Shown: one piece after another, positions 1 to 64,000 of the stretch
Layout of the letters: every line of letters begins with the position of its first letter
How positions within the stretch are numbered: the stretch's first letter is position 1
Assembly (NCBI GenBank): GCA_902728285.1
Contig: CACVBU010001120.1
Span: forward strand, 62,001 to 126,000
Length of the DNA stretch: 64,000 bases
Direction of reading: 5' to 3'
DNA from: Clytia hemisphaerica
Taxonomy: Eukaryota > Cnidaria > Hydrozoa > Leptothecata > Clytiidae
The notes under the pieces: model-generated
Database searches by the model: none
What the model was told of the DNA's origin: nothing
The model's input: the letters and a program-made list of their open reading frames with translations, nothing else
Translations under genes and position numbers: made by a program

Positions 1-113
1 TGCCACCGTACCTCGTCCGGTGGAAAAATGTACGGTGTTTTAGCATTCTAACCTAAAATCCCACTGTACATACATTAAAAAACGCCCACCGTACAACACC
101 GTATCGTGAGAAT

Positions 114-722
114 GGGTAACTTGCATCAGTGGAGGCTAACATGCATAGACCTCAAATGAAAGACCTGGCTGGTCATTAAAATACAAAATTAAATCAAAAC
201 AAAAACGGTAGGCGCTATGGTATAGCGGTCATTAACCTTGGTTGCTGCACAAGCGACTGAGGTTCGATTCCCACTCGCAGCGGTTCACTTGGCAAGTGAA
301 TGAACCTTCCCCCGGGTCAACCCATGCCATGTGAGGAGAATTGGGTAGTCAGTCCAAGGTGCCCATAGTGGGCACCCCCCCTGGATTCTGGGGGGGGTTG
401 AGGATTTTCAGATCTTTAAAAATAGGTGGGGGTTGGGTTGATGAGAAATTTCAGGTGGGAGTAACCCTATGTAGGTGGGGGTAACATTTTTCAGGTGGGG
501 GTTGGAGGGGTGTTGCCCACTATGGGCTGATGGGGCGCTCATTGAAAGCGTCTATAGTTGCAAAAATAGGCCTTAAAAGCCTCCTGCAACTCAACCAAAT
601 AGAAATAGAAATAGAAAGGTAGAGTAGAGCTACGCGCGGAGCTGCGTAGTTGTACTTTAATGACCAGCCAGGTCTTTCATTTGAGGGCTATGCATGTTAG
701 CCTCCACTGATGCAAGTTACCC
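114..722. mobile_element. PIF/Harbinger-like MITE, 67-bp terminal inverted repeats
   Basis: Positions 114-180 and 656-722 are reverse complements over 67 bp with a single mismatch, and both termini carry GGGTAAC/GTTACCC. The trinucleotide AAT stands directly outside both ends (111-113, 723-725), a 3-bp target duplication. GG-initial termini plus a 3-bp duplication are typical of PIF/Harbinger-type MITEs. There is no transposase inside. The interior carries a tRNA-like sequence (about 205-280) and an inverted CCCATAGTGGGCA pair near 363 and 514. The near-perfect termini suggest a fairly young insertion. Confidence 0.8.
205..290 (+). repeat. tRNA-derived SINE head inside the MITE
   Basis: An A-box-like TGGTATAGCGG and a perfect B-box GGTTCGATTCC lie at tRNA-like spacing, which is the internal RNA polymerase III promoter of a tRNA. 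The acceptor ends do not pair and the cloverleaf is broken, so this is a tRNA-derived repeat head, not a working tRNA gene. It sits between the inverted repeats of the surrounding MITE. Confidence 0.6.
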
Positions 723-1000
723 AATCTGACGCTACAATGTACGGCGGTGTCCATGGTCATGGATGAACTGGATTTAGAGACGTTTTGTAATTAAACCTTG
801 AAGTTCTTTTGCATAAGATCCACTTCCTGCACTAAAATTTCCTGACTTTTCTGGGATTTTTCCATTAATTTTTCCAGGGTGCTCATGAGATTGGAAAGGG
901 TTTTTTTTAAGATACTGTATGAAAAAACTTGTGTTTTACTTATATACTTAGGCGGCAATCACAAATATCTTCATTTCGCGTCCTTGTTGGGTCTAAAAAG

Positions 1001-1079
1001 TCGGTCGGTCGGTCGGTCGGTCAGTCGGTCGGTCAGTCGGTCGGTCAGTCGGTCGGTCAGTCGGTCGGCCGGTCGGTCA
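1001..1079. repeat. (GGTC)n microsatellite with GTCA variants
   Basis: About 79 bp of GGTC repeats, regularly interrupted by CAGT. All three small open frames across it are low-complexity artefacts of the repeat. Confidence 0.95.
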
Positions 1080-1154
1080 TAAAAATTTTCGGGTTTCCAT
1101 TTTTCCATCCATTTTGGAGTGCATCCTTGGAGGAAACTGCCAGCCAGCCAGCAG

Positions 1155-1308
1155 CAGTGCTGCAAATAACGGCTGGTTACCGGTAATTACCGGTCATTTT
1201 TAAGCTAATATGTGTTTTTTTTTCCAGTGAAATTTCGATGGTTTCATTATTAGTGCTTTCTGATTGAGTAATCACCGGCAAACTTGAAATTCCTTATTTG
1301 CAGCACTG
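1155..1308. mobile_element. Short MITE with CAGTGCTGCAAATAA termini (copy 1)
   Basis: It begins CAGTGCTGCAAATAA and ends TTATTTGCAGCACTG, followed inward by a run of ACCGGT-type motifs. The same ends and motifs recur at 5381-5686. CAGCAG flanks both sides and may be a target duplication, but the surrounding sequence is itself CAG-rich. Confidence 0.7.
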
Positions 1309-2090
1309 CAGCAGCCAAAAAAACCGCGTGTAATGGGTGGTTTAAAATTATGACCTTTGAACACTATGACCTCCGACCCCAAAATGGCGCATGTAATGAA
1401 AAACAAAGTCAAAACAAAATGCTGCAAATGTGCTAGAAAACGCTCGCAAAAAATCGAAAATAATAAAATTTTTGAATGAAGGAAAGGCCATTGACATAAA
1501 AAGTCAGAAAGATTTACCGACTCACCGACTCAATTCTACTCAATTTTCGAGAGTCAGTCGGGCGACGCGAAACGAAGATATTTGTGATTGCCGCCTTAGA
1601 TAGCCATTCCGGGTTTGCTTGTTTTTTATTTGACGCTCATGAAAATCTTCAATTTTAGGTCCAACTTTGAGAAGCAATTGTTCTTTGTGTAGTTGAGCTA
1701 TAAAATTAATTCTTTTTGAGTAATTTAGAGCTTTCTTTTAGCTTTCCAACCATATATAATATGCAGGTGTAATATTCCATACTTTTGTAAAAAAAATGTT
1801 ACCCTTTTTTAGCCTAAAACACAGCGCTTTGATTACAAAGATAGGTAGGTTCAGCAATTTTAACTTCCGCTTTACAGCCTAGAACAATGTTAAATTTCGT
1901 TTCCGTGCAAATTCGTCAAATTTTGTCTTGATAACCTCATAACTACGGAACTTATTGTTAGAGGCAATCGAGCAAGAACAATAGAAAAAATCTTTATTTA
2001 GCTCTGTAAAAAAATTGCAAAATAGAAACTTGCTTAAATTCACAATACTGATTCTTTACCCCAAAACGAAACTTTTCTATTTTGTAAATC

Positions 2091-2480
2091 CATGGTGGCC
2101 ACAGAATTATTTTTTTCAAATTCCAGGACTTTCAAGGACTTTCAAGGACAAATTTCGACTTTTTCCAGGACTTTAGATCATCAAATTCCAGAATATTTCA
2201 GGACAAAATAGCATTAAACAGAAAAAATCAAGGATTTTCCAGGATAAAAAAATAAAATATTACTATCTCAGCAAGGAAAATATCAAATGATTTTTCCAAT
2301 TTTAGAATGCGAAACGAAAAAGTCGATTGAAAAAAAAATATATTCAAAGAATTTAGAATATCCAGGACATTCCAGGACATTTTGAAAAATTACAAGAAAT
2401 CCCAGGAGTTTCAAGGACTTTCCAGGAGAAAACATTAATTCCAGGATATTCCAGGAATTTCCAGGAGCGTGGCCACCATG
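2091..2480. mobile_element. MITE with CATGGTGGCCAC termini and TTCCAGGAC-rich core
   Basis: The ends CATGGTGGCCAC (2091) and GTGGCCACCATG (2480) are inverted, and TAAATC is duplicated outside (2085-2090, 2481-2486). The 390-bp interior is made of repeated CCAGGA/TTTCAAGGAC units. No credible gene is present; the minus-strand frame across it is repeat-derived. Confidence 0.75.
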
Positions 2481-2714
2481 TAAATCTTTCTTACACTTCC
2501 CCATAGGTAAAATATAGAGTACTTTTGTTTTCCCCCCAAACTTGCGAGGGAAAAATGTTAAGACCACGTGTTGTCCTCGCGAACTTTCCCAGCGTAATTT
2601 ATTTGTGTGATGTCATGTTATTGTTCCCTTCTCAGATTATTAATGACGGCACTACGAATGAAAGTTCATTTTGGGTTGCTTGATAACACTCGTAAATTCT
2701 TTATTTTTCTACAT

Positions 2715-3135
2715 AGCTTCAGCCAGGTTTCTAGGTCCCCCCAACAAACTAAGGTCCCCCCAATAATTTAGCTCCCCCCAAAAAATTGCCATGTGCTAGG
2801 TCCCCTTGAACACTTGAGGAAAAAACAAAAACATTGTTCTCTCGCCCCTGTAGAGAAGTCAATAAAAAATATATGTGAGTACAGTACTGATAAATAGAAA
2901 CTCAATTTTACTTGTATTATTATTTATGTTTAAAAATCTTTTGCTTTTTATATTTGATTTAATAGTAAGATAAGAGATCTTTTGAAATTAGCTGAACAGC
3001 CCCCAGAGTCTCAGTCAGATCATCTAGGTCCCCCCCAACAATCTACGTCCCCCCAAATATTCTGGTAATTTTAGCCCCCAGGCTCTTTAAAGGCCAAAAT
3101 ATTTCTTAGCCCCCCCCAAAAAATAAGGGGGGGCT
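2715..3135. repeat. Imperfect CCCCCCAA-rich repeats
   Basis: Clusters of GGTCCCCCCAAYAA-type units at about 2740-2810 and 2998-3130, separated by AT-rich DNA. No gene signal is seen. The function and family are unknown. Confidence 0.5.
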
Positions 3136-3872
3136 GATGCTATGCTAGTGTATTTTGTTTTTTCGTTTTAGAAGAAATACTATGCGGTAGAAAATAAGGT
3201 TTTATAATATTATTTTCTAATTTGATATTTTAAATGCCTATTTTAAAGAAAAATTTGTAAGTAGGTGGAAAAATAAAAATGCCTTTGTTTTGAACACCCG
3301 ACTGCAAAAATCTCTGGATTCTGGGACTTCTTTTGAGACGGGGGGGGGGTTAGACATGAAAACAAAGAGCTAAGTAAAATCGACTTTTTCAAACTTTAAA
3401 TACAGTGTAAAGTATTTTTGTAATCAAAAATTATATTTAGCAAATATATTAAAAGTAATATTTCGTTATAAGCAAAGATATATTGTTCGGAAATAAAAAG
3501 TCTTTATTCTTCAAACCCGGATTTTTCATTGCATAATTTCTACGGCAAATCGAAAGTAATTTCATTTGGCTTGTGATGTTTGAGAGCTTGGATGTTGGGA
3601 AGCTGCAGGAATAAAGGTAAACAAATTATAGTCTTTTTTCTGAAAGAAGAATTAACATTCTGCTAGACTGCTTTATAACGTTTTTATTGTTTTTTGCAAT
3701 ACAATGTCTTCTTTTTCAAAAAAATGTCTTTTCATTTCTTCAACTAACAGTGTTAGAGCAAGCCATTACAAAAAGAATTTGATAAAAGTCTGCAGTCAAA
3801 ATGAAGATATCTGGATATTTTTTATTGGATTTTGAAATTGGAAAACCATCAAAAAGTGTATATTTCGGTGCC

Positions 3873-4880
3873 GACGGGTACAAAATGAATAAAACATAAT
3901 GCATATTGCATAATGCATAATAGTATTGTGTAATTTATATACAGAACAATTTTATATTTTCTAAAACTCTCCTTTGTAGAGGCTGAAAACGCGAAAACCT
4001 CTTTAGAAGAGTTTCTTGTAAACAGTCCAATCAGACGCGAATCAGAGGGTTTTCCCCAGACACAATATTTACTTTTCGAATCCGAACGAAAGAGAAAACA
4101 TTCGAATTATAACAACAAAGGGTTTTCCGTCAGCATAAGATGCAACAGATCCGAAAGGTTTCCCCCCCTTTTTATCAAAAAAAACAACATAAACATTCGA
4201 ATGTAAAAAAATCGAAGTCTATTTTCTTTGATCTAGCTTTTGCATGAAGCTCCTTAATTTATATTGGCTTATCTAACAAAAAGCATTCACATGGTTAATG
4301 CTTTGTAAGAGGGAAAACCTGTTGAAATTTATTAGCAATTGTTCGAAGACCTTTGAAAAGATCTCTGAGTTAGAGAGGCTCTATCTTACAATTCCTGGAT
4401 ACTAAAAATAGACAAAAAGAACGACAAATTTCATAAAAAACGACAACAAAGAACAACAAATTTCACTCGTCCTTCGGACTCGTGCAAATTACTATTTTCT
4501 CCTTTATTACTTGTGATTAATTGTTAATTGCACTCCAAACCATACGATAACTAGTACGAATTGTCAGTCGAACCCACTGGTTAGTAAAGTAATATACGGA
4601 GGAGATATTTTCGTGTTTTTTCTACACTATTCTACGTTCTGTAAAATACAACTATGAAAATCAAAATGCCGACAAGTATTTTCAATGGATCGTGGATTTT
4701 CTTCATCATCCAAAATTCAAATTTACAGCTTTCTACCCTTTATTTTCTGGTAGAAAATGGTATATATATTTGTTTTGTTGAAAGTATTATCTTTCAAATT
4801 CTCCTTATTATAGCCTCTAAAATTGACATTTTTCAAATATTATGCATTATGCATTATGTTTTATGCATTATGTACCTGTC
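3873..4880. mobile_element. 1-kb fold-back element with 11-bp target duplication
   Basis: The ends are inverted (GACGGGTACAAAATGAATAA at left against GACAGGTACATAATGCATAA reading in from the right), each followed by ATGCAT/TAATGC runs. ATTTCGGTGCC occurs directly outside on both sides (3862-3872, 4882-4892). A duplication of this length suits Mutator-like elements. No transposase is inside; the open frame at 4654-4917 lies mostly in the right arm and is not convincing. Confidence 0.6.
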
Positions 4881-5380
4881 GATTTCGGTGCCATTTTATA
4901 TGCCATTTCTAGGCTAAATTTTCAACCTCAAATGTCTAAAAAGGTGCTATTTTTTTAGCGGAACCAAAATCTCAATATCTCCGGAACCGCTTATCATTAG
5001 GAGGTGTATGACCCCTCTTTTTTTATCTTTTTTCAAGCTCTACAAGATGAACTGGGTTTGATTGCCACCAGAATAGTTTCAATTTGACCCTGGAATCCAG
5101 TGTGGAATCCATGCAAAAGCCACGCCGAAGATATCTTGAGGATCAAGAAGGTTACACCCAATTGAGGACATATTCTCACGCCGAATATATTCGGCGTACT
5201 GTGCATGAATTCCAGACGGGCCTGGAATGATGGCTACCTTAGAGAGAACTGCTTATCTTTCCAAATTTCCTTTTATCGTCGTGCCTCCATCCTTTTAACC
5301 CTTCTTTCAGCAGTTTAATGAAGGATCCAATTCTGCTTTCATCATTATTTCGTAAGCTAGATACTTACATTCACTACAAT

Positions 5381-5686
5381 CAGTGCTGCAAATAACGGCC
5401 GGTGACCGGTAATTACCGGTCATTTCGTAGTTTCTACCGGCCATTCTGAAGCTCAGTTTTTCATTTTGTCCGGTTAAAATTTGAAGATTAGAGGCGTAGA
5501 TAAATACTTAATAGCGCTTCTTATTAAAAGAGAAACAGTTTTTAAATTAAAATAGGTGTTTAGCCAATCCAATAATCCAATAAGTCAATCTGTAATAACA
5601 GACTACAAAGATGGTTCCGTCAGATCCCCTGCTCGTTACATTCGAAAAATTACCGGCCAACTGAAATTTACCTATTTGCAGCACTG
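5381..5686. mobile_element. MITE with CAGTGCTGCAAATAA termini (copy 2)
   Basis: It has the same ends and first 50 bp as the element at 1155-1308, but a longer body (306 bp). ACAAT is duplicated on both sides (5376-5380, 5687-5691). Confidence 0.75.
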
Positions 5687-7916
5687 ACAATTATTGTAAA
5701 AAAACAGCTAAGTTCTAAACTTTTTTTGCAAAAATAGCCCAAATTAATTTCTTTTGAAACCATCATATCATACGCTGTATTATATGTTTTCAAGTCAAAA
5801 CATAAAAACACATTTTCTTTTCTGTGTGTTTTTAATGTGCACCTGAATTAAAATATATGCAGAAACATTATTTGAAACTTCTTACCCTAAAAATGCCAAG
5901 AAACAGTCAGAAATTGCAAGTAAAGCAAGCAGTCCATCCAAACAGCTATTGTGCGCTGGCCTGTTGTATTCGTCGCGCGTTGATGCTGAGTCAGCTTTTA
6001 TACAAAATTCAAAATTCCTGTCACCGACTCCTTACACCGTCGTCGCTTTTTTTTGCGTAAAGAGGTCGAAAATAAGGTCAATATTTTCTGACAATTTAGC
6101 ATCTGGGCAATCTCGTACCCAGAGCCACCTAGCATTTTTTTCATCAAAAAGAGAGCAAAGGCACTGGGTACGAGTTGGGGCCTCTGGTGCCACCCAGGGT
6201 TGTCATTAGGATATTAATTAGAAATTGAATTTTGAAATCTCCGTAGATAGATATCTAAATCTATCGTGAGTATCACAATTCAAATATTTGATTTGTCTGA
6301 AATGAAAACTTGGACTCTGGTACCCAGGGTAGACTAGATATCGAAGAGGCTAATACACTGTGCTCTTGAAGTCTGAGTCGGTGTTTTCTACCCACGAATA
6401 CTAATAATAACTTACGATCGAACGGGCCTTTTTACCGTGATTATCGCACAGCGTACAAATATTATTACATATCATGCGGTGGAAACAAATCCCGCTCACT
6501 CAGCACAGCGAGAACAAATGACAATTATCGCTTCATCATCTTGGAATTGGACGAAATCCGTGCCAGTCAAATCACGAATAAGAAACATGACCAACCCCCT
6601 TAAATTGTTCGAGTCACGGTACATCGCTTTATAATTTGAATGAATCGTAGTGGAGTGTAGATATTTGGCAAAGCCAAAAAAAAACTCCCAAAACTTGTTT
6701 TTATATGTAGGAAAATGAAATTTGGACCAAAGTTTCACATCATTAAAAGCATCATTTTGAAGAAAATATATTTTGAAATTTTGCTGACGTCAGGACTTTA
6801 ATGCATAATTCGTATTTTGCTGATTTCTCTACTGACGTCAGGAAAGATTTGAAAAAACATTTTATATGCACTTGCAATGATTCATCCGCTATCAAAAGAT
6901 TTTCCTAATCTTTGTACTATGTGTACCGCGAGTATGGCATCTTGGGCTGTCTTAAGAAAAAAAACAGACTATGGGCATAAAATAAACATACCTGAAAATA
7001 AAGCATTCAGACGGCTAAAAGAATATAACAGCTAGCTAAAAGAGAAGAAAACCCTGCTCGTTATTTCGATGATTGTAAAATCTGGCAATTATTATAAAAA
7101 GCGTAAATTTAAATAAAATTATACAAAACATATTTATAAAATGAAGTAGCATGTGGCAAATATAAAAATAATCTATAAATACAAAAATCCCCTTGCAATA
7201 CCTAAAATTACCATGGCTTGAATGATTTCGCTAAGATTTAATCTTTTCATTCCCGGTTGAATAATTACAAAACTCGTGTAAAAACACATGTAAATCTTTG
7301 TCTCAACAACAACATGATTCGAAACCCGCAAGTGGGCGTCCGTGATATATTTAGAGAAAATGGAGGGACCCTTTTTATACCCTCGAAGTCTCTCACAGGG
7401 GTACAAAAACCATGATTACGAAGTATGTAAAATCGATTCCCTGTAGAGTTATAAATTCTCATAATTTGGATTAAAGTTTAAAATTTTAGCTGAGAATTGC
7501 GAAAATAGGCTCTCACAGGGTCGTAAAGACGTCAAAAAGAGAATTCAGTCTCTCCCCAGCACTACCAAAATCCTATCAAAATTACCAAACATTTCTATAC
7601 CCAGTTGTTACCCACTTTTAAGATAGACGAGCTCAATTGTGATAAGCTGTCTTTAAATTCGTTAGGTATTTTCAGGATGACACCCTTTTCTTGAGAATAT
7701 TAAATCTTGCGTCCCATGTTAACGAAATTGTTTTAATCCGTTCTAGAAAATGTGAATTGCAGATATGGCAGCTCACTTCAACTCAACATGACGCTGAACA
7801 GTTGGTTATTTTGTCAGAGAGCTATCAGCAACATTCTCGTTGGACCAGTTGATTTCTAGAATGCCCCTTGCACAAATAAGTCATACTTTTAAAGTAGACT
7901 GCTGAAACATTTGCAT
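5687..7916. other. Intergenic, no gene seen
   Basis: No exon with coherent splice borders was found on either strand. A short inverted repeat built on TCGTACCCAGAG and CTGGGTACGAG occupies about 6112-6171, and further ACCCAG motifs lie near 6320. Two palindromic TGACGTCA octamers lie at about 6785 and 6832. The stretch should contain the 3' UTR of the downstream minus-strand membrane-protein gene, but I could not fix its polyadenylation site. Confidence 0.5.
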
Positions 7917-10900
7917 TCATATAAGCGATTCTTCCCAGTTTCCAAAGTTTCGGAAAACGTCCTCCAGATCTAAAATTGGGTTGAAAGAAATGATTAGATC
8001 AGAGTATACAATGCCAGTGATCAAAACCACTGATCGAAATACCTGCTAAAAATATATGTGACATATCAGACGAAAGACAACTAGTTTCCAAGGTGAAGGG
8101 TTCTGACTGAATACTCATTGTAATTGTGTTAAATATTCAACATTCTTAGTATTTGCTACTTTTAAAAAGAAGGAAACAATTTTGTCCGTTTCCATTACAA
8201 TTAGTATTTCGTACCCAGCACTGAGAGACTAGGAACGATTGATACGATGTCAGCTCAAACTTTCATGAGCGCCATATCAGACGAGCTAAGGGACTAGGAG
8301 AAAGTTTGTTCAGTGAGCAATAGTAGAAGAATGGAAATACCTTCGGGTAGCAATGCGTCATTTTCATCATATTCCATCATAAGTTGCTCAGAAAGATCTT
8401 TCTTCGCTTGCTCTTTCGCTCTGAAAGGACGATCATCAATTTTAGAACAAAGTTTAAGCACATCACTTAGTCAAGAAGAAAGATGAGTCAGAAATTCGAT
8501 TTCGTTGGTCAAACTATGTAATTTAATTTCCAAGATTGAAAAAAAATCTATTACATGAAGATCGTCCTCTGTTTTACAGAGGATACCTGGGCATGTATTG
8601 AGCGGTCTAGGAGTCTACCAGCGTGCGATATCAACAGTTTTTGGATTAAGTGCGTTAACCCAGCGTAAACAACTAAGGAACAAGGCCAGTGCATTTCTAC
8701 CTAGACAATGCTATAGTCTAAGACAAATCACTACATCTAAGAAAAAAGTCAAATATTCGCAAACGGGTTATTTAGCCGTAAAGAGTTTACAGCCGATAAA
8801 GTTTGACGGTCTTGTTTTAAACTCACCACCGATAATTTTTTTACATACTGCTATACGGCTGTTGAAAACTGACACTCACGCATTTTATTTTCCTCTTTCA
8901 CTATCCTTTTATTCGAACGAACGATAGCATGGTCCAATATTTCACCTCAATCCTATAGCATACATAGTTTGTACACCCCCTACAAATGCCAAAAATCGTG
9001 CACATGGGATTGCAAATGAATTTTATATATTAAATTTGAACTTACTGTTCTTGCCATGTTGGAGGTTCGATATCTTCCACAAGGCTTGAACCAATGAACG
9101 TGTGCGTACTAGAAATGTAACAACTAAGTTTATTCGAAAGTTTTCAACCTTTCATGACCACTGGCAAAGTTTCCTTAACAGCGAGTTTATGTATATCGGG
9201 GAAAACTTCGTCGGGGAAAACTTCGTCGGGGAAAATTTTCGTCGGGGAAAATATTCGTCACTTGTCCAAATTTTCGTCAGTTTTCCCCGATAAGGTATGC
9301 GTGTTTTCTGTGACGGAGACGGTTAACTTATGATTCGTTTAGATCCTATTCGATTGAGGACGACGGTAAAATACTATATTCATTTTCGGAATTTTTCACC
9401 CTTTCATGGCGACTGTTCATTTGTATGAATCTCATTCCCGTATTGGAAAGGAATACGCGACAATTACCTTATTACACAAATATTACTAGGCAAGTAGTCA
9501 ACGGCCTTGAAATTTGCACGGTCGGAAATTAACACGAATTTTTCTGCTTTTTCAAGGAAACAGCGGCTGGTTTTAATTAAGGGGGTTTTTATTAACACGA
9601 AATTTCTTTAATTCGTGTTAATAAAATGACTAGTAATATTCTCGGAATAAGTAGTTATTACAAGTTCCTGAGTGAAAAAGCTCTGAATTTTCTTAAAGTG
9701 TAAGGAAATATAGAAAAACGATCTGAGCCTCTGACTTATTTTTTTTATTAAAAAATTTATCTAGCTATAAAACTGACCTTAGCTGCACTAATTGTCCAAG
9801 AGCAGAAGAATTTCCGTCCGGTTGACTAAAAGGAAAAAATTTATCAATGTTAAGAACTTCGACCTGCTGATAATAAAATTTTTTTCAGTGATTGTAGAAT
9901 CAATTGCAAAGACTTTTCATTAGACCTTATTAAGAAATGCTCCTGAGTGCCAAATATTTTGTTCGAGTTCGAAACATTCGAGTTAAAGAGGTTCGAGTTA
10001 TGGGAGTCTAGGATATCATTCTTACAGGTCTTCTTCAGCCAGTTGACCAATGATGATGTGTTTTCTTGCCAAACTTTTGGGACTTCTACTGCCCATACCC
10101 TCAATACGAATCTGTGAACTGAAGTTGAAAATATAAATTAAAGGATTGAATGATTTTAAATGAGTTTTAAAATGACCAGTACAGAGAAAGAGGAAAAGCT
10201 TTCCCACAATCACTATTGGATGAATATTTTCAAGTTTTGAACTTAATTAGGATTCTCAAATAAACTCTCTTCGAAATGTATCTTTAGCCTTGAAATTTAC
10301 ATTACGTTAGCCTTGAATTTCACTACGTTATCTCCGTTCATATCATACTAACAGACTTTTTATCATATCTCGCGTACTTTGACAGGAGGAGACAGTTAAC
10401 TTGTCAACAGCGTTTGTAATCTACTTGAGCTTACTTATACAAAAAGGTTAAATTGAAATCTTTTATAACTGATCCTTCAAAATAAAAATATGATGAAACA
10501 TTAGAAATCTTATCGGCTAGACCAATCTGTAAAATCCTCTTTTGAAAAGTTTTTAAGTCGATGATGATATATGGATCTGCTGTCACTGTAAATTCTTTGC
10601 CACTACAAAATACTCGAGTCTTCTCTTTTGTATGATATGATCAACATAGCTCAAATTATTGGAATAGTTTTTGACCGTTACAAGCTTTGCTTGAAGATGT
10701 AAAAATATTTTTCAAGATTTTTCGGGGTTTATGCTCGATTTTATAAGGAATCCACTTTAGTGACGAAAGTTGAAACCATTAAAAAGTTTGCTTGAGGTAG
10801 AAAACATTTCCCTGGTGCGAAAGTTTGGGAATTTTCAAAATAGGAGGGAGAGCAAGTTGATCATATCAAAAGTATACAGCGATTCAATAAAACTTGAATA

Positions 10901-13900
10901 AATTCTTTGAAATTGAATAAGCTATACGGATAAAATACAAAATCTTTCTATTACTACAAGGTCTAAACAACAACAAATAATTAAAAAGCGGACTCCATGA
11001 TAATTTAGACTTCAGAATATTCAAGTTCAAAGAGGTTCCGAATGCCACCGCTGAAAAATATGAATTAAAGTGCAAGATAAGCAACGGTTATGAGGGTACG
11101 TTATGAATGGTGAACGCGTATGTGCAGAGTTTATTGGCTACGTTAGAGTAAAGTTAGTGGCTGCTCACTCGAGTCGAGTTAACTTATAATTAAGGCCCCC
11201 AGCGGTTTGTGTGAATGTGTGAATGGGCTTTTTCACTTGCGTGAATGCGTGAAAATTAAAAAAAAATTGCATGAATGCGTGAATTGAAGGTCGGCTGGAG
11301 GGCTTCAATGAAGGTTCTGACACAAAAGATATTATACCATTGTCTGTCTCAGTAACCTGCTGATAAATTTCCTTCTTACCTTTTTCTACCAACAAAAGAC
11401 CGTTTGCGATTTTTGTCATCTTTGAATTTTGCCAACATATTATCGTAAACCTCTTGGTTGAGCTTTTGTCTGAAATAGATACAAGATTTCGTTGAAACAG
11501 AGAAAATGGTAGGATGGACTTACATGAAGTTTTTGTCAAAATTTAGTCAGAGTAAATGAGATGATACTAACTTTGATTTCTTCTTTTTAACGGGAACTGG
11601 TCGCTCGACTGATTCGTGCATTGAATCTTCGCTGAAAGAGAAAAAAAGAAGGCAGTTGGAAATTTCGACCCTAATTCGATTTACTCAACCCTTTGCAAAT
11701 GAAAAATCTACCGTGAAGATACAAAAGTCTTGTGAAACGGAATTCGATAAAAATCATTTTAAGCAAGACAATAGCACGGCAAAGTATGTATTTCACACTG
11801 TGAAAAAGATTGATGATTCTTTTGGAGGCACATTCAGTCCGTCTCCACAGGTTAAATATCAGAGAAAACTAAGCTGTGGTTTTCCCGGTGAGCAAAATAA
11901 CAATGCGAAGTATGCACTACATACGTTTGATTGTGAGTTTTGATGAAGATGATGATGACACAAACGACAAAAATCACAACAGTTGGTACAGCACTGGTGT
12001 ACACAAGCCATGCAGGGTGGTCATGCTTCTTTCTGTGCACGTGTTGTTCTGGTAGCTCCCCACTACTCGGCTGCAATGTTGATTTGGAAGCTCTTGGCGT
12101 TGGAGGGATATCGTAAGTACGCGCGTTCTGATCGATCGAGTTCGTTTGAGATGCGTTGTCGTTATTCGTGCTGCGCTTTGCCTGATGATGGTGGAGCTGG
12201 TTTGTAATGTCCCTGTGAGAAGTATCTGAGTCTGGATAAAAGAAATCAGAAACGTTATTGTCATTGCATAAAAATCAGGTATTGTTGTCAAGAAGAACCG
12301 AAAAGAATCTGAAATTCTGGTCACCGATAAGATTCCCTTAAAAACTCTCTAATAAATCATACAAAGTAAAGATCTCCAAGCCGAGTAATTTAAGTTACGT
12401 TTCCAGTTCTATGACGAAACTCGCGTACCAGGAATTACTTGAAATTCACTTCACATCCCTATCTCAGTAGACTAGAATTTTCTTCTGATTGAGCTTTTGC
12501 TTTCGGATCTTTTATAAAATACCACATCATCCAGTATCCAACCAGGATTACTCCCGGTAGGATAAAGTTCACTCATGTCCAGTACTGAGGAAAATTTGCA
12601 CTGGTCTCCGGCGAAAGACTTTCGCAAAAGATTTATATCATTATCTCCCTAATATACCATTTTCGACTAAAGTTTCGGGGATAATGTGGTGGTCGAATTT
12701 TAGTAGCCATTCCCAGGAGTAATGCATTGGTCCAATATCATCAGTTTCTCTCCGGCGAAACGCGGTGGTCAAAACGCAAATAGATAATGTACAGTTTCGA
12801 CTACATTTTCCGGGATGATTCGGTGGTGGCTCGGGCGTCCAGAATAAGTAATTTGTCTCCGGGGAAATTCGGTGATCCAAAATCACTTAAAATCTCCGGG
12901 AAAATGCAGTGGTCAAATTAGAAGGAAATATTTGAAACACACACACCAAATATTGGTTGACGGTGGCTCGGGCGTCCAGAATAAGTAGTTTGTCTCTGGG
13001 GAAATTCGGTGGTCTAAAATCAGTCAAAATCTCCGGGAAAATGTGGTGGTCAAATTAGAAGGAGATATTTGAAACACACACACACCATATCTTGGTTGAC
13101 AGTGGCTCGGGCGTCCAGAATAAGTAGTTTATCTCCGAGGAAATTCGGTGGTCCAAAATCAGTCAAAATCTCCGGGAAAATGCGGTGGTCAAATTAGAAT
13201 GAGATATTTGAAACACACACACCATATCTTGGTTGACGATGGCTCGGGCGTCCAGAATAAGTAGTTTGTCTCTGGGGAAATTCGGTGATCCAAAATCAGT
13301 CAAAATCTCCGGGAAAATGCGGTGGTCAAATTAGAAGAAGATATTTGAAACACTCACACCATATTTTGGTTGACGGTGGCTCGGGCGTCCAGAATAAGTA
13401 ATTTGTCTCCGGGGAAATTCGGTGGTCCAAAATCACTTAAAATCTCCGGGAAAATGCGGTGGTCAAATTAGAAAGAGTTATTTGAAACACACACACCATA
13501 TCTTGGTTGACGGTGGCTCGGGCGTCCAGAATAAGTAATTTGTCTCCGGGGAAATTCGGTGGTCCAAAATCACTTAAAATCTTCGGGAAAATGCGTTGGT
13601 TAAATTAGAAAGAGATATTTGAAACACACACCATATCTTGGTTGACGATGGCTCGGGCGTCCAGAATAAGTAGTTTGTCTCCGGGGAAATTCGGTGGTCC
13701 AAAATCAGTCAAAATCTCCGGGAAAATGCGGTGGTCAAATTAGACGGAGATATTTGAAACACACACACCATATTTTGGTTGACGGTGGCTCGGGCGTCCA
13801 GAATAAGTAATTTGTCTCTGGGGAAATTCGGTGGTCCAAAATCACTTAAAATCTCCGGGAAAATGCGGTGGTCAAATTAGAAGGAGTTATTTGAAACACA

Positions 13901-16900
13901 CACACCATATCTTGGTTGACGGTGGCTCGGGTGTCCAGAATAAGTAGTTTATCCCCGGGAAATTCGGTGGTCCAAAATCACGTAAAATCTCCGGGAAAAT
14001 GCGGTGGTCAAATTAGAAGGAGTATTTGAAACACACACCCATATTGGTTGACGGTGGCTCGGGCGTCCAGAATAAGTTTGTCCCGGGAAATCGGTGGTCC
14101 AAAATCAGTCAAATCTCCGGGAAATGCGGTGGTCAATTAGAAGGAGATATTGAAACACACACAACCCATCTTGGTTGCGGTGGCTCGGGTCAAATAAGTA
14201 ATTTGTCGGGGAAATTCGGTGGTCCAAAATCAGTCTCCCGGGAAAATGCGGTGGTCAAATTAGAAGGAGTTATTTGAAACACACCACCAATTTGGTTGAC
14301 GGTGGCTCGGGCGTCCAGAATAGTAATTTTCTCCGGGGAAATTCGGTGGTCCAAAATCACTTAAACTCCGGGAAAATGCGGTGGTCAAAGAAGGAATTTG
14401 AAACACACACACCAAAATCTTGGTTGACGTGGCTCGGGTGTCAGGTCGTCCAGAATAAGTAAGTTTTGTCTCCGGGGAATTCGGTGGTCCAAAATCACTA
14501 AAATCTCCGGAAAGCGGTGGTCAAATTGAAGGAGATATTTGAAACACACACACCATATCTTGGTTGACGGTGGTTCGGGCGTCCAGAATAAGTAGTTTAT
14601 CTCCTGGGAAATTCGGTGGCCAAAATCACATAAATGCCGGGAAAATGCGGTGGTCAAATTTATTTGAAACACACACCCCTAGTGACGGGGGGGTCGGGGC
14701 GTCCAGAATAAGTCTTTCCTCGGGGAAATTCGGTGGTCCAAACAACATATGAGCTAAATTCTTATAAGAATCAAATCAATAACTCTTGATTAACAGCCAT
14801 ATACCTTTCGGTAATTAGCTTTTACAAAGTAAACAAGGGACATTGCACAATATGAGCATGTTTATTTTTCTTATAAGCATCTACTTTATAGGATTCAAAT
14901 CAGTAACTCTTCATAGACATCCATAAACTTTTCGGTAATTAGTCTTACAAAGTAAACAAGGGACGGCGCATAGTACCAGCTTATTTATTTTTCCTATAAG
15001 CACCTTCTTTATAAGAATCAAATCAATAACTCCTGGTCAACAGCCATATACCTTTCGGTAATTAGTTTTTACAAAGTAAGCAAGGAACATTGCACAATAT
15101 GAGCATGTTTAATTTTCTGATAAGCATCTACTTTATAAGAATCAAATTAATAACTCTTGACAGACAGCCATATACTTTTCGGTAATTAGTTTTTACAAAG
15201 TAAACAAAGAATAAATAAGAAATGGTCACAAGGTAAGCATTTTCTTTATAGGATCAAATATATAATTCTTGATTGAAGGTAATTTTACTTTTCGGAAATC
15301 AGTTATTACAAAGTAACAAAGGGGCGGTACACAAGGTAAGTATCAGTATTTTTCTTATATAAGCATGTTCTTTATAGGAAACTGATCACTAACTTTTGGA
15401 TTAAGTGATTTACTGTTCAGTAATCAGCTATTACGAAATTCTGGGTTCCACAGGGTTACTAGTAATGGCTCGAATTTCATTCAGGTTCTAGCCTACACAC
15501 ACCAAAACGACGGCTTGTCACTGTGCCGGGTGTATACTCGGCGCCCTAGGCCCCGCAGGGTTGCTAGTAACGGCTCGAATTTCAAACAGGTTTAACCCTT
15601 TGTGTAGAAACCTGCAAATCAATAATCTTTTCTAAAGTTTTTATACTTATTCAATAGGTAAGTATCAGTATTTTTCTTATAAGCATGTTGTTTATAAGAA
15701 ACTGATCACTAACTTTTGGATTCTTTTGGATTAAGTGATTTACTGTTCAGTAATCAGCTATTACAAAATTCTGGGTTCCACAGGGTTACTAGTAATGGCT
15801 CGAATTTCAATCAGGTTCTAGCCTACACACACCAAAACGACGGCTTGTCACTGTGCCGGGTGTATACTCGGCGCCCTAGGCCCCGCAGGGTTGCTAGTAA
15901 CGGCTCGAATTTCAATCAGGTTTAACCCTTTGTGTAGAAACCTGCAAATCAACGTTCTTTTCTAAAGTTTTTATACTCATTCAATAGCTAAATGCTAATA
16001 GGATAAGCTACACACACCAAAACGACGGCTTGTCACTGTGCCGGGTGTATACTCGGCGCCCTAGGCCCCGCAGGGTTGCTAGTAACGGCTCGAATTTTAA
16101 TCAGTTTCTAGCCTACACACACCAGAACGACGGCTTGTCACTGTGCTGGGTGTATACTCGGTGCCCTAGGCCCCACAGGGTTGTTACTAACGGCTCGAAT
16201 TTTAATCAGTTTCTAGCCTACACACACCAAAACGACGGCCTATCTCCCTCCAATTTTACCACCGCATTTTCCCGGAGATTTGATCTGATTTTGGACAAGC
16301 GAATTTCCCCAGAGACAAATCAATTATTCTATACGGCCTAGCCACGGTCAACTAAAATTTGGTAAGACTGTCTTAGATATCTCCTTTCAATTTTACCACC
16401 GTATTTTCCCAGAGATTTGGTTTGATTTTGGACTAGCGAATTTCCCCAGAGATAAATCAATAATTCTCGACGGCCGAGCCACGGTCAACTAAAATTTGGT
16501 AAGAATGTCTCAAATATCTCCTTTCAATTTTACCACCGCATTTTCCCGAAGATTTGGTCTGATTTTGGACTAGCGAATTTCCCCAGAGACTAATCAATAA
16601 TTCTGGACGGCCGAGCCACGGTCAACCAAAATTTGGTAAGAATGTCTCAAATATTTCCTTCCAATGTTACCACCGCATTTTCCCGGAGATTTGATCTGAT
16701 TTTGGACAAGCGAATTTCCCCAGAAACAAATCAATAATTCTGGACGGCCGAGCCACGGTCAACTGAAATTTGGTAAGAATGTCTCAAATATCTCCTTTCA
16801 ATTTTACCACCGCATTTTCCCGGAGATTTGATCTGATTTTGGACAAGCGAATTTCCCCAGAGACAAATCAATAATTCTCGATGGCCGAGCCACAGTCATC

Positions 16901-19900
16901 TAAAATTTGGTAAGAATATCTCAAATATCTCCTTTCAATTTTACCACCGCATTTTCCCGGAGATTTGATCTGTTTTTGGACAAGAAAATTTCCCCAGAGA
17001 CAAATCAATAATTCTCGACGGCCGAGCCACGGTCAGCTAAAATTTGGTAAAGGTCCTCAATATCTCCTTTCAATTTTACCACCGCATTTTCCCGGGATTT
17101 GATCTGATTGGACAAGCGAATTTCCCCAGAAACAAATCAATAATTCTGGACGGCCGAGCCACGTCACGGTAAAATGTCTCAAGCCGTCCTTTCTTCACCA
17201 AGGCTGATTCCCCGGGATTTGATCTGATTTTGGACAAGCGAATTCCCCAGAGACAAATCATAATTCTCGATGGCCGAGCCAGGTCAGCTAAATTTGGTAA
17301 GAATGTTCAAATCTCCTTTCAATTTTACCACCGCATTTTCCCGGAGATTTGATCTGATTTTGGACAAGCAAATTTCCCCAGAGACAAATCAATAATTCTC
17401 GACGGCCGAGCCACGGTCAACTAAAATTTGGTAAGAATGCTCAATATCTCTTTCATTTTACAACACCCGCATTTTCCCCCGGAGATTTGAATCTGATTTG
17501 GACAAGCGATTTCCCAGAACAATAAAATTTTGGACGTCCGCCACGGTCCAACTGAAAATTTGTAAGAATTTCCTAAATATCTCCTTTCAATTTTACCACC
17601 GCATTTTCCCGGAGATTTGATCTTTTTGGACTAGCGAATTTCCCCAGAGAAATCAATAATTTCGACGCCTAGCCCGGTCAACTAAAATTGGTAAGAATCT
17701 CAAATATCTCCCGGAGATTTCTATTTTAGCCGGTCACTTTGCAAATATGTTCCCGAGATTTGATCTGATTTTGGACAAGCAATTCCCCAGAGACAAATCA
17801 ATAATTCCGACGGCCGAGCCACGTAGCTAAAATTTGGTAAGAATGTCTAAATATCTCCTTTTCATTTTACCACTGCATTTTCCCGGAGATGGATCTGTTT
17901 TGACAAGCGAATTTCCGAACAAATCAATAATTCTCGACGGCCGAGCCACGGTCAGCTAAAATTTGGTAGAATGTCTCAATATCTCCTTCATGTTACCACC
18001 AGCATTTTCCCGAGATTTGATCTGATTTTGGACAAGCGAATTTCCCAAACAATCAATAATTCTCGACGGCCGAGCCACATCAGCTAAAATTGGTAAGAAT
18101 TCTCAAATATCTCCTTCAATTTTACCACCGCATTTTCCCGATTTTAATGATTTTGGGACAAGCGAATTTCCCCAGAGACAAATCAATAATTCTCGATGGC
18201 CGAGCCACAGTCAGCTAAATTGGTAGAAATTCTCAAATCTCTTTTCAATTTTACCACTGCATTTCCCGGAGATTTGATCTGATTTGAACAGCGAATTTCC
18301 CAGAGACAAATCATTAATTCAAGGTCGAGCCACGGTCACTAAATTTGGTAAGAATGTCAAATATCCCTTTCTAGTTTACCACTGCATTTTCCGGAGATTT
18401 GATCTGATTTTGGACAAGCGAATTTCCCCAGAGACAAATCAATAATTCTTGACGGCCGAGCCACGGTCAACTCAAATTTGGTAAGAATGTCTTAGATATC
18501 TCCTTTCAATTTTACCACTGCATTTTCCCGGAGATTTGATCTGATTTTGGACAAGCGAATTTCCCCAGAGACAAATCAATAATTCTCGACGGCCGAGCCA
18601 CGGTCAACTAAAATTTGGTAAGAATGTCTCAAATATCTCCTTTCAATTTTACCACTGCATTTTCCCGGAGATTTGATCTGATTTTGGACAAGCGAATTTC
18701 CCCAGAGACAAATCAATAATTCTCGACGGCCGAGCCACGGTCAACTAAAATTTGGTAAGAATGTCTCAAATATCTCCTTTCAATTTTACCACTGCATTTT
18801 CCCGGAGATTTGATCTGATTTTGGACAAGCGAATTTCCCCAGAGACAAATCAATAATTCTCGACGGCCGAGCCACGGTCAGCTAAAATTTGGTAAGAATG
18901 TCTCAAATATCTCCTTTCAATTTTACCACCGCATTTTCCCGGAGATTTGATCTGATTTTGGACAAGCGAATTTCCCCAGAGACAAATCAATAATTCTCGA
19001 CGGCCGAGCCACGGTCAACTAAAATTTGGTAAGAATGTCTCAAATATCTCCTTTCAATTTTACCACTGCATTTTCCCGGAGATTTGATCTGATTTTGGAC
19101 AAGCGAATTTCCCCAGAGACAAATCAATAATTCTCGACGGCCGAGCCACGGTCAACTAAAATTTGGTAAGAATGTCTCAAATATCTCCTTTCAATTTTAC
19201 CACCGCATTTTCCCGGAGATTTGATCTGATTTTGGACAAGCGAATTTCCCCAGAGACAAATCAATAATTCTCGACGGCCGAGCCACGGTCAACTAAAATT
19301 TGGTAAGAATGTCTCAAATATCTCCTTTCAATTTTACCACCGCATTTTCCCGGAGATTTGATCTGATTTTGGACAAGCGAATTTCCCCAGAGACAAATCA
19401 ATAATTCTCGACGGCCGAGCCACGGTCAACTAAAATTTGGTAAGAATGTCTTCAAATATCTCCTTTCAATTTTACCACCGCATTTTCCCGGAGATTTGAT
19501 CTGATTTTGGACAAGCGAATTTCCCCAGAGACAAATCAATAATTCTCGACGGCCGAGCCACGGTCAACTAAAATTTGGTAAGAATGTCTTCAAATATCTC
19601 CTTTCAATTTTACCACCGCATTTTCCCGGAGATTTGATCTGATTTTGGACAAGCGAATTTCCCCAGAGACAAATCAATAATTCTCGACGGCCGAGCCACG
19701 GTCAACTAAAATTTGGTAAGAATGTCTCAAATATCTCCTTTCAATTTTACCACCGCATTTTCCCGGAGATTTGATCTGATTTTGGACAAGCGAATTTCCC
19801 CAGAGACAAATCAATAATTCTCGACGGCCGAGCCACGGTCAACTAAAATTTGGTAAGAATGTCTTAAATATCTCCTTTCAATTTTACCACCGCATTTTCC

Positions 19901-22900
19901 CGGAGATTTGATCTGATTTTGGACAAGCGAATTTCCCCAGAGACAAATCAATAATTCTCGACGGCCGAGCCACGGTCAACTAAAATTTGGTAAGAATGTC
20001 TTAAATATCTCCTTTCAATTTTACCACCGCATTTTCCCGGAGATTTGATCTGATTTTGGACAAGCGAATTTCCCCAGAGACAAATCAATAATTCTCGACG
20101 GCCGAGCCACGGTCAACTAAAATTTGGTAAGAATGTCTTAAATATCTCCTTTCAATTTTACCACCGCATTTTCCCGGAGATTTGATCTGATTTTGGACTA
20201 GCGAATTTCCCCAGAGACAAATCAATAATTCTCGACGGCCGAGCCACGGTCAACTAAAATTTGGTAAGAATGTCTTAAATATCTCCTTTCAATTTTACCA
20301 CCTGCATTTTCCCGGAGATTTGATCTGATTTTGGACAAGCGAATTTCCCCAGAGACAAATCAATAATTCTCGACGGCCGAGCCACGGTCAACTAAAATTT
20401 GGTAAGAATGTCTTAAATATCTCCTTTCAATTTTACCACCGCATTTTCCCGGAGATTTGGTCTGATTTTGGACAAGCGAATTTCCCCAGAGACAAATCAA
20501 TAATTCTCGACGGCCGAGCCACGGTCAACTAAAATTTGGTAAGAATGTCTCAAATATCTCCTTTCAATTTTACCACCGCATTTTCCCGGAGATTTGATCT
20601 GATTTTGGACAAGCGAATTTCCCCAGAGACAAATCAATAATTCTCGACGGCCGAGCCACGGTCAACTAAAATTTGGTAAGAATGTCTCAAATATCTCCTT
20701 TCAATTTTACCACCGCATTTTCCCGGAGATTTGATCTGATTTTGGACAAGCGAATTTCCCCAGAGACAAATCAATAATTCTCGACGGCCGAGCCACGGTC
20801 AACTAAAATTTGGTAAGAATGTCTTCAAATATCTCCTTTCAATTTTACCACCGCATTTTCCCGGAGATTTGATCTGATTTTGGACAAGCGAATTTCCCCA
20901 GAGACAAATCAATAATTCTCGACGGCCGAGCCACGGTCAACTAAAATTTGGTAAGAATGTCTTCAAATATCTCCTTTCAATTTTACCACCGCATTTTCCC
21001 GGAGATTTGATCTGATTTTGGACAAGCGAATTTCCCCAGAGACAAATCAATAATTCTCGACGGCCGAGCCACGGTCAACTAAAATTTGGTAAGAATGTCT
21101 TAAATATCTCCTTTCAATTTTACCACCGCATTTTCCCGGAGATTTGGTCTGATTTTGGACAAGCGAATTTCCCCAGAGACAAATCAATAATTCTCGACGG
21201 CCGAGCCACGGTCAACTAAAATTTGGTAAGAATGTCTCAAATATCTCCTTTCAATTTTACCACCGCATTTTCCCGGAGATTTGATCTGATTTTGGACAAG
21301 CGAATTTCCCCAGAGACAAATCAATAATTCTCGACGGCCGAGCCACGGTCAACTAAAATTTGGTAAGAATGTCTTCAAATATCTCCTTTCAATTTTACCA
21401 CCGCATTTTCCCGGAGATTTGATCTGATTTTGGACAAGCGAATTTCCCCAGAGACAAATCAATAATTCTCGACGGCCGAGCCACGGTCAACTAAAATTTG
21501 GTAAGAATGTCTCAAATATCTCCTTTCAATTTTACCACCGCATTTTCCCGGAGATTTGATCTGATTTTGGACAAGCGAATTTCCCCAGAGACAAATCAAT
21601 AATTCTCGACGGCCGAGCCACGGTCAACTAAAATTTGGTAAGAATGTCTCAAATATCTCCTTTCAATTTTACCACCGCATTTTCCCGGAGATTTGATCTG
21701 ATTTTGGACAAGCGAATTTCCCCAGAGACAAATCAATAATTCTCGACGGCCGAGCCACGGTCAACTAAAATTTGGTAAGAATGTCTCAAATATCTCCTTT
21801 CAATTTTACCACCGCATTTTCCCGGAGATTTGGTCTGATTTTGGACAAGCGAATTTCCCCAGAGACAAATCAATAATTCTCGACGGCCGAGCCACGGTCA
21901 ACTAAAATTTGGTAAGAATGTCTCAAATATCTCCTTTCAATTTTACCACCGCATTTTCCCGGAGATTTGATCTGATTTTGGACAAGCGAATTTCCCCAGA
22001 GACAAATCAATAATTCTCGACGGCCGAGCCACGGTCAACTAAAATTTGGTAAGAATGTCTCAAATATCTCCTTTCAATTTTACCACCGCATTTTCCCGGA
22101 GATTTGATCTGATTTTGGACAAGCGAATTTCCCCAGAGACAAATCAATAATTCTCGACGGCCGAGCCACGGTCAACTAAAATTTGGTAAGAATGTCTTCA
22201 AATATCTCCTTTCAATTTTACCACCGCATTTTCCCGGAGATTTGGATCTGATTTTGGACAAGCGAATTTCCCCAGAGACAAATCAATAATTCTCGACGGC
22301 CGAGCCACGGTCAACTAAAATTTGGTAAGAATGTCTCAAATATCTCCTTTCAATTTTACCACCGCATTTTCCCGGAGATTTGATCTGATTTTGGACAAGC
22401 GAATTTCCCCAGAGACAAATCAATAATTCTCGACGGCCGAGCCACGGTCAACTAAAATTTGGTAAGAATGTCTTCAAATATCTCCTTTCAATTTTACCAC
22501 CTGCATTTTCCCGGAGATTTGATCTGATTTTGGACAAGCGAATTTCCCCAGAGACAAATCAATAATTCTCGACGGCCGAGCCACGGTCAACTAAAATTTG
22601 GTAAGAATGTCTCAAATATCTCCTTTCAATTTTACCACCGCATTTTCCCGGAGATTTGATCTGATTTTGGACAAGCGAATTTCCCCAGAGACAAATCAAT
22701 AATTCTCGACGGCCGAGCCACGGTCAACTAAAATTTGGTAAGAATGTCTCAAATATCTCCTTTCAATTTTACCACCGCATTTTCCCGGAGATTTGATCTG
22801 ATTTTGGACAAGCGAATTTCCCCAGAGACAAATCAATAATTCTCGACGGCCGAGCCACGGTCAACTAAAATTTGGTAAGAATGTCTCAAATATCTCCTTT

Positions 22901-25900
22901 CAATTTTACCACCGCATTTTCCCGGAGATTTGATCTGATTTTGGACAAGCGAATTTCCCCAGAGACAAATCAATAATTCTCGACGGCCGAGCCACGGTCA
23001 GCTAAAATTTGGTAAGAATGTCTCAAATATCTCCTTTCAATTTTACCACCGCATTTTCCCGGAGATTTGATCTGATTTTGGACAAGCGAATTTCCCCAGA
23101 GACAAATCAATAATTCTCGACGGCCGAGCCACGGTCAACTAAAATTTGGTAAGAATGTCTCAAATATCTCCTTTCAATTTTACCACCGCATTTTCCCGGA
23201 GATTTGATCTGATTTTGGACAAGCGAATTTCCCCAGAGACAAATCAATAATTCTCGACGGCCGAGCCACGGTCAACTAAAATTTGGTAAGAATGTCTCAA
23301 ATATCTCCTTTCAATTTTACCACCGCATTTTCCCGGAGATTTGATCTGATTTTGGACAAGCGAATTTCCCCAGAGACAAATCAATAATTCTCGACGGCCG
23401 AGCCACGGTCAAGCTAAAATTTGGTAAGAATGTCTTAAATATCTCCTTTCAATTTTACCACCGCATTTTCCCGGAGATTTGATCTGATTTTGGACAAGCG
23501 AATTTCCCCAGAGACAAATCAATAATTCTCGACGGCCGAGCCACGGTCAACTAAAATTTGGTAAGAATGTCTCAAATATCTCCTTTCAATTTTACCACCG
23601 CATTTTCCCGGAGATTTGATCTGATTTTGGACAAGCGAATTTCCCCAGAGACAAATCAATAATTCTCGACGGCCGAGCCACGGTCAACTAAAATTTGGTA
23701 AGAATGTCTCAAATATCTCCTTTCAATTTTACCACCGCATTTTCCCGGAGATTTGATCTGATTTTGGACAAGCGAATTTCCCCAGAGACAAATCAATAAT
23801 TCTCGACGGCCGAGCCACGGTCAGCTAAAATTTGGTAAGAATGTCTCAAATATCTCCTTTCAATTTTACCACCTGCATTTTCCCGGAGATTTGATCTGAT
23901 TTTGGACAAGCGAATTTCCCCAGAGACAAATCAATAATTCTCGACGGCCGAGCCACGGTCAACTAAAATTTGGTAAGAATGTCTCAAATATCTCCTTTCA
24001 ATTTTACCACCGCATTTTCCCGGAGATTTGATCTGATTTTGGACGAGCGAATTTCCCCAGAGACAAATCAATAATTCTCGACGGCCGAGCCACGGTCAAC
24101 TAAAATTTGGTAAGAATGTCTTCAAATATCTCCTTTCAATTTTACCACCGCATTTTCCCGGAGATTTGATCTGATTTTGGACAAGCGAATTTCCCCAGAG
24201 ACAAATCAATAATTCTCGACGGCCGAGCCACGGTCAACTAAAATTTGGTAAGAATGTCTCAAATATCTCCTTTCAATTTTACCACCGCATTTTCCCGGAG
24301 ATTTGATCTGATTTTGGACAAGCGAATTTCCCCAGAGACAAATCAATAATTCTCGACGGCCGAGCCACGGTCAGCTAAAATTTGGTAAGAATGTCTCAAA
24401 TATCTCCTTTCAATTTTACCACCGCATTTTCCCGGAGATTTGATCTGATTTTGGACAAGCGAATTTCCCCAGAGACAAATCAATAATTCTCGACGGCCGA
24501 GCCACGGTCAACTAAAATTTGGTAAGAATGTCTTAAATATCTCCTTTCAATTTTACCACCGCATTTTCCCGGAGATTTGATCTGATTTTGGACAAGCGAA
24601 TTTCCCCAGAGACAAATCAATAATTATCGACGGCCGAGCCACGGTCAACTATCAACTAAAATTTGGTAAGAATGTCTCAAATATCTCCTTTCAATTTTAC
24701 CACCGCATTTTCCCGGAGATTTGATCTGATTTTGGACAAGCGAATTTCCCCAGAGACAAATCAATAATTCTCGACGGCCGAGCCACGGTCAACTAAAATT
24801 TGGTAAGAATGTCTCAAATATCTCCTTTCAATTTTACCACTGCATTTTCCCGGAGATTTGATCTGATTTTGGACAAGCGAATTTCCCCAGAGACAAATCA
24901 ATAATTCTCGACGGCCGAGCCACGGTCAACTAAAATTTGGTAAGAATGTCTCAAATATCTCCTTTCAATTTTACCACCTGCATTTTCCCGGAGATTTGAT
25001 CTGATTTTGGACAAGCGAATTTCCCCAGAGACAAATCAATAATTCTCGACGGCCGAGCCACGGTCAACTAAAATTTGGTAAGAATGTCTCAAATATCTCC
25101 TTTCTATTTTACCACTGCATTTTCCCGGAGATTTGATCTGATTTTGGACAAGCGAATTTCCCCAGAGACAAATCAATAATTCTCGACGGCCGAGCCACGG
25201 TCAGCTAAAATTTGGTAAGAATGTCTCAAATATCTCCTTTCAATTTTACCACCGCATTTTCCCGGAGATTTGATCTGATTTTGGACGAGCGAATTTCCCC
25301 AGAGACAAATCAATAATTCTCGACGGCCGAGCCACGGTCAACTAAAATTTGGTAAGAATGTCTCAAATATCTCCTTTCAATTTTACCACTGCATTTTCCC
25401 GGAGATTTGATCTGATTTTGGACAAGCGAATTTCCCCAGAGACAAATCAATAATTCTCGACGGCCGAGCCACGGTCAGCTAAAATTTGGTAAGAATGTCT
25501 CAAATATCTCCTTTCAATTTTACCACCGCATTTTCCCGGAGATTTGATCTGATTTTGGACGAGCGAATTTCCCCAGAGACAAATCAATAATTCTCGACGG
25601 CCGAGCCACGGTCAACTAAAATTTGGTAAGAATGTCTCAAATATCTCCTTTCTATTTTACCACTGCATTTTCCCGGAGATTTGATCTGATTTTGGACAAG
25701 CGAATTTCCCCAGAGACAAATCAATAATTATCGACGGCCGAGCCACGGTCAACTATCAACTAAAATTTGGTAAGAATGTCTCAAATATCTCCTTTCAATT
25801 TTACCACCGCATTTTCCCGGAGATTTGATATGATTTTGGACGAGCGAATTTCCCCAGAGACAAATCAATAATTCTCGACGGCCGAGCCACGGTCAACTAA

Positions 25901-27055
25901 AATTTGGTAAGAATGTCTCAAATATCTCCTTTCAATTTTACCACTGCATTTTCCCGGAGATTTGATCTGATTTTGGACAAGCGAATTTCCCCAGAGACAA
26001 ATCAATAATTCTCGACGGCCGAGCCACGGTCAACTAAAATTTGGTAAGAATGTCTCAAATATCTCCTTTCAATTTTACCACCGCATTTTCCCGGAGATTT
26101 GATATGATTTTGGACGAGTGAATTTCCCCAGAGACAAATGAATAATTCTCGACGGCCGAGCCACGGTCAACTAAAATTTGGTAAGAATGTCTCAAATATC
26201 TCCTTTCAATTTTACCACTGCATTTTCCCGGAGATTTGATCTGATTTTGGACAAGCGAATTTCCCCAGAGACAAATCAATAATTCTCGACGGCCGAGCCA
26301 CGGTCAACTAAAATCTGGTGTGTCTGTGTGTCCTTAATGTTTTGCATATTTATTTCATGTTTTTATTAGGGAGAATAGACTTATGGAAAAAATAGTCATA
26401 TTTTTTTGAATTTTATCTCCCTAATATTTTTTCAAAATCGATTTCCAATATTTAGGAGATAAATCTTGTCAAACTCAAAGTATAATTCTGGTTGACCACC
26501 GCATATTCGCCTGTGTACTGGACATAGCATGGTGTGATATTTCGGGACATTTGCGATCGTTATCCTAAAACAGCTATGTAATTTGTAAAATATCAGTGGA
26601 TGAAATTGATGGACCCCTCAAAGTGTTCGAAATTATGTAAAGTTTTGGATTTTTTGAGGTTTCGAAGTTTGTTGAATATAATATGTTTCAGAGTTACATC
26701 AATGAGGATATTTTGTAAATGAAGTATTTTGTGGAGCATGTAAAAATATTTTATTTTAATCGGCTTTTGGAAAAGTCCCAAGGCCAAGAGAGTTAAAAGT
26801 GAGAATATGTCGAGTCTATGTGAAAAAATTGAAAATGAAAATAAGAAAGGAACCTTCTGTGCCCCTTGAGGTGGAGTATGCACAATATTTGCATATTTAT
26901 TTGCTTCGGGTGATTTTGAAGGGAAGTAGAATTTTATTTTCATACTATGACCGTTAAACGTAATCCAAATCATCCTTACCAACAAGAGAAATTGCACGGA
27001 CAAAAAGACATTGATGTAACATCACCAGAACGCACATTGCCTTGGTGTTCACCAT
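7917..27055 (-). CDS. Single-pass membrane protein with C-terminal PDZ-ligand-like ESLI (nine exons, 279 aa)
   Basis: Unrecognised protein. Coding exons, in gene order: 26980-27055, 11925-12231, 11572-11631, 11380-11469, 11011-11050, 10026-10111, 9778-9825, 8341-8420, 7917-7969. They total 840 nt, and every junction keeps phase without a stop. Exon 1 encodes a signal peptide (residues 1 to about 23, MVNTK then a hydrophobic stretch). Residues 24-97 are a short, polar, His-rich ectodomain with one NAS sequon at residue 51. Residues 99-122 are a membrane helix (AWLVYTSAVPTVVIFVVCVI and on). The cytoplasmic part is basic after the helix (KKKKSK, KDDKNRKR) and acidic near the end (EYDEND). It ends in NWEESLI, a class I PDZ-ligand pattern resembling the EERLI end of Crumbs. 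The fifth exon has a weak donor (GTCTAA) and is the least certain. Intron 1 is 14.7 kb and holds the satellite arrays. Confidence 0.72.
8560..8690 (+). repeat. Dispersed repeat, partner copy at 43.8-43.93 kb
   Basis: Blocks such as ACAGAGGAT, TATTGAGC.GTCTAGGAGTC and TTTTTGGAYYAAGTGYGTTA recur in the same order on the minus strand at about 43,780-43,930, inside a NUP133 intron. The open frame 8598-8927 (109 codons) lies across this repeat and is not treated as a gene. Confidence 0.5.
9198..9292. repeat. Minisatellite of CTTCGTCGGGGAAAA
   Basis: Four imperfect copies of a 15-bp unit, bordered by an inverted pair ATCGGGGAAAAC / GTTTTCCCCGAT. It lies in an intron of the membrane-protein gene. 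Confidence 0.8.
12485..12592 (-). other. Possible alternative terminal exon or exon relic
   Basis: Just downstream (minus strand) of the satellite array, a pyrimidine-rich tract and AG at about 12,590 open a frame. Using the second AG gives NFILPGVILVGYWMMWYFIK, then a polar tail ending SSLLR and a stop. The first AG gives a different 36-codon frame. Both would be in phase with exon 1 of the surrounding gene. The membrane-like frame is interrupted by a TGA if read from the first AG. It could be a cryptic exon, a decayed exon of another gene, or chance. Confidence 0.25.
12600..14750. repeat. Satellite array 1: 137-bp monomer, about 15 copies
   Basis: Head-to-tail monomers with landmarks TTGGTTGACGGTGGCTCGGG, CCGGGGAAATTCGGTGGTCC and CTCCGGGAAAATGCGGTGGT. 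Adjacent landmarks at 13,091, 13,228 and 13,365 give a 137-bp period. Monomers at the left edge (12,600-12,900) are divergent. Copies from about 14,030 on carry many 1-5-base deletions. The open frames here (14,026-14,752) are repeat translations. The array lies in intron 1 of the membrane-protein gene. Confidence 0.95.
14751..15440. repeat. Satellite family B, about 124-bp monomer
   Basis: Five or six diverged copies marked by TAAGAATCAAATCAATAACT, CCTTTCGGTAATTAG and TTACAAAGTAAACAAGG. A single further piece lies at 15,655-15,770. The same family in the same orientation forms the array at 63,515-64,000. Confidence 0.9.
15441..16245. repeat. Satellite family C, about 105-bp monomer
   Basis: Repeats with CTAGTAACGGCTCGAATTTC, CTACACACACCAAAACGACG and CCGGGTGTATACTCGGCGCC. 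They include a roughly 335-bp higher-order duplication (15,445-15,640 compared with 15,777-15,970) that carries a family B fragment. The array abuts satellite array 2 directly at about 16,240. The open frames at 15,716-16,341 are repeat translations. Confidence 0.9.
16246..26330. repeat. Satellite array 2: same 137-bp monomer, inverted, about 73 copies
   Basis: This is the reverse complement of the array 1 monomer: CCACCGCATTTTCCCGGAGA, CAAGCGAATTTCCCCAGAGA, GACGGCCGAGCCACGGTCAA. The landmark at 18,901 recurs at 19,038 (137 bp); 138-bp variants carry TCTTCAAAT. From about 18,400 to 26,300 the copies are almost identical, with small shared variants (CAGCTAAAA, GACGAGCG, TCAACTATCAACT) that hint at higher-order blocks. 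From 17,045 to 18,370 the copies are riddled with short deletions. No gene is present inside. Confidence 0.97.
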
Positions 27056-28642
27056 GTTGAAATGAGCGCTCCGTTCTCCAAAAAACAAGCTTGGCAATCA
27101 GGTATGCGTGGATTCTTTTGAAAGTAGGAAATGCTGCAAGACTGGATAATCAAACCAGGAGCATCTCTTTCTTTGTGTCTTTTCAGCTTTCAGTGATTGT
27201 TTTGAAGTTTTGAAGGATTTCAAGTGTTTCTCTGAAATGGAAAGAAAGTTATAGGAACGATCAATAATTGAAGATGGCCATATGTTCTCGCCATGATAGG
27301 ATTATTTAAGACCACTGGGAGCCAAAAGTTCAACATTTTTAGATTAAGTTTTCAGTTATTCGCCGCAACAATAAGGCTTAACGGATGCTGACTCTAAAAA
27401 CGTGCATGAATTGGTGTGCGGGGTAAGTATTTCCCCCCAAATTGAAAACCAGACCTCTTTCTGCAAGATTTGTTGCGTAGTTTGGAAATTTGTTTTTAGG
27501 TGAAAGTTCAGTCAAAAGGGATCACGAAAAATGAGTAGCTTCCTCCTCAATATCAAATGACTTCTTCATCAATTCGCAAGCATAAAACTTTAGTCTGATT
27601 TTTTCAAGTAATCTCTTTCATGACAATTTTTGATTTCTTCAGAAGTATTTTCCAAAAGAACAGACAGTCGAATTACCGTAGCTGGTTAAAATATCGCTAA
27701 ACGAAAACTTTGATTGAAAAAGGTTGATTTTACAATCAAAGATGGCAGTGAGGCCACTCAACCGCATACTGTGTTTCAATACGAAAAAATATCAAACCAT
27801 AGGACTTCTCATAAAGATTCAAATATGGCCGCGACGAATCAAAACAAACGTTGAAGTGAATCGAAATATTTCTCCATAGGAATTCCAAGGTGCTTCACAG
27901 TATAAGACGTCTCGTAGGTTATGGTTCGAATCAAAACTCTATACTAGTAAGAAGTGTTTGTTTGACACGAAATGGAATTTTTCAGTTTTTTTTCAGTGGG
28001 AGAAAGGTTTACAAGGAATAATGGAATGAGTTTTCCCAACACCTTCCGTCTCATAAATCGAATGAGAGATGTGAGAAATTTTTTATAAAAGCGTATTCTG
28101 TTTACTTCTCTGATGCGACCTTGAAAGAAATCATTCGGAAAAATATTGATAAAAACAAACAAAAAGCTAACTAAAGCTCAACCATGACCGATAATCTTCA
28201 TTTATAATTTTGAGTGTTCGAAAAAAGAACAAAAACAATGCCAAAACCACAATATAAACAAACGAATAAGCTGAACTCAGACGGTTACATTAAATTGCTT
28301 ATGAACGTATATTTCCTTCCGAACGTTCAAAAATCACAAACAAAAACAAATATAAAGCTGCAGTTAGATGCGAAAAAGATGGAAAGCTGTAATAAATCAA
28401 AATGATAGAAGGAACGTTAAGGAATAGCTAATTCATTAAATATTTCCCTACTTTTTACAACACAGGGATTAGCACTTCATAATGCGAAACACTCCATAAA
28501 CAAAACTTTCGATAAACTCGAAAGCACGTATCCGATTTAATGCACTACCTTAATCGCTGTATAAAAAGTGAAAAATACTGCATGACGGGTAATCTTTGAA
28601 AAAAACAAATAAATTCAGCTAGTCAGCTGGAATTAATCGAAT

Positions 28643-28900
28643 ACACGCTTTTTTTTATAAGAATACACTTTATAAGACCGTCCATGATGAAATAAGCCAA
28701 AAAATTAAGAATATGGTAAGAAAATCACCATCATGGAATTTAGCTGAACCTAAGAATGCCATTTTTAAAGCATGTTAAATCTAGGTTAAATTTCGATCTT
28801 AACCTAAGAATACCGTAAAAATATTTTAGGATGATTTTCGCCAAAAAGAAAAAGATAAGAATATCCATGATGAAATGAAAAATGATTAAAAAAAGCGTGT
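28643..28900. mobile_element. MITE with ACACGCTTTTTT termini
   Basis: ACACGCTTTTTTTTATAAGA at left and AAAAAAGCGTGT at right form short inverted ends. The interior repeats TAAGAAT and CATGATGAAAT motifs in both directions. Relatives with TACACG/CGTGTA ends lie at 37,800-38,158 and 39,838-40,233. Boundaries are approximate. Confidence 0.55.
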
Positions 28901-30859
28901 GAGTCATATCAAGATAAACACGACGAAATGTTAATAAAGAGCTGCATTTTGAAGAGAGTTACCTCCGAAAAGAATAGGGCGATAATTAAGCTATCGACTG
29001 TTTTTAGCATTTCATTTAACATATGTATGCTATCCTAAAGAAATTTAGTCTGATCATCTCCCTGATAAAAATAAATAGATTTTGAAAAGATAATCTCATA
29101 ACATGACATTTCTGATTGATGTGGTTTTTCATTTTGAGGTTTGTCCGTACTTAACCTCCAGAGAGTTGTCCAAATCAACATATGGCTCCTTCATCAACTT
29201 GATTCTGTTTTGCATGAAACTGCCTTTTTCATTTACATCTGCCTGGAAATTTTACGACTGATTAAAGTACACATCTGTCTCAGAGAAACTGACCCTGGGA
29301 TCAACAGTATTTAATTTGGTGAAAACATTGCATTGTTGTTGCAAAAAAGGTAAAATTGTTTTTCGTATAAACAGTCCAACTGAGAACATGTGTAGGGTTT
29401 CCGATGATTTTATCTCTGTAAAAGGTTTATTATCCGAAAATTCAATGAAGTTCCGATTGCCCTAAGTGAGACGAAATGCTGTACTTCAACGAAAGCGAAT
29501 TTTTTTAAAGGCTACACAAACACGTACGCAATCACAAGCGATCCATTTCGACTGCGGTCGCAACATATAGTATAGTGACTAACTTTATTCTGCTCCTTTT
29601 TAAGTAGCAAATGTCATAATGAGTGGACCAAAAAACCCAATGCTTATAATTTTCAATAACAAGAGTATAATGAAACAATCCTGTAGCAACCATCCGAGAA
29701 AAAAAATTTCGTCCTATGATTTTTGATTCGTAATATAGAAGAGACACAGAACAAGCTTTTTTACACTGTGTTTGACAACGATGAAAGCGATAAACAAACA
29801 GGAGATTTCAACTGACAAACAAAATAGAAAATAGTTTTCGTCAAACAAGAGAAATGTTATCGGATTCACAAAGTAAACCCTGAAAAGTAGTTATCGGTAA
29901 CCTTAAATTTGTGGCTTAAATAGTTGTGCATTGATACTGTGGATGACTATATTTCTATAAAATATCAGAAATCAGAAATTAATAAAGTTATCAAAAATCT
30001 TGTTAATTAATATAGACTAGACGGCTTGTTAGAGCCTTCTTTGTTCAATTTTGCCTTCTGAACAGTAAGTAAATATAAAAAGTTTGATTGTGGAAAACAA
30101 TATCGCCTAGAAACGAACGCGGAGTAGAAACAATTACGCTATATTCCTCCATACGAGCAGTTGGGCAAAGTAACTATGAAAACTCCAGACTTAACCCAGT
30201 CTATAGGAAAAACATACAAACGAAGTCCCAATCTAAAAGGTTCCACATGAGCGTTCCTATCGTTGCACCATCTCATATGTGGAAATCAAAAAGTGGCTTA
30301 ACGAAGGCAATTAAGTGATGAGCATCTGTAATACCTGCCTATTTAATTAGTGTCATTAATAGCGTGTTTTCTATACCCAGCTATTTTGTTTTACAACGAC
30401 CCATTTTCAAAGGTTTTGTGATATCTCGACATGACGGCTGTATACTTCTCCCTCACGCCACATTCTTTTGGGGATCAGAAATATTTCCATACAAAACACT
30501 GTTTAAGATGTTTGGGCAATCGAGGCTTCGTTTTGATTATCTCGGTCATCAAGTTAATGAAATCAAGGAAAGATAAGATTGACAGATATCGCCCTGGTAA
30601 TTATCAAAAAATATTGTATTATCTTTTAAGTAAAGACTCGGTTTAAAAAAATCGAATTGAACGTGTGTAATGTGCTATTTATAAAACATAGTTAGCCCAA
30701 ATTTTATACTGGCCACAGTGTCTAAAAGCCAAAACATGTTAATCGAGACAGGAAACCTATAAGACCAACTAACTGTAATTGGTTCGAACGAAATTCGAAC
30801 AGTCAAAATATTTTACTCTCTTGCAATGAAAATAAATTCCCTTGATAAACCACCGATAA

Positions 30860-31019
30860 TTATAGACGATATCGGCTTAACATGAAAACTCAGATTTGAT
30901 CCCCGAGAATTCCCCACAATGAAAAAAAGTTCGCAGTGAAATATTTTCCGCGCAAAGCATTGTGGGGAATTCTCGGGGATCAAATCTGAGTTTTCATGTT
31001 AAGCCGATATCGTCTATAA
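30860..31019. repeat. Perfect 62-bp inverted repeat with 36-nt loop
   Basis: Arm 30,860-30,921 is the exact reverse complement of 30,958-31,019. A transcript would fold into a 62-bp perfect hairpin with an AT-rich loop. No target duplication is clear and the arms are non-coding. It could be a small fold-back element or a hairpin-RNA source. Confidence 0.9.
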
Positions 31020-32825
31020 CTGTAACATGGTACATAAAAGCCCCTCTAGCTCCTTTAACCAATGAAGTTAATGTGGAATGATGATTTTGAATTTAAACAG
31101 TCCTGGATTATCCGAAAATTGGCGTTAAAACATACAGATTTCTTAAATTTCTTTGATCCATCCAACAATCAAATCATTCATATAAAGCTCGCTAAACCAT
31201 ACAAATTAGCTTGGTTTTTGACATTTCCAAGGCTCAATTTGAGCGAAATTAAAAAAAATAGCTCCAATAATTCAAATTTCCAATAGATGGGTCAAATCAT
31301 ACTAAAGGTTACAAGGTCAATCTTTCCTCCACCTTATTCTAACGTCGGTCAAATAATTATTCAACAATCTTAAAAAACACAAATTCATTGTTTGTTCAAC
31401 GAACTTAGTGCGCTGTCGGAAAGGATTAAGTTCTAAATAAATCCTTAGCTGCTTAGATGTTGGTTTCTTGATAGGTAGGATAAAAGGTACAAAGGCGTAA
31501 AGAAAGGACTGGCCTCTCTTTCAGCCGAAATATCAAAAACAAGTATCGGTCATATCTAATTCGATTGTTTAAAAAATTCAAAACTTGTGGCAACACCTGG
31601 CCGTTAAGGGTGATTCCCCAATTATGAATATAAAAAAATCACTCAAATTAGATAAGATGTCCTTTCCAGTTTATTATGCTCTAAACATCAGCTAATAAAT
31701 CAAAGCCAAGAAGCAAAAATACTAACCAAGAATGAAAGAGTCCAGCAAACACATTTATTTTAATGTTGCTCTGCATGAGCGCCTGAGACATGAAGAGACT
31801 GATAGGAAAATCTCATCTGAGAGAGAGAGGGGAGAAAATAATCTTGTCGATTAGATTAAAATTCTACCTTAACAGCTTTAGTTTCATATTGCGCTTTAAA
31901 AACTATCCTATTATCAGTGTAAAAAACTTGATCCTATAATAAGCTAAGCTTCTCCCTAATCAAGATCCTTGAGTTTATATAAATCAACAAGTCCCGCTGT
32001 GTTAATGACGAGGAAAGAAGGAAATCTCTGTCAAAGTCAAATATCCTTTGGCAAACATATGTTCTTGAAGTTAAATTTACAAGGTAGTTTTTTGTGTAAG
32101 TGTAAGCATTGATACACCCCTGTTTCAAAATATACCCCTGTATGACAGTGGTGGCGATAAAACGTATGGGAATTTACACCTCACGGAGAAAGGTAAGGTT
32201 AACCAAACAAAAGAATACTGAGGTGAGACTGTCAAAGAAGGGGTGCAAGAAAAAGTCGCGATTCAAGCGTCTTGGTTGTGTAATTACAAATTATGAGGGA
32301 CCCGGTTTTAATAGTCTACACAAGTTGGACCGTTTCACATAAAGAAGATGCAAAAAAGACATTATTTCAAAGACTTTCAAAATAAAACATATACCTTTTT
32401 GTTCGTACTCAAAATTTGTGTTGCATGCATGGACAATCCTTGTTTTCTTCACCCTTTGTTTCCGGCAGCCATCACCACATCTTCGATTGATCGAAAACCT
32501 GAAATTCAATTCTTTTATATATACTATTGTTCCCCAAAACACGCGACCAAGTGTTCAGCCAGGAAGGTAAAGAAAAATTCGATTGTCATGATGAGTTTGG
32601 TGCAGTATTCATATTATGACTGATTGAATTTTTCCCGAAAACCATCCGACAAAAAATGTTATTCACCTTCTAAGAGAATTGTGATTTTGACAAAGCTGAG
32701 TCCAGCACTTGACAAAGTCACCATTGTGAAAGACAAAAATTCCAATGAGCGGAAAAGCTACCTGGAACTTAAAATATACGTAATAAAGATCGAGAAACTA
32801 ACAGGTTTGCAATATACCTTTTCAT

Positions 32826-33009
32826 AAATTACGTCACGAACATCACTTGCCTCGTATTCAAACAATTACCATGGTGTCCCTTGAGACATTAAAAATAATT
32901 TTTTATGAATAGAAAGTAGTTTTAACAATATCCGCCGGCAGTTAATCACCTTGGTTTTAATTTAGGTGTATTAATTAAGGCAAGTGGTGTTCGTGACGTA
33001 ATTTATGAA
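32826..33009. mobile_element. MITE with TTTCATAAATTACGTCACGA termini
   Basis: The first and last 33 bp are inverted repeats (TTTCATAAATTACGTCACGA and its complement). The interior includes TGTCCCTTGAGACATTAAAA. A decayed relative lies at about 61,030-61,185 inside the large transposon. Confidence 0.7.
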
Positions 33010-33461
33010 ATGTTCTATACCCTATTTACAAATGAAAAAATTTCCATTACCAATCCACCTGTTTAAATTTCCAAAAATATTTAAAGCCTCAGAATTGAGA
33101 ACTCCAATATACTGCCTGGCCACTTGATCAAGGTGAATATTACTTTTTTTTTGCCTAACAGATGGCTGTTTGTGTCCAGCGGTCGGCACGAAGAGGGAAC
33201 AAAACATCACGTGACTATGAAGCGCCAAAAGAACAATAATAAATTCATGTATGGTAAGGGAAGAAGTTTGATAGTTGCTACCACTATAATACATTAATAA
33301 CTTAAAAACATAACCATATACATCAGTAACCTCGCTGAGAATCGGTTTTTACATAACTTTATCCTCTATAAACTTCTATGAAAGCAGGGGTATACTTAAG
33401 AACTTAAGGGTATACTTAATTTTCGAATATTACGTTTTTTGTCTTACAGATGGTCGTTTGT

Positions 33462-33605
33462 ATCCAGCGGTCGGCACGAGGAGGAAACAAGAATTCCCCA
33501 CCGTTTCTTATGCTGGACCTTTTCTCAAAGCATGAACTTGGCAGTGTTTGAAGCACTATAAGCTAGACCACTGTGGCAGTTCTGCTATGTTGCTTGACTA
33601 TCTCA
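33462..33605 (+). repeat. 144-bp conserved core repeat, copy A
   Basis: It starts TTTGTATCCAGCGGTCGGCA and ends TGCTATGTTGCTTGAC. Three other copies (34,470, 38,526 and 39,450) are about 97% identical across this core while their flanks differ. TCCAGC and GCTGGA near the start could pair. It continues into a less conserved tail ending near 33,720 (GTCCGAGGCTCGACTG). A partial start is also at 33,176-33,210. Confidence 0.8.
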
Positions 33606-33774
33606 GTGATTTTTGGAGTGTGGTATATTTTGAGTTGTTTAATCACTTGTGGTCGTCAATTAAAGTATACATGCTCTTTATAAGAATCAGTAAATTTTGT
33701 CCGAGGCTCGACTGCAACTTTTTCGAATGGTTGGAGCCCAGGTTTTCGGGCTCCAAACATTCCAGTTTTCGATG

Positions 33775-34070
33775 CCACGTTGAAGGTTTTATTTTTACAT
33801 AAGTGTTCCCGATTCATATCAGACACATATATTTCATATCAGGACGGTGTCTGCCTATTGTTACATTATGCTGATATAAGCAAAAAATGTTTTTCTTTTC
33901 CTCTTTTTGACCATTTTAATCCACATCCATGTAGGCTTCTGCACATAGCGAAAAAAGTTTCTTATATCTATAGAGGTTTGCGAATGAAACTAACATTCGT
34001 GTCAATCCAATGTGAAAAAGCTAGTGAATTAAAAATGATGAGTAAAGAAACGATATCACTCTTATTTAAA
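33775..34070 (+). repeat. Repeat R1 (TAAGTGTTCCCGTTTCATAT), uninterrupted copy
   Basis: A roughly 290-bp repeat also seen at 37,755-38,355 (interrupted by an insertion) and reversed at 39,150-39,220 and 41,390-41,585. It serves as the empty-site reference for the insertion at 37,800-38,158. The open frame 33,780-34,076 falls within it and is not supported as a gene. Confidence 0.75.
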
Positions 34071-34469
34071 GAATAAACGTGTAAACTTTCGAAGCTTTTG
34101 CATTAGAAAAAATCGAATTTGTGTCAATACACATGAAAGGCTTGATCGTCAAAGTGAAACTCACCAAGAAACGGAATGTAATATCCCGACTTTTGACGAG
34201 GTGCTCGCCACCCTTAGAGAGACGTCCCCCTCAAAAAAATTCAAATTTTAGTCCAAATTTCAAGCATTAATGACCCTTTGAGTGGGTCGATTTTTGATTT
34301 TCGTAATTTTGGATCCCTTATAGTTATAGAGACTCAATTGCTTTTTGCACCCTTTAAAAGATTTTGAGGATGTGAAGGGACCCGCTTAGGGACTGCTTAC
34401 ACATTCCTATTTTACCAAATCCCCCACTGGGACATATCTTTGGCAATATTATTTCTGTATCGTAAAGGT

Positions 34470-34612
34470 GGTTTTGTATCCAGCGGTCGGCACGAGGAGG
34501 AAACAAGAATTCCCCACCGTTTCTTATGCTGGACCTTTTCTCAAAGCATGAACTTGGCAGTGTTTGAAGCACTATAAGCTAAACCACTATGGCAGTTCTG
34601 CTATGTTGCTTG
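34470..34612 (+). repeat. 144-bp conserved core repeat, copy B
   Basis: It differs from copy A at only a few bases (AAACCACTATGG near its end). The minus-strand open frame across it is incidental. Confidence 0.8.
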
Positions 34613-34676
34613 AAGATCTTAGTGATTTTGGAGGATAGTATATTTTGTGCTGTTAAGGGAATAGCGCTATACTTAT

Positions 34677-35434
34677 ACAGTCAGGTACTATTGCAAACTA
34701 GGAGAAATGCGTGTATTTCGCTTAAATAGGATGATTTATCCTAAATAAGATAAAATCGATAGCTTAGTTAGGAGAAATAGCAGAAAAAGTTGATTTTCTG
34801 AACAAATTCAGAGATCCGCGTCAAGCTTTGCATAAATTTAAGAAATTTGGAGCCAGTATAGTATGCTTGTGAAGTCTGATCCATCAGTCAGCGTGCGTTC
34901 AGAAGTTATTCAACTTTTGACAAACTTCAGATTTTATGCATCAAATTCTCTTAGTAAAAACTTTGCTCTTAACGATGTTTTGAAGAAATAGAAACTTAGA
35001 TATAAATAAACTTATCCTATTGTAGTAGACACATTTGCGCAATTTGTGTTTGTGTGGTTTGTGTCAAGGAGAATGAACACTTTCTCGTCCTTCGACACTT
35101 TTCATTCACGCTCATATTTTTCATACGGCAAAGCGTGTAACAAAAGCATTATTTCTCCTAATTAATTTGTATATTTTATCCAAAATAGGATAAATGTTTA
35201 ATATTTTTTCACTCCGCGCTGATAAGAAGCTAACATTTGGCCTAACATGATCTTCTTCATGAGTATAATTGATTCAGAAAGTTAAAAAGACGCGGATCTC
35301 TGAAGTTGTTCAGAAAATCAACTTTTTCTTCTATTTCTCCTAACTAAGCTATCGATTTTATCTTATTTAGGATAATTCATCCTATTTAAGCGAAATACCC
35401 GCATTTCTCCTAATTTGCAATAGTACTCGACTGT
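34677..35434. mobile_element. Non-autonomous transposon with about 155-bp inverted repeats
   Basis: The ends ACAGTCAGGTACTATTGCAA and (complement) ACAGTCGAGTACTATTGCAA start inverted repeats that run to about 34,834 and from about 35,280, with few mismatches. TAT stands outside both ends. The 758-bp element holds no long reading frame. Confidence 0.8.
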
Positions 35435-36699
35435 TATAGTAGGGGTCGGAGTTGCTGGTACTTCCATGGTATACTCTGAAATACATGCTGATGTCAGCCC
35501 GAAAGCTGATTGGCTTAACCGACAGTTTTACGTAGTTTGAGAGTATAGCTAAAACTTTGTTATGTTTTCAACAGTAAACGAAAGTAGGGAGGTTAAGTAT
35601 CAATGATAAATCAACGCGACGAACGGACGGGTTTTGACCCGCAACCTGCAGTAAACATGTGGACCTACATTTTCTAGAATCCAGGCTAAAACAGCTCAAG
35701 AACGAAAAACTGTGAAAATCTTCGTTGTTGAACAAAGAAGATATAACATCTACTTTGCTACCCTTACCATCTTGCAGAGAAAAGGTCCGTTCGTCGCGTA
35801 GATTTATCTTTGATACTTAACCTCACTAGTGAATGAAGACAAAATGTAAACAAAAAGATTGCAAAGAAGTTTTCGAATAAATTCACAATAGAATGTCTTC
35901 ATTTAAAAATAGAAACACTCGATTTCTTTCATTCAAAAGAAAAAGACATTCTTTTTTTCTTTCAGTTTTATGTAAGTCTTTTTGTGTTGTTGTTGAACAT
36001 TATAGTAAATTATATTCACTTTTTTGAATATATTTTTTGGAATAAAGTCACTTTTGGTTTTTGTTATGATCCAGCACTCCTAAATACTCCTCCGTATGGG
36101 TGTTTGTGCCAATGCTAGATCAGCATTTCATAAATATACCATGCGTCGTTCCCTTTAATCACTTGTGGTTGTCACTTAAAAGTATTACCTTTTTTTGTAA
36201 GAATCAGTAAGTTTTGTCCGAGGCTTGGCTGTTTTTTACATTTTTGTGGACTTATTTGTTCTGGAAATGTGTTTATACGCTCTCTTCATCGACTTGTTTG
36301 CTGATGAAAATCTGTTGAAATCACCTTTTCATAGTTTTTTCTGAAACTAATTAATGTATTTCAAAAGGGAAAAATAAAGAGTAACTTACTTTGCACTTGT
36401 TTTAGGATTCCTTCAAACTTGAAAGAGCTTTAAAACAATAATATTTTCTCCATTTAGTCATGGGTAGTGTTCTATTCATCCTCTAGGCTATACTCTAAAA
36501 CACCCGTGTGTCACAGATAATCTCACGATTATCGTAGCGTAGCGTAGTTCTCTACGGAAATGAATTTTGAAATTAGCCGTAGATATTGGGTTTGTGTACA
36601 GACAAGTCACAGACCCGCTGTGATCCTAGGCTGCTGGCATCCACTAACGGATTCGTGCTCCTATACCACCTGTGGTTTTGTAGAGGTCAGCGATTCAGA

Positions 36700-36930
36700 C
36701 TACTGTGACCCCAGCCACACTAGAACATTAAGCAAAAATTTCGTCTCCCGGTGGGAAAATACCCTTGAATTTCATCCCCACTCCAAATTCCATGTTTAAA
36801 AATTGTGCTCCAAAACCATTCCAACAGCACTTTTTAACCTTGGAACAATAAAACTTCTATCCCCATTAAAATTTCAATAAGAAGTTATATCCCCACTGAG
36901 GAAAAAAAGTTCCATCGGGACTATGAGACT
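36700..36930. repeat. TCCCCACT/CCCCATT-spaced repeat
   Basis: CCCCACT, CCCCATT and CCGGTGGGAAA motifs recur every 30-60 bp, as they do in reverse at 53,330-53,610. No gene is evident. The open frame 36,560-36,799 has no recognised motif. Confidence 0.4.
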
Positions 36931-37056
36931 GGAGTGTTTTAAAATACAAGTTCTTACAAAGAATGAAATAAGTTTAGAGGTCCGGAGCCAGACCCCCGGG
37001 ATGGGGAGGTTTGCGAGATGGCGGGTATGCCCGAGTTAACGAAAATCAAGCCTTAA

Positions 37057-37749
37057 GGGCTCTGACCATAGTGAATTTTTCATAATTGCCGTGTTTAAAA
37101 TGTGTTTTCTGACTGATATAACCAACAAAACTATGGCATGTTATACATTTTCTGTTAGAAAAACTATTCCTGAATCTGAAAATTCAAAAATTGCATTGAA
37201 AAAATTTGATGAAGAAGAAAATTAAGACTTTTACGAGGAAGAGTATTTCAACTTTGAAGAGCTTAGTTTCGGCGAAGAAAAACATTTTGAAAATTTTTTC
37301 GCATTACATGGTGTATCTTTTACCAAACAATAAACATTTTTGTGGAAAATTTTTGTAAATGCTTCTTTGTCTCGAAATCTTCAAAATAGTGGTTTTTCAT
37401 CAATTTTTCATCTGGATTTTGCTTAAAAAAACAGTCATAACTTTTGACATATCTTTTTAGAAAAATTTTCCGCAAAATTTAAAATAGTTCAATTCTTTGC
37501 GGACAGTGTAAAGAAATTTTGAAACAAAAAAGTTAATTACCCATTAAAACTTAGCCCTTTTTGTAAAAGAGGGTGATGCAACATATTATTAACATCTTTT
37601 TAAAGTTCATAACGTCATTTTTGCAATTAAATTCTTCGATTAAAAAGCAATTTATAAAGGCAATTCTTTGTTAAAAGTGTTAAAGGAACCTGAAATATAA
37701 CTTTTATGTTCAAATACCAAAATCAACTTTTGGACTATGGCCAGAGCCC
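37057..37749. mobile_element. piggyBac-like non-autonomous element with TTAA duplication
   Basis: The ends GGGCTCTGACCATAG and CTATGGCCAGAGCCC are inverted, and the element is bracketed by TTAA at 37,053-37,056 and 37,750-37,753. A TTAA duplication is the hallmark of piggyBac-type (also Kolobok-type) insertion. The interior has a short acidic frame (around 37,206-37,332, YFNFEELSFGEEKHFENFF) broken by an upstream stop. No transposase is present. Confidence 0.8.
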
Positions 37750-37754
37750 TTAAA

Positions 37755-38355
37755 AGTTTTATTTTTACATAAGTGTTCCCGTTTCATATCAGACACATAA
37801 ACGTCTTTTTTTTATTAGAACCCAGTTTATAAGAACATTTAGGCTGAAATTCGTCGAAAAATTAAGAACATCGTAAGAACATGCCCAGCCTCAGTTTGGA
37901 AGAAAATGGCCAGAAACTACAATCATTTCCTCTTTTCAAGCAGTTTTAACCGAAGAGTCATGGATTTTTAAAAATCGAGAGACAAATATTATCCAAATTT
38001 TACCAATTTTAAGTGCTCTTTATTTTGCATGATATTTTCGATTTAAGGTAGTTCGAAAAATTAGGAACGCATTTAAGAACATTTTAGGCTGAAAATTGCT
38101 GAAAAAATAAGTACATCCAGGCTCAGCTAAATTTTAGGTGTTCTAATAAAAAAACGTGTATTTCATATCAGGGCAGTGTCTGCCTATTGTTATGTTATGC
38201 TGATATAAGCAAAAAATGTTTCTCTTTTCCTCTTTCTGCTGTTTCTGGCCAATCTAGCACCGCATCCGTGTCAATTCCAATCCAATGTAAAAAGTTTGTG
38301 AATGAAAATTGATGAGTCAGCAAACGATATCACTGTTATTTAAAAACAAAACCTT
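37755..38355 (+). repeat. Repeat R1, copy split by a MITE
   Basis: It matches 33,775-34,070 outside 37,800-38,158. The piggyBac-like element ends immediately before it. Confidence 0.75.
37800..38158. mobile_element. Tc1/mariner-like MITE inserted in repeat R1
   Basis: The inverted ends are AACGTCTTTTTTTTATTAGA and (complement) CACGTTTTTTTATTAGAAC. TA stands on both sides (37,798-37,799, 38,159-38,160). The uninterrupted R1 copy at 33,775 reads straight through this site, so both borders are fixed by comparison. Confidence 0.8.
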
Positions 38356-38525
38356 TAAAGTACTTAGCCTATACTAGGCTCCAAGCTTTTGATGTCTTAC
38401 ATTTTTGACGTTTTTTTACCTGACCCTTAACGAGACTTGTTCCATGTTCTGCGCAACATTTCATTTCTTTATCACAAAATTGGACATATCTTTGGCAATA
38501 TTATTTCTTTATCACAAAATTGGTT

Positions 38526-38667
38526 TTGTATCCAGCGGTCGGCACGAGGAGGAAACAAGAATTCCCCACCGTTTCTTATGCTGGACCTTTTCTCAAAGCA
38601 TGAACTTGGCAGTGTTTGAAGCACTATAAGCAAAACCACTGTGGCAGTTCTGCTATGTTGCTTGACG
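38526..38667 (+). repeat. 144-bp conserved core repeat, copy C
   Basis: Nearly identical to copies A and B. It lies just downstream of R1, as copy A lies just upstream of another R1, so the two may belong to one larger repeat unit. Confidence 0.8.
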
Positions 38668-39014
38668 ATCTCAGTGATTGTGATGAGCTAGTATATTTTG
38701 AGTTGTTTAATCGCTTGTGGTTGTCACTTAAAGTATGTATCTTTTTGTCATAAGAGTCATTCAATTTTATCCAAGGCTCGGCTGTTCTTCATGTATTTGA
38801 GGACTTTCAGGATTATTGGCCCCATTATTGTTATGAAAATATAATAAGTTTGCGGAAATTGAAGCGGGCAAGTACTTGCCCCGCCGCATACTGCCCCGCT
38901 TCGTCAGGGATTTCTTTTTATACGGTGAAAGTGAAGAAATATGCCAGTTAAATATTTATTACGTTATTGCATATGGTTCGGGATAAATGATTGAAAAAGG
39001 GACCTGGTCGGGGA

Positions 39015-39086
39015 GGGCCTGTCCGGGAGTCGAACCCGGGACCTCTCGCACCCGAAGCGAGAATCATACCACTAGACCAACAGGCC
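39015..39086 (-). tRNA. tRNA-Pro (anticodon CGG)
   Basis: The full 72-nt cloverleaf reads on the minus strand. The acceptor stem GGCCTGT pairs with ACAGGCC, with discriminator C. The D arm is TGGTCTAGTGGTATGA, the anticodon loop is TTCGGGT (anticodon at 39,052-39,054), and the B-box is GGTTCGACTCC. There is no intron and CCA is not encoded, as expected for a eukaryotic nuclear tRNA. It appears intact and stands alone in repeat-rich DNA. Confidence 0.95.
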
Positions 39087-39149
39087 GGTTATTAAGTGAA
39101 GTGTATTTCAATGTGTATCTAATCATCTGAAATTTTTTATCATTGATGT

Positions 39150-39220
39150 CAGCACAATATAACAATAGGCAGGCACTGCCCTGATATGAAACGGGAACAC
39201 TTATGTAAAAATAACACCTT
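39150..39220 (-). repeat. Repeat R1 fragment, reversed
   Basis: CCCTGATATGAAACGGGAAC followed by ACTTATGTAAAAATA is the complement of the R1 start. Confidence 0.7.
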
Positions 39221-39449
39221 TAATTTATTCAAATGATTAAAATAGATCGTTTTCATTTGAAGTTGTTCCACTAACGTTTCCAGACAATCAAACGGAACGA
39301 TAAATACAAATTTAAATAAGAGCAAACTCTTCAAAAGACACTCTACGCTATAGAAAAAACTGGATAACCTAAATTTATCTGTGCGCTGTTGTGAAACTGC
39401 CAGTCGATAAATTTCCAAATTTTTTCATTTTTATCTTCGGAATAAGTGG

Positions 39450-39590
39450 TTTTGTATCCAGCGGTCGGCACGAGGAGGAAACAAGTATTCCCCACCGTTT
39501 CTTATGCTGGACCTTTTCTCAAAGCATGAACTTGGCAGTGTTTGAAGCACTATAAGCTAGACCACTGTGGCAGTTCTGCTATGTTGCTTA
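39450..39590 (+). repeat. 144-bp conserved core repeat, copy D
   Basis: It differs from copy A by AAGTATTCC instead of AAGAATTCC and by a diverged last few bases. Confidence 0.8.
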
Positions 39591-39837
39591 ACCATCCAAG
39601 TGATTTTGAAGTGTACTATATTTTGAGTTGTTTAATCACTTGTGGTTTGAATCAGAAGCTGATAAATACTTGAAGTTTTTTTATTTAAAAGATATACGTT
39701 TCATGTTTCACGTTCTCTCTCTTTTCTCATCAATGAACTTTATTAACAAAACGGTGAAAATAAGAACATGTTAAGAACATCCGTAGGCTTAAAATTTTTG
39801 GATATTCTTATAAAAAACCGTGTATGTTACTTCATCT

Positions 39838-40233
39838 ACACGCTTATTTTTATAAGAATCATTTCATCATGGATATTCTTAACCTTTTTGGGAAAATCAT
39901 CCCAAAATATTCTTAGAGCACATTCTTATGTTAGGATCCTAATTCATACTAGATTTAACATTTAGCACATACGTCTCAATAGCGTAAAATGGCATTTTTG
40001 TGAAAGGAGTGAGCCCAACTTGGGGATATTATAATTTATAATTGAAAATGCTCTTAAAATGGCATTCTTAGCTTTAGTAGCAAAATTCCTAGTCTGATTC
40101 GCAGACGACTATATAAGAAACTTTTTCGCTAGAGGATGAGCAGAAGCCTACAAAATTCCCTGATGGTTATATTCTTAGCATATTCTAAGTTTTTTTGGCC
40201 ATTTTCATCATGGAAATTCTTGTAAAAAGTGTA
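39838..40233. mobile_element. MITE-like sequence with TACACG ends
   Basis: ACACGCTTATTTTTATAAGA opens it, and AGAATTTCCATGATG (complement) close to AAAAAGTGTA closes it. It belongs to the family at 28,643. A half element ending CCGTGTA lies just upstream (to 39,825). Borders are approximate. Confidence 0.5.
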
Positions 40234-40849
40234 TTCTTAAATTAGTAGGGGACCAAGCCTGGGGTTCCGTGACATCTTTTTTACGACCTAACCATTTTAA
40301 GTCTATTCCAAAGAACAGTATATTACAAGATATTTTTGAGAGGGAGGACGCGGATTAGGCCCGGGAAAACTTTTTGTGACCAAAATAGTGACGTCATAGG
40401 CAAAATACTGCAAGGGAAAATAAGAGGTAGAGAAATAGCTTATTTTCAAAAGTCAAAATAGACGAAAATGATTGATACCATCTGATAGACCATGAAATTC
40501 TGAGCAAAAAATTGTATTACAACAACTCTCTGACTAAAACACATAAAGAAATACAGCCGCTTTAAGAGTAACTAACTGTCAGCTCTACTGTGATTTGTTG
40601 ACGTCAAATCTTGTCGTGATCGTGCTGACGTCAGTATGTTTTTGAACTTCAAGCGGCCCCTTTTTTGATTTTTGAAGCCCTAGGAGGGGAGGGTAGATTT
40701 TACTTTCAATCTGGCATTTGTGTGAAATCCACGCTAGTGCAATGTTTTTGCAAGATCAGATAATAGCTTCACATAAGTGAGGATGCGCAGAGGCCGGGAT
40801 TGTGCCGCCGCAAATTTTTTTTCCGTAGTAGACGGACGGAAATGTCTTT

Positions 40850-40972
40850 AATGGTCGGTAATATCATAGCGTAATGGTCGGAAATATCATTTGATGGTCG
40901 GAAATATCCAAAACTCTGAAAATTTGAAAATTTAATGTTTGGAAATATCATTTAATGGTCGGAAATATCCCA
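40850..40972. repeat. Short tandem ATGGTCGGAAATATC
   Basis: Five imperfect copies of a roughly 15-bp unit, spaced irregularly by AT-rich fillers. Confidence 0.75.
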
Positions 40973-41389
40973 CGCTTTTAAAAATGCTTCATCAGCAAAA
41001 AAATGTAAACAAAGATGGTAGCAAAGGTGGTGTGGTGTGGCCAACTTGTTGTGTGTGCCAGACAAGAGAAGTTTTTTATTTTAAGTTTTTGGGACAATCT
41101 GAGAACTGTTCTGTTTCTTAGTTCTTTATACAGTATTTTACACAAGACGTAGACAGCTTTTTAGAGAGAGAAAATGGTATTGACCTTTTGATTCAGGCAA
41201 AAATTGGAAATTTTCCTATTTTTCCGACCCTTCGTGGGCCTTAAGTCTGATTTTCTAATTTTTCCAATTTTCTTGCAGGGACTGCCAGGTTCCAAAAAAG
41301 ACACCCTTAAGGGTAGTGCATACCCGTACCCTTCACTCGCCCAAGTACCCCTAGTCTACTTCGGGATGTTATTTCTAAAGTAAAGGTTT

Positions 41390-41585
41390 TGGTATCAATC
41401 GTTTGGTTACTCATCAATTTTTATTTACAAGCTTTTTCACATTGAATTGACACGGATGTGGAGCAAGATTGGCCAGCTAGGGGAAAAGAAAATCAATTTT
41501 TTGCTTATCCAGCACAGTACAACAATAGGAAGACACTGTCTTGGTATGAAACGGGAACACTTATGTAAAAATGAAACCTTTAAGA
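41390..41585 (-). repeat. Repeat R1, reversed copy
   Basis: It is the complement of 33,775-34,030, including TATGAAACGGGAACACTTAT. The flanking DNA (41,600-42,130) shows no gene; it should include the NUP133 3' UTR. Confidence 0.7.
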
Positions 41586-42139
41586 AGAGTATAATCTAAA
41601 TTTTCTAAATGTCAAACTTTCTAAATGTTGAAACTTTCTACAGGTTAAAAGGCCGAAACTTACAGTTACATGAACAGTTCAATGAGTTGGAACTTTTTGA
41701 AGGTCAATGAGTTGAAAATTTCTGTGACTTCTATAGCCAAGTTGTCCAATTTTCTATAGTTCAAGACATTGAGGAATTTTGTGTACCGAAGTGCCGAAAC
41801 TTTCTATTGTTTAAGCCCGAGGGTGTACTAGGTTTGCAAGATGACGGGTATGCCTGAGCCAAAGATCGAAAATCGACCCTCAGACCAAGACGTTGTTTTC
41901 CGGCCAACAAAGTTTCACGTTTGTAGAATCTTGTCGAAATGGATGGCTAAGTTATTTTTCAGAAATCTCTTTGAAGCATGACAGGTAGAATCGTAGAGAC
42001 GTAAAGACTACTGAGAGCCGAATGCAAAATAGCAAGTGGCAAAAAAAGTGAACCAAATTTAAAAATTCATCAAAATGTCTTTCCACGTAAAAAGAAGCCC
42101 TCCCCCACTTGAGCAACCGGTAACCAACAGAAGGAGTCT

Positions 42140-45100
42140 TCAAGAGATGCTCAACATCTCATAACAAGCTTTCAATTGTTGGTAAAAACTTTGATCCGTC
42201 TTCAATCGATTGACCAACTCTGCCGATGAAATGATGTCTTCGAACTTCGGTATCAAACCTTTATATGTATCTAAGGAGAACAAGAGAAGATATATTTACT
42301 GGCTACCATCACATTGAAACAAAAAAGAATCCTGTACCAAACAACTATCGAACGAGGCTTTTATGCTTTCATTTGAAAAAGGTAGAGTTTCATTCAGAAC
42401 AGAGCAGCGATCTTGTTAAAACATTTAGGGAAATAGCTTTACAACAAGGATAGAATAGATAGACAACCCACACTAGAGTTAAAGAAAAAGTGGAACTTCA
42501 TACGCATAAAATAGCAGTCATAACTCGTCACTATAACTAATAACTTTCTTTATTTTAAGAGAAAAACCCCAGACCCGAAAATACTTACCATTTTGCTGAC
42601 AGAACTGCAGTGTTTTTGTAAATAATTTTTCACCTAAGATGGCGTTTAATTGAAGCAGTGCACATGCTTCCCACCTGAGAAGGAGAAAAGTTATATTATA
42701 GTTTATAAAATCAATGTTAATTTTGATCATTGTAGTATATAGTGGTCACATCACACGCTTCTACATAATATGCAACATAAAATTAAAATTACTAACAGAG
42801 TTCCCCTAGAATCAGCAGAATTTTATAACTGGTATAATACTTCATGTCCTAAAAAAAACATTGCATCTGTTCTTTTGAAACACATAATTGTATCCACCCA
42901 AAAAACATGGTTCGTTTATCTGGGGATTTATCAGTCCGGCTTTGGTGACCAAACATATAGACTGCTGCTGTCAAAACTGTCTAGGATCAGCATTAGCTTG
43001 CTACCTTAAGTGTATATATTTTCGCGGGTACTAAATTTTCGCGTGTATTTTAATTTCGCAAGTTTTAGGCAAAATTTTGCAAAATTTAGTACTTTATTTT
43101 GGTGTTTTTTTAATGTGTTATACAAATATTTACCTATCATTTAGGATGCATTTACACCACGTAGCAGTTGATAATTCCATTCTTCTCGTTACATCTTGTA
43201 TCTTTAAAATGAAGATGACAAATAAAACTGATGTTGACGCTCTCTAAATCGATTTCCAATAATTACAAGGTGAAGAGACCTGAGACCTGCATTGGACCGA
43301 CCGATCAAAAGCTTTTGGCAAAGACCCCTAAAATCTTTATGAATACGTCTCGGGGAAAGATATAACTTTGTGCTTTGAGATACGAGAAATCGAAAAACTG
43401 TACTGTATTACTATGTAAGTGAGACAGGGTTGTTTAGGAAGAACGTTTCATATTTGATATCGAAACAGAGTTAACGGAAATTTGTGGACATACGGAATTC
43501 AAAGTGTGGATGATTGATGGGTAGCACTCTTCGAATACTCCAGTGTTGTCTCCAAGACATTGCTGAAAAAAGTTAAATGTTAGCATACTGGGTGTTCAGT
43601 CCAGAGACAGCAAGTTTATGGAAAGTCTGCAAGGAATGCTATTCTCTCAGAACATGAGATTTTTTATAAATTAAAAATTGGAAAAGAAAAATTGGGTGGA
43701 CAGAAACTCAAGACACCTGTCGGTGACTATGCTAGGTATCGATTCCACATTACACCGTGGATGAGGTGAGAGTGCGCTACCCTGGTTCAAGCTGGATAAC
43801 ACACTTGGTCCAAAAAACTGTGTGTCATTATCGCGCAAACTGGCAGGCAGTATAAACTACAGCGTAAGACGGTTCTAACGAGACGACTCCTAGACAGCTC
43901 AATACTGAACCGGGCATCCTCTGTAAGGAGAAGCCAGTCATAATCATGAATTAAAATAAATACTCACTTCGATTATGTCATCAGGTTTATTGGGTGGTCG
44001 AGTCTCCAAATCTTTCCCAAGAGCCTAAAGTAGAAATAGAAAGTTCCCCCAAATAAACAACAATCATACAGAATGTTTTCACTAATTAGACCGTTTCTTT
44101 TGTTCTTGATAAAGGGTAGTAAATTTTGGGTTTCGTTTGTTACTGTATTATGGAGAAAAGATATAACTTGTCATCGCCCATCTGCCAATTAAGTAGATCA
44201 ACAGACGAAAACAAATTAATAACTCGATGAATATACGGTTCATTGGGCCGAAACATATTTGGAAGGACGAGCAAAGTATTAAATGGGTTTTTTAAAAAGA
44301 GGAAAGATGAGAGTGCTTACTTGAAGGATATTGTTTTGGTGCTCGATGTTTTCCAGTTCATGCTCCACACCTGAAATAATTATTACAGTGAATATGATGG
44401 GAATGATGTTTTTTGTAACAAATTATGGGGGGGGATGGAGGTTGGAGGGCAGAGGACGTTTGGAAGAAAATTAAAAGAGTACCTGTTACATGGTCTTCAA
44501 CGTCAGATTCTTCTGAAGCCAAAGCCGCCAAGTTTGAAAGCACCAACATCATCTGATGGAAAACGTGAATTATAGTGAGCTTGTAATGAGCTTGTAGTAG
44601 AAGAATATCCTTCTAGTGAGTTTTACCCAGATAACTTTTCGAGATGCCCATCGAAGAGTTTGTTTTGAAACTTGTGCATCTGTTATCTTACATTTTCTTT
44701 TTTTTATAACAAATATAAGCAGTAATACTCGATTTCCTACTATACAGTCAGGAAAAAAGTTGATATTTTCTGCCATATTTACAATATCATTTGAATTCAA
44801 AACCTACCTTTTGTCTTCCGGAAAACGCATTTTCTTCATGAGCCAAAGTCTTCAGCGAAATTGCCGCCTAGAATGTTATAAAAGAAAATCGCTATAAAGC
44901 TTGCATTATGAAAATCTGGCGATTACAATGTTAGAAAATTAAAGGCATTTGCAATAATACAAAACGTGTGTATAGAAATTCTCTTGTCCAACAGATACAA
45001 TCAATAACACAAAACAATAACAATGAAGAAAAACTCGAACTTCTTAGAAGATATGCAATAGAAAAAACTTCCATGATGGTTCAAGCCATCATCTATGTTT

Positions 45101-48100
45101 ATGATCGATTAAGGAGGGGAAGGGAGTAGGTACCTTTCCAAAGTCATCGTTTCCAATGTGGTGGATCCAACTTAGGTAAGGATGACTCGAAAGAAGGTTC
45201 GAATAATCCTCGTTCGATGATTGCTCCTTCAATGATAACAATCGTCCCCAGTTCCCTGAAAACACAAAGAAGAAGTCATACTTGAGATATGGAAGGTGTT
45301 TAGTTGGTTCTGTTAGTGGTAGATCCTTTAAAAACTAGAGGGCAAGTTAAGGTAAATATAATGGTAGTAAAATGCACTCATTGTCACAAAACCAAACAGT
45401 TGAAACCACGTGTCAAAAAAACTATTGTACTCAACAATACTTATATGAATGATCCTCCAGATTATTGTCAAATTCCCTAACTTCTTTTATGCCCTTTAGT
45501 ATTGTGTTGAATGAAAGTTTATAAGGGCTAGCCTCCGTTACGCAAGATGGTTTTCAAGAGCATTCTAAAGGTTATAGAAAGGCTTTTCACAAACCTTGCT
45601 CCATATACCAATTGTATAAAACATCCAAGAAGCCCTGAAAAAAAAGCCAAAAATTTGCTTCAAAATTAGGTTGGAAGGGGAAATTATGACTGAGCCTCAA
45701 AATCCCTAATGTTTTTGTTAAGGTCTTCTTCATATGATTTTTTATTTACCTAAAAAGGAAACTAAAAACGGTAACTTTTTCAGTACTTTTCTGAAATCTG
45801 AGGCGTAATACGATTGTTTATGATTTGGTTGATTTCAGCCTCATATTCTTAAAAAATATTTGACAACACTAGGAGGGATGACTTTGGTTGAATCTCTAAA
45901 AAGATTAACGTCCGAAGAGAGATTCGATAAGCGAGAAGGACTAGGGTGAACGTTTAATGACGTCATACCTGCTCCCTAAACATGACTTTATACTGTTCGA
46001 GTTTGTTGACGTCATTGGTTTGTTCACACAGGGAGATTAGCATGAAGAAATCTTCGTATTTTTGAGCTAATGTCATGGCTTCTTCTATGTATCCCATTGT
46101 CGCTACAAAGGAAGAAAAATGACAATTGACATGCAAAATTATTAAGCAAAATAGATTTAACATACTAGTAGGGACAATTCAGTAAAGCTTTTGGGAATAA
46201 AACAGTTGACCTTCCATGATGTCGTCGACCCAATCAATAAGTACAAGCTTTACCTAGGTCGGTGGAATACACAAATGAATGAAATCTTTAAGACATGCAA
46301 AAATTTCGAAATCGGTAGCAAAACAAAAGAGAATGCTTATTTCCGTGGGGAAAAAATTCTGCAATTTACCTTATGACACAGCAGATAAAGAACTCTTTAG
46401 CTACAAATTAGGCTTTTATTTTGTCTTACAAGTTACTACTGTCTGTTCAAATAAATTCATTTGCAAATTTAAAATAAACAGAATACCTAGACTTTGAATG
46501 ATGAAGCGGCGTCGTTGTTGGAAGTCGTCTAAAAGAGCGTCATATTCCACCGACGGCTTACTCCTTTCGAAGAAAAGAGTTTTTGGGACGATGAAATATC
46601 AATTGTCATGTATGTAATGTAATACAATAAACACAAAGACTGCCAATCTCTCTATCATTGAAACTGTAAGAATAATCGTGTTTGTTAGTTTCCGTGATAT
46701 AATGGTAGAAAATTGTTGCAGTAGACCAAACTTTCTTAATAGAATGACGGGTTTCTGAATCTCCACCAATAAAAATAATGTTCAAAAAACTCACTTGGAA
46801 ATTCGAAGCTCTTTATCAAACGCATCTAACAGGAGATCAGCGAGCAAAACGACTTGTTGAGTTAACACTGATCCGACCTATTGAGTAAAGGAAAGAGTCG
46901 GTATGTATGTAACAAGTAATACTTTAATGGACCTACCTATTTATAAAACGAATAATTAGAATTTAATGGAAGTAATGTATAATTTTAAATTTCGATTTAT
47001 ATATCTATTGGAACGGAGAAAGCAATTAAGAAACGCATCGATGTTTAACGGTGAAAGAAAAATAATATCGACACTTTAATCAATCATTCATCTCGAGAAA
47101 ATCTCAAAAAACCGCTTTTTTCGGGACATTTCCGGTTCTAGCGGCCGGAAAAATTTCTTTTTCGAAAATTGGGCTCTGTCACATTTTGGGCATTGCCATT
47201 TTACATCATTGTGCAAAAAATCATGAAAATCTGTCGAGTATAAGTTGAAAAAATGAAGGAAAACCGTTTTACGCCGGTTTTCGGCTGTTCCGGCGATTTT
47301 TAAGGAGTTCCGGATTCAAAGGATGATTTTCTTGGAAATCAAACGATGCTAAGTTTTGGGCATCATCATAAAGAACATTTTTCTGTAAAGAAACAATTAA
47401 ATAAGTTGAAAAAATGTGACGGAAATGTGAAAAAAACGACGATTTCCGGCACATTTCCGGTTCTACAGACCGGAAAAAATTTTTTTTCGGCAAACGGTTT
47501 TCGACACCTTTTCGGCAGTACTAATGTGCATCTATGTGCAAAAAATCGCAAAAAACTAATGAGAAAATCTCGAGAAAATCTCAAAAACCGCTTTTTTCGG
47601 GACATTTCCGGTTCTAGCGGCCGGAAAAATTTCTTTTTCGAAAATTGGGCTCTGTCACATTTTGGGCATTGCCATTTTACATCATTGTGCAAAAAATCAT
47701 GAAAATCTGTCGAGTATAAGTTGAAAAAATGAAGGAAAACCGTGGAAAGGAAAACCGACCGTTTTACGCCGGTTTTCGGCTGTTCCGGCGTTCCGGCGAT
47801 TTTTTAAGGAGTTCCGGATTCAAAGGATGATTTTTTTGGAAATCAAACAATGCTAAGTTTTGGGCATCATCATAAAGAACATTTTTCTGTAAAGAAACAA
47901 TTAAATAAGTTGAAAAAAATGTGATGGAAATGTGAAAAAAACGACGATTTCCGGCACATTTCCGGTTCTATACAGACCGGAAAAAAATTTTTTTTCGGCA
48001 AACGGTTTTCGACACCTTTTCGGCAGTACTAATGTGCATCTATGTGCAAAAAATCGCAAAAAACTAATGATAGAATCTCGAGAAAATCTCAAAAAACCGC

Positions 48101-51100
48101 TTTTTTCGGGACATTTCCGGTTCTACCGGCCGGAAAAAATTTTTTTTCGAAAATCGGGCTCCGTCACATTCGAGGGTTTATAGTAATGCACCTTTGTGCA
48201 AAAAATCAGAAAAATTGAATGAGCCAATCTCGAGAAAAGTTGGTAACTAACGAACGAACTAACGAACACGGGTTAATTTATAGGACCTTCACCCCACCGG
48301 GGTAGGTCCAATAAGTAAGTACACAAAATAGTCTTTTTACAGTGAAATATCCATAGGTATATATCGTTCTCACCGAAGGTAAGTCAGTAGCTTACGGTAA
48401 ACATATCGGGGAAAAAGTTTATTTCGTAAGAATTTTTGATTTTTTTAAATCATACTAACCATCGAGAATAAGGGGAAACATACATACATATTTAGACAAT
48501 TTATTTAATGCTCTTCTCTGAACATTTAAAAATCAATTGAGAAAAGTCCTAAGAATTGCAAAGATTTTCAAAAATCAGGAGGCTCACTTCCATTTATGTA
48601 ATTCTTATAAAAAAACAGGTAGTAGTTAAAATGGATGAAAGGCTGAGCTGAAATAATAATAAGCAAATTTTAGAAGACATCTCTCATGACAATAAGCTGA
48701 TCGTGGTTGACTTTAAGTGGGAATTCCGTTGTGATAAAAAAAAGAAAAAGAGTGAAACTACTCAATTCATTTTCTCAAAGTCTCCAAATAATGAAAAAAA
48801 AAACTTCAATTACCTTGGTCGAATCCACTTTACCGAGCGCTTTTTCTAACGTAATTTTGATCTAGAAAGAAAACGGACAGAGTCGTAATACCCCCAAATC
48901 TCTATTTCATTTATTTAGGAGCCTGGTAGCATGCCACTGGTTTGAGCCTTATCCCAGGTGCATAATTTTAATCCGACAGACTAAAGCTCTGAAGGTCGGT
49001 AAAATTTCCAACATCTTGACGGTTTAGAATACGGAATTTCGCAAGACCGCGTCAAGGATTTTTTCAGCAAGATGACTGGAACCTAGCCCTCTTTTTCGGG
49101 GATTGGCGGGTCCAACCGAAATATTTTCAGTTCTACCCTCAAGCAGATTTGACAAAGGCCGAATATCATTTCTCTCCGAATGGAAATTGGCCCGCTCGTT
49201 TGGAGGTTTTGCGTGGTTGGCCGCCAATCCACCATAGGAAGATCAGATAGGTTTGAGTCCAACATCTCTTTTAGTAGCTCGCGCGTTGCAAATTAAGAAT
49301 ACTGACATATCGAATGGCATTGAAATCATGAATCAACTTGGGTAAGAAAATACATAAGGTGACGAGATAAATCATGAAGAAACCACACCAAAATATAGAA
49401 TACAGTAAATAGTATACCTGTTTTGTTAAGATATGTCTGTTGTTGATACCGTCTGGGCTTCCTGAAATGTAATTGCATTTATATACTGATTGGAGCTCAT
49501 TAGAAAGATATAAGGCAGCTTAATTGGATGAGTAGTGTAGACACCTTCAAAGGATCGTGTTTCTTTTGTCAAAAAGATTTGAAATTTTAAGAAAAGAATT
49601 CCTCGAACTTTCAAGAATTTGTTCCCTGCTAAAGTCCTTTATCAGTTCGCAAGTCTTGAAAAGCATCAAATTGCATGCAAAATTGATAATAAAAACCTCA
49701 CCAGTCCATGGTACATGGTGATCGGCAGGGAGGTTATATTTCTCCATAGCTGTTTGTCGGTACCTCCAACATGCAATGTATGATTTCTAAAAGAGTTCAA
49801 AAACATAATGAAAGTTTGAGTATGAAATTCTCTCCTATGCTAAAACTATAACATTATCTTTGAGAATGGACGCAAAATGCTTTCAAACTGTTCAATTTGT
49901 GACTGCTGATTTTTACGCAAGGTAAAGACCGATTTGCAATGCCTTGAAAAGTGATGTTATTTCTTTGGCGACTTTGGCTCCACCACCGCGACAGCGGTGG
50001 GTTTTGGGCTTAAAACATATAAATTTCTTACCATGCAGAAGAATTAATAAGGCGGGGGTTATTTCTACTGTGTGGGAAATGAAACGGGGATAGAAAAAAG
50101 GTTATTTTTACCGTGAGAATTTCTCCTACGGAGATGATATTTTCGATTTGTTGTTGGATGACGTTGGTATCATCCAAAAGAGAGCTTTCCAAATCAATCA
50201 AGGCTGAGAAGAATTGTCCGATGTTTGTTACCTAAAAAAGTTAATGTTTGGAAAATAAGCTAGATAAAAAACAAGCAGATTTAGAGAGTAGAAAAGATTG
50301 ATAAAGAAAGTCCCCTCATAACAGCATCTGATCCGATCCAACAAATGTAATAATGTCTTTCACACTAAGTGTCTTTTACCAAAGTTAATTTCTCAGTAAA
50401 ATAGGTTTAAATCAAGTAAGAGGTACCACGTAAATCAATTTTTTTCACCTTAGAAAAAAATGAATCTTTCTTTGTGATGACGTCACCAGATACTTTGCTT
50501 GATTTTATCACTTCATCAATCAAACCTGAAAAACTAACGAAAAAGCAGAAAATTTCATTTAAAACTCAAATCTACTCAGGCCTGTATGTAGCCATTTACT
50601 AGTATTCAGCTTTGAAATTTGTAGACTTAACCTCAAAGCCATAAACCGGTTTGAGTCCGTTTAGTCCTTATGAATAACAGAGAAAGTCTTCTAAAAGTCC
50701 TAGATTACTGGGGGTCTTCCACGTAAAAAATCAACTCTATCCATCTATCATACCTGACTATATTATTTAGGGGAGACAGTCTGTATCAACTTACTCGTTG
50801 TAAAGGTCCAGTAGAGCAATTGTGCATTGTAGTTTCTCGCCTTGGTCGATCAAAGAGTACTTCACGCTTGAAGAATGTTGCAATATCTAAAAGGAGTTTC
50901 AAATGGTCATCTATTTCATTACCAGTATCCTTAAGAGCTGACCGCGCCACTAAGGGTTGATAGAATGTACTGCAGATCTTAGGATTGTAGTCTATTCTGT
51001 CATCTAAGTATATGGAAAAGGAATGGGATGGATATTTGAGAATATCTCTATCAACAGTGTTCAAAAATATTGACTTACCTCGTCCCAGACTCCTGACACT

Positions 51101-51913
51101 TTCAAGAATTTGAAATAAACACCATGCACGTGTTCTTTGTCTTTTAATTGGTTGTACAATAACAGTGGTAAATTATCTGGAAAGGAAATAATCAGTTGAA
51201 TAGTCATTTTTAGGAATGCTTGGACAATGTACAGTTTCCCGAGGGCTGCACTGGATCACAATGTATATAAGGGAAGAGCCATTAAGGTCCCCCTACCTCG
51301 GATGTTTCTCAAAGGGGTATAAAACCATAAAAAAGCAATAAAAAGCCTATATAAGGGTTCCAATTAGACTCAAATTCGAAATTCGGAAAAAAGTTTCCCA
51401 AAGGGTCGTGTAAAAATGTCAAGAACTGGATAAAATTTTCAAAATTCATTCTCTATAAGGGTTGATTTTCGAGCTTCAGCTCGGACATTTGCGTTATCTC
51501 GCAAAGTAAACTTCTGGGTACAGGTTGCATGGATTAAGAAAAGGTGTTATTCTAAAGCCCCTTGAAAATAAAAACAACAAACGATTTCATCGTCACAAGA
51601 TATTCAAAAGCCTTTTTTTAGTTATATCAGTTTTTGCTTCGCCTAATGCAAAGTACCAGAGTGTATCTCACTCAAACGGCAAAATTTCCACAGATATCGG
51701 ATCTGTTTACAGACATGACGCAAAGTTTTCATATAACCTCTGTATCCATTAAAAACGAACGAACAGGAAATGATTACCAGTAGTTTTGGCTCCAGTGCTG
51801 CTCCATCTAGGCTCAGTGGCTGGCAGACTGTTGAGGATGGTCTCACTGACTGTCAGCACAGCATCACACACCTCCGAAACAGAGAAAGCTGACCACCGTT
51901 CACTTGAGTAAAT
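42140..51913 (-). CDS. NUP133: Nucleoporin NUP133, C-terminal half (19 exons found)
   Basis: NUP133 is a scaffold subunit of the nuclear pore Y-complex; its C-terminal half is an alpha-helical stack that binds NUP107. Exons in gene order: 51778-51913, 51079-51176, 50795-50886, 50449-50533, 50112-50231, 49702-49786, 49418-49461, 48814-48861, 46795-46877, 46487-46563, 45969-46102, 45595-45634, 45134-45255, 44808-44867, 44483-44552, 44321-44370, 43968-44024, 42589-42674, 42140-42270 (stop at 42,140). Phases agree at every junction except 43968/42589, where one exon of about 45-50 codons is missing. Segments matching vertebrate NUP133 in order include NLPLLLYNQLKDKE, PWTGSPDGIN, LAQKYEDF, LISLCEQTNDVNKLEQY and LSNLAALAS. 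The first exon found starts at an acceptor, so the gene continues upstream, but no N-terminal beta-propeller exon was recognised before 54.5 kb. Confidence 0.85.
43780..43930 (-). repeat. Dispersed repeat (partner of 8,560-8,690)
   Basis: The minus strand reads AGAGGATGCCCGGTTCAGTA, then TTGAGCTGTCTAGGAGTC and TTTTTTGGACCAAGTGTG, the same blocks in the same order as at 8.56 kb. It lies in a NUP133 intron. Confidence 0.5.
47091..48240. repeat. Tandem repeat of about 480-510-bp units, 2.3 copies
   Basis: TCTCGAGAAAATCTCAAAAA starts units at 47,091, 47,568 and 48,076 (the last partial). Each unit holds two related hairpin-forming blocks (ACATTTCCGGTTCTAGCGGC and ACATTTCCGGTTCTACAGAC). The opposed open frames 47,269-48,183 are readings of this repeat. 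It lies within a NUP133 intron. Confidence 0.85.
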
Positions 51914-52589
51914 CTGAAAGTAAAGAAGATCAGAAAATTGATTAATCTCTTCTCCTGACTAAAAATGGCTGAAACAACGGAAGGGATATAGTTTCATTTC
52001 TCTTTGAAGGTTTCGAGATTCTAAGGCTAGTAGGGGTTACTAAAACATTTGAAAACATTTAAAACATTTGAGTTTTGATCAGCCCGGGTGTCACAGATGA
52101 AAAAGTACTCCCGGGTATAAGTACTTCCCAGTTCATATTTCCTAGGACAAAGGCAACCCTCCTGGAAATAAATTTTCTTAGGAAATTGATACATTTCTCA
52201 AACTCTACCGCTTTCTTTTCAAAGGGAAACCTTTTTTATTGGAAAGAGGGAGAAAGAAAATTAAATTCTGATAGTTCATTCATTAAGTTACACCCCTGTA
52301 TCAGCGACTCCGGTCAGATCCACCCCGGTGAAATTTTAAGGCCAGGTGAGTTATGGTTGGTATTGGAGATAATGCGCAAAAAAGACGAGCGATGCTCTTT
52401 TGTAAATCTTGTTGCACTTTTTTATAATCCTAATTAAGTGAATTTCTTTTCTTTAGTGAACTTACTATTATCGGGAAAACGAAAGTCGGACTGAGAAAGT
52501 CGGGTAAATATTTGGTCGCAAAATTGATTGGGGAAGAACATATTTTGCTTTGCACTTGTTCAAGTATGGTACAAAATTAGACAGTTTCT

Positions 52590-53295
52590 AAATTTCGGTA
52601 CTTTTAGATCTTTACTCGAACAAGCAAAATCAAATAGAGGGGATAACAAATGTCATTACTTATGAAAGTATAAAGTTCAGTCGATATTTTATATGTCTTT
52701 ATATTTTCATCACTCTTGAAAACACAAGAATCTTTGTCTTCAGTTCCCCATATTCGATAATAGCATTGGTATTCTTGCAAAATGGCGAAATCATATGAAC
52801 ATATAAAGTTGTTGAGTTTCCCATCTAAGAGATGGATAAAAACATTTCCATTTGATGTGTAATCTAACGGCGGTAGGTAGTCCAGTCAAAACCTGCAGAT
52901 CCTTTCCACTGGATACCCACTCACTTGATCGAAACGAGATAAAAAACCTCTCAAATAATGTGAATTAATTTTCAAAGGTTCTGTTTCTTTGCGCAGAGAG
53001 TTTTCTTTTCTCAAAATTGTGGGCATCATAGGCAGATAATCAATACCCGCTTGTTTTGGTTCCATCCAGACAGACATTCTTTAGGGATGAGTTCTTTATA
53101 GGTAAGAATAGATTGGTACACAAGCTCATATCGATCAAAATCTATCAACTCCTTGAGTTTCTCGGCATAGTATAAGTCCGCTATCGAATCCGTTTGAATG
53201 ATACGTTGACAAGGAAGCCGGTCTATCGGGTGATTACCTGATCGGTAGCGGAAAACGACAACGTCCCAGCCTTTCTGCTGATCTAGCTCCTTCAA
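52590..53295 (-). pseudogene. Unrecognised coding relic with frameshift and stop
   Basis: A protein-like frame begins near 53,290 (KELDQQKGWDVVVFRYRSG), runs to about 53,060 (TYKELIPKECLSGWNQNK), and continues in another frame (AGIDYLPMMPTILRKENS to FLSRFDQVSGYPVERICRF). After a TGA at about 52,893 it goes on in that same frame with LDYLPPLDYTSNGNVFIHLL to about 52,620. Composition looks like a globular protein. I do not recognise the family and it does not resemble NUP133. The frame change and in-frame stop suggest a pseudogene; base-call errors are the alternative. Confidence 0.4.
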
Positions 53296-53329
53296 GGAAA
53301 GTCTGTCTCATTGCTACGGTACCATATTG

Positions 53330-53620
53330 AAGAGCCGCTTTTTAATGAAGTTGTCCAGCCAGTGGGAATCAAAATAACTGACTGAAACTCGATGGGGATC
53401 GATATTCCCACATTTTCTATGACCGGGGATTTAAATTCTTTTGTTTTCAAGTCAGAAAATTCAGTGGGGACGGGAAAAATATTTTGCAGTGAGGATTGGT
53501 TTATTTGATTATTTTTAGTGGGGACAAAAATTGGAGGATAATATTCCACTGGGGACGATATTTCGGCCAATTTTTTCCGGTGGGAAGAAGTCCCAGTGGG
53601 CCTGTGAGAAGAGGGTGTCA
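53330..53620. repeat. AGTGGGGA-spaced repeat
   Basis: CAGTGGGGACGGGAAAAA, TAGTGGGGACAAAAATTGG, CACTGGGGACGATA and similar units recur every 30-60 bp. The minus-strand open frame 53,292-53,651 is a translation of this repeat. Related sequence lies at 36,700-36,930. Confidence 0.55.
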
Positions 53621-54181
53621 AAATTAAAGTAAGGATAAAATGATTCTTCATGTCATTGTTGGTTTCAATTAATCAAAATGTTTTCTAGCTTACAAAACTT
53701 CAAATCAGCTAAGAGAAAAATGCACATACAAGCATCTTTATGGTTAATAACTTAACAAAAAATGTTTGATTTTTATCAGCATTATCCGCAATAGAAAATC
53801 CATGCCAACCTTTTGAGGAGATTAAAGAATGACATGTTCATCAGACATTAATTTCATAAGCCGGTTTTATACAATGATTCTCTCACTGTTATCTACAACA
53901 TTTTTTTTCTCTAAAAATTACGCTTCTTGTTACGATGTAGAGCCAGTACTGTGAAATACGGAAGAGAGAGGCTATCATGGTACAGGCTAACTTGATTAGC
54001 TCTGCACTCTTAACGAGCATCGTGACACTTATTTGGGGAAAGAAAACATAAAATCAATCATTTAGAAAGACGTTATCATTTTGAATTTTACTTACATAGT
54101 CGAATTTTGTCAGAAAAATTTATCCACAAGAATTAAAGGGCGCAGAAATCCGTTAACTTTCCGAGTTACTTAAGATGCTTA

Positions 54182-54366
54182 CGGCCGTTCCAGAGGAAGG
54201 GGCACGTTACATCACGCTTATTTTTTACTGGAAACCGTAAGTAAGGACCTAGGAGCGCCGCGACCCACGCACTAATCAAAAGCACCCACGGAGGCGGTTA
54301 AATCGGACATAGACTCTCTAATTATCTCTAATCACGGTTGAGTGACATTCTCTCGGAATGGCCCTT
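54182..54366. mobile_element. Possible MITE (GGCCGTTCCAGAG / CTCTCGGAATGGCC)
   Basis: Imperfect inverted ends about 185 bp apart, with no coding sequence. Further DNA from 53,700 to 54,576 holds only short frames with no recognised product, including a strong-looking minus-strand donor at about 54,099 whose exon I could not define. Confidence 0.4.
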
Positions 54367-54576
54367 TAAAATAGAGAAATTACGATGAGGAATTTTATTG
54401 GAATCAAGTCAAAATTGGAATCCGGGAAATTCTTTTAAAAAATGGAAGTAATGCGACGTTCTGTTAGTGGAGAGATTTATACCTATTAATAAAAGCTCAA
54501 AAGAATTTCTTTATATGGGAAAATATTTCATAAAATTTAACGTACAAAAAATAAGTACAAAAATCTTGATAAAAAT

Positions 54577-56715
54577 TTACATGAGTGAGCAGTTGCTATT
54601 GTCTGCATTGACCAAAAAAGTGATTTCTTTTTCACCAACATCTTTCAATAATGTACCTCTATTGAACCTGTTCTTCTTCATAGTCACGTGACCTTCCCCT
54701 TCCAATTCTCGCTGGACGCCCTCACAAAGGGTTGCGATAGTGTCATAATCATAATATCGAATGAGGTGGCTTTTACGTTGAACTTCTTCACCTTTTCGTT
54801 TGATTAGCAGTAAAACTTTCTTGTTAAAGTCGACAGGGAAGACATATTGGAACCCAGTCTCCCAGATCTGTACATGATCAGGTTCACCTAGATAGCTACC
54901 AGCGACCATCAAAGAAGCAGGGATCCCTGACCTCTGACTGACCATTTCTTTGAGGTCAACAACCGTGTCTGTTTCGCACACTTTAAGATCCATGTGCAAA
55001 CCGTCAAGAAAAACACAATTGATGAAAAGCTCTACTTCCTTGCTTGGTTTAACGACCAGATTGAAAGTGAGAGATTCTTCATGGTGGCTCAGCGAAGTGA
55101 GATGATTCGAGTCTGACAATTCGGCGTTTTGATAGAAAATCATTTGCAAGTGAGGAGGCATCCGTTTGACTTTATAAATCTGATCTTTCAAATCTTTGAT
55201 CGTTCGCGCCGTGATCAAAGAAAGATCGATGGAGAACTGACCAGTCAGAAAATTAATATTGGCATTTTTCAAGTACTTGATTGCGTGTTTTTTGCAAAAT
55301 TCTTTCATATCCTCTCTGATATTAGGTTTAACAGCTAGTGTGACGACGAAATTCTCCTCAATTGAACCGTCACTGAACATCAAAGCCAACCTATCCTCCG
55401 CCAAAAATGCATCTTTCAGTTTTTTCTGCTTGTGAAAAAGACTGATACAATCTGCCGCTAAATTTGGGCAGCGATCGGAAATTACTTTAATAAGTGGTTG
55501 CCTTTCGTTGAATTTGGATAAAGAGATATCGAAAAGGACGGCGTCGGTGTGCGGATGTTTCACAATGACGGGGCGCATTCGACGGATACGATATTGCTCC
55601 GGTGTCCATAGCAACCCCGTTGCCCCATCGTCCACTTGCACGGATAGATTAACTTTGAACGGAGCTGAAAGATTGTGTTCCCTCAACAGTTTTGCCAGCT
55701 CATTGTGAAAGACTCTCCTGTTGTCGATAGTGAGATATTGTTTTGATTGTGGTATTTCTAAAGAATCTTCGATGAACTCGTTTACAGTCTTCCCCACTTC
55801 TTCATGATAAAAGTATTCCGCTTCACGTTCATTGTCGAAACTGGTCAAATGGACTGTTGGCATTGTTCTTATATTGTTCTGAAGGTAAAAAGAGTTCAAG
55901 TTCTCATCTTGCGTTGGAAAGACGCGCAATTGGACAATCTTAGGCTCGGGTGAATGGTAACGCATTTTACCAGGGAAGTTTTCACTTGAAATGACCTTCC
56001 CATTGCATACCAACTCTTGTTCTTGGCAGGGAATTTGATGGATACTTTCAATCCACGATTTCATGGTAGATAAACTGATGTGACCAACGTCTAATAGAGG
56101 ATACTCAACAGCGTTAGTATCTACGTCAATCTGTGGAATAAGTAATTGAACATGTGGTAGAGTGTAAAAACGCCTTCCTTCGCGGTCTAATTCATAATAC
56201 TTCTCTATAAGACCTAAGGTCAAGTATTCACAATCGAGAAGCAAATCAGCTATTAATTGGTCTTCGTTCAACACGATGCGATCATCCAGCAAAAATACAA
56301 CATTATCTAGTCTTGGAGTTCGAATCAGTTTCTGATACTCCTGCCTCAGATCTGATATAGTTTTTTCGCTGTCCCCTCCTGCTACGAATTCACGATCTTC
56401 AAGCTCAAGCCATGGAATATCAACTCGACCAGAAGGTCCCTCATTCATTGAAACTCGTTTTCGTTCATTCCGAATCAATGAAATGTCCAAAGAAAGAGCT
56501 TTCAAATCAATATCTTCTGTGAAGCGATTTTTATAAAGTTCCCCATAAGAGTTTTCGTCAACAACGTTATCTCCATGTTTAAAAGTTCGGTCTTCTAGTT
56601 GAATTTTGAATCGCTTTTGGATGTTGTCTTTCAGTTTTTGAAGAGAGTCAACATAATACCAATAAAAGAATGATGTAACATTATCACCAAAATCCACCAC
56701 GATGTGATTTCTCAT
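54577..56715 (-). CDS. Intronless multi-ubiquitin-like-fold protein, 712 aa
   Basis: The frame could open earlier at a TTG (56,742), but the first ATG is at 56,713-56,715, giving 712 residues. The chain divides into about eight ubiquitin-like segments of 75-100 residues, each starting with a beta-hairpin pattern followed by a helix-like T.(V/I)..LK..(I/V) stretch. Rough ranges: 1-75, 76-165, 170-260, 265-355, 355-460, 460-555, 555-640 and 640-712. The clearest is around TARTIKDLKDQIYKVKRMPPHLQMIFYQN. Segments are far apart in sequence, unlike tandem polyubiquitin, and the C-terminus (NCSLM) lacks Gly-Gly, so it should not be processed into ubiquitin. A likely role is a non-conjugating scaffold or decoy, but that is inference. 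The gene ends 170 bp outside the left end of the big transposon and is not part of it. Confidence 0.65.
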   Translation of the reverse strand: MRNHIVVDFGDNVTSFFYWYYVDSLQKLKDNIQKRFKIQLEDRTFKHGDNVVDENSYGELYKNRFTEDIDLKALSLDISLIRNERKRVSMNEGPSGRVDIPWLELEDREFVAGGDSEKTISDLRQEYQKLIRTPRLDNVVFLLDDRIVLNEDQLIADLLLDCEYLTLGLIEKYYELDREGRRFYTLPHVQLLIPQIDVDTNAVEYPLLDVGHISLSTMKSWIESIHQIPCQEQELVCNGKVISSENFPGKMRYHSPEPKIVQLRVFPTQDENLNSFYLQNNIRTMPTVHLTSFDNEREAEYFYHEEVGKTVNEFIEDSLEIPQSKQYLTIDNRRVFHNELAKLLREHNLSAPFKVNLSVQVDDGATGLLWTPEQYRIRRMRPVIVKHPHTDAVLFDISLSKFNERQPLIKVISDRCPNLAADCISLFHKQKKLKDAFLAEDRLALMFSDGSIEENFVVTLAVKPNIREDMKEFCKKHAIKYLKNANINFLTGQFSIDLSLITARTIKDLKDQIYKVKRMPPHLQMIFYQNAELSDSNHLTSLSHHEESLTFNLVVKPSKEVELFINCVFLDGLHMDLKVCETDTVVDLKEMVSQRSGIPASLMVAGSYLGEPDHVQIWETGFQYVFPVDFNKKVLLLIKRKGEEVQRKSHLIRYYDYDTIATLCEGVQRELEGEGHVTMKKNRFNRGTLLKDVGEKEITFLVNADNSNCSLM

Positions 56716-57225
56716 GTTTGTGTTATTTTTAACTAAAACCAAAAATGTTCAGTCAGATATTATTTCAAAGTTCAACGAAATTATCTTTAACCTTCAACTT
56801 CCTCTTGTAAACTCAAGAGTTGAAAACAGGAGTTCCTTATAGTTCATCAAGTAGAAAGATTTTTGCTTCCCCTTTAAACCTGTATGGTGGCCGAGCGCTG
56901 CCAAGTGATTTTTTTTCAATTTTCTCACTAAAAAATTAAAACGAATAAAATGAATTCAACTTGTAATCTATTTTCGTTCATTTTCATTTTTGTGGCGATT
57001 ACTTTCAATTTAGAATCAAAAATATATTCGATTCAATTCAATTTCAGTTTTGTTTGAAAATGATTTTCAATTCGAATAGGACTTTTGGCTATTGCTCAAA
57101 ACTGAGTATACTTCAAAACAACCTATGTGGAATTTCCCAATGGACAAGGGAAAGTCCCGTTCAACCTATAAAATAAATATTCGACAGGACGCGAGCTGTT
57201 ACTTTCTATTCTTTCTTATGATAAA

Positions 57226-59179
57226 ATGGAGGGAAGTTGGCCCGATAATTTCAATCTTAAAACAGATCTTGTAAAGTATGTGAAGCAAAATTTGAAAAGA
57301 GACGAAGTCTTGGACTATGTTCAACGAGATTATCCTATGTACAGATGGAGCTTGAGAACCTTGGACAGAAGACTGAGGTTTTTTGACATATACTACCACG
57401 ACTTTTCCCAAAATGTAGAAGAGGTAGAAAATATAATACGTGAGGAACTGACGGGACCAGGGAGATTGCTAGGGTATCGTGCTATGCATCTAAAATTACG
57501 ACAAAAATATGATGTCAAAATTCCACGTGATCACGTGTACGAAATTATGCACAAAATCAATCCAGAGCTTTTGGAGGAGCGACGACCCTGTTTCAAGAAA
57601 AAGAGAAAGAAAACTCACTTCGTCACTAAAGGGCCTGATTGGGTCTTTTCACTTGACGGGCACGACAAATTAATGGGTTATCAAAACTCAACATTCCCTT
57701 TGGCAATATATGGCTGCATGGACACCGCAAGCAGAAAAATGATGTTTTTAAAAGTTTGGGTGACAAATTCAAAACCCGAGGTTGTTGGTAGATGGTATAC
57801 CGAATTTCTACTTGATAACCAAATTGTGCCCGATTATTTGAGAATGGATAAAGGTTCAGAGACAACCATTATGGCACAAATTCACTGTCATTTAAGAGCA
57901 GGTCATGGAGATTTAGAAGACGTAGTAGAATCAGTTATATTTGGTCCATCTACATCTAATCAGGTAATAATGAAACTTGTAATTCAAATGCGTTTTTCTT
58001 TTCAGGAGCAATAAAACTTTATGTTTCTATATTCTATGCTGGATAAATATACTATGTACTGTGTTTAAAATGATAAAATCTCTATCATAAAAATTTTGAA
58101 GCAATAAAATCTTTTCTAAAATTTAAACTTTAAAAAACGTAAACAAACGTAAAAAACGTAAAAAGACCTTTTTCTTGTCCTACCAATATGATCATAATAG
58201 GCCAACGACAAACACAAGAAAATAGTAGAAGAGTAGAACTCTAACTACGAAGAGTATATAGGAATAGCAACCTCTAGTTCTACGATTTAATTTTTTCTAC
58301 AGATAGAACGCTGGTGGAGGGAACTTCACGATCGACTGGAAAAGTTCTTCAAAGTTGGTCTTTGCTGGTTAAAAGAGGAAAACCACTACGACCCGCACTG
58401 TGACGAGGACAGGTTAGTTAGTTAGCCAAATCTAAAACTTCAATTCAAAATAATACTTAAGCCATGCCATAATGTCAATGATACAAAAATATTGAAAGAC
58501 ATATTATTAGGCCTATGGTTGGTTTCAGACCCACCCTCTCGATAAGCTATGTAAATAGAAAAACTAAAAATATAAACGTTTTTAATAAAAGCAAAAGTGT
58601 AAAATATATCCTATCTTTAGTGGAATAAAAATTAAACCGCTGAATTTTTATTTAGAGATATGTTGGCTTTTATAATGATTCCAATAATTCAAAGACATTT
58701 GGACGAATTCAAAGACTTGATATGGAACAGCCACAGAATCAGACACCAAAAGAATACTTATATGGCAGATGGTGTTCCAAACCACATGTATGACTTCCCG
58801 AGAAGATACTCGATGGAACAATGTGGTGAGTACTTTCAAAAATTGGCTCAGAGAATTTTTTCAGATTCGATTCTTATGAAATAAAAATATCACAACAAAA
58901 TAAACTTTTATCAATAAAAAATAACATCTAGAAAATCAGTAGAATAATTTGACTGATTAATTTTCCACCAAAAATAAGAACGTATCTATATTTATTGTAG
59001 GAAAACCACTCGACGTAGACAAGCTTGACCAAGCAGTTCAAATTACAGACGTTATGAATTATGGAAATGATTTTCTCAGCCCAGACCAACGAAATAATTA
59101 CGAACAAATTGTAAATAACGTTGTTACAGAAAAAAATTATGTTCAGTGCTATCTCGAGCTTAAATATAGTCAAATATAA
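57226..59179 (+). CDS. Integrase-type DDE transposase (four exons, 398 aa)
   Basis: Exons 57226-57963, 58303-58412, 58656-58825 and 59001-59179 join in phase to 398 residues and a stop; all borders are GT/AG. The likely role is cutting and joining the ends of the surrounding transposon. The N-terminal third has helix-turn-helix character (residues 26-50, then LGYRAMHLKLRQKYDVKIPR at 82-101, much like the GYR motif of bacterial IS3 transposases). A basic stretch KKKRKK (124-129) may be a nuclear localisation signal. The catalytic core shows D144 (FSLDGHD), D208 (LRMDKGSE) and E248 (NQIERWWREL), a DDE triad with 39 residues between the last two, as in retroviral-type integrase cores. No reverse transcriptase or Gag is nearby, so it is not a retroelement. 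The first ATG in frame is used. Nothing looks broken. Confidence 0.85.
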
Positions 59180-59611
59180 CGACGAAAAATATATCTTTAA
59201 GTCTCTCATTTATTTTATAGCAATATATTTTGCAGGTCTATTGACCTCTATCATTTACTTCTACCATCTTCAAGATAATAATTTCAATGGACATAAAAGC
59301 TCCCTGGGAATTCTCTAGCCAAAGTATCTTAAATTTTAGGGTTTTAAAGTTTAAAAAATTAGCCACTTTCAGGGATCATCCAGATAAAACGTGCATAATT
59401 AAGACTAATTAATTAACATAATTAAGAAAGCCCCCGGCTAGTACTTACTAGTACCTAATTTTTCTATATTCCACTTTTAGAAGCAAGTAATATATACCTT
59501 ATAAAAAACTAACAAGGTAACTATGAACAGAGCTCAACTAAAATGTTATCAAATACAACAAGAGAAATCTTTTAAATAAAGCAGTTGAACATACCAAAAA
59601 CAAATAACCAA

Positions 59612-60973
59612 TTATAAAAATGAAGAAACGTTTGAATGGGGTGGTTGCTTCAAGCCAATCATTTTACAAAACCTGTTACAAACATGCCCTTCCATAAACA
59701 TATCAATGGCAGCCTTAGAAAGATTGCCTAAATTGAAGTTTAAACGACTCTGTTGTATGGCATTTGAACTCGTAGCAATTTCTGGATCATAAAGCTTGTA
59801 GCCAGAACCCTGTATGTCGACAAGCATAAATTTTTCATTTGATTTTACATGAGAATAGTGTGCCAGACATTGGGCCTTCAACTCTCTTTCAAGGTTACTG
59901 GCATCACCATGGAGAATCTTTCCATCGTTATTAATAAATTTAACAAATTCACCGTCAACAAATTCTTCCACCATAACACAATCTTTCTCACCATTAGCTT
60001 TTACCATGGTGCCAAAATAAGCACGATTATATTCAAAGAATTCTCCAAAATCACCAGCAACATTCTTTTGAATGCACAATTTTTTCAAGCTTGATGCAAT
60101 ATTCTTTGCTAGAGCATGGGTCTGAATAGCCTTTTTTGCTAGTGTCTCCTTTGTTTCCTTCTCACAAACTACCTTGTTGACTTCTTCCATAGTTGTAATA
60201 ACTTGCGGTAGGAAGGTTTTCACAACAAATTTTTCTTTCGAAGATTGGTTGGTAGCTTCAAAAACCTCACGGAACCCACCTTTGGTCAAGGGAGTTTCTG
60301 ATAAATCAAATTTTTGGATTATTGGAAAAGACCATTCTTTGTTGACTAGGTTGATTTCCTGAATCTCAATTGTAACAGGAGGTTTTGCCATTGAAGAGAT
60401 TGCAGTTCCAAATTTCATCATGTCAGTTATTGACAAACTTTTAGGATATGACACAGGAGGGGGCCTAGGGGATAAAGCCTTTGACAATGTTGGTAATGCT
60501 GATGACGACAAGTCTTTCTTTGATTCATAAGGCTTTGGTCGAGATGGCATTTTGTCAAAATATTTTCCAATTGATATGGATGGAGTCATCGGGACAAATC
60601 TTACAAAAATTGTTTTGAAGTCTTTTATCTGTGTTATCTTAGTACACGATGGTCCATTTTGTCCTTGCAAAATATCACACTTTTCGTTTTCTTTCAATTG
60701 ATGTCGGAAATGAGAAGTACATGCATCAATTAAATTTTTAATAGACATGCTGTTGAAAGGAAAATTTACAAATTCTTTGGAGTCTTTTTTCTTGTATTTC
60801 ATAGCATCACCAGTGGGTTTGCTTGCCAGTAGCTGTACAACAAACTCACCCTCAGATACAATATTTGAGCCAAGGCCTGCACCAGGATCGCTCTTTGCAT
60901 TTTTAGTACTGCCTCCTTGTCTTTTGTTTTTCAATGCTTGTGCACGTTCTTTCCATAACCTTTTGTCAGCCAT
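59612..60973 (-). CDS. Alpha-kinase (atypical Ser/Thr protein kinase), 453 aa
   Basis: Residues about 215-442 form an alpha-kinase (MHCK/EF2K-type) domain: GGFREVF (232-238), VVKTF with the ATP-binding Lys252, MVEEFVDGEFVKF (334-346), AHYSH (371-375), VDIQGSGYKLYDPEI (385-399, catalytic Asp386, Asp396), LGNLSKAAI (415-423) and the zinc-binding H430/C432/C436 in GHVCNRFC. All key positions seem present, so it is probably active. The N-terminal 200 residues are basic, then Pro/Ser-rich, and unrecognised. The reading frame is uninterrupted, and TTTTTTAG sits directly before the ATG, indicating a 5' untranslated exon upstream. The gene lies wholly inside the transposon, converging with its integrase. 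A kinase is not needed for transposition, so cargo or host manipulation is possible. Confidence 0.88.
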   Translation of the reverse strand: MADKRLWKERAQALKNKRQGGSTKNAKSDPGAGLGSNIVSEGEFVVQLLASKPTGDAMKYKKKDSKEFVNFPFNSMSIKNLIDACTSHFRHQLKENEKCDILQGQNGPSCTKITQIKDFKTIFVRFVPMTPSISIGKYFDKMPSRPKPYESKKDLSSSALPTLSKALSPRPPPVSYPKSLSITDMMKFGTAISSMAKPPVTIEIQEINLVNKEWSFPIIQKFDLSETPLTKGGFREVFEATNQSSKEKFVVKTFLPQVITTMEEVNKVVCEKETKETLAKKAIQTHALAKNIASSLKKLCIQKNVAGDFGEFFEYNRAYFGTMVKANGEKDCVMVEEFVDGEFVKFINNDGKILHGDASNLERELKAQCLAHYSHVKSNEKFMLVDIQGSGYKLYDPEIATSSNAIQQSRLNFNLGNLSKAAIDMFMEGHVCNRFCKMIGLKQPPHSNVSSFL

Positions 60974-61029
60974 CTAAAAAATCGAAAAAGTGAATGAATT
61001 TACATTTTTCTTCAAATTTCTTGCTCAAA

Positions 61030-61185
61030 TACCATGGTAATTATGTCCCTTGAGACATTTAAAATGATTTTTTTTCATGAATAGAGGGCAGTTTTAAAAA
61101 AACCTCTACTGGGAGTTATCACCATGGCAATAATTTCAAAACAATACAAGTGATGTTCGTAACACGTAATTTATGAAAAGGTCTA
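61030..61185. mobile_element. Decayed MITE, relative of 32,826-33,009
   Basis: It shares TGTCCCTTGAGACATT, CAAGTGATGTTCGTAA and ACGTAATTTATGAAA with the element at 32.8 kb; its left end is lost or diverged. It lies in the presumed 5' intron of the kinase gene. Confidence 0.6.
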
Positions 61186-61199
61186 TAATAATATCAGTT

Positions 61200-62198
61200 G
61201 ACTCTGGTCGACTAAATTACTTTGAGCATACAAACTTTTTATCAAGCAGAAACTCTTGCGAAAAACACCATAATTTGCAAATGAACTATTTTACCTATTA
61301 TTTTATAACTTGTAGTAATTTAACACAACTTGACTGAGTGTAGATATTTTAACTACTTAGTCTTTTAGCATTTTCTTCAGGAAATTTAAAAATGTTTTCT
61401 TCATACTACTCTTTTTTTATAAGAATCAGCAATTTTTTATGGAGGCTTAACCGTTCTTATTTTTAGACACATTATTGACACTTATTTTTGATAGAATTAT
61501 TCTATAACTTCTATTATAAAGAAAGAACAATGCTAAAAAATGCTAAGAAATAGGAGTACTTTTAGAACAACCCCCAGGCCTTCCACATAGTACTACACAC
61601 TAAGGGGGAAGGGGAGGGTCGATCAAAAATGTATACACAAAAACAATTTTTGGCCCTTTTTGCATGTAAAATTGGGTTAAATAAAGAATGAATAGAGTGA
61701 ATTGTTACCCTGTTCTCGTGAAATTCTGCAAATAGTAAATAGAACACGAAGACTCTGGGATAAGGTGTACATATCTGCTGAATGCTTAATGGGACACTTA
61801 TCTCACCAGACGATTTGTGCTTTAATTTTTTAGGTGGGGGGGGGGGCTTAATGGAAAAAGTACGTACTAACCAGCAGGGGGTATTGGCAAATACACAACG
61901 CTTGCGTACATTGAGGGAAGGGGTACTCAATTTTTGACATCTTAGGACAGCCCCCCCCCTCCTTTAGCCTGGAATGGTGTATTTTCAAGCAAATTAAGGG
62001 TCAAAATAGTTTAGAGAAAAAAGTCTAAAATGCCTCAACTTTCAGGATGATAGCAATTTGAGCTGAAATTTCCAAAGAACAGCCAAGCACAACAAACAAG
62101 TGGGGATTGTCAGGCTAGAACACTTCTTTCTGACACTCTCCTTCACACTTCATCATACAATTGTTCCTCTCTGTTATGTGAGACTGTGAAAAACTTAC
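61200..62198. other. Non-coding interior of the transposon
   Basis: Presumed first intron of the kinase gene. It holds a fragment like the tail of the 144-bp core repeats (TTTTATAAGAATCAGCAA, about 61,415) and C/G-rich low-complexity stretches (61,560-61,970). The minus-strand frame 61,562-61,930 has no recognised motif. Confidence 0.5.
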
Positions 62199-62295
62199 CT
62201 TCGAGTCTGTCTTCTTCAACCAGTTGGCCAGAGGGAAAGAAACGTGCATATGTGCAAAGAAAATTTGCAGAGCGGAATCGGGAAATCGAGAAATG
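62199..62295 (-). other. Likely 5' untranslated exon of the alpha-kinase gene
   Basis: The minus strand reads GACTCGAAG followed by GTAAGTTTTTCAC, a strong donor at 62,198. It would splice to the acceptor directly before the kinase ATG (60,974). The exon start is unknown, but it must lie in or beside the right inverted repeat, implying that the transposon end supplies the promoter. Confidence 0.45.
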
Positions 62296-62583
62296 AGGTT
62301 TTAATCAATAGCCAAAGTGTTTTGAGCAATGGCCAAAAGTTCAAATCGATTTGACTTTTAAAAAAATTGAAAACAAAATCGATTTGAACTTGAATGATAA
62401 TATTAATTGATTGTATTGTAATTTTAATTCGATCGCAAAATTGTTTTCAATCTGAATCTGATTCGCTTTTAATCTTAAATTGAATTACTTTTTTGTTTGT
62501 TTGTAGAATGAGAAAAAAATTATCTTTTAATGTGAAAATTGAAAAAAAATCATTTGGCAGCGCTCGGCCACCATAAACCTGTA

Positions 62584-63514
62584 TTTTGTAACTGACTAAC
62601 TTTTGAAATAATAATGTCACTAGCAACCGACGTTATTCGTATGAGTTAAACCTTCACATCGGCCTCTCAAATCCTTGAATAATGTCCTAGTTCAAGTATA
62701 TAAACTTTTGCATGAATTAGTATAGGAAGAGTGCATTATGAGAAAAGAAAACCACAAAACATTCAATTAAGAGACATCGTTGATAACTCGTTTGTGAAGC
62801 CCTTCTATAAAACAAAATCCTAAAGAAACATCACAGAAACATCAAACGATCACTTTATAATGACAATATCATCCCACACTTAATCAAACATGAAACTATT
62901 ATCACTAACAAGCATATCTTATTAATGTCTTATTAAAAAAATGCTGCCAAAGCACATTTCAAATCTCGTATAACATTCAGCAAGGGAATCACACTTAACA
63001 CATCATGAGTCAAATTCTTTGAAATCATATTTCATTCCGCTAAATACTCAATCTTTAAGTATTGCATAGTTAATCAATTCTATATTTAGCGAAATAAAAA
63101 ACTTAGATCAGCATTTTTAAGACGAACAATCGATGAGAAATGATCGACTAGTAATCATTGCTACTACACTTCGACCCACTGGTTTAAAAGCTCAATCATA
63201 AAGAGAGCGAAATAATTTGCAATATGAAATGAAAAGCCGAGATGATTCCATACTCTGAGCATTATCTTTATATCTTTCCTGTAGCGATGAGGTCTAGTAT
63301 TTTTAATTTCGCTTAGAGAAAGTATTACGATAGCCTTTCTGCGGCGGCGGCGGTGTCATCGGAAAAAAAATTAGAAAACGAAAGTGCTTGATACGGTGGA
63401 CGAACTCACTAAATTTAATTTACAAATTACACGCTCGTATAACCACGGACGCGGGTTTTCTTTGGATTACGTCATATATCTTTGTGTCTTTAGCTCCACA
63501 GTTTTGATTTTTTC
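62584..63514. other. Intergenic, no gene seen
   Basis: AT-rich DNA with no recognisable exon or element; a short GGC run lies near 63,340. The frame 63,384-63,566 runs into the satellite and is not supported. Confidence 0.5.
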
Positions 63515-64000
63515 TTTATTTTCTTATAAGCATATACTTTATAAGAATCAAATCAATAACTCTTGATAGACGGTAATATACCTTTCGGTAATTAGTTCTT
63601 ACAAAGTAAACAAGGGATGACGCACAATATGAGCTTACTTATTTTTCTTATAAGCATATAATTTATAAGAATCCAATCAATAACTCATGATAGACGGTGA
63701 TATACCTTTCGGTAATTAGTTCTTACAAAGTAAACAAAGTGAGCATATTTATTTTTCTTATAAGCATATACTTTATAAGAATCAAATCAATAACTCTTGA
63801 TAGACGGTGATATACCTTTCGGTAATTAGTTCTTACAAAGTAAACAAAGTATGGCGCACAATATGGTTATATTTATTTTTCTTAAAAGCATATACTTTAT
63901 AAGAATCAAATCAATAAATCTTGATAGACGGTGATATACCTTTCGGTAATTAGTTCTTACAAAGTAAACAAAGTATGGCGCACAATATGGGCATATTTAT
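63515..64000. repeat. Satellite family B array, truncated by window end
   Basis: Four copies of a roughly 110-126-bp monomer (TAAGAATCAAATCAATAACT, TATACCTTTCGGTAATTAGT, CTTACAAAGTAAACAA), more alike than the copies at 14,751-15,440 and in the same orientation. The array continues past the end. Confidence 0.92.

Follow-up and report, generated by a model that had tools for sequence, protein, structure and literature searches.

Structure and coding content of the element

The locus lies in a 64,000-nt stretch of the Clytia hemisphaerica genome, referred to here as the window, and consists of a DNA transposon of 5,693 bp (56883-62575) that carries two convergent genes between terminal inverted repeats and is flanked by a short target-site duplication. 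Its features are as follows.

56877..56882, no strand: left copy of the target-site duplication, AACCTG; with the termini read as TATGG..CCATA, k=6 alone gives an exact match
56883..56936, plus strand: left terminal inverted repeat (TATGGTGGCCGAGCGCTGCC...), pairing with the right end over 54 nt at 93% complementarity
57226..57963, plus strand: integrase exon 1, with the helix-turn-helix (HTH)-like region, D144 and D208
58303..58412, plus strand: integrase exon 2, starting just before E248 (IERWW); GT-AG intron, alignment
58656..58825, plus strand: integrase exon 3
59001..59179, plus strand: integrase exon 4, with the stop codon TAA at its end
59612..60973, minus strand: main coding exon of the alpha-kinase, 453 codons plus stop; an open reading frame (ORF) with PF02816 at residues 231-436, convergent with the integrase
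62199..62249, minus strand: probable short first kinase exon, 17 codons; GT-AG intron, resembling the N-terminus of P0121
62522..62575, minus strand: right terminal inverted repeat (...GGCAGCGCTCGGCCACCATA), the 54-nt counterpart of the left repeat (93% complementarity)
62576..62581, no strand: right copy of the target-site duplication, AACCTG, exact at k=6

The original prediction of a complete eukaryotic DNA transposon that pairs an IS3-like integrase with an alpha-kinase is supported by the termini, the duplication and both genes, including the GT-AG introns of the four-exon integrase gene and a PF02816 match of the kinase at E 8.9e-32. The kinase gene is amended relative to its earlier description by the probable small first exon, which is similar to the N-terminus of the public Clytia gene model P0121. 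Besides the two genes, the element contains no ORF longer than 122 codons; between them, a single short ORF (65 codons, integrase strand) is listed, overlapping exon 4.

Element ends and target-site duplication

The matching terminal inverted repeats and the inner repeat blocks in inverted order (57067-57102 and 62319-62354), both reported in the original prediction, are present as described. A 20-bp terminal core, TGGTGGCCGAGCGCTGCCAA, occurs twice in the window and in none of 100 shuffles at up to 3 mismatches, and a looser, gapped match of the termini reaches about 220 bp on the left (to about 57102) and 257 bp on the right (to about 62319). Part of the left inner block (57084-57102) has a second match at 62298-62316.

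The direct repeat TAAACCTGTA does flank the element on both sides, but its reading as a 10-bp target duplication proved to be a register artefact, failing in all four other insertions with paired ends. Across the five insertions in which both ends could be paired (the window element, C768, C523, C628 and C314), the ends are TATGG..CCATA and a 6-bp duplication is exact in every case, at five different sites (AACCTG for the window element; CAGGTC, CTCTAC, CTTATG and GTCTAG). An 8-bp register suits the window element and C768, but C523, C628 and C314 contradict it. The four other insertions show that the terminal TA at either end is part of the element; the duplication is accordingly 6 bp rather than 10, and the borders are moved from 56885..62573 to those given above. 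A genome search with the left flank yielded no empty site, only the flank itself and partial matches elsewhere.

The integrase and the kinase

The window integrase matches PF24764 (E 1.4e-20), a profile found in all 20 aligned members, and no HHCC zinc integrase domain appears among its Pfam matches at E up to 1. Matches to bacterial-type families are weak, comprising IS481 NCBIfam models in 5 of the 20 members (best 5.9e-6) and IS3 models in 4 (best 8.9e-5), all below the curated cut-offs where these are shown. For the window protein, the NCBI IS3 model gives E 0.0053 (16.1 bits against a cut-off of 160), and an IS630 model matches it almost equally (E 0.0085); an HTH_21 match is likewise weak and below its cut-off. 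D144, D208 and E248 are invariant across the 20-row alignment, the catalytic E is nearly rather than strictly invariant in a broader set of 32 aligned relatives, and the D..D..E pattern is found in 79 of the 92 listed homologues with at least 340 residues. The AlphaFold model of an integrase relative, P0002 (pLDDT 86.8), resembles TnsB, retroviral integrases, MuA and IstA (22 chains, E up to 0.001). The integrase profile has no match among the sequences of solved structures at E up to 1. A prokaryote genome scan confirmed no relative, and neither did viral-contig scans that used the integrase or either of the two protein alignments (integrase and kinase) as query; short patterns limited the sensitivity of all of them.

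A kinase profile built from 14 relatives can be aligned to alpha-kinase domains of solved structure. In pattern searches of 108 listed kinase homologues, truncated ones included, the DxQG motif was found in 100, VK in 89, GNL..HxC..C in 83 and GxFxK(Y/F)xNN in 56, and a CDIL..GP.C-type motif in the region of residues 40-200 in 78. When residues 40-200 alone served as the query, the Clytia copy was the only one found among 181 candidates. The kinase dN/dS between the window element and C768 is 0.26, a value based on 11 changes.

Copies and gene linkage in the Clytia genome

The original prediction had named termini that never enclose the integrase as evidence against itself; a search of the genome for the left 251 bp instead returned six distinct loci, of which all six hold integrase sequence and five hold kinase sequence, some only as fragments. 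C768 is a second full-length copy at a different site. The other three paired-end copies (C523, C628 and C314) were picked for having both genes and are therefore uninformative on whether the termini enclose the integrase. Among the right-end set (C504, C523, C628, C432 and C314), three of five have paired ends, C432 having no recognisable left end and C504 no recognisable right end; ends could not be paired in the copies on C780, C575, C69 and C101.

On a genome-wide scale, the integrase-kinase pair recurs at dozens of places and in three layouts. Manual merging of matches that overlapped or adjoined reduced 150 integrase matches to 138 loci and 103 kinase matches to 79; since only 150 of 311 first-look integrase candidates and 93 of 178 kinase candidates were scored, these counts are lower bounds. 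Within 10 kb of an integrase lie 52 of the 79 kinase loci, against about 0.57 expected by uniform placement, an expectation that takes no account of transposon clustering. A kinase lies within 10 kb of 48 of the 62 integrases at least 43% identical to that of the window, versus 2 of the 76 below this line, which was set after the list was seen. With the PF02816 profile instead (113 matches merged to 100 loci), the figures are 48 of 62 and 3 of 76. The pairing can be followed to integrases sharing about 44% identity with that of the window. Conversely, 27 of the 79 kinase loci have no integrase within 10 kb, as do 49 of the 100 PF02816 loci, some of which are probably host genes.

Since two integrases have two kinase pieces each, the 52 linked kinase loci correspond to 50 integrases; 25 of these kinase loci are convergent with their integrase and 27 lie on the same strand. 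Pairs on C797, C662, C504, C548 and C522 have gaps of 6.7-9.5 kb and may join different elements. On the integrase tree the three layouts fall into clusters, needing 5 changes where shuffling gives a mean of 12.0. The tree includes 28 of the 30 integrase loci retrieved, representing 23 different sequences; the other two had pieces shorter than 200 residues and were left out. Integrase and kinase identities are uncorrelated over five presumed pairs (Spearman 0.25, p 0.49).

Public integrase and kinase matches fall on same-sized contigs in 5 cases versus 1.04 expected from jitter, and in 4 versus 0.02 above 5 kb, among the best 120 of 511 integrase matches. The fifth coincidence (2,268 bp) was set aside as chance, being too short for both genes. 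Two of the four longer ones are Mb-sized contigs, where sharing says little. P0006 and P0123 form a Clytia pair whose linkage is suspected solely from same-sized contigs.

Family assignment

Mutator-like elements have a MuDR-type transposase and duplications of 9-11 bp, the figure given in the original prediction, and Polinton/Maverick elements carry polymerase and capsid genes. The former group is ruled out by the 6-bp duplication and the PF24764 transposase, and the latter because no further ORF above 122 codons in 5.7 kb leaves no room seen for such genes.

IS3EU elements are characterized by TA..TA termini, usually 6-bp duplications and an IS3/IS481-related DDE transposase without the HHCC motif (PMC10045372). 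The Clytia element shares all three, and the combination of TA..TA ends, a 6-bp duplication and an IS3/IS481-like transposase therefore places it in IS3EU. On the basis of its ends, duplication, transposase profile and linkage, the assignment to IS3EU with a paired integrase and alpha-kinase is made with high confidence, and the element is a complete, probably autonomous member of the superfamily. The alpha-kinase is present here, whereas the word "kinase" does not occur in the main text of PMC10045372. Fungal IS3EU families, however, have TAYGG..CCRTA ends and oppositely oriented transposase and alpha-kinase genes (PMC12730594), so that the earlier statement that no described family fits is not supported. 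By description, the fungal TET+ IS3EU elements resemble the Clytia element in their ends, repeats longer than 30 bp, 6-bp duplications and opposed genes, but they occur in fungi rather than a cnidarian and have a TET/JBP dioxygenase in the interval between transposase and kinase, where the Clytia element has no ORF of that size (PMC12730594). GingerRoot, which groups with IS3EU at 99% bootstrap, also makes 6-bp duplications with mostly TA..TA ends, but was described from a clubmoss (PMC10045372). IS481EU has a related transposase, as reflected in the weak IS481 matches in 5 of 20 relatives of the Clytia integrase, but its duplications of about 4, 15 or 25 bp (PMC10045372) rule out membership.

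A new superfamily with TGGTGG..CCACCA ends and a 10-bp duplication would agree with the exact 10-bp register at the window site, but can be given almost no weight, as that register fails and 6 bp with TA..TA fits in all four other paired-end insertions, in line with published IS3EU ends (PMC10045372). Placement in the Ginger, Polinton/Maverick or Mutator-like groups is equally hard to sustain: the P0002 model has an integrase-like fold and Polintons also make 6-bp duplications, but the Pfam profile is PF24764 with no zinc HHCC domain at E up to 1, no room is seen for the Polinton gene set, and the 4-5 bp duplications of Ginger exclude Ginger1 and Ginger2 (PMC10045372).

Possible role of the kinase

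It seems that the alpha-kinase is the usual second gene of an IS3EU clade and a long-lived partner rather than chance cargo. Protein kinases are an unusual transposon cargo. In a plausible mechanism, the DDE integrase-type transposase would bind the TATGG..CCATA ends, excise the element and insert it through a target cut staggered by 6 bp, while the kinase may phosphorylate the transposase or host repair, cell-cycle or silencing factors and thereby favour transposition. We infer that the kinase probably has some role in transposition or in escape from silencing. A fuller proposal is more tentative, namely that one entire IS3EU clade, spanning animals and fungi, has anciently held the kinase as a functional second gene, promoting transposition via phosphorylation of the transposase or the host silencing and repair machinery, and kept through gene-order reshuffling.

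In a narrower form of the main reading, which we consider somewhat unlikely, the kinase would act on the host as an anti-silencing or anti-defence factor instead of regulating the transposase. The dioxygenase beside the kinase in fungal TET+ IS3EU elements, thought to aid escape from methylation-based silencing (PMC12730594), is consistent with such a function, but the present data accommodate it and transposase phosphorylation alike. It is unlikely that the kinase has no part in transposition and is carried along passively or as a captured host gene. Kinase-free cases exist (14 of the 62 close integrases have none within 10 kb), and the C768 kinase frame is open despite frame-breaking indels in integrase exon 1; a passenger, however, would be expected to decay, whereas the pairing extends to integrases about 44% identical to that of the window and through three layouts. 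The kinase motifs are largely conserved, and the pair is also reported from fungi (PMC12730594).

The pairing of a transposase with an alpha-kinase is already on record in fungal IS3EU (PMC12730594), and its repeated occurrence within one cnidarian genome is what is new here. A full-text literature search for alpha-kinase, transposase and DNA transposon yielded a single paper, which deals with fungi; Repbase reports lay outside its scope, and animal cases may be documented elsewhere. The supposed new superfamily is removed, and a sharper question takes its place, namely what benefit a kinase brings to a transposon, for which the dozens of pairs and the many related integrases with no kinase nearby in the same genome provide a natural comparison.

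Termini and target-site duplications

The window element (56883-62575, on contig C771) is bounded by inverted ends of 54 nt with 93% complementarity, confirming the matching terminal inverted repeats of the original prediction, and a looser gapped match reaches about 220 bp inward on the left and about 257 bp on the right. Its 20-bp outer core occurs within the window at both ends only and is absent from 100 shuffles. An exact 10-bp flanking duplication had also been proposed, and TAAACCTGTA is present on both flanks when the element start is set at TGG. Because this sequence begins and ends in TA, several registers are possible, and the site is equally compatible with a 6-bp duplication, AACCTG, flanking a TATGG..CCATA element, or with one of 8 bp. 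Since the window site by itself is undecided between registers, four further copies, on contigs C768, C523, C628 and C314 of the same genome, were used to decide. These carry exact 6-bp duplications (CAGGTC, CTCTAC, CTTATG and GTCTAG, respectively) adjoining TATGG..CCATA, and represent independent insertions, as their flanks differ. The 10-bp register fits 0/4 of them and was rejected, and the surprising part of the original prediction is thereby gone.

Element length by copy
C771 (window copy): 5,693 bp
C768: 6,271 bp
C523: 4,918 bp
C628: 4,914 bp
C314: 4,754 bp

For the copies on C504 and C432, one end each was recovered and the second end was not found. CACCAG forms the six bases outside the element at three ends of different insertions (C207/L023, C421/L024 and C432/L051), which may reflect a target preference or chance.

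In PMC10045372, TA..TA termini are described as constant among complete IS3EU families, and target duplications as usually 6 bp long. PMC12730594 describes rust-fungus TET+ IS3EU elements with 6-bp duplications, inverted repeats of more than 30 bp and TAYGG..CCRTA ends. As far as can be judged from termini, duplication length and transposase matches, the window element is a real, well-formed IS3EU member.

Transposase and alpha-kinase genes

The predicted content of two genes, with the integrase in four exons, is borne out by the exon structure, in which all three introns are GT-AG and the product has 398 residues.

57226-57963, integrase exon 1
58303-58412, integrase exon 2
58656-58825, integrase exon 3
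59001-59179, integrase exon 4

The integrase matches PF24764 (integrase core, 1.4e-20), as do 20/20 aligned members, while HTH_21 is weak and under its cut-off. The NCBI IS481 and IS3 models match 5/20 (best 5.9e-6) and 4/20 (best 8.9e-5) aligned members, respectively; the window integrase itself reaches 0.0053 with IS3 and 0.0085 with IS630, both far under the cut-offs. D144, D208 and E248 are invariant in the 20-member alignment, the E remains nearly invariant in a wider alignment of 32 rows, and their setting suggests a putative catalytic triad. Foldseek searches with the predicted structure of the relative P0002 (mean pLDDT 86.8) retrieved TnsB, retroviral integrases, MuA, IstA and the ISCth4 transposase (E 4.7e-5 to 1e-3), with low TM-scores over the whole chain.

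The kinase is a 453-codon open frame on the strand opposite the integrase, the two genes being convergent; its first exon, of 17 codons, is probably at 62199-62249. The proposed alpha-kinase identity holds, with PF02816 matching residues 231-436 at 8.9e-32. Against solved kinase domains, a 14-kinase profile matched "transient receptor potential-related protein" (3.8e-29) and myosin heavy chain kinase A (2.4e-26). Among 108 homologues listed, truncated proteins included, DxQG is found in 100, the VK-type motif in 89, GNL..HxC..C in 83 and GxFxK(Y/F)xNN in 56; we presume catalytic and zinc-binding roles for residues of these motifs. The public Clytia hemisphaerica protein P0121 is 99% identical to the window kinase over its full length, and the C768 kinase differs from the window kinase at five residues, identically to P0121.

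Other copies of the element

A genome search with the left 251 bp found six distinct loci (C771, C768, C101, C193, C575 and C69), several of them decayed. All six contain integrase sequence, so that a check for termini never enclosing the integrase did not refute the prediction; kinase sequence is present in 5/6, none being found at C101. The copy on C768 (L009) is a second full-length one, with 98.5% identity over 5,569 aligned positions; its integrase exon 1 is broken by indels and its kinase frame is still open. The two kinases are separated by 5.5 synonymous and 5.5 non-synonymous changes, a ratio of 0.26 based on too few changes to prove selection. This copy also has 679 extra bases between its genes. 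The C193 and C101 integrases carry stops. The decayed copies on C101 (L010) and C193 (L011) have a common left flank, reflecting either a segment duplicated after insertion or two haplotypes both assembled, and the right-end block is inverted in the C193 copy.

Linkage of integrase and kinase across the genome

Protein searches over the 417-Mb genome gave at least 150 integrase and at least 103 kinase matches, merged into 138 and 79 loci. An integrase lies within 10 kb of 52/79 kinase loci (47/79 within 5 kb, 54/79 within 20 kb), against about 0.57 loci expected at 10 kb under uniform placement, an expectation that takes no account of clustering. The contrast between close and distant integrases is a better control: with the line at 43% identity to the window integrase, set after the list had been seen, a kinase lies within 10 kb of 48/62 integrases at or above it and 2/76 below it. 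Searching with the general PF02816 profile instead gives counts of 48/62 and 3/76, and places 51/100 alpha-kinase loci near an integrase; the contrast is thus not merely due to kinase divergence from the window's.

Of the 52 linked kinase loci, 25 are convergent with the integrase; in the others the two genes share a strand, the kinase lying downstream in 14 and upstream in 13. A tree of 28 integrases requires 5 changes of layout versus 12.0 in shuffles, a difference to which near-identical copies contribute. Some integrases, such as those on C504, C523 and C628, are identical or nearly so with different left flanks, which points to recent movement.

The 76 integrase loci below 43% identity (e.g., C75, C334, C419, C421, C624 and C899) are almost without alpha-kinase neighbours. 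Many lie in long open frames, with several equal-scoring copies, and together they may represent an IS3EU-like group of this genome that lacks the kinase.

Surroundings in the window

A large satellite array at 16241-26319 (about 74 copies of a 137-bp unit, 94% matches) coincides with a strong negative GC skew block at 16-26 kb, and nearby, at 12825-14660, lies another array with a period of 137 (about 14 copies). A minus-strand tRNA gene occupies 39015-39086 (Rfam, 56.8 bits). At 54577-56742, also on the minus strand, a 721-codon open frame encodes ubiquitin-like domains (PF00240, 3.6e-15), and the transposon lies upstream of this frame, about 135 bp from the first start codon listed for it.

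Mobility and the role of the kinase

The element is seen to have matched ends and 6-bp duplications, its transposase frame is intact in the window copy, and insertions are present at several sites; the encoded transposase would move it by cut-and-paste. The kinase is a known but little-studied partner gene of IS3EU. On the pairing of an alpha-kinase with a transposase in a DNA transposon, a full-text search of the literature found only PMC12730594; as described in that paper, all TET+ IS3EU families have a TET/JBP gene between oppositely oriented transposase and alpha-kinase genes. PMC4469406 lists 79 and 39 alpha-kinase genes for two of the fungal genomes that it compares.

That the kinase has been kept alongside integrases of strongly diverged sequence, and in several gene arrangements, speaks for its having a function. 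The kinase may help the transposase or counter host silencing, and the fungal elements with an additional TET/JBP gene make the latter idea attractive by analogy. The useful outcome is the size and persistence of a kinase-bearing clade within one animal genome.
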